Virus record (IMG/VR): IMGVR_UViG_3300021085_002860 | Location: 1-23,284 of that record | DNA: 23,284 bases | Direction: 5' to 3' (one strand) | From: a virus | Part shown: positions 1 to 23,284 of the stretch, piece by piece | Layout: every line of letters starts with the position of its first letter | How positions within the stretch are numbered: position 1 is the first letter of the stretch | Notes under the pieces: generated by a model | What the model saw: only the letters and a program-made list of their open reading frames with translations | Database searches by the model: none | What the model was told of the DNA's origin: nothing | Program-made: the position numbers and the translations under genes

Positions 1-197
1 ATTTTACCAACTATTTTCATACCAAATTGAGTTGAAATCTTTTTCTTACGTTTTTTATCTTTAGCACCACCATCAGAGAAAGCACCAGGCACATTATACC
101 CAGCCACATTACCTGTTGCAGTTGCCTCATCCAATTCTTTTTCAACTTCTTGGATAAGTTCTTCTAAAAATTCTTTAAGATTTAGTTCCATTGACAT
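1..197 (-). CDS. Small head-module protein, 3' end cut by window edge
   Basis: I do not recognise a named function. The first 65 residues are visible; the rest lies beyond position 1. The ATG at 197 is well supported: an AAGGAG ribosome binding site lies at 205-210, seven bases upstream, and the next in-frame ATG is only two codons later. The N-terminus is an acidic amphipathic helix (residues 3-24) rich in Leu and Glu that contains IQE (15-17) and LDE (22-24), the [L/I]-x-E pattern recognised by T4-type prohead proteases. A Gly-rich segment (GNVAGYNVPGAF, 29-40) and a Lys/Arg-rich stretch (47-53) follow. The start overlaps the end of the upstream 290-residue gene by 23 bases, so the two are probably translationally coupled. 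Its place after the portal gene fits a prohead core or internal head protein, but that is inference. Confidence 0.75.
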   Translation of the reverse strand, partial: MSMELNLKEFLEELIQEVEKELDEATATGNVAGYNVPGAFSDGGAKDKKRKKKISTQFGMKIVGK

Positions 198-1047
198 TTT
201 TTATCTCCTTAATCAATTCATAAGACATCATTAAAGCTGAAACTTGTGAATCGGTAATTTTCTTACCAATTTTCTGTTTTTTCAAAACATTTATTGTTTC
301 TCTCAACTTTATTTTTGTAATCTTATCTTTCATACCTTTATACATTGAATGTAAAGATGTGATTGTTTCAATTAACTGAGATTCAAAATACTCATTGAAC
401 TTTGATGTATTAGTAACATTATTAATATACTCTCTTAATAATCCTTTTTGTGATTTATCTAAAGTAGTATATTTTTTGTTAAAAGTTTCAACAAGAATCT
501 TATATGTCAACAATCTAAGGTCTTTTTCTTGTTTTCTGTATTCTTCTACTAATTTATCTTCTTTTGCTTTCAAAGTAGATTCTGAATTAGTTGATATGTG
601 TTCTACTAATGTTAGTTTTGAATCAAATATATCCTTGATATCAAGAACATCATTCTTTTTACCTTCAAAAAGTTTGTGTATAGAAGCTAAAATCTTATAG
701 TTAGTTACAGGAGAAGATAAGAAATTATTAATTTCAAAGTTTTCTTTTATAGACTTAATCAGATTATACTTTTCTCTTTGAAGTTTGTTATAATCTAACT
801 TAGTGTGAGCCTCCAATACTACATCAATAAATTTTTCAGCTTTAGCTTCTGAATTATATTTTTCATTAATAATAAGGTTAAATAATCTAAGTTCTTTTGA
901 AAGTTGTGTTCCTCTTCCATAGAATTCTTTAATTATTTCTTTTGCCTTTTCTTCACTACCATTGAGTATCTCAAGAGTAATTTGTCTAGTTAAAAGTTCA
1001 AAAAGAAAACCTGTATTCTTAAATTTTGAATGTTTTATTTTTTTCAT
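175..1047 (-). CDS. Conserved-type helical phage protein downstream of portal, 290 aa
   Basis: Function unknown. The product is highly charged, Lys/Glu-rich and predicted almost entirely helical, with no membrane segment, signal peptide or cysteine cluster. The N-terminus (KNTGFLFELLTRQITLEIL, about residues 11-29) is the most distinctive stretch, and residues 140-180 could form coiled coil. In T4 the gene after portal 20 encodes prohead core components (67, 68, then 21, 22), so a scaffold or core role is possible by position only. An AGGA-type site lies about ten bases before the ATG at 1047. The larger GGAG further upstream is too distant (over 30 nt) to serve this start. The stop overlaps the next gene by 23 bases. 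Confidence 0.85.
   Translation of the reverse strand: MKKIKHSKFKNTGFLFELLTRQITLEILNGSEEKAKEIIKEFYGRGTQLSKELRLFNLIINEKYNSEAKAEKFIDVVLEAHTKLDYNKLQREKYNLIKSIKENFEINNFLSSPVTNYKILASIHKLFEGKKNDVLDIKDIFDSKLTLVEHISTNSESTLKAKEDKLVEEYRKQEKDLRLLTYKILVETFNKKYTTLDKSQKGLLREYINNVTNTSKFNEYFESQLIETITSLHSMYKGMKDKITKIKLRETINVLKKQKIGKKITDSQVSALMMSYELIKEIKNVNGTKS
205..210 (-). promoter_or_regulatory. Ribosome binding site AAGGAG
   Basis: The minus strand reads AAGGAG seven bases before the ATG at 197, inside the end of the upstream coding region. It settles the start of the truncated gene at the window edge. Confidence 0.7.
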
Positions 1048-1087
1048 TTTGTTTATTTCCTATTATGATATAGTAAATTTCTCCTAT

Positions 1088-1095
1088 TATAAATA
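1088..1095 (-). promoter_or_regulatory. Candidate promoter-like motif TATTTATA
   Basis: The coding strand reads TATTTATA in the 77-base gap between portal and the 290-residue gene. The same octamer occurs in three other intergenic gaps (3302-3309, 6268-6275, 11513-11520). It is the reverse complement of the T4 late-promoter core TATAAATA, so a promoter role is only a guess. Confidence 0.3.
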
Positions 1096-1124
1096 TAAAA
1101 TTATAAAAGTTCAGTTAATTTTTA

Positions 1125-2852
1125 CTATTCGTCTAATATATTATCTTCATTTAACATACCTTTTAGTTCATGTAAATATTTTCTTTTTGATGAAATCCCA
1201 TTGATATATTTTAATGCCTTTTCTTCAGAAGTTGTATTTCTTTTAGCATCTCTTCTTTCTTTATCTCCTAAAGGGTCTCTACCAAGTGGATGTTTATCTT
1301 TTTTATAAGTTCCACCTTCTCTTGGTCTGCCACCTTTATCTTTTATTTCTTGTTTTATTTTTTCAATTGATTCTTCAATATCATCTGGCTCTTCATCTTC
1401 TTGTGCAGGGTCATTACCCTCATCTTCAATAGAACGGAATCTGAATCTATCTTTTAAATCATCTAACATCATAACTCTTTGTTCATCTGATTCTGCATCT
1501 GATAATTTAAATACATTATCATATACCCAATCTTTAGATAACATATTAAGAGATTGAATATCTTGAGCTAATCTAATTTTCTCACTCCAAAGATTTAATT
1601 TTTCTTGTTCATAAATAAATGATGGATTAACTAAGGATAATTCAAAATTAGTCATATCTGAATCAGTAATTCCTTGAGAGTATAAATGTACTATTGCAAT
1701 TTTAGTTAATTCAGATACTACTGTTCTCTGTATTCTTTCTATTGTTCTTGCAAATCTTACATCTTCTGCAGCTAGTGTTGCTTTACCACCTACATTTTCT
1801 TCATATCCTAAATAAGCTTTTGGAATCTTTAGAGCTGCAAATAATTTATTTTTTAGATAATCAATATCTTCTATACTTGCATATTCTAAACCAGAAAGAT
1901 TATCAATTTGTGTACCACTATCACCACCACGAACAGGAAGATAGAAATCTTCTGTTAGGTTTTGCATATTGTATTTTAAATTGTAATCACCAGTATTTCT
2001 ATCAACAAAAGGAACTTTCTTCATCTTGTTCATAATTCTTTGCATATAGTTATCTACTTCTGTTGGTGGAATATTACCGATATCAATTTTGAAAACTCTC
2101 TTTTCAGGTGCTCTCATAATTCTATGGATTAACATTGCATCTTCCATTAGAGATAATTGTTTCCACAATCTTCTTCCATTTTCAATCATTGATTTTCCAT
2201 ATGGTAACCAGTTTGTATCTGCTAATAATCTAAAGTGTGCAACTTCAAAGTTTTCATATTCTTCTTTTCCATTTGGGTCTTCCGTAATCTTAAACTTTAC
2301 TGAGTTTGGATTCGATGGGTCTGTTCTTTCTAATCTTTCTGTGTTGTAAACTGAATGAGGTGTAACATTTACGATACCTTTACCTTCAGCGATTTCTAAA
2401 CCTAAGAAGAAATCTCCATACTTACACATATTTCTTACCCATGGCCATAAGTTGAATTCAATATTAAGAACATCATAAAATAAGTTTCTTAATAAATCTT
2501 GTACCTTATCACTACTTGATACTATTGAAAGTGTATCACCAAATTCATTCTTTAGTGTTGATTCATCTGCGTATATATCTAATGCTGATGCTAATATTGG
2601 GTCGTTATCCATTGCATCAAAATCTCTAAAAACTTCTCTACGAACTTGTTGGTATGCCATTGATTGTGCACCACCTGCTTGTTCGAAGAAACTTTTTTGT
2701 AGTTTCGTGTATCTATCTCTTAATGAGGATAGATTCGTTTGTTGTCTTTCATCGGTATCAACAACTTTTCTCTTACCATCCTTATCAACAGTAACAACTG
2801 CTTGTGTACGAAAGAGTTTCGTTAATCTACCAAAAAATGAAGTATCTGCCAT
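1125..2852 (-). CDS. 20: Portal protein (T4 gp20 family)
   Basis: The dodecameric portal sits at the capsid vertex, nucleates prohead assembly, and is the channel through which terminase pumps DNA. The 575-residue length is close to T4 gp20 (524). Recognition rests on the central gp20 signature: RIMRAPEKRVFKIDIGN (about 244-260), then the D-x-x-TGDYNLKYNM segment, LTEDFYLPVRGG and the L-x-G turn, all in gp20 order. An upstream FNLWPWVRNMCKYGDFFLGLE segment also matches family style. The C-terminal 90 residues are acidic then basic (a KxGGRPREGGTYKK-like stretch) and end in MLNEDNILDE, which contains LNE, a possible prohead-protease motif. The gene starts at the ATG at 2852 with an AGGA site ten bases upstream, 41 bases after the 129-residue gene. 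Confidence 0.95.
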   Translation of the reverse strand: MADTSFFGRLTKLFRTQAVVTVDKDGKRKVVDTDERQQTNLSSLRDRYTKLQKSFFEQAGGAQSMAYQQVRREVFRDFDAMDNDPILASALDIYADESTLKNEFGDTLSIVSSSDKVQDLLRNLFYDVLNIEFNLWPWVRNMCKYGDFFLGLEIAEGKGIVNVTPHSVYNTERLERTDPSNPNSVKFKITEDPNGKEEYENFEVAHFRLLADTNWLPYGKSMIENGRRLWKQLSLMEDAMLIHRIMRAPEKRVFKIDIGNIPPTEVDNYMQRIMNKMKKVPFVDRNTGDYNLKYNMQNLTEDFYLPVRGGDSGTQIDNLSGLEYASIEDIDYLKNKLFAALKIPKAYLGYEENVGGKATLAAEDVRFARTIERIQRTVVSELTKIAIVHLYSQGITDSDMTNFELSLVNPSFIYEQEKLNLWSEKIRLAQDIQSLNMLSKDWVYDNVFKLSDAESDEQRVMMLDDLKDRFRFRSIEDEGNDPAQEDEEPDDIEESIEKIKQEIKDKGGRPREGGTYKKDKHPLGRDPLGDKERRDAKRNTTSEEKALKYINGISSKRKYLHELKGMLNEDNILDE

Positions 2853-2893
2853 TTTGTTCCTAATTTAAATTATAACCTTTATTTGTTTTTGTT

Positions 2894-3283
2894 TTACCAT
2901 TTTCTACAAGACCAGTATCTTGCTTTGTGTCTTGGTCCTGGTGAATCACAATTATGTCTAGCTCTAAATGCTTTTCTTGCATCTGGATTATTCTTTCGAA
3001 TAGACATTGTTTTTTCTCCTGATTTCTTTGCTGAACTTCCTCCATGTCCAAAGTTAACTTTTACAACGTTACCTTGTGGGTTTTTGACATATACCTTAAA
3101 TTTTTTAACATCACCTTGCATTGGTTTTCCAAGTTTAACTGTTCTACCTTGATACTCAGCTTCATTCATATCAGATTTGTATTCTTTCATGAACTCACAG
3201 AATTCTTTTATATCGTGATAATTTTCCACAGTATATTCTTCTGTGTATATTTCTTCGTTAAGTAAATTTTTTAATGATATCAT
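2894..3283 (-). CDS. 129-aa protein between terminase and portal, targeting-like N-terminus
   Basis: No established function. The first ten residues, MISLKNLLNE, form a short hydrophobic/amphipathic peptide ending in LNE. This resembles the capsid-targeting peptides of T4 internal head proteins, which end at a prohead-protease site. The C-terminal 45 residues are strongly basic and hold a distinctive block: NPDARKAFRARHNCDSPGPR followed by KARYWSCRKW at the extreme C-terminus. From memory, similar RHNC...YWSC endings occur in many T4-like marine phages. His110, Cys112 and Cys126 could bind a metal. A strong AAGGAG lies at 3292-3297, eight bases before the ATG at 3283. It occupies the place that sheath and tube genes (18, 19) hold in T4. 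A minor head-internal protein is my best guess. Confidence 0.85.
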   Translation of the reverse strand: MISLKNLLNEEIYTEEYTVENYHDIKEFCEFMKEYKSDMNEAEYQGRTVKLGKPMQGDVKKFKVYVKNPQGNVVKVNFGHGGSSAKKSGEKTMSIRKNNPDARKAFRARHNCDSPGPRHKARYWSCRKW

Positions 3284-3291
3284 AGTTATTT

Positions 3292-3297
3292 CTCCTT
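3292..3297 (-). promoter_or_regulatory. Ribosome binding site AAGGAG
   Basis: AAGGAG on the minus strand, eight bases before the ATG at 3283. It supports that start for the 129-residue gene. Confidence 0.7.
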
Positions 3298-3301
3298 ATA
3301 T

Positions 3302-3309
3302 TATAAATA
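3302..3309 (-). promoter_or_regulatory. Candidate promoter-like motif TATTTATA
   Basis: The coding strand reads TATTTATA just upstream of the ribosome binding site of the 129-residue gene, in the gap after the terminase stop. Its flanks closely match the copy at 1088-1095: both read TATATTTATAATA followed shortly by AGGAGAAAT. Confidence 0.3.
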
Positions 3310-3314
3310 TACAA

Positions 3315-4907
3315 TTATTTAATTAACCAAGTTAGGTCTTCATTACTATCTCCAACTCTCATTTTCCAAGGGTCATCTTCCATTGAAGAGTTACCTCCAA
3401 ATCCCATTCCACTAATATCTAAAGAGTGTGCTCCAATACCACCTAATGCTTGTTTTGTTAAATCAATTCCTTCTTGTCTTAATCTTAATGCAGTATCTCT
3501 AACCCATAATCCGATTGATAATGACATTGTTAAATCATCATTATAACCTCTCATAGCTTCAGCTCTGTTTCCACTCCATATAAATGTAAATAATTCATCT
3601 ATTGTTCTTTGTGAACGAATCGTTACTGATTTTTCTCTAATATATTGTTCCAACTTTGATATAATCAAAGGTCGTGTTTTGGAAGTTGTACTAAATCCTG
3701 CCGTTAATCCTCTATCTTGTGCTCTATATTTGTTTGTTAATTGATTTTCTACATCTACATACTTTAAATCCTTACTCATGTAGAAAAGATTCCCATATCC
3801 TCTATCAATTACTTGTTGTATTACTGCCCAACCAATATTTGCGTTCTCAATAACAAGTAATGCATTATTATATTCAGTTGAAAGTGATACAAGGAAGTTT
3901 CCAAAATCTTTTGTATCTAATTTACCTTTATATTCGGCAACTTGAGATGATTCTTCTATATCAATAACATGACATGCAGAATAATCCGAGGAATCTCCAC
4001 GAGCAACATCCGCTACAACCATATAAGCTTTATTATAGTTTGGATATTCCCATTTCCAAAGGTTTCCATCGAATCCTGTTTTCTCCATTGGTTCTTGTAC
4101 ATAAGATTCTTTATAAAACAAAAGGAGTTGTGGGTCTATCACAGTATCACCAGAAGAAACAAAATCACAATCACATTCTTGTGCCGCTCCTTTTGGTCCT
4201 AATAGTACCTCTTGTTCATCTCTCCAATTTTGGTCTCTTTCAGGATGAACACTCCAATGTAATCTAATTGAGTTAAATGTATTTGTTTGTTCTTCAGAAC
4301 CAACCCAAGTTTTGTGAAAGAAATTTCCGACACCATTTGGTGTTGAAAGGATAATCGCATTACCACCAGTCGATAGTGTTGATTGTGCTGATACCCAAAT
4401 ATCTTCAATCTTATCAATAAATGCCGCCTCATCAAATACTAATAGGGATAGTGCTTCAGAACGACCAGCATCTCCAGCGGCTGATGTTGCTTTTATCTGA
4501 GAACCATTCGAGTATCTCAGAGATAACTTATTATCCTCTACTGTTGTTTGTTTTAACCACGATGGTAAGTACTGATTCATTACACGAACCTTCGTTACAA
4601 GGTTCTTGGCAACTTCTTGTTTAGTTGCAATTACTAATACATTAAAATCTTGATTGAATAACATTTTCCAAAGTGAAAATCCCGCAGTTAAGGTAGAGAT
4701 ACCTGTTTGTCGAGATTTAAGGATAATATTGTATCTGTGTTCTGCAAATTGGTCTAATGTTCTTTCTTGAAATTGATATAAATGAAAAGGTATCTTACCA
4801 CGCACAGGATGTTGAATCATACAATATTTTTTCATAAAGTAGATTGGGTCTCCAGCACATTTCTGATACTCAAGTTTTATAATATCTTTTAAAGATTGTT
4901 TAGCCAT
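3315..4907 (-). CDS. 17: Terminase large subunit (T4 gp17 family)
   Basis: This is the ATPase-nuclease motor that cuts concatemeric phage DNA and packages it through the portal. Motifs appear in the expected order. The ATPase half has a Walker A-type SRQTGIST (65-72), Walker B LLVFDE (155-160) and the coupling motif STPNG (188-192). The RNase H-fold nuclease half has VVADVARGDSSDYS with Asp300, VIENANIGW with Glu354, and NDDLTMSLSIG with Asp457/458. These correspond to the catalytic acidic triad of gp17. At 530 residues it is somewhat shorter than T4 gp17 (610). It starts at the ATG at 4907, one base after the preceding stop codon, with an AGGA site inside the end of the upstream gene. No small-terminase candidate is obvious nearby. 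Confidence 0.97.
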   Translation of the reverse strand: MAKQSLKDIIKLEYQKCAGDPIYFMKKYCMIQHPVRGKIPFHLYQFQERTLDQFAEHRYNIILKSRQTGISTLTAGFSLWKMLFNQDFNVLVIATKQEVAKNLVTKVRVMNQYLPSWLKQTTVEDNKLSLRYSNGSQIKATSAAGDAGRSEALSLLVFDEAAFIDKIEDIWVSAQSTLSTGGNAIILSTPNGVGNFFHKTWVGSEEQTNTFNSIRLHWSVHPERDQNWRDEQEVLLGPKGAAQECDCDFVSSGDTVIDPQLLLFYKESYVQEPMEKTGFDGNLWKWEYPNYNKAYMVVADVARGDSSDYSACHVIDIEESSQVAEYKGKLDTKDFGNFLVSLSTEYNNALLVIENANIGWAVIQQVIDRGYGNLFYMSKDLKYVDVENQLTNKYRAQDRGLTAGFSTTSKTRPLIISKLEQYIREKSVTIRSQRTIDELFTFIWSGNRAEAMRGYNDDLTMSLSIGLWVRDTALRLRQEGIDLTKQALGGIGAHSLDISGMGFGGNSSMEDDPWKMRVGDSNEDLTWLIK

Positions 4908-4908
4908 T

Positions 4909-5598
4909 CTATTTTTTTCCTAGTTTCCAATACATAGAACCACCAACAAATGGTTTATACTCACCAAGTTGATTTGATATACCAATATTTAAACCGTAAA
5001 TATTTTGTTTTTTGTTTTTAAATAAAACATTACCACTAAGATTATTAAATCCATTTGTTTGGTCTATTCCTGCACCAAATCCATAATAGAATTCATTTTT
5101 TGGTAATTCTTTTACTATTGTAGTATTATAAACTGTTGGAATCTTAAAATACCAATCGATTTCTCTTGATTCAATTCTGTTTTGTGAAATGATATCAGTT
5201 AAAATACCAAATCCTAAATCTCCACTTGGTTTGTTACCTACTGAATCAGTAACTACATCAGGAAAATCATATGCCAAATTCAAAGTATCTTTAACTGTTA
5301 CCTTTGAGAAGTAATCTTTGATAATTGCAAGTGAATCTACATCTACTGGTATCTCTACTTCTTTAATTACTTCTTTTGTAATGTACTTTGGTACATATTT
5401 GGTTACTTTAACTTCCTTTTCTACAAATATGGTGTCAGTTTTTGATTCTAATAATTCAAAATCTTCACCATCTATTTTTATTATTTCTTTATCACCATAC
5501 TCATCCCCACAACCTCTTAAAAATAAAATGATTCCCAATAAAAGAAGGATTATTATTTCCCTCCAACGTTTAATTAATAAACTAAATATAATGCTCAT
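4909..5598 (-). CDS. N-terminally membrane-anchored protein with beta-rich C-terminus
   Basis: Function unknown. After a short basic N-terminus (KRWRE) comes one hydrophobic segment (about residues 14-27), then Cys30. The rest appears to be on the far side of the membrane. Residues 55-90 are a repetitive charged/valine-rich stretch (KEVKVTKYVPKYITKEVIKE), likely extended or coiled coil. Residues 170-229 alternate Gly, aromatic and hydrophobic residues (YYGFGAGI, YGLNIGISNQLG, FVGGSMYWKLGKK) as in outer-membrane beta strands. That layout could bridge the periplasm, as spanins do. The LRGC around Cys30 is a poor lipobox because Arg is at -2. It overlaps the upstream gene by 17 bases and ends one base before terminase, so it is co-translated with the packaging module. 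Confidence 0.8.
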   Translation of the reverse strand: MSIIFSLLIKRWREIIILLLLGIILFLRGCGDEYGDKEIIKIDGEDFELLESKTDTIFVEKEVKVTKYVPKYITKEVIKEVEIPVDVDSLAIIKDYFSKVTVKDTLNLAYDFPDVVTDSVGNKPSGDLGFGILTDIISQNRIESREIDWYFKIPTVYNTTIVKELPKNEFYYGFGAGIDQTNGFNNLSGNVLFKNKKQNIYGLNIGISNQLGEYKPFVGGSMYWKLGKK

Positions 5599-6241
5599 AA
5601 TTTTTTTCCTTTAATACATCGAAAGCTTTCTGTCTTTTTTCTTCTAGTTCTTTTATTTCACCTTCACCAAAAGAAATTAGTTCTTGAATATCTTTTTTGG
5701 TTTCTTCTATGGATTTTGGTAACTTCCAAGTTTCAGTAACCTTACCATCCGAACCTACCATTTCATATTCTTCTTTAAGTTCATCTATTGATTGTTTATA
5801 TGCTTCTACTTTTGTTTTACCATATACAATCATTCTTGTCCAAACTTTATAATCGTTATATTCTTGCCAGACTCCAGCGACTTTGATTTCATGTTCTCTT
5901 TCGATTGTACAATCCATACAAAACCCACCATTTTTAATAAACTTTAAATCTTTATCAGATTTTTTAATAGTTTTACAATCAGAATTGTTACATTTTGATT
6001 GTTTTTCAAGATATTTTCTAATTTCTTGGAAAGCTTCCGAATTTTTACCTGTTTTTAGAACATATCCTTCTTTTTTCTCATATCTGTTATGCTTATCTTC
6101 CCAAACATCACCAACTTTACGAGATTCTTCTTTTTTTGTGTATCCAATGGTAGTATTTTTATCATACTCACCTGTTTCCACCATATCAACCAACTTTCTA
6201 CGAGTTGGGTGCATATATTTCTTCTTGAATTCTTTACCCAT
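5582..6241 (-). CDS. Zinc-knuckle-like phage protein, 219 aa
   Basis: Function not recognised. The N-terminal third is basic and carries a distinctive HPTRRKLVDMVETGEY stretch (11-26). Four cysteines in two pairs (C84-x4-C89 and C108-x2-C111) could make a zinc-binding knuckle, followed by a conserved-looking VAGVWQEYNDYKVWTRM segment (121-137). The C-terminal 60 residues are Glu/Lys-rich and probably helical. It lies two genes upstream of terminase, where T4 carries small terminase gene 16, but nothing in the sequence looks like gp16. No clear ribosome binding site precedes the ATG at 6241; the leader is almost pure A/T. The 3' end overlaps the membrane-protein gene by 17 bases. Confidence 0.82.
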   Translation of the reverse strand: MGKEFKKKYMHPTRRKLVDMVETGEYDKNTTIGYTKKEESRKVGDVWEDKHNRYEKKEGYVLKTGKNSEAFQEIRKYLEKQSKCNNSDCKTIKKSDKDLKFIKNGGFCMDCTIEREHEIKVAGVWQEYNDYKVWTRMIVYGKTKVEAYKQSIDELKEEYEMVGSDGKVTETWKLPKSIEETKKDIQELISFGEGEIKELEEKRQKAFDVLKEKNYEHYI

Positions 6242-6267
6242 TGTTATATATTAGGTTATAATTTATA

Positions 6268-6275
6268 TATAAATA
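6268..6275 (-). promoter_or_regulatory. Candidate promoter-like motif TATTTATA
   Basis: The coding strand reads TATTTATA inside a run of alternating A/T in the 60-base gap between the 1729-codon gene and the zinc-knuckle gene. The local A/T richness makes a chance match more likely here than at the other copies. Confidence 0.25.
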
Positions 6276-6301
6276 TATCAAATTAAAGAAACCGATAAAT
6301 T

Positions 6302-9300
6302 TTAGAAGAAAATACCAAGTATTTGATTTACGGATGCAAATGTACCAGTAAGTTTAAAAGTATTTCCTTTATACAAGAACACGATACCTTCATTTGGTAC
6401 AATTTTTTTAGAACCACCAATAGAATTTAATCTACCAAGTTCCAATTTAAGTTTTTCTATCTTTTTTGGGTCACCCGATTTCTTAACATCTTTGATTGTT
6501 TTATCAATTCGTTTTTTCATATCACGAACTGCTGAATCAGGATTAACTGTAAGTGCTGATGAAGTAAATTCTAATACTTCTGCTCCAAGACCAAGGAAAA
6601 TCTGTTCGAACTTCATTAAATTTTTCTTACCAATCTTCTTTTGGTCATCTTTATCTGTTTTCTTAGCCCATTCTAATGTTTTTTCATCAGTAATGTTCTT
6701 TTTATCTAATCTAAACCCTTTATCCATGAATGCCCATCTCTTAACTAACCCCATTTTGGTTTTGTTATCGAGTGTTGATGGTGAATTTTTATCAACCCAT
6801 TGTTCCCACCATGATTGATGGTAGTTTGCAACACCATCAGTATCCTTTAAACCAAATTCTTTTTGTAGTTTAGATATCTGTGATGAGTATTTACTTCTTT
6901 TCTTTGATAAATCTTGTGATTTAGGTAGTTTTACAACAGGTGGGCCTTTGATTGTATAACTATCTTGTACATCTTTGTTAACTTGTTTAATCATACCAGC
7001 CAATATTCTAGCCGCATCACCATTCTCTCCAATTGCAACACCTTCTTCATTGAATTCCATAGTACCATGGAACACAAGTAACGCTTGACCATAAGGAATA
7101 ACGTTTACTGATGTTGGGTATATCACTTCAAGGTTCATGAAACACGCACCTTGTTTGAATATCTTATCTCTTTGTTTATCGTTAAGTGATTTGATTGCAT
7201 TTGAGAGGTCTTTCATTGCATAATTGTAAGCATCACTCAATCCACCCCTACCTTGGAACTTATCTGATACCCCTTGTATATCCAAAGCATTCTCACCTCT
7301 GTTTTTTAGGTGTCCTTTGTTTCTGGCCGCTACCAACCTACCATCTCTCCATGAAATAGCTAGTGCTTGACCATCTGTTTTCTCTCTTGTGAACTCTAAT
7401 GTACCTTCGAGTGCTCTATTTACGATATCTTTAAGTTGTCCAAAGGTTAAATTGATATCAGTATCAAATGGGTGAGACATATGTCCATACGCACCACCTT
7501 CTTGGAGTAATTTAGATTCGTTTATGTTTTCTTTGATTAGTTGTTGTGGTGTTTTAGTGTTCGGTAAAAACATTTCAACTAACTTATTATCAATATCACT
7601 TATTAATTGTTCTATTTCATTCATAAACTTTTCCTTTTCTTTATTTTTAATCCACAATCCTATTTCAGGTCCTTTGATATCAGATGGAGCATCCTTTCCA
7701 CCAATAGATAAGTTAAAGTTTACAAACTTTTTCATATCTTTTCCAATCAACTTACCAAATTTAAGGATTTGGTCATCTGATAAAGATGTTTTTTGTTGTA
7801 GTTTCTTGAATACTACAATTTCTTCTGGTCTAAAGTGTTGTAGTGATACTAAAAATACAATATTATTTTTTTCGTCATTAGAATAAGTTAATTTGTTTAA
7901 TTGTTTTCCTAATACCGAAGGTGAATTCTTTTTTAATAGTGATGCAATGAACAAAATATAATCATTATCCTTGATGTAAGGTTTAGATATTTTAAGATTT
8001 GGGAATATTAGTGAAGTGAATCCAATCTTATCATTCAACTCCATATACTTTTTAGTATCTTTAGCTGATTTGATTGATTTTATAACCTCATCTCTAACTC
8101 TTTCAAATGAAACTCCTTTAAGTGATGGGTCTTTTTGTAACGCATCAAGTAATTCTTTATCTAAGTTACCACCTAACCTTGCTTGGAATCTTAAAGCTCT
8201 TAGTTTTCTTAATGGGTCTTCATCAAATCTTTCTGATGCCTTACCAACTGTTCTAATGTTTTTCTTTTTAAGGTCTGCAATACCTCCAACTAAATCAACT
8301 ATCTCTTTTCTATCAATATCATAGAACAAAGCATTGATAGTTAAATCTCTTCTTCGTACATCACCCTCTATATCTGTATAATCAACCGATGAAGGTCTTC
8401 TACCTTTACCAATATCTTTTCTAAACGTTGCAATTTCATGTCCACCAACCATTACAACTCCGAATGATTTACCAACCTCAACAGTTTTCATTCCTAAATC
8501 TTTTGCAATCTTTAACACCTCATCTGGTTTTGCATCTGTTGCTAAATCAAAATCCTTTGGTGATTTACCAAGTATAGCATCTCTTACTGCTCCACCTACT
8601 ACATAAAGTTTCTTACCATTCTTTTTAAATCCTTTTTGGATTTTAATGATATCAGATGGTACTCTTAATTTAAAGTTTTTACTTTCATCTAATCCACTTC
8701 TATCGTGTTTAGAGAATTTACCTAATTTATCAAATGCTCTAAATGATTTTAGTTTATTTACTTTTTTAGGTGTCATTACAGATAGTTGTTTATATCTCAT
8801 GTGGTTTTTAACAATGTAAAATACATTTGCTGGATTACCACCAACTGATTCTATAAACTTTTTATACTTCTTTACTAAAGATGCTGATACTTTCTCATGT
8901 CCAAAGTGTGTAATGTGTCCTTTCTTTGGATGAATACCTGCAGTTTCATCTTTTCCTATATCATGGAACATTGCTGCTATTGCAATATCAATATCATCTT
9001 CTTTGATTGAACGATTTACAACTACGATTGTGTGTTTAAGAACATTTCCTTCAGGATGTTTATCTACTCTCTGTCCAAAGTTCTTTAGATTGTAAACTCT
9101 CTTTTGTAAATCAGAAGGCATTTTCTTAAATAACGATTTAAAATCTTTTATTCCTAAATCTTTTAAACTTTCTTCAATTGGTTCATATCCTCTTTTCTTA
9201 GTATCCTTTTCTTTCTCTTGATGTCCACCTTTTTTATCATCATCATCAAAATCAATTGTATCTGGTTCAGCGATTGAACCTCTTTTTGCATATGATGAAT

Positions 9301-11491
9301 ATGTGTGATGTTTATTGAAATCTTTTTCAGCTTCTGATGAAGGTTTACTACTCTTTACAGATTTAAACTTATCTGTTACCTTTGTTGGTAACGATTCCTT
9401 AATTACTTTATCTGATTTAAGTTTGTAATGTATATCTCTACCATCAGCATCTTTACCAAATCCTTTACCGATTACTTTTTTCCAAAGTAACTCTAAGAAC
9501 TCGGCCTTTTTTCTATAAGATAATCCTTTTAGTTTTTGATTGATTTGTTTTCTGTTCTTATAAACATACTTTTTGAAATCCATGTAAAAGAAATCATTAA
9601 CTTCCTTTATAGTATCGTATTGATATTCTTTATTAGAATCAGAATCTTTCCTATATTCCTTATTTCTTTTTTTGAACCTTTTCATATCCTCAGGTCCAGC
9701 ATATCCAATCATCAATTCATTGGCTTCTTCTTTATTAGTAAACTTCTGTACTTCTGCATCTCTTAATGCTGGTAAGAATCTAAATCTTGCTCTTTTAAGA
9801 ACTCTTTTCTTTTTTCTTAATACATTCTTATGAACTATCTTTGCTTGTTGTATAGATAATTCTGATTTTTTTAAACCTGGAAACAAATCTTTCATAAACT
9901 CATCATAAACTTGTAGATATGCTTTTTTGTATGCAATCTTTTTAAGTTTACCAAGAGATTTTCTTCTTTTCATTGTTCTTGCTCTTCTTCTTGCAATTTG
10001 AGCTCTTTTACCAGCCATCGCGGCTTTTCTTCTAAGTAATGCTGCAGGTCTTAATCTACCTTTACTTCTTTCTTCTATATCTACATCTTCGGATATACCC
10101 ATTTTCTCTTGCCACGAATCAAATGCATCAAAATCGTATTCTCCTTTTTGAGAATCCCATCCACACGAATGACATAAATACTTTTCACTATCATCAGATT
10201 CGATTTCCCATTGGTGATTACATTTTTCACACTTTACTTCTGTTCCTGCGAGTTCTGAAATGAATCCTTCTTTAACCATTCTAAAGGTAACCACTTTTCT
10301 ACCATTGATTGTTGGCATTCCATGTTCATCTTTACCGATTGTTTTAACAACTGTTTTCTTGTTCTTAAATCTACCAGTCATAATAGTATCCCCAACTTTA
10401 ATTGGTAGTACTATATTTTCATTTAAAGATGCTTCGTATTCTTCTTGGGCTTTTTTATCACCTTTTTGAGAATCTAGTGATTGTTCTTTTTCATCTTTGT
10501 TAATATCCAATCCCTTTACCAATTCGTAACCAACTAATGCCGCTTTACGAGTTACATGCTTAAACCATTTAGAATAAGCATCTGATGAATAGATATCAAC
10601 TTGGTTAGTTGCAGTTGTTGTACCAAGTACACCTGCTGGAAATGGAGTTACTGCTTTAACAGGTCCATTTGGGTATGTTGGATGGTCATAATAATCTTCT
10701 AATTCTTTAGTAGTAATCATATTTACCACTTCGTATCCAATTCTCTTTGCTCTCTCTACATTTATCTTAGAGAAAACATCGTAGTTTGGAAACATGAAGT
10801 TTGGCCCATCATCTGCTTGACCACTTCCCATTTTAGAACTCTCATTTAACAACCACTCTTCAATCATCTCTTTAGAAATTTCAATTCCCTCATCGAGTTT
10901 ATCAGTAATCATACTGAAGATAGTTGCATTAAACTTTCCATACGCTCTTTTCTTAAAGAAGTTCTTTTTCTGTTCATCAGAACCAACTGATAAACCATTT
11001 CTTACTTCTGTACCACTTACTGCACCACCAGACATTGGAGCTGCATAAACATATCCTCTATCTCTATATCCTTCCGATGGGTCTCCTTTATATGTTTGAA
11101 AGTATTTTCCACTATCAGGTCTTAATCTACTTTTATCTTTCTCGCCAACAACAGTTACAAATGCAGTTGTTTCTTCATCGAACTTTTTAAGAATTTCTGT
11201 GGGTTTGTATGGGTCTCTAACTTTATGTATTTTGGATTTTGGAATTCCAAACATAGTAGTCATAATTTTCACCTTTTCTTTGAAGTTAAAAGGTGATTTA
11301 GGTAATTGTACCTTATCAGATGTACCAACATAAACATTATCCTTACCGAACTTTTTGACAAGGTGTTGGTAAGTACCAGCATGTCCTTTGTGCATAGGCT
11401 GAAACCTACCCACATAGATAACTACTGTTTTTTTAATAGGATTCTTATCCTCCATTATACTCTCTACGAGAAATTTGGAAAGTTCATTCAT
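6302..11491 (-). CDS. Giant multi-enzyme polyprotein: NMNAT-like / Zn-ribbon / HD / CCA-NTase / ligase-like
   Basis: One uninterrupted 1729-residue frame. Residues 1-10 (MNELSKFLVE) look like a capsid-targeting peptide. Residues 21-205 are a nucleotidylyltransferase close to NadM-type NMNATs (GRFQPMHKGH 28-37; VSGTEVR 158-164). Residues 218-357 are an unknown domain and 360-410 a small beta domain. A zinc ribbon (C421/C424, C440/C443) leads into an Arg/Lys-rich segment (475-580) and a helical stretch (590-700). Residues 775-935 are an HD phosphohydrolase (H820, HD 843-844, H859, H865, H897). Residues 937-1318 are a CCA-adding/poly(A)-polymerase head (GGAVRD 966-971, DFDLAT 980-985, RRDLTINAL 1047-1055). 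Residues 1332-1729 are a ligase-like adenylyltransferase (EKTDGQ with Lys1371, NLEVIYP 1453-1459, EGIVF 1701-1705, FKLTG 1712-1716). [L/I]-x-E motifs lie between domains, suggesting prohead-protease processing and packaging in the virion. Start: ATG at 11491 with AAGGTG upstream. Confidence 0.92.
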   Translation of the reverse strand: MNELSKFLVESIMEDKNPIKKTVVIYVGRFQPMHKGHAGTYQHLVKKFGKDNVYVGTSDKVQLPKSPFNFKEKVKIMTTMFGIPKSKIHKVRDPYKPTEILKKFDEETTAFVTVVGEKDKSRLRPDSGKYFQTYKGDPSEGYRDRGYVYAAPMSGGAVSGTEVRNGLSVGSDEQKKNFFKKRAYGKFNATIFSMITDKLDEGIEISKEMIEEWLLNESSKMGSGQADDGPNFMFPNYDVFSKINVERAKRIGYEVVNMITTKELEDYYDHPTYPNGPVKAVTPFPAGVLGTTTATNQVDIYSSDAYSKWFKHVTRKAALVGYELVKGLDINKDEKEQSLDSQKGDKKAQEEYEASLNENIVLPIKVGDTIMTGRFKNKKTVVKTIGKDEHGMPTINGRKVVTFRMVKEGFISELAGTEVKCEKCNHQWEIESDDSEKYLCHSCGWDSQKGEYDFDAFDSWQEKMGISEDVDIEERSKGRLRPAALLRRKAAMAGKRAQIARRRARTMKRRKSLGKLKKIAYKKAYLQVYDEFMKDLFPGLKKSELSIQQAKIVHKNVLRKKKRVLKRARFRFLPALRDAEVQKFTNKEEANELMIGYAGPEDMKRFKKRNKEYRKDSDSNKEYQYDTIKEVNDFFYMDFKKYVYKNRKQINQKLKGLSYRKKAEFLELLWKKVIGKGFGKDADGRDIHYKLKSDKVIKESLPTKVTDKFKSVKSSKPSSEAEKDFNKHHTYSSYAKRGSIAEPDTIDFDDDDKKGGHQEKEKDTKKRGYEPIEESLKDLGIKDFKSLFKKMPSDLQKRVYNLKNFGQRVDKHPEGNVLKHTIVVVNRSIKEDDIDIAIAAMFHDIGKDETAGIHPKKGHITHFGHEKVSASLVKKYKKFIESVGGNPANVFYIVKNHMRYKQLSVMTPKKVNKLKSFRAFDKLGKFSKHDRSGLDESKNFKLRVPSDIIKIQKGFKKNGKKLYVVGGAVRDAILGKSPKDFDLATDAKPDEVLKIAKDLGMKTVEVGKSFGVVMVGGHEIATFRKDIGKGRRPSSVDYTDIEGDVRRRDLTINALFYDIDRKEIVDLVGGIADLKKKNIRTVGKASERFDEDPLRKLRALRFQARLGGNLDKELLDALQKDPSLKGVSFERVRDEVIKSIKSAKDTKKYMELNDKIGFTSLIFPNLKISKPYIKDNDYILFIASLLKKNSPSVLGKQLNKLTYSNDEKNNIVFLVSLQHFRPEEIVVFKKLQQKTSLSDDQILKFGKLIGKDMKKFVNFNLSIGGKDAPSDIKGPEIGLWIKNKEKEKFMNEIEQLISDIDNKLVEMFLPNTKTPQQLIKENINESKLLQEGGAYGHMSHPFDTDINLTFGQLKDIVNRALEGTLEFTREKTDGQALAISWRDGRLVAARNKGHLKNRGENALDIQGVSDKFQGRGGLSDAYNYAMKDLSNAIKSLNDKQRDKIFKQGACFMNLEVIYPTSVNVIPYGQALLVFHGTMEFNEEGVAIGENGDAARILAGMIKQVNKDVQDSYTIKGPPVVKLPKSQDLSKKRSKYSSQISKLQKEFGLKDTDGVANYHQSWWEQWVDKNSPSTLDNKTKMGLVKRWAFMDKGFRLDKKNITDEKTLEWAKKTDKDDQKKIGKKNLMKFEQIFLGLGAEVLEFTSSALTVNPDSAVRDMKKRIDKTIKDVKKSGDPKKIEKLKLELGRLNSIGGSKKIVPNEGIVFLYKGNTFKLTGTFASVNQILGIFF

Positions 11492-11512
11492 ATTTGGTAC
11501 ACCTTATCAGTA

Positions 11513-11520
11513 TATAAATA
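11513..11520 (-). promoter_or_regulatory. Candidate promoter-like motif TATTTATA
   Basis: The coding strand reads TATTTATA in the short gap upstream of the 1729-codon gene, just before its AAGGTG ribosome binding site. It is one of four copies in intergenic gaps of this window. Confidence 0.3.
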
Positions 11521-12570
11521 TTAATTATATAAATTAAAGAAAGCATGTCCAGTTTTATCCAATTCTAAATCATGTGAATTGTTATTTAAAAACTCTAAAT
11601 ATTCTGGATTTGTAAATTTGTTTGTTTTAGCTATATTAAGTGCCGTTTGTCTGTTTCTTTCTAACTTGTTTGATATCAAATCATATAGTTTATTATAATC
11701 TTTATCTTTTAACCTATCTAAGTTTTCACAAATACCAATTATTCTTTCTGTTCTTGTTTCTTTTGAATCAAATGAATAATCAAATATTTCATCATACAAC
11801 TCAAACCCAAATTCTTCTAATGTTTTATGAAATCCCTTATATGAATATGTAATAAATGGCTGACCAACTAATAATGGTTTACAAGTTTTTTCAGATATAC
11901 CTATTATTTCATCATCACTTTCGGTTACTAGATTTATCAAAGGATTTCCATAAGTTATATCGTGCCAATACCAAGACCATCCTTCTTGTTTAGAATCTAT
12001 GGTAAGTTTTTTATATTTGTTATCAAAATACTTAAATTCATAATCATATACATCCCCATCCATTAACCAACTATAATTACCATAAGATAGTAAATCGTAC
12101 TTAGATAAGGTATCCATCATTTCACATCTGAAATCATGTGGTTTATTATTTAAGTTTATAAATAAAGAACTTTTGGAATTGTTGGATATATTTTTAGATA
12201 CATTATCAATATTGTAATTTTTGTTTTCATAATGTTTATAAACTAAAAAGTTTAAAAAGTAAAGTGGACTATCAAAAAACTTTATATTAGATAATTCTTT
12301 TCTATTGTACCAACTTGATTGTTTTTTGTAAAAAGAAAGTGCAAAAATTAAAGTTAAGTTATATCTTACTAATTTATTATTAATTTCTTCAAAATTTTCA
12401 TGGTTAATTTCTCTTTCTTGCAAGTTTTCCATGTAAATATACTCACCCCCATCTAATATCACATTATGGATAAAAGAATTACTACAAGATGATTCATCAT
12501 ATTCTAGTATCATCTCTAGTATTGTATCAGGAGAACCCTGCCCAATATACTGATGAACTGATTTACCCAT
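11521..12570 (-). CDS. Putative glycosyltransferase, member 1 of a four-member family
   Basis: A 349-residue soluble protein. It shares two motif blocks with the products at 15128-16474, 20674-21888 and 21904-23109. Block 1 is LFINLNNKPHDFRCEMMD (about 136-153) followed by LLSYGNYSWL. Block 2 is NLVTES (213-218), SEKTCKP (226-232), then PFI, a Gly-Phe pair and a conserved Arg (about 273-276). Block 2 recalls the acceptor end of nucleotide-sugar-dependent fucosyltransferases (TEK followed by a Pro-containing strand), so transfer of a sugar from a nucleotide donor is plausible but not proven. It is the most divergent of the four: the Cys-x-Asn of block 1 is replaced by Phe-Ile-Asn. The ATG at 12570 follows the small upstream gene's stop by one base. 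Confidence 0.75.
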   Translation of the reverse strand: MGKSVHQYIGQGSPDTILEMILEYDESSCSNSFIHNVILDGGEYIYMENLQEREINHENFEEINNKLVRYNLTLIFALSFYKKQSSWYNRKELSNIKFFDSPLYFLNFLVYKHYENKNYNIDNVSKNISNNSKSSLFINLNNKPHDFRCEMMDTLSKYDLLSYGNYSWLMDGDVYDYEFKYFDNKYKKLTIDSKQEGWSWYWHDITYGNPLINLVTESDDEIIGISEKTCKPLLVGQPFITYSYKGFHKTLEEFGFELYDEIFDYSFDSKETRTERIIGICENLDRLKDKDYNKLYDLISNKLERNRQTALNIAKTNKFTNPEYLEFLNNNSHDLELDKTGHAFFNLYN

Positions 12571-12571
12571 A

Positions 12572-12703
12572 TTAATGATTTTTATAAATAAATGGGTCTC
12601 TTTTACGAAGTTCTTCTAATTTCTTTTTATATTGTTTTTGAAGTTTTCTTCTTTGTATTTTTTTTATTACCCAACCAAATAAAAAGTTATATATTTTTTT
12701 CAT
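12572..12703 (-). CDS. 43-aa basic protein ending PFIYKNH
   Basis: A small open frame in the only gap of the sugar cluster. It encodes 43 residues: a hydrophobic N-terminal patch (NFLFGWVI, 6-13), then a very basic helix (KKIQRRKLQKQYKKKLEELR) and the ending KRDPFIYKNH. The ATG at 12703 is four bases after the stop of the upstream TPP-enzyme gene, and its own stop ends one base before the next ATG, so it is packed like a real gene. From memory, short proteins with an LFGW...KRDPFIY pattern recur in sugar clusters of marine phages; I cannot verify that here. A membrane-surface-associated helper of the neighbouring transferases is a guess. Confidence 0.6.
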   Translation of the reverse strand: MKKIYNFLFGWVIKKIQRRKLQKQYKKKLEELRKRDPFIYKNH

Positions 12704-12707
12704 AATA

Positions 12708-13256
12708 TTAGTTTTTATAATATAATTCAGGATACTCTACTAGTATATGTATTCCCCCTTCGGATAAAGCCTTCTTATATGCTGGTAATATCTTTTCTGC
12801 AGTATCTAATTTTTCAATAGTACAATTTGTAACCATTTGTTTAAAAGCATCTGTGTAATCTGCTTTGTGTTGATGACCAGGGTCTAATGGTTTATCAGAA
12901 CCTTTACCAACTCGTACAATTACGTTTGGTCTCCATTCACCATCAGACATTACTTCTAATTTATCTAAATGATTAATTAATTGATTTGCTGCAAGAATAA
13001 CAAAATCCCATCTTGGATAAAAAGATATAACTTGATGGCCGGTCATTGCCAATCCAACCGTCATTCCCATTTGGGTTTCTTCCATTACTGGTGTTTCTAT
13101 CATTCTTTCTTTTGGTAATCCCTCAATAGTTTTACTCATTGGGTTACCATAATAAACTATCTGTTGTCCGATGAATATTGTTTTTTCATCTTCCATTGAA
13201 AGTTTCATTGCTTCAGTTAAAGCATCTAAGTACGGTGTAAATTCTGGTTGTGCCAT
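12708..13256 (-). CDS. TPP-enzyme pyrimidine-binding subunit (E1-beta/transketolase-like), compact
   Basis: This matches the pyrimidine-binding domain of E1-beta subunits of 2-oxoacid dehydrogenase-type enzymes. The core is ETPVMEETQMGMTVGLAM (54-71), with the cofactor-activating Glu expected at residue 59, then SFYPRWDFVILAANQLINHL (78-97), which parallels the DF...A.DQI.NH block, and a GHQHKADY loop (127-134). At 182 residues it lacks the C-terminal transketolase domain of normal E1-beta proteins (about 330 residues). It probably pairs with the E1-alpha-like product at 16483-17127 to make a split TPP enzyme. In sugar pathways such pairs can add a two-carbon unit from pyruvate to a keto-sugar (AviB1/AviB2 in avilamycin biosynthesis); that role here is inference. 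It starts with a TAATG overlap with the preceding gene. Confidence 0.85.
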   Translation of the reverse strand: MAQPEFTPYLDALTEAMKLSMEDEKTIFIGQQIVYYGNPMSKTIEGLPKERMIETPVMEETQMGMTVGLAMTGHQVISFYPRWDFVILAANQLINHLDKLEVMSDGEWRPNVIVRVGKGSDKPLDPGHQHKADYTDAFKQMVTNCTIEKLDTAEKILPAYKKALSEGGIHILVEYPELYYKN

Positions 13257-14185
13257 TAGTTGTTTTCTTTAAAATAGTTATATGTTCTTTTTACTCCTTC
13301 TTCAAATCCTGTTTGAGGAAGTAGTCCATTCTTTTCTTGTATTGTGGTATTCATTCTTCTTCTTGGTTCTCCATTTGGTTTAGAAGTATCCCAATTTACT
13401 TTTATATCTTTACCACTTACTTTTATAATTGTATCAACCATTCGTTTGATTGATATTTCTTCACCACTACCTAAATTTGTAGTGATATGTAAGTTATCTT
13501 CGTAACATTTAATTGTTGCATCAGCTACATCTCCCGCGTAGATGAAATCTCTTGTTGGTGTTCCATCTCCCCATCCTACAATCTCACCATCTGATTCATA
13601 AACCTTTTTGATATTAGCAGGTAGTGCCATTGCCCACTCACCAAAGTTATCATACTCACCAAAGATATTTGCTGGTCTTACAACTGTCCAATTTTTCCAA
13701 TTGTGTTGTACACCATATGCTTCTAAGTACAATTCTGGTACTCTCTTACTCCACGATGGATACCAATCATGTTGTGATGGTAGTGTTTTCCATACCGTAT
13801 CTTCAATGAATTCTGGTGCTGATTCATATACACCAACTGATGACATAAATACTAACCAAACATTTTTTCTAAAACAGTTTTCAATAATATTAAAGTTACC
13901 TTTAATAGATGGTTCTAAAAAATCAACAGGATTTTCTTTTGCTGTTTTGGGAGTTCCTTTAATACCAAACGAATTTATACATCCATCAAAATCATGCCAA
14001 TCAAACAATACAGATACTTTTTTTGTATCTCTTAAATCTAAATCATAAAATTTAAAATTTGTTCTTTTTTCTTTTGGTTCTTTTAAATCTACACCTACTA
14101 CAAAGTATCCTTTACTTATAAGTTTATTTACAATGTGAGTTCCAACTAAACCACTGCAACCTGTTACTAAAATTGTTTTACTCAT
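13256..14185 (-). CDS. NAD(P)-dependent sugar epimerase/reductase, GDP-fucose-synthase-like
   Basis: An extended short-chain dehydrogenase/reductase of normal length (309 residues). The Rossmann motif is GCSGLVG (9-15). Mid-protein SSVGVY (115-120) matches the catalytic-Ser strand. RPANIFGEYDNF (170-181) and WGDGTPTRDFIYAGDVA (205-221) match the substrate region of GDP-L-fucose synthase-type enzymes, as does DTSKPNGEPRRRMNT (266-280). The usual Y-x3-K is not in register: the segment reads WYPSWSK (141-147), so Tyr142 is five residues before Lys147 and Pro holds the expected Tyr position. With the GDP-mannose 4,6-dehydratase at the window's right end, a role in reducing or epimerising a GDP-4-keto-6-deoxy sugar is likely. 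It overlaps the SGNH gene by eight bases upstream. Confidence 0.88.
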   Translation of the reverse strand: MSKTILVTGCSGLVGTHIVNKLISKGYFVVGVDLKEPKEKRTNFKFYDLDLRDTKKVSVLFDWHDFDGCINSFGIKGTPKTAKENPVDFLEPSIKGNFNIIENCFRKNVWLVFMSSVGVYESAPEFIEDTVWKTLPSQHDWYPSWSKRVPELYLEAYGVQHNWKNWTVVRPANIFGEYDNFGEWAMALPANIKKVYESDGEIVGWGDGTPTRDFIYAGDVADATIKCYEDNLHITTNLGSGEEISIKRMVDTIIKVSGKDIKVNWDTSKPNGEPRRRMNTTIQEKNGLLPQTGFEEGVKRTYNYFKENN

Positions 14186-15131
14186 TTTCTATTTTTTTTA
14201 TAATTGATTTTGCCAAAACTTCATGACATCTTTTCGATGGGTGATTATCTTTAATTCTAGGATTAAATGTATCATCAGTAGAAATCATCATTTCTTCATT
14301 ATCTTCCATTAATTTTTGTATTGTATTATACCCATCTTTATAATCAAGTTTTATAATTCTATCAGTAAACCACTTATCATCCTTTATATAATGATAATTA
14401 ATATCCATCCAAATTAAAATTCTAACTTTAATTCCATTTTGTTCATACTTAATTAATTCTTTTTTTAATATTTTAGTTTTTTCTTTATAGAAAGAATCTT
14501 GCCACTCATCCAAACGTAAATTATTTTGCATTAACCACTCTATAAATAATTTATGAATTACAGGATTGGTTGGATTTGCAACTGAAATTCTGAAGGTTTG
14601 AGTATCCTTGTTCCAAAAATCATCATCCCATAATGAATTATCAGGAGTAAAATATGGCCCTACTGATTCAGAATTTTCTTGAATAATCTGTTTTTCTTCG
14701 TATGTAAGTTTAACATCTTTTATATTTACTTTAAAATCAAATGAATTTCTTTCAGTAACAGAAGTTTGAAATATTATATAATCTATATCATTATAATCTA
14801 AACAATCTTTTGGAGGATTCTTCATGACATGAGTTAACCAATTTAGATTTTCGTGGTCTTTATAAAATTCTCTATCAAAACATAATTTTAAAAATTTAAA
14901 AGAAATATCATCAGAACCTCCATTTGTACGCTTACTATATTCAAAGGTATTAAAGTGATTTGTAACTAACCTTGAAAATCTAATAGTATCTTTATATAAG
15001 ATATGAGAAACCTTAACTTTATCTTCAATATACTCACAATTTTTTGGATAATATATATCATCTAAATTTGAGTAAAACCACAATCCTTGTCCCCAAGTAA
15101 ATGAATCTCCTGTAAAAACTATTCCTTTCAT
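14178..15131 (-). CDS. SGNH/GDSL-family hydrolase
   Basis: A 317-residue protein with SGNH-hydrolase blocks: TGDSFTWGQG at the N-terminus (nucleophile Ser10), RTNGGSDD (68-75) supplying the Gly/Asn oxyanion region, and DNHPSKRCHEVLA (295-307) with the Asp295/His297 pair near the C-terminus. The middle 170 residues are not recognisable beyond the fold. No signal peptide is present, so it acts in the cytoplasm. In a sugar cluster such enzymes usually remove or transfer acetyl or other acyl groups on sugars; the exact substrate is unknown. The start forms an ATGA overlap with the preceding gene. Confidence 0.82.
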   Translation of the reverse strand: MKGIVFTGDSFTWGQGLWFYSNLDDIYYPKNCEYIEDKVKVSHILYKDTIRFSRLVTNHFNTFEYSKRTNGGSDDISFKFLKLCFDREFYKDHENLNWLTHVMKNPPKDCLDYNDIDYIIFQTSVTERNSFDFKVNIKDVKLTYEEKQIIQENSESVGPYFTPDNSLWDDDFWNKDTQTFRISVANPTNPVIHKLFIEWLMQNNLRLDEWQDSFYKEKTKILKKELIKYEQNGIKVRILIWMDINYHYIKDDKWFTDRIIKLDYKDGYNTIQKLMEDNEEMMISTDDTFNPRIKDNHPSKRCHEVLAKSIIKKIENE

Positions 15132-16474
15132 ATTAATTCATTAATAGGTTCACTAATAGGTTCACTTAAATCATATTTCTCCACTACTGCATCTAAACTT
15201 AAATTATCAATTGAAGATATAATCTCAGTAATAGCATCTACTCTTCTTTGTTTAGGATGTATTCTCTTTCTCCAAGTATTATGATTATGTTCAATTATTG
15301 GTCTCATCTCTTCTAACATTTCAACCAATTCCTTTTCACTTTTTTTATTTAAATCTTCTAGTATTTTTATAATCATATTTAATCTAGTATCCAAATCCAA
15401 CTCATCATCATAAGATTCATCCCACCACTTGTTAAATGTTTTATATCCTAATTTTTTAAGATATTTTAATGTATATGGTGAACTAATCATTAAAAAAGGC
15501 ATATATGCTGCTATTGGTTTAAATGTTTTTTCAGAAAAATATATTACGTTATGTTCTACGTTTGTTTCAGTAACAACCCATAAAAATGTATTTTTTGTAT
15601 TTTTAAAATTCATTATTTGACCGTGATAATCTCCTACTTCATTTCCATTCAATCCATATTTTTCCCAATCTAACTCATCTAATTCAGGTAAATGCATTGG
15701 AGTAAGATTATAAAAATTATTATATTCTTCTTCTGTAATTGAATAGTGTCTTGAATCAAACAACTCCCACATTTCATCCGAAGGAGGTAATTCTATACTT
15801 TGATTTAAAAATGATACATTTCCTCTTTCTAATAAATTTTGTTTAACTAATTTAGATACGAATAATAATCTACTAAGATGTCCTTTTCGATTATAACATA
15901 CAAACAACTTATCTATATTTTCTTTTTTTTCATATTTTTCAGGTAAATTAAAAGAATTTATATGTGTCTCTGATGGCTGTGTGAATGGAATACAAACTAA
16001 ATTAAATCTTTTCTTTTTACAAATTTGATTTGCTATTTGATTTTGATATACAAAAAATACACTTCCTTTTGGTAATTTTAGTTTTTTCATCATACTATTT
16101 AAATTTAGTAGTGAATATTCGGGGTCTCCCCATGGATGTAATCCACGACTTCCCCAATAACCATCATCCCCAATTGTAATAACCATTTTAGCCTTTTTAG
16201 TTCTTATATCGTTTAGAATAGTTTCTGGTAAATTTTTAAAAACAGTAAATGGCTCATCTTGTTTAAGAATTCTACTTGACCAAAAATCTTCAGGCTTAAA
16301 AAATCCAAATTGACAAGAAAATAAAACAATGTAAGATTTTACAGAATTGATAAGAGTATCATCTATAAAAGTTGCATTTTGTACATGCCTCATTCTTCCT
16401 TCCGAATTATTGATTAAGTTTGAATATTGAAACCCTTCAATAACTGCAGTTTTATTTTTAAAAATTACAGACAT
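15128..16474 (-). CDS. Putative glycosyltransferase, member 2 of the four-member family
   Basis: The longest family member (448 residues). Block 1 is FVCYNRKGHLSRLL (191-204) followed by NLLERGNVSFL. Block 2 is VVTETN (300-305), YFSEKTFKP (312-320), PFLMIS (326-331), then LGYKTF and Arg364. About 190 N-terminal residues, including DDGYWGSRGLHPWGDPEYS (103-121), are not shared with the other three, suggesting its own donor or acceptor domain. The C-terminus carries a short duplicated SEPI SEPI sequence. No membrane segment is present. The function is inferred from cluster context and weak resemblance to fucosyltransferase-type motifs. It ends in an ATGA overlap with the SGNH gene. Confidence 0.75.
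   Translation of the reverse strand: MSVIFKNKTAVIEGFQYSNLINNSEGRMRHVQNATFIDDTLINSVKSYIVLFSCQFGFFKPEDFWSSRILKQDEPFTVFKNLPETILNDIRTKKAKMVITIGDDGYWGSRGLHPWGDPEYSLLNLNSMMKKLKLPKGSVFFVYQNQIANQICKKKRFNLVCIPFTQPSETHINSFNLPEKYEKKENIDKLFVCYNRKGHLSRLLFVSKLVKQNLLERGNVSFLNQSIELPPSDEMWELFDSRHYSITEEEYNNFYNLTPMHLPELDELDWEKYGLNGNEVGDYHGQIMNFKNTKNTFLWVVTETNVEHNVIYFSEKTFKPIAAYMPFLMISSPYTLKYLKKLGYKTFNKWWDESYDDELDLDTRLNMIIKILEDLNKKSEKELVEMLEEMRPIIEHNHNTWRKRIHPKQRRVDAITEIISSIDNLSLDAVVEKYDLSEPISEPINELI
15142..15165. repeat. 12-bp perfect tandem duplication
   Basis: TAATAGGTTCAC occurs twice in a row in the 3' end of the transferase gene. It keeps the frame and encodes the repeated SEPI near the C-terminus. It is probably a replication-slippage duplication. 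Confidence 0.85.
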
Positions 16475-16482
16475 AAATTAAT

Positions 16483-17127
16483 TTAAAATACTACCCATTT
16501 GCCAGTACCATAATGTGGGTACTTTGATTCATACTTATAATACATTACATCTTCTGGTAATTCTCTCTGAATACCATTCCAAGTATCTAATGTTGGTGTG
16601 TTTGTACTTACACCATTATCCTCTACAATGAAATGAAGAGGTAAATCATAATTTCTTGCATACTTGTGAACTTCGTAAAAAATTCCACTTTCAAATGACA
16701 TATCTCCTAAGAAAACCCAAACCTTATCATTACCACCACTTTTCTTAATTGATTTTGCAACTCCCAATGATATAGGTAAAGTACCTGTTACAATTGCAGA
16801 TGCATAAAATTTAGAATCCTTATCTACGATAGTAATTGATTTACCATCAAGTATTTTTTGTTTTAGTTTTGATTCTTCTACTCCATGTAAAAGTGCATGA
16901 TAATGAGACCTCCAAGTTGAAAACACCCAATCAGTTGGGGATATTTTTTTGAATACTTCTATTAGTTGTTCTTCGTTACCATTTGATAAATGAATAGGTC
17001 CTGTTATTTCACCATTTTCCCAATGTGAAATAATATCATCTTCAAATGCAATTAATTCTTCTTTTGAGTAATTACCCGATTCCCACCTATCTTCATGGTA
17101 GTCTAAGTTTTTGATTTCTGTTTTCAT
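16483..17127 (-). CDS. TPP-binding subunit (E1-alpha/dehydrogenase E1-like), compact
   Basis: A compact version of the E1-alpha subunit. STWRSHYHALLHGV (70-83) matches the R-x-H-x2-LL-x-G block of E1-alpha proteins. SAIVTGTLPISLGVA (110-124) matches the substrate/cofactor strand. GDMSFESG (141-148), with Asn171 in VEDNGVSTNT, is the GD-x(n)-N diphosphate/Mg-binding motif of TPP enzymes. The protein stops about 40 residues after this motif, at 214 residues against roughly 320-360 for cellular E1-alpha, and about 60 residues precede the first conserved block. Its likely partner is the E1-beta-like gene at 12708-13256, four genes downstream. A chance for pyruvate- or sugar-derived two-carbon transfer is discussed in the findings. 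Five bases separate it from the preceding epimerase gene. Confidence 0.85.
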   Translation of the reverse strand: MKTEIKNLDYHEDRWESGNYSKEELIAFEDDIISHWENGEITGPIHLSNGNEEQLIEVFKKISPTDWVFSTWRSHYHALLHGVEESKLKQKILDGKSITIVDKDSKFYASAIVTGTLPISLGVAKSIKKSGGNDKVWVFLGDMSFESGIFYEVHKYARNYDLPLHFIVEDNGVSTNTPTLDTWNGIQRELPEDVMYYKYESKYPHYGTGKWVVF

Positions 17128-17132
17128 CTTTT

Positions 17133-17714
17133 TTATTTGTTTGGTTTATCTCTTTTAGATAATATTGGATTATCTGTTGGCCAATCTATGTTAAATCTTT
17201 TATCGTTCCAAAATACTGTACCTTGTTTATCATCATCGTAGTATTCACCTTGATATGCAAGTTTGTATTGGAAAATGGAATTATCTTCCATTACATAATG
17301 TCCATTTGCAAACATCGGTGGAATTAAAACTTGAGTACCTGTTTCAGGACCAATTATAAAAGATTCCCACTTACCATAGTTTGGTTGTTTTGGTCTTAAA
17401 TCCAAAACCACAAGATATAACTTACCATGAGGACATGAAATTAGTTTCCATGTTTTATCATCCCAATGTAACCCTCTTAAGACATTTTGTTTTGATTTTG
17501 AATATCTATCGTGATTAAACTTCAACCCTTCGTTTCTTTCACCAGCTGGTAATAATCTATCGTAGAAATCAGAATGATATGTTGTAGTAATCATTCCTCT
17601 ATATTCGTGATATATAGATGGTTGTATAATCTTTACTTGAGGCAAAACAGAACCATTGTAAAAGTGGAAATCATCCCAACTTCTTTCTTTGTAAAATATA
17701 CTTCTATTTTTCAT
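17133..17714 (-). CDS. RmlC-type nucleotide-sugar 3,5-epimerase
   Basis: A cupin-fold epimerase of the dTDP-4-dehydrorhamnose 3,5-epimerase family, of normal length (193 residues). Family landmarks: YRGMITTTYHSDFYD (38-52) in place of the RG-x-F-x-E block, NVLRGLHWD (77-85) with the catalytic His83, HGKLYLVVLDLR (96-107), QVLIPPMFANGHYVM (128-142), WNDKRFNIDWP (169-179) with Asp171, and ILSKRDK near the end. Asn137 sits where most family members have His in FAHG. Because the neighbouring genes handle GDP-mannose derivatives, the substrate may be a GDP-4-keto-deoxy sugar rather than dTDP-4-keto-rhamnose. RmlC-fold DdahB/MlghB enzymes of Campylobacter do this on GDP-heptose. It starts with a TAATG overlap. 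Confidence 0.88.
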   Translation of the reverse strand: MKNRSIFYKERSWDDFHFYNGSVLPQVKIIQPSIYHEYRGMITTTYHSDFYDRLLPAGERNEGLKFNHDRYSKSKQNVLRGLHWDDKTWKLISCPHGKLYLVVLDLRPKQPNYGKWESFIIGPETGTQVLIPPMFANGHYVMEDNSIFQYKLAYQGEYYDDDKQGTVFWNDKRFNIDWPTDNPILSKRDKPNK

Positions 17715-18463
17715 TATAACAATTCTTTATTAATTATACTTACTCCTTTTTGCTGAACAACTTGAGTTGAACATTTATTTGCAAATTCAAGAGATTCTTC
17801 AATTGAACGAGTCTGTATATATTTAAATATAAGACCTGCCAAAAAACTATCTCCAGCTCCAGCAACATCCTTTACACCAACATCTTTGGTTGGATAATTT
17901 TTTCCATTCCAATCACATCCATTTGGGCCTCGTGTAATAATTGTTTTTTCTTTTAATAATACATTACTATCTATCTGAGTTTTGCTTCTTAGATATTCAT
18001 TATAATTTATCTTTATATAAGATATGTACTTACACCAACTTCCAAGTTTTTTCTTTGTATCTAAAAAAGTTGGACAATTACATTTTGATGATATTTCTTC
18101 TATATCGGATTTTGATAAGAATCCTTTATCATAATCTGCAAATACAACCAAATCAAATTCATCTGTATTTGGCAGTTCTGTTAAATTAAGATTAGAAACT
18201 TTATCATTTTCATCTATTCGTAATAAAATGTAATTATAAGAATCATCAACATATCTTATTTTTGTAACTTCTTCAGTATTACAAACCAAATGAGTATCAA
18301 CTCCAAGTGCTTTTAGATTCAATTGAACATTTTCAGCCATACCTTTGGAATAAGTTTCTCTCAATGGTTTAATGACAGGTACTGGTGCCTCTGGTGATAA
18401 TCTTAAAACATCACCATAAATAAAAACATCATCACAACTCTCTCCTATTACTAATACTTTCAT
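17714..18463 (-). CDS. PfkB-family sugar kinase, HldE/RfaE domain-I-like
   Basis: A compact ribokinase-fold kinase. The N-terminus (IGESCDDVFIYG then RLSPEAPVPV, 6-30) closely follows the heptose-7-phosphate kinase half of HldE. GMAENVQLNL (41-50) is the sugar-binding block. DVAGAGDSF (199-207) is the PfkB signature with catalytic Asp205. At 249 residues it is some 60 shorter than the HldE kinase domain, and the HldE cytidylyltransferase half is absent. The probable role is phosphorylation of a heptose or related sugar for the surface-sugar pathway; the exact substrate cannot be read from the sequence. Two bases separate it from the upstream transferase gene, and its stop forms TAATG with the epimerase start. 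Confidence 0.87.
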   Translation of the reverse strand: MKVLVIGESCDDVFIYGDVLRLSPEAPVPVIKPLRETYSKGMAENVQLNLKALGVDTHLVCNTEEVTKIRYVDDSYNYILLRIDENDKVSNLNLTELPNTDEFDLVVFADYDKGFLSKSDIEEISSKCNCPTFLDTKKKLGSWCKYISYIKINYNEYLRSKTQIDSNVLLKEKTIITRGPNGCDWNGKNYPTKDVGVKDVAGAGDSFLAGLIFKYIQTRSIEESLEFANKCSTQVVQQKGVSIINKELL

Positions 18464-18465
18464 AT

Positions 18466-19326
18466 CTATCCTTTTATATATTTTACAAATGATGAAAAAA
18501 GATTTTCTAACTGATTATTTTCAAATTTATAATCTTTCATTCCATCACTTCTAAATTGTTTTTTATATTCTATCTCTAATATGTTTTCTCTATCTGTTAA
18601 TCCAATGTGAGATAAATCTATAATAGATAGTTTGTTATTTAAATATTGAAAAGTAGTTATAAACTTATCTATATCTAACTTCGGGTCTCCATTTTCATTA
18701 ACATACGCATCATAGTACTTAATTTCATTTGGTCTTATATGATATGATTGAAATCCTTTCCAATATTTTTCCTCAAACATAGATAATAAATATAAAATCA
18801 TTCCTTTATGTGGACCTGATTCGTTAAAGAATTCTGTGTTTGGAAAATTATCTGCAAACTTTTTTATCATCTCATGGCTACCAAAAAAAGCATGGTCTGG
18901 AATATGTTGTAAGGGCTCTCCATTATTACTTAATTGACCTAATGGATATATCTGATTGGGTACATCATTTAATAATTTTTCTAAATCTTTTATATAAAAT
19001 GTACTATCAACTCTTCCTATGAAAATACAATCATATACATCATCACATTCATTCAAGTACTTAGATAAAAACCTAAAAGAATAATGAAGAACATGATTAT
19101 CTGTATTTAAAAAATCCTTCCTATCGTATAAAAAAACCTTTGGATTGTTCAATGTATTAAAGTCTTCTTCTGTAACAGATTCAAAGTTTGATGAACCTAA
19201 ATATTCACTTGTTGTGCTTGGAGTGTGAATTACAATATCTAAGTTTGGAATGTCTAATATGTTCCAAAACTTTCTTGCAGTTTCAAAGGTTCTCTTTTCC
19301 CCATATAAAAAATATAAACATTTCAT
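18466..19326 (-). CDS. Putative glycosyltransferase (RVD-type, unrelated to the four-member family)
   Basis: A 286-residue soluble protein. FIGRVDSTFYIKD sits at about one third of its length, DHAFFGSHEMIKKF near the middle and YHIRPNEIKYYDAYV after it. This order (Arg-x-Asp near a strand end, then an aromatic-Gly-Ser segment, then a late R-P block) recalls cytoplasmic transferases of capsule and LPS synthesis, but the match is weak. It lacks the SEK/TEK-KP motif of the four-member family. I chose the ATG at 19326, which forms a TAATG overlap with the upstream stop. An in-frame TTG six bases earlier has no advantage. Confidence 0.7.
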   Translation of the reverse strand: MKCLYFLYGEKRTFETARKFWNILDIPNLDIVIHTPSTTSEYLGSSNFESVTEEDFNTLNNPKVFLYDRKDFLNTDNHVLHYSFRFLSKYLNECDDVYDCIFIGRVDSTFYIKDLEKLLNDVPNQIYPLGQLSNNGEPLQHIPDHAFFGSHEMIKKFADNFPNTEFFNESGPHKGMILYLLSMFEEKYWKGFQSYHIRPNEIKYYDAYVNENGDPKLDIDKFITTFQYLNNKLSIIDLSHIGLTDRENILEIEYKKQFRSDGMKDYKFENNQLENLFSSFVKYIKG

Positions 19327-19730
19327 TACCAACTAATTTCCCAATCCTTAAATTCTGCTGCAATACAATCTACCTTATAATCTTTTCTACCACCATCAAC
19401 TTCTTGTATTTTATTTTTTGCAGTATTTCGGATTCCATTCAATCCATGTGTTAACAACAAGTTATTTCCTACATCTTCACCATTTCTTGCGTTATCTTCA
19501 TTTACCCAAATATGAGTATTCATCTGAGCCAATACAATTATTGCTCTGATAAAATCACCATCAATTTTTAATTGTTTTGTGGTAGTTAAGATTTCTGTAA
19601 TATCATGTACGATTTCTTTAATCTCTTTTTGATATTCTTCTTTGTGTTGAGGTATTTTAACTTCTTTTAGTTGAACTATTGTTAATCTATCTATCAGTTC
19701 TCCTAATGTTGGTAAATATTTTCTAGCCAT
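19326..19730 (-). CDS. Small conserved protein of sugar clusters (GELIDRLTI motif), 134 aa
   Basis: No biochemical function is recognised. The N-terminus PTLGELIDRLTIVQLKEVKI (7-26) has the style of the bacterial DUF6165-type proteins found beside polysaccharide genes, which begin with a GEL-x-D-K/R-L/I-T-I block; I am only moderately sure of that link. The remainder is helical and charged, with a conserved-looking MNTHIWVNEDNARNG (70-84) and a C-terminal DWEISW. No membrane segment or signal peptide is visible. The start lies inside the end of the GDP-mannose 3,5-epimerase gene (28-base overlap), so it depends on translation of that gene. Confidence 0.78.
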   Translation of the reverse strand: MARKYLPTLGELIDRLTIVQLKEVKIPQHKEEYQKEIKEIVHDITEILTTTKQLKIDGDFIRAIIVLAQMNTHIWVNEDNARNGEDVGNNLLLTHGLNGIRNTAKNKIQEVDGGRKDYKVDCIAAEFKDWEISW

Positions 19731-20677
19731 TTATATAACTTTTTAATTCCTGTTTCTAATTTTTCTGTTGGCTCCCACTCTAATAATTTTTTTATTAATT
19801 TATTATCAGAGTTTCTTCCTCTTACTCCAAGAGGCCCATCTATATTTTTTATCTTTATATTCTTATTACTAATTCTAATAATCATTTTAGTAAAATCATT
19901 TATGGATATCATTTCTTCAGAACCAACATTAATTGGAGTAGTTACTTCTGATTTCATTAATCTTCGTAATCCTTCAACACACTCATCTACATATAAGAAT
20001 GAACGAGTTTGTTTTCCATCTCCCCAAACTTCAATAGTATCTCCTTCATTTGATTTTACAACTTTTCTACAAATAGCAGCAGGTGCTTTTTCTTTTCCTC
20101 CATCATAAGTTCCCATAGGGCCGAATATATTATGTAATCTTGCAATTTTTGTATCTATTCCATAATTTTTTCTAAATGATAAATACAATCTTTCTGAGTA
20201 TAACTTTTCCCAACCATATTCTGAATCAGGATTTGCTGGATATGCCGAACTTTCTTCACAGTTAGGATTATCAGGGTCTAATTGATTGTGTTCTGGATAT
20301 ACACAAGCTGATGAGGTATAAAGAACTTTACCAATACCAAACTCCGAACATACCTTTAATACATTTAAATTAATTATAGATGAGTTGTGCATTATATCAG
20401 CATCATTTTCACCTGTAAATATGTATCCTGCTCCACCCATATCTGCCGCGAGTTGGTAAACTTCATCAACTCCATTACCATCTATAATCAAAGAAGATTT
20501 TACAAGATTTAGATTTCTTAAGTCACCTACAATAAAATCATCACAAATTTCACCATGTTCAAAATATTCATGTGATTTTATATCAACACATCTTACATAA
20601 TATCCTTCTGATTTTAATCTTTTGGCTAAGTGTCCTCCAATAAATCCACCACCACCAAGTACTACTGCTGTTTTCAT
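19703..20677 (-). CDS. gme: GDP-mannose 3,5-epimerase
   Basis: A 324-residue extended SDR that follows plant GDP-D-mannose 3,5-epimerase block for block: GGGGFIGG (8-15, NAD binding), YQLAADMGGAGYI (74-86), SSACVYPE (122-129), SEYGWEKLYSE (152-162) with Tyr154/Lys158, RLHNIFGPMGTYDGGKEKAP (180-199) and GPLGVRGRNSDN (281-292). Cys125 and Lys197 align with the plant enzyme's acid/base pair (Cys145, Lys217), so it is probably active. The reaction converts GDP-mannose to GDP-L-galactose or GDP-L-gulose. In this cluster the product may instead feed a modified heptose or deoxy-sugar. The start forms an ATGA overlap with the upstream transferase gene, and the stop overlaps the next gene by 28 bases. 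Confidence 0.92.
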   Translation of the reverse strand: MKTAVVLGGGGFIGGHLAKRLKSEGYYVRCVDIKSHEYFEHGEICDDFIVGDLRNLNLVKSSLIIDGNGVDEVYQLAADMGGAGYIFTGENDADIMHNSSIINLNVLKVCSEFGIGKVLYTSSACVYPEHNQLDPDNPNCEESSAYPANPDSEYGWEKLYSERLYLSFRKNYGIDTKIARLHNIFGPMGTYDGGKEKAPAAICRKVVKSNEGDTIEVWGDGKQTRSFLYVDECVEGLRRLMKSEVTTPINVGSEEMISINDFTKMIIRISNKNIKIKNIDGPLGVRGRNSDNKLIKKLLEWEPTEKLETGIKKLYKWLENIYQH

Positions 20678-21888
20678 ATTGCTAAACTTTTTATAAAATT
20701 TTTATCACTATCATCATTAATTATCTTTTTAATAACATTTCTATTATATTCAAATCTTTGAAAATTATGTTTGAAAAAATCTTTAATTTCATTTTCTATT
20801 TTAGATAATCTGATTATTTCACTTTGTATCATTTTAAATCGTTTACTTGGATTTTCTTCCAAATCATATGAATGGTCAACTACATCATCGAACCAATCAA
20901 AATCAAACTTTTCTCTCATTCTTTTTATATGACCATGTGTTGCCAATATAATTGGTATCTGATAAAACCACAATGGTTGAGTAGATTTTTCCGTAATGTG
21001 TATTACATCCTTCCACTCATATTGAGTTTCAGTAACTATATTAATATTAGCATGTTTATATAAATTATTTTTATAAGTTAAATCATGTTGAGGTCCGTTT
21101 TTATCAAATTCAAAATTTTCAAATTTACTTTTTTTACTTGTAATAGCATATAACCATTCAGCTTCTTTATCATATACTTCACTTTCTGTTTCATCAATGA
21201 TTGGTGTATATGATGATTTAAAATAATCTATACAATCATTTTGTGTATTATAATAATCTTTAAATTTATCTCCTTGTAAAAAACTATAATCCACTTTATC
21301 TAGTAAATTTTCTTTTTTTAGAAAAAGAATTAATGCAGCTCTATGAGATTTAAATGCTCTATTATAACATTGAAACAAACAATCTCTTTCTGTATCATAT
21401 CCCCAACTCCCAACTTCTTGAAATGACCTTCCAATCCCAACTGGTATATGATTATTTGCATAAACATTTATATTACTATTTGCTTGTTGTTTTAAATTAT
21501 TAATCAAATCATTTCCACAAAAAAGATAAAATTGTTTTTCATCTATACCAATTGAATTTACATATTTTTTTATATTAATAATTGCATCTGGTGAATCACT
21601 TTCATGAAAAGTTACAAATAAAAACCTGATATTATATCCTTCTTTGTAAAGATTTATTATATCTAATGGGATTTCAAATTCTTTGTTTTCTAAATCCTGT
21701 GAAGGATACCCATATGTACGATAACATACATAATATGTTTTTTCTTTTTGAATATCATCTATATTACAAATAACATAATCATTTTTCATATCCCAATGAC
21801 CGAATGTATCTAATATATTATCCTCAATATCCTCGTGCTGTTTTCTCAAAGAATCGGATAATAATATGTTAATTTTATTTGTACTCAT
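20674..21888 (-). CDS. Putative glycosyltransferase, member 3 of the four-member family
   Basis: A 404-residue protein. Block 1 is LFQCYNRAFKSHRAAL (171-186) followed by NLLDKVDYSFL. Block 2 is NIVTETQY (283-290), HITEKSTQP (297-305), then IPIILA, DFDWFDD and Arg350. It is closest in layout to the adjacent upstream gene product at 21904-23109: both share HITEKS, F/LDLFDD-type spacing, H.YD and an R-L-x-x-E-N-E-I tail. The pair probably arose by tandem duplication. No membrane segment is present. Its role as a transferase rests on the shared motif and the cluster. The leader upstream of the ATG at 21888 is alternating TA with no recognisable ribosome binding site. Confidence 0.75.
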   Translation of the reverse strand: MSTNKINILLSDSLRKQHEDIEDNILDTFGHWDMKNDYVICNIDDIQKEKTYYVCYRTYGYPSQDLENKEFEIPLDIINLYKEGYNIRFLFVTFHESDSPDAIINIKKYVNSIGIDEKQFYLFCGNDLINNLKQQANSNINVYANNHIPVGIGRSFQEVGSWGYDTERDCLFQCYNRAFKSHRAALILFLKKENLLDKVDYSFLQGDKFKDYYNTQNDCIDYFKSSYTPIIDETESEVYDKEAEWLYAITSKKSKFENFEFDKNGPQHDLTYKNNLYKHANINIVTETQYEWKDVIHITEKSTQPLWFYQIPIILATHGHIKRMREKFDFDWFDDVVDHSYDLEENPSKRFKMIQSEIIRLSKIENEIKDFFKHNFQRFEYNRNVIKKIINDDSDKNFIKSLAI

Positions 21889-21903
21889 GTTGTATATATA
21901 TAT

Positions 21904-23109
21904 TTAAAAATTAATAATACTATTAGAAATATGAACATCTGTTTGTTTTGTAAATTCTAATATACTATTTTTATTATTTAAAAATCTATCTTTATTGTTT
22001 TTATAAAAATCTATTATTTCATTTTCTAATCTACTTAATCGTAAACACTCTTCAATAATCATTTTTAATCTTTTTGTATTATCTAATTCTTTATCATAAT
22101 CATGATTAATAAAATCATCAAATAAATCTAAATTATAGTCATCTCTTAAAGTTTTAACATGATTGGGAGATGCAACAAATATAGGTAATATTGGTAAACA
22201 AAATGGTTTTAAAGATTTTTCTGTTATATGAATACCATCAAACCAATATACTGATTCAGTAATTATATTTATGTAAGAATTTCTATAATCTTTAGGGTTA
22301 ACTTTTCCTGCAAAATCATAACCTGTTTCAAATAAATTTTCAACATCTTTAAAATCTGAACTGTGTAATTCATAATCAGTTAATTTGGGTTTTTTCATTT
22401 TATTAACATGATTTTTTTTGTAAAAAGAAAATGACTTATTAATGTTATTAAAATCACTTTCTCTAAATTCATCCCACTCTGTTTTAGGTGGTGTTAGAAA
22501 AGAATAATTTGTATTATCTAAAAGACCATACATATCTAATAAACAGATTGTAAAAAATCTATGCTCTTTACCTTCTTTATTTACACATAAAAACATCTTA
22601 TCTCTTTTTTCTTCATTCCAAACCAAATCAAAATACTTAAATTTTTCTAATAATGTTTTTGCAGTATTCTTCCATAAAAAATTTGTTTTAAATGTTTTAA
22701 CATTTGTTTTAGAGTTTAAATTTTTTAAATTGGAATCATTATTAATTAGAATAATTTTTTCTTGATGATTATCAAATAAATTAAGTAATTTTTCTATCTG
22801 TTTATATGGTTGTGTTTCATGCATATCCATAAAAACTAATCTAAAATTATCTTCTTTTAATAATTCTTTTATTTTTTTTAGAAATACACTATCAGTAGAA
22901 TATACATCTATAATACTATCAATCGAAAAGAATGATATAAAATCAATATAATAAAATTTTTCAGTTGAAGATGTGATATCATTTGTATTTTTTAGATTTA
23001 TATCAACTGTATTGTCTGAAAACCACATAAAGTGATTTAATGTATTTTCAATTGTTGAAGACTCATAAATACTATGCCTTAACTTATATAAATCTTCTAG
23101 TATATTCAT
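21904..23109 (-). CDS. Putative glycosyltransferase, member 4 of the four-member family
   Basis: A 401-residue protein. Block 1 is MFLCVNKEGKEHRFFT (172-187) followed by GLLDNTNYSFL. Block 2 is NIITESVYW (281-289), HITEKSLKP (294-302), PIFVAS, LDLFDDFINHDYD and Arg347. A preceding segment, LVFMDMHETQPY (91-102), corresponds to FLFVTFHESDSP in the neighbouring member at 20674-21888, so those two are related over more of their length than the others. The gene is extremely A/T-rich, with many Asn/Lys/Ile codons. Its ATG shares one base with the stop of the GDP-mannose dehydratase gene (TAATG). Confidence 0.75.
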   Translation of the reverse strand: MNILEDLYKLRHSIYESSTIENTLNHFMWFSDNTVDINLKNTNDITSSTEKFYYIDFISFFSIDSIIDVYSTDSVFLKKIKELLKEDNFRLVFMDMHETQPYKQIEKLLNLFDNHQEKIILINNDSNLKNLNSKTNVKTFKTNFLWKNTAKTLLEKFKYFDLVWNEEKRDKMFLCVNKEGKEHRFFTICLLDMYGLLDNTNYSFLTPPKTEWDEFRESDFNNINKSFSFYKKNHVNKMKKPKLTDYELHSSDFKDVENLFETGYDFAGKVNPKDYRNSYINIITESVYWFDGIHITEKSLKPFCLPILPIFVASPNHVKTLRDDYNLDLFDDFINHDYDKELDNTKRLKMIIEECLRLSRLENEIIDFYKNNKDRFLNNKNSILEFTKQTDVHISNSIINF

Positions 23110-23284
23110 TATCTATTCAAAAATTTTCTTCCCTTTTTTATTTCATTTCTCCAATAATCTAAAAGGTCATTCATAGTTTCTTCGAAGGTGTATTTTGGTT
23201 TCCATCCTGTATGTTTTCTAAACTTTTCTGTATTTGGTACTTGTAAATCGGCATCAATAGGTCTTAACCTGTCTTCATCAACCT
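23109..23284 (-). CDS. gmd: GDP-mannose 4,6-dehydratase, C-terminal fragment cut by window edge
   Basis: Only the last 57 codons are in the window. They read VDEDRLRPIDADLQVPNTEK, then a KFRKHTGWKPKY segment and FEETMNDLLDYWR. This is the characteristic C-terminus of GDP-mannose 4,6-dehydratase (R-x-R-P-x-D, a GD/PN-x-x-K-F/L block, GW-x-P, DLL-x-YWR). The enzyme makes GDP-4-keto-6-deoxymannose, the entry point to GDP-fucose, GDP-rhamnose, GDP-perosamine and, in relatives acting on GDP-heptose, 6-deoxyheptoses. The catalytic region lies outside the window, so activity cannot be judged. The TAA stop overlaps the ATG of the next gene by one base. Confidence 0.88.
   Translation of the reverse strand, partial: VDEDRLRPIDADLQVPNTEKFRKHTGWKPKYTFEETMNDLLDYWRNEIKKGRKFLNR

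Follow-up and report, generated by a model that had tools for sequence, protein, structure and literature searches.

A head-cluster polyprotein of a T4-related phage as a candidate precursor of protease-processed virion cargo

Introduction

T4 IPI, IPII, IPIII and Alt share a targeting peptide at the N-terminus, about 10 residues long and ending in [LI]xE (PMC9958956, PMC3012670, PMC5694885, PMC12373910). The T4 internal proteins are injected counter-defence factors (PMC12373910, PMC3012670), and gp21 processes Alt at ITE-6 and LTE-619, i.e. after a hydrophobic-x-E motif (PMC5694885). Polyvalent proteins join 2-15 disparate domains in one phage polypeptide, for which packaging and injection are predicted, and their architectures change (Iyer et al. 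2017, PMC5512222); the authors likened them to the polyproteins of RNA viruses that embedded peptidases release. Phages are also known to make NAD+ as a counter-defence and to carry RNA-repair sets, in both cases as free enzymes (PMC9503650, PMC7824862, PMC12774641). In the literature covered here, which is incomplete, we found no NAD or RNA-repair enzymes combined with injected cargo in a protease-processed polyprotein.

Here we describe a polyprotein gene from a 23,284-base IMG/VR virus record (hereinafter the window, i.e. the whole stretch of DNA analysed). The polyprotein falls between the T4 internal proteins and the polyvalent proteins.

Results

A polyprotein gene in the head cluster

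The unbroken 1729-residue frame reported in a preliminary description is open throughout and lies on the minus strand, which that description left unsaid (Table 1). In the direction of transcription, the gene, which lies in the head cluster, is followed by two small genes, the terminase large subunit gene, a 129-aa gene and the portal gene. The terminase is nearest to that of Microcystis phage Mel-JY01 (56%), followed by Flavobacterium phage immuto (54%), and the phage is therefore T4-related; for Bacteroidota as its host this is only a hint. Neither the window nor any of eight relative loci contains a tRNA gene.

The frame is not an assembly chimera, as had been considered, because relatives in independent assemblies match it end to end: one (L001) aligns over residues 1-1729 at 87%, and others at about 80-84%. 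Median dN/dS is 0.10-0.32 across the nine non-ligase modules measured, with dS near saturation in divergent pairs. This indicates purifying selection and rules out a decayed fusion. With the motifs kept as well, the catalytic residues are intact, as first described.

A long stretch of minus-strand genes of nucleotide-sugar or glycan type adjoins the head cluster and contains two epimerases, a dTDP-sugar 3,5-epimerase-like gene, a kinase-like gene and several unknowns. Inside this sugar-metabolism cassette, two genes about 3 kb apart match separate parts of a single PHROG (phrog_34187), a pattern that would fit a thiamine-dependent enzyme divided between them.

Table 1. Features of the window; residue numbers refer to the polyprotein.
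Feature	Coordinates	Strand	Remarks
Portal protein	1125..2852	-	head-cluster context
129-aa gene starting MISLKNLLNE	2894..3283	-	second candidate head-cargo gene
Terminase large subunit	3315..4907	-	head-cluster context
Polyprotein gene	6302..11491	-	1729 codons + stop; full-length relatives exist
Capsid-targeting-like peptide, residues 1-14 MNELSKFLVESIME	11450..11491	-	motifs end at residues 10 and 14
NMN adenylyltransferase-like module, residues 20-205 (GRFQPMHKGH, SGTEVR)	10877..11434	-	Pfam, PDB profile matches
DDGP module (unknown), residues 218-353	10433..10840	-	after motif LNE at 217
Small VGDTIMTGRFKNKK module ("KOW" by look only), residues 359-408	10268..10417	-	LNE at 358, VKE at 408
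Zinc-ribbon-like module, residues 414-462	10106..10252	-	CxxC...CxxC; after motif ISE at 413
Arg/Lys-rich basic module, residues 475-590	9722..10069	-	after motif IEE at 474
YP and FFY small modules (function unknown), residues 591-699	9395..9721	-	IKE at 630 between, IKE at 699 ends
Predicted HD phosphohydrolase, residues 775-936	8684..9169	-	flanked by IEE at 774, LDE at 936
Predicted CCA-type tRNA nucleotidyltransferase, residues 937-1292	7616..8683	-	flanked by LDE at 936, MNE at 1292
Linker, residues 1293-1331	7499..7615	-	LVE at 1306, IKE at 1321, INE at 1325, LQE at 1331
RNA-ligase-like covalent nucleotidyltransferase, residues 1332-1729	6305..7498	-	EKTDG, NLEVIYP, EGIVF, FKLTG
Nucleotide-sugar/glycan-type genes	11521..23109	-	adjoin head cluster
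phrog_34187 match	12708..13256	-	C-terminal part
phrog_34187 match	16483..17127	-	N-terminal part

Nucleotidyltransferase, HD and zinc-ribbon modules

The three enzyme calls made earlier for the NMNAT-like, HD and CCA-type domains are borne out by profile searches. The NMNAT module, which carries HxGH and SGTxxR-type motifs, matches Pfam CTP_transf_like at residues 25-112 (E 2.6e-5), and its family profile matches solved NMN adenylyltransferases in the PDB at E 1e-7. It stays below the NCBIfam equivalog cut-offs, and NMN as its substrate is thus a prediction. In one NMNAT clade of the relatives (alignment A4, e.g. L247, L258), the sequence is GRFQPFGPHH instead of GRFQPFHKGH; the first His of HxGH is lost and the rest is kept, which makes catalysis in this clade doubtful.

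The CCA module matches PolyA_pol in Pfam at residues 962-1080 (E 4.5e-30) and solved CCA-adding enzymes at E 3e-33. It carries the GGAVRD, DFDLAT and RRD motifs of the class II CCA-adding/poly(A) head domain. It too stays below the NCBIfam equivalog cut-offs, and specificity for CCA as opposed to poly(A) is a prediction. The HD module matches Pfam HD at residues 827-902 (E 3e-7); in the PDB it comes closest to the HD portions of a poly(A) polymerase (E 0.0014), and the HD module of one relative (L062) aligns to positions 250-350 of TIGR02692. In the window protein, HD sits before the nucleotidyltransferase, with a motif between them.

For the zinc ribbon, the CxxC...CxxC pattern is present at about residues 419-444, and profile support fell short (HypA and zinc-ribbon matches in Pfam are sub-threshold). 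The predicted structure of the DDGP module is unusable (pLDDT 51).

A probable divergent RNA-ligase-like domain at the C-terminus

The KxDG ligase-like domain of the preliminary description stands as RNA-ligase-like at the level of its family, and the window protein alone gives no match to the Pfam RNA-ligase models. In 44 homologues, the EKxDG, ARN, NLEVIYP (E), EGIVF and KLTG residues are invariant or nearly so. Specifically, domain residues K41, D43, G44, E125, E371, G372 and K383 are invariant in the 44 sequences, and motifs I (KxDG), III, IV and V are present. The Pfam family that the largest number of members match is RNA_ligase (PF09414), with weak matches in 17 of the 44 (best E 0.0048). 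The domain has no family of its own in Pfam, NCBIfam or PHROG.

The AlphaFold2 model of the domain has a pLDDT of 80.6. Its 20 best PDB fold matches are all RNA ligases, including archaeal RNA ligases, a fungal tRNA ligase, T4 Rnl1, Naegleria RNA ligase and T4 Rnl2, each match being weak (E 0.011 or worse). Profile alignment (hhalign) with T4 RnlA and RnlB places motif I in register, and for RnlA motifs Ia and III as well; because the scores are not above those of unrelated T4 proteins (ranks 15 and 7 of 72), this alignment is unusable as proof. We consider it quite likely that the domain represents a divergent RNA-ligase-like family. In bacterial genomes it occurs on five MAG contigs only, which are probably misbinned phage, and it therefore looks like a phage family.

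Shuffled cassettes in the relatives

Relatives numbered 119 in one scan, at least 582 in a profile scan and 304 in a scan from Mel-JY01, the sets overlapping. As judged by their sequences, reshuffled versions of the enzyme string are carried by hundreds of related phages. The 93 complete proteins with NMNAT and ligase range from 639 to 2106 aa and represent 41 architectures. All 93 end with the ligase, and in 75 no recognised module precedes NMNAT, while inner cassettes are gained, lost and reordered. CCA occurs without HD and HD without CCA, with at least 10 state changes each on the ligase tree (a quick tree, counted by parsimony). The order also varies: HD-CCA in the window protein, CCA-HD in L178, and CCA ahead of the basic module in L045 and L066.

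Further cassettes of the relatives include an AAA_33/zeta-type P-loop kinase, DUF5661 and a Zn_protease-type domain, and ParB-like and HExxH segments are seen by eye in L038. In a sister clade (L224, L188, L194, L234), the P-loop kinase cassette (AAA_33/zeta-toxin type) is found in the N-terminal parts; it could act as a polynucleotide kinase alongside the ligase. For the LR756508 protein, no relatives were found in viral contigs. NadV, the usual partner of phage NMNAT, was found in only 2 of 10 relatives, which leads us to reject it as an obligate partner.

Prohead-protease motifs at module borders

The sequences were scanned for the T4 prohead-protease motif, [LIVM]xE. In T4 itself, the scan recovers the known sites: the only motif of IPII and of IPIII ends at residue 10, that of gp23 at 65, and Alt has motifs at 6 and 619. 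The degraded protein gp22 has 21 motifs vs 11 expected, and 12 non-packaged T4 proteins have 101 vs 95 expected. Because the mature part of Alt holds seven [LIVM]xE motifs, the motif is not proof of a cut.

In 78 non-redundant relatives with automatic HMM borders, the motif occurs 6.77 times per 100 aa in linkers vs 0.45 in cores, a 15-fold ratio. The same ratio is 0.7-1.7-fold for control motifs and 2.8-fold for the reversed motif, and the enrichment is specific to [LIVM]xE, not shared by [LIVM]xD or polar-x-E. In the window protein alone, linkers carry the motif at 16 times the density of cores (core borders partly hand-set), and most control motifs are flat. Its joined cores contain 5 motifs vs 17.2 expected (p 0.0005). 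Thirteen other proteins of the window, taken together, show no depletion (87 vs 72 expected).

All recognised borders carry the motif, except the basic/YP border (about residue 590). Immediately upstream of the ligase, 36 of 37 independent contexts end in [LIVM]xE, with a background of 1.3%; those three residues could be the ligase domain's own, so this count is less independent than the linker/core ratio. In one ligase clade (L214, L223, L227, L252, L255-L257), LLLM precedes the ligase instead of an E-ending motif, and these proteins may be uncut before the ligase or cut elsewhere. BLAST HSP ends, taken as module borders, gave a weak signal (18% vs 8% with a motif within 3 aa) because such ends are fuzzy; HMM borders were used instead.

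A targeting-like N-terminus and gp21 in related head clusters

The N-terminal peptide of the window protein resembles a T4 capsid-targeting sequence. A motif ends at residues 8-22 in 47 of 49 distinct family N-termini, vs 40 of 116 background ORFs. The family N-termini share a form, e.g. MNELSKFLVE/SIME/, MGKLINEWVTE/SILTE/ and MKKLTEWLTKPFLEE/ (slashes follow motifs).

The domains can also be separate genes in relatives, a check that the preliminary description had put forward. A stand-alone ligase gene is found in L117-L120 and L130 and starts with MIRL.KLLNE/VLL.E/GGAYGH or close to it (also MIRL.K.LNEVLLKE/GGAYGH); in L118, this gene (414 aa) directly follows a 1298-aa gene for the rest of the polyprotein. 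In L028, L063 and L128, the targeting string of the stand-alone ligase, start Met included, lies inside the polyprotein, which is direct evidence that separately targeted genes were fused.

In relatives, the gene for gp21 (Peptidase S77) lies downstream. Of two sets of larger relative contigs, 11 of 14 and 9 of 10 encode gp21, and 9 of the 14 encode MCP; in the present phage both would lie beyond the 23-kb window. The MCP propeptide of relatives ends in LLDE/ATATG (QLLDE/ATATG in G001). The G001 head cluster contains gp21 and more genes with starts of the targeting form (MIKLTDLLQE, MIKLTQLMNE, MISLKNLLNE). Several of its genes (L107; 6118-7665, 8891-10705, 10716-11468 and 11453-12484) combine targeting-like starts with inter-segment motifs such as ESVNE/A or ESVNE/G, and this cluster may encode more cargo polyproteins beside the window-type one. 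In immuto, a small gene (L084; 13189-13947) starts with MKKSQLRQIIKE and comprises DUF5661 and a second segment, which is weakly like the T4 RegB endoribonuclease (E 0.0056, below cut-off). Segments like this second one recur as cassettes in the L038, L045 and L062 polyproteins.

Discussion

The preliminary description presented the protein as a single odd fusion. Its enzyme assignments hold; the lone, finished multi-enzyme gives way to a member of a large shuffled family with protease motifs at its borders and a targeting-like N-terminus, and the product is probably a precursor. We propose, as the simplest and likely reading, that the polyprotein is a gp21-processed virion-cargo precursor, whose products would be injected and, in the first minutes of infection, restore NAD+ and carry out tRNA/RNA repair. 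Specifically, MNELSKFLVESIME would act as a T4-type capsid-targeting sequence and draw the whole chain into the prohead core, where gp21 would cut after [LIVM]xE at the module borders to yield about ten individual products, namely NMN adenylyltransferase, HD phosphohydrolase, CCA-adding and RNA-ligase-like enzymes, together with a zinc ribbon, a basic protein and small modules of unknown function. The sequences make a strong case for packaging and cleavage; the enzyme functions are predicted from the domains. Weighing against this reading are the motifs within mature Alt, the motif-free basic/YP border, the ligase clade with LLLM, the position of gp21 beyond the window, the weakness of each single ligase match and the scarcity of NadV among relatives.

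The released proteins would then presumably enter the host together with the DNA and act against its defences. NMNAT would restore NAD+ before early phage gene expression, against NAD-depleting defences. In tRNA mending, HD would strip 2',3'-cyclic or 3' phosphates, the CCA enzyme would rebuild the 3' end, and the ligase would rejoin the halves, which would counter tRNA-cutting defences before early phage genes are on.

It is unlikely that the protein is packaged through its N-terminus and injected whole, as one multi-domain chain whose E-containing linkers are merely flexible. Multi-domain injected proteins have been proposed to be common (PMC5512222), and Alt shows that motifs can remain uncut. 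However, the linker enrichment is confined to [LIVM]xE, cores avoid the motif, and the ligase stands as a separate gene in five of the loci described above. Highly improbable, in our view, is an ordinary early cytoplasmic NAD/tRNA multi-enzyme that is made after infection and stays unpackaged. Free phage NadM/NadR, CCA enzymes and RNA ligases are indeed made in the host (PMC9503650, PMC7824862), but the present gene is placed among head genes and its product has an N-terminus of the targeting form. Motif avoidance inside modules matters only if the protein meets gp21, which likewise counts against a non-packaged enzyme.

T4 core proteins are largely degraded by gp21 (PMC9958956), and one NMNAT clade has lost an active-site His, as a protein serving mainly as scaffold or core structure might if enzyme folds had been recruited as bulk without needed catalysis. 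Such a role is very unlikely here: active-site residues hardly vary across the ligase family, those of the window clade are intact, the low dN/dS speaks against it, and the modules avoid cut motifs, whereas a relative's scaffold-like protein is full of them (36 vs 24 expected).

Returning to the processed precursor, we lean on balance towards a more general view, namely that tailed phages use polyproteins truly processed by the capsid protease, in which exchangeable cassettes preload virions with RNA-repair, NAD-restoring and other counter-defence enzymes, with a logic like that of RNA viruses. If so, one gene would program a pre-packed enzyme kit that acts ahead of phage transcription, and this would help explain how phages respond to defences that rapidly deplete NAD or cleave tRNA. 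The rule for cut motifs, i.e. borders rich and interiors poor, allows T4-like genomes to be searched by sequence alone for virion cargo and for cargo modules that lie hidden. The shuffled cassettes form a large candidate counter-defence set, including a ligase-like family missing from Pfam, NCBIfam and PHROGs.

The likeness to the T4 internal proteins and Alt lies in the N-terminal peptide, in a head protease of the same family, encoded by relatives, and in variable accessory cargo with counter-defence roles. T4 cargo, in contrast, is one protein per gene, trimmed at its ends only, while the window protein has many enzymes per chain with motifs between them; its NAD and RNA-repair enzymes are also unlike T4 internal-protein cargo. 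With polyvalent proteins the family shares disparate activities in one polypeptide and changing architectures. ParB-like, zincin-like and RNase-like domains of polyvalent proteins may recur in relatives, some of which contain DUF5661, Zn_protease or the by-eye HExxH and ParB-like segments. By Pfam, the window protein has no catalogue-typical polyvalent domain or embedded peptidase; we therefore suggest that it works like a polyvalent protein and do not claim membership of the catalogue. In the searched text of PMC5512222, NMNAT and CCA enzyme are unmentioned, and 2H domains have no reported association with RNA ligase. The release of polyvalent proteins is attributed to embedded peptidases, whereas in the present family gp21 likely acts in trans, with motifs at every border but one.

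The 'cytidylyltransferase like protein' of Mel-JY01 (WWT39297.1) has NMNAT and the same ligase, lies near the terminase gene and carries IIAE/GG before the ligase; at only 639 aa, it differs in having no middle cassette. The same inferred activities are known from phage NadV/NadM/NadR salvage and jumbo-phage RNA-repair sets (PMC9503650, PMC7824862). Those are free enzymes made in the host, whereas in the window they are modules of one proposed head-cluster precursor.
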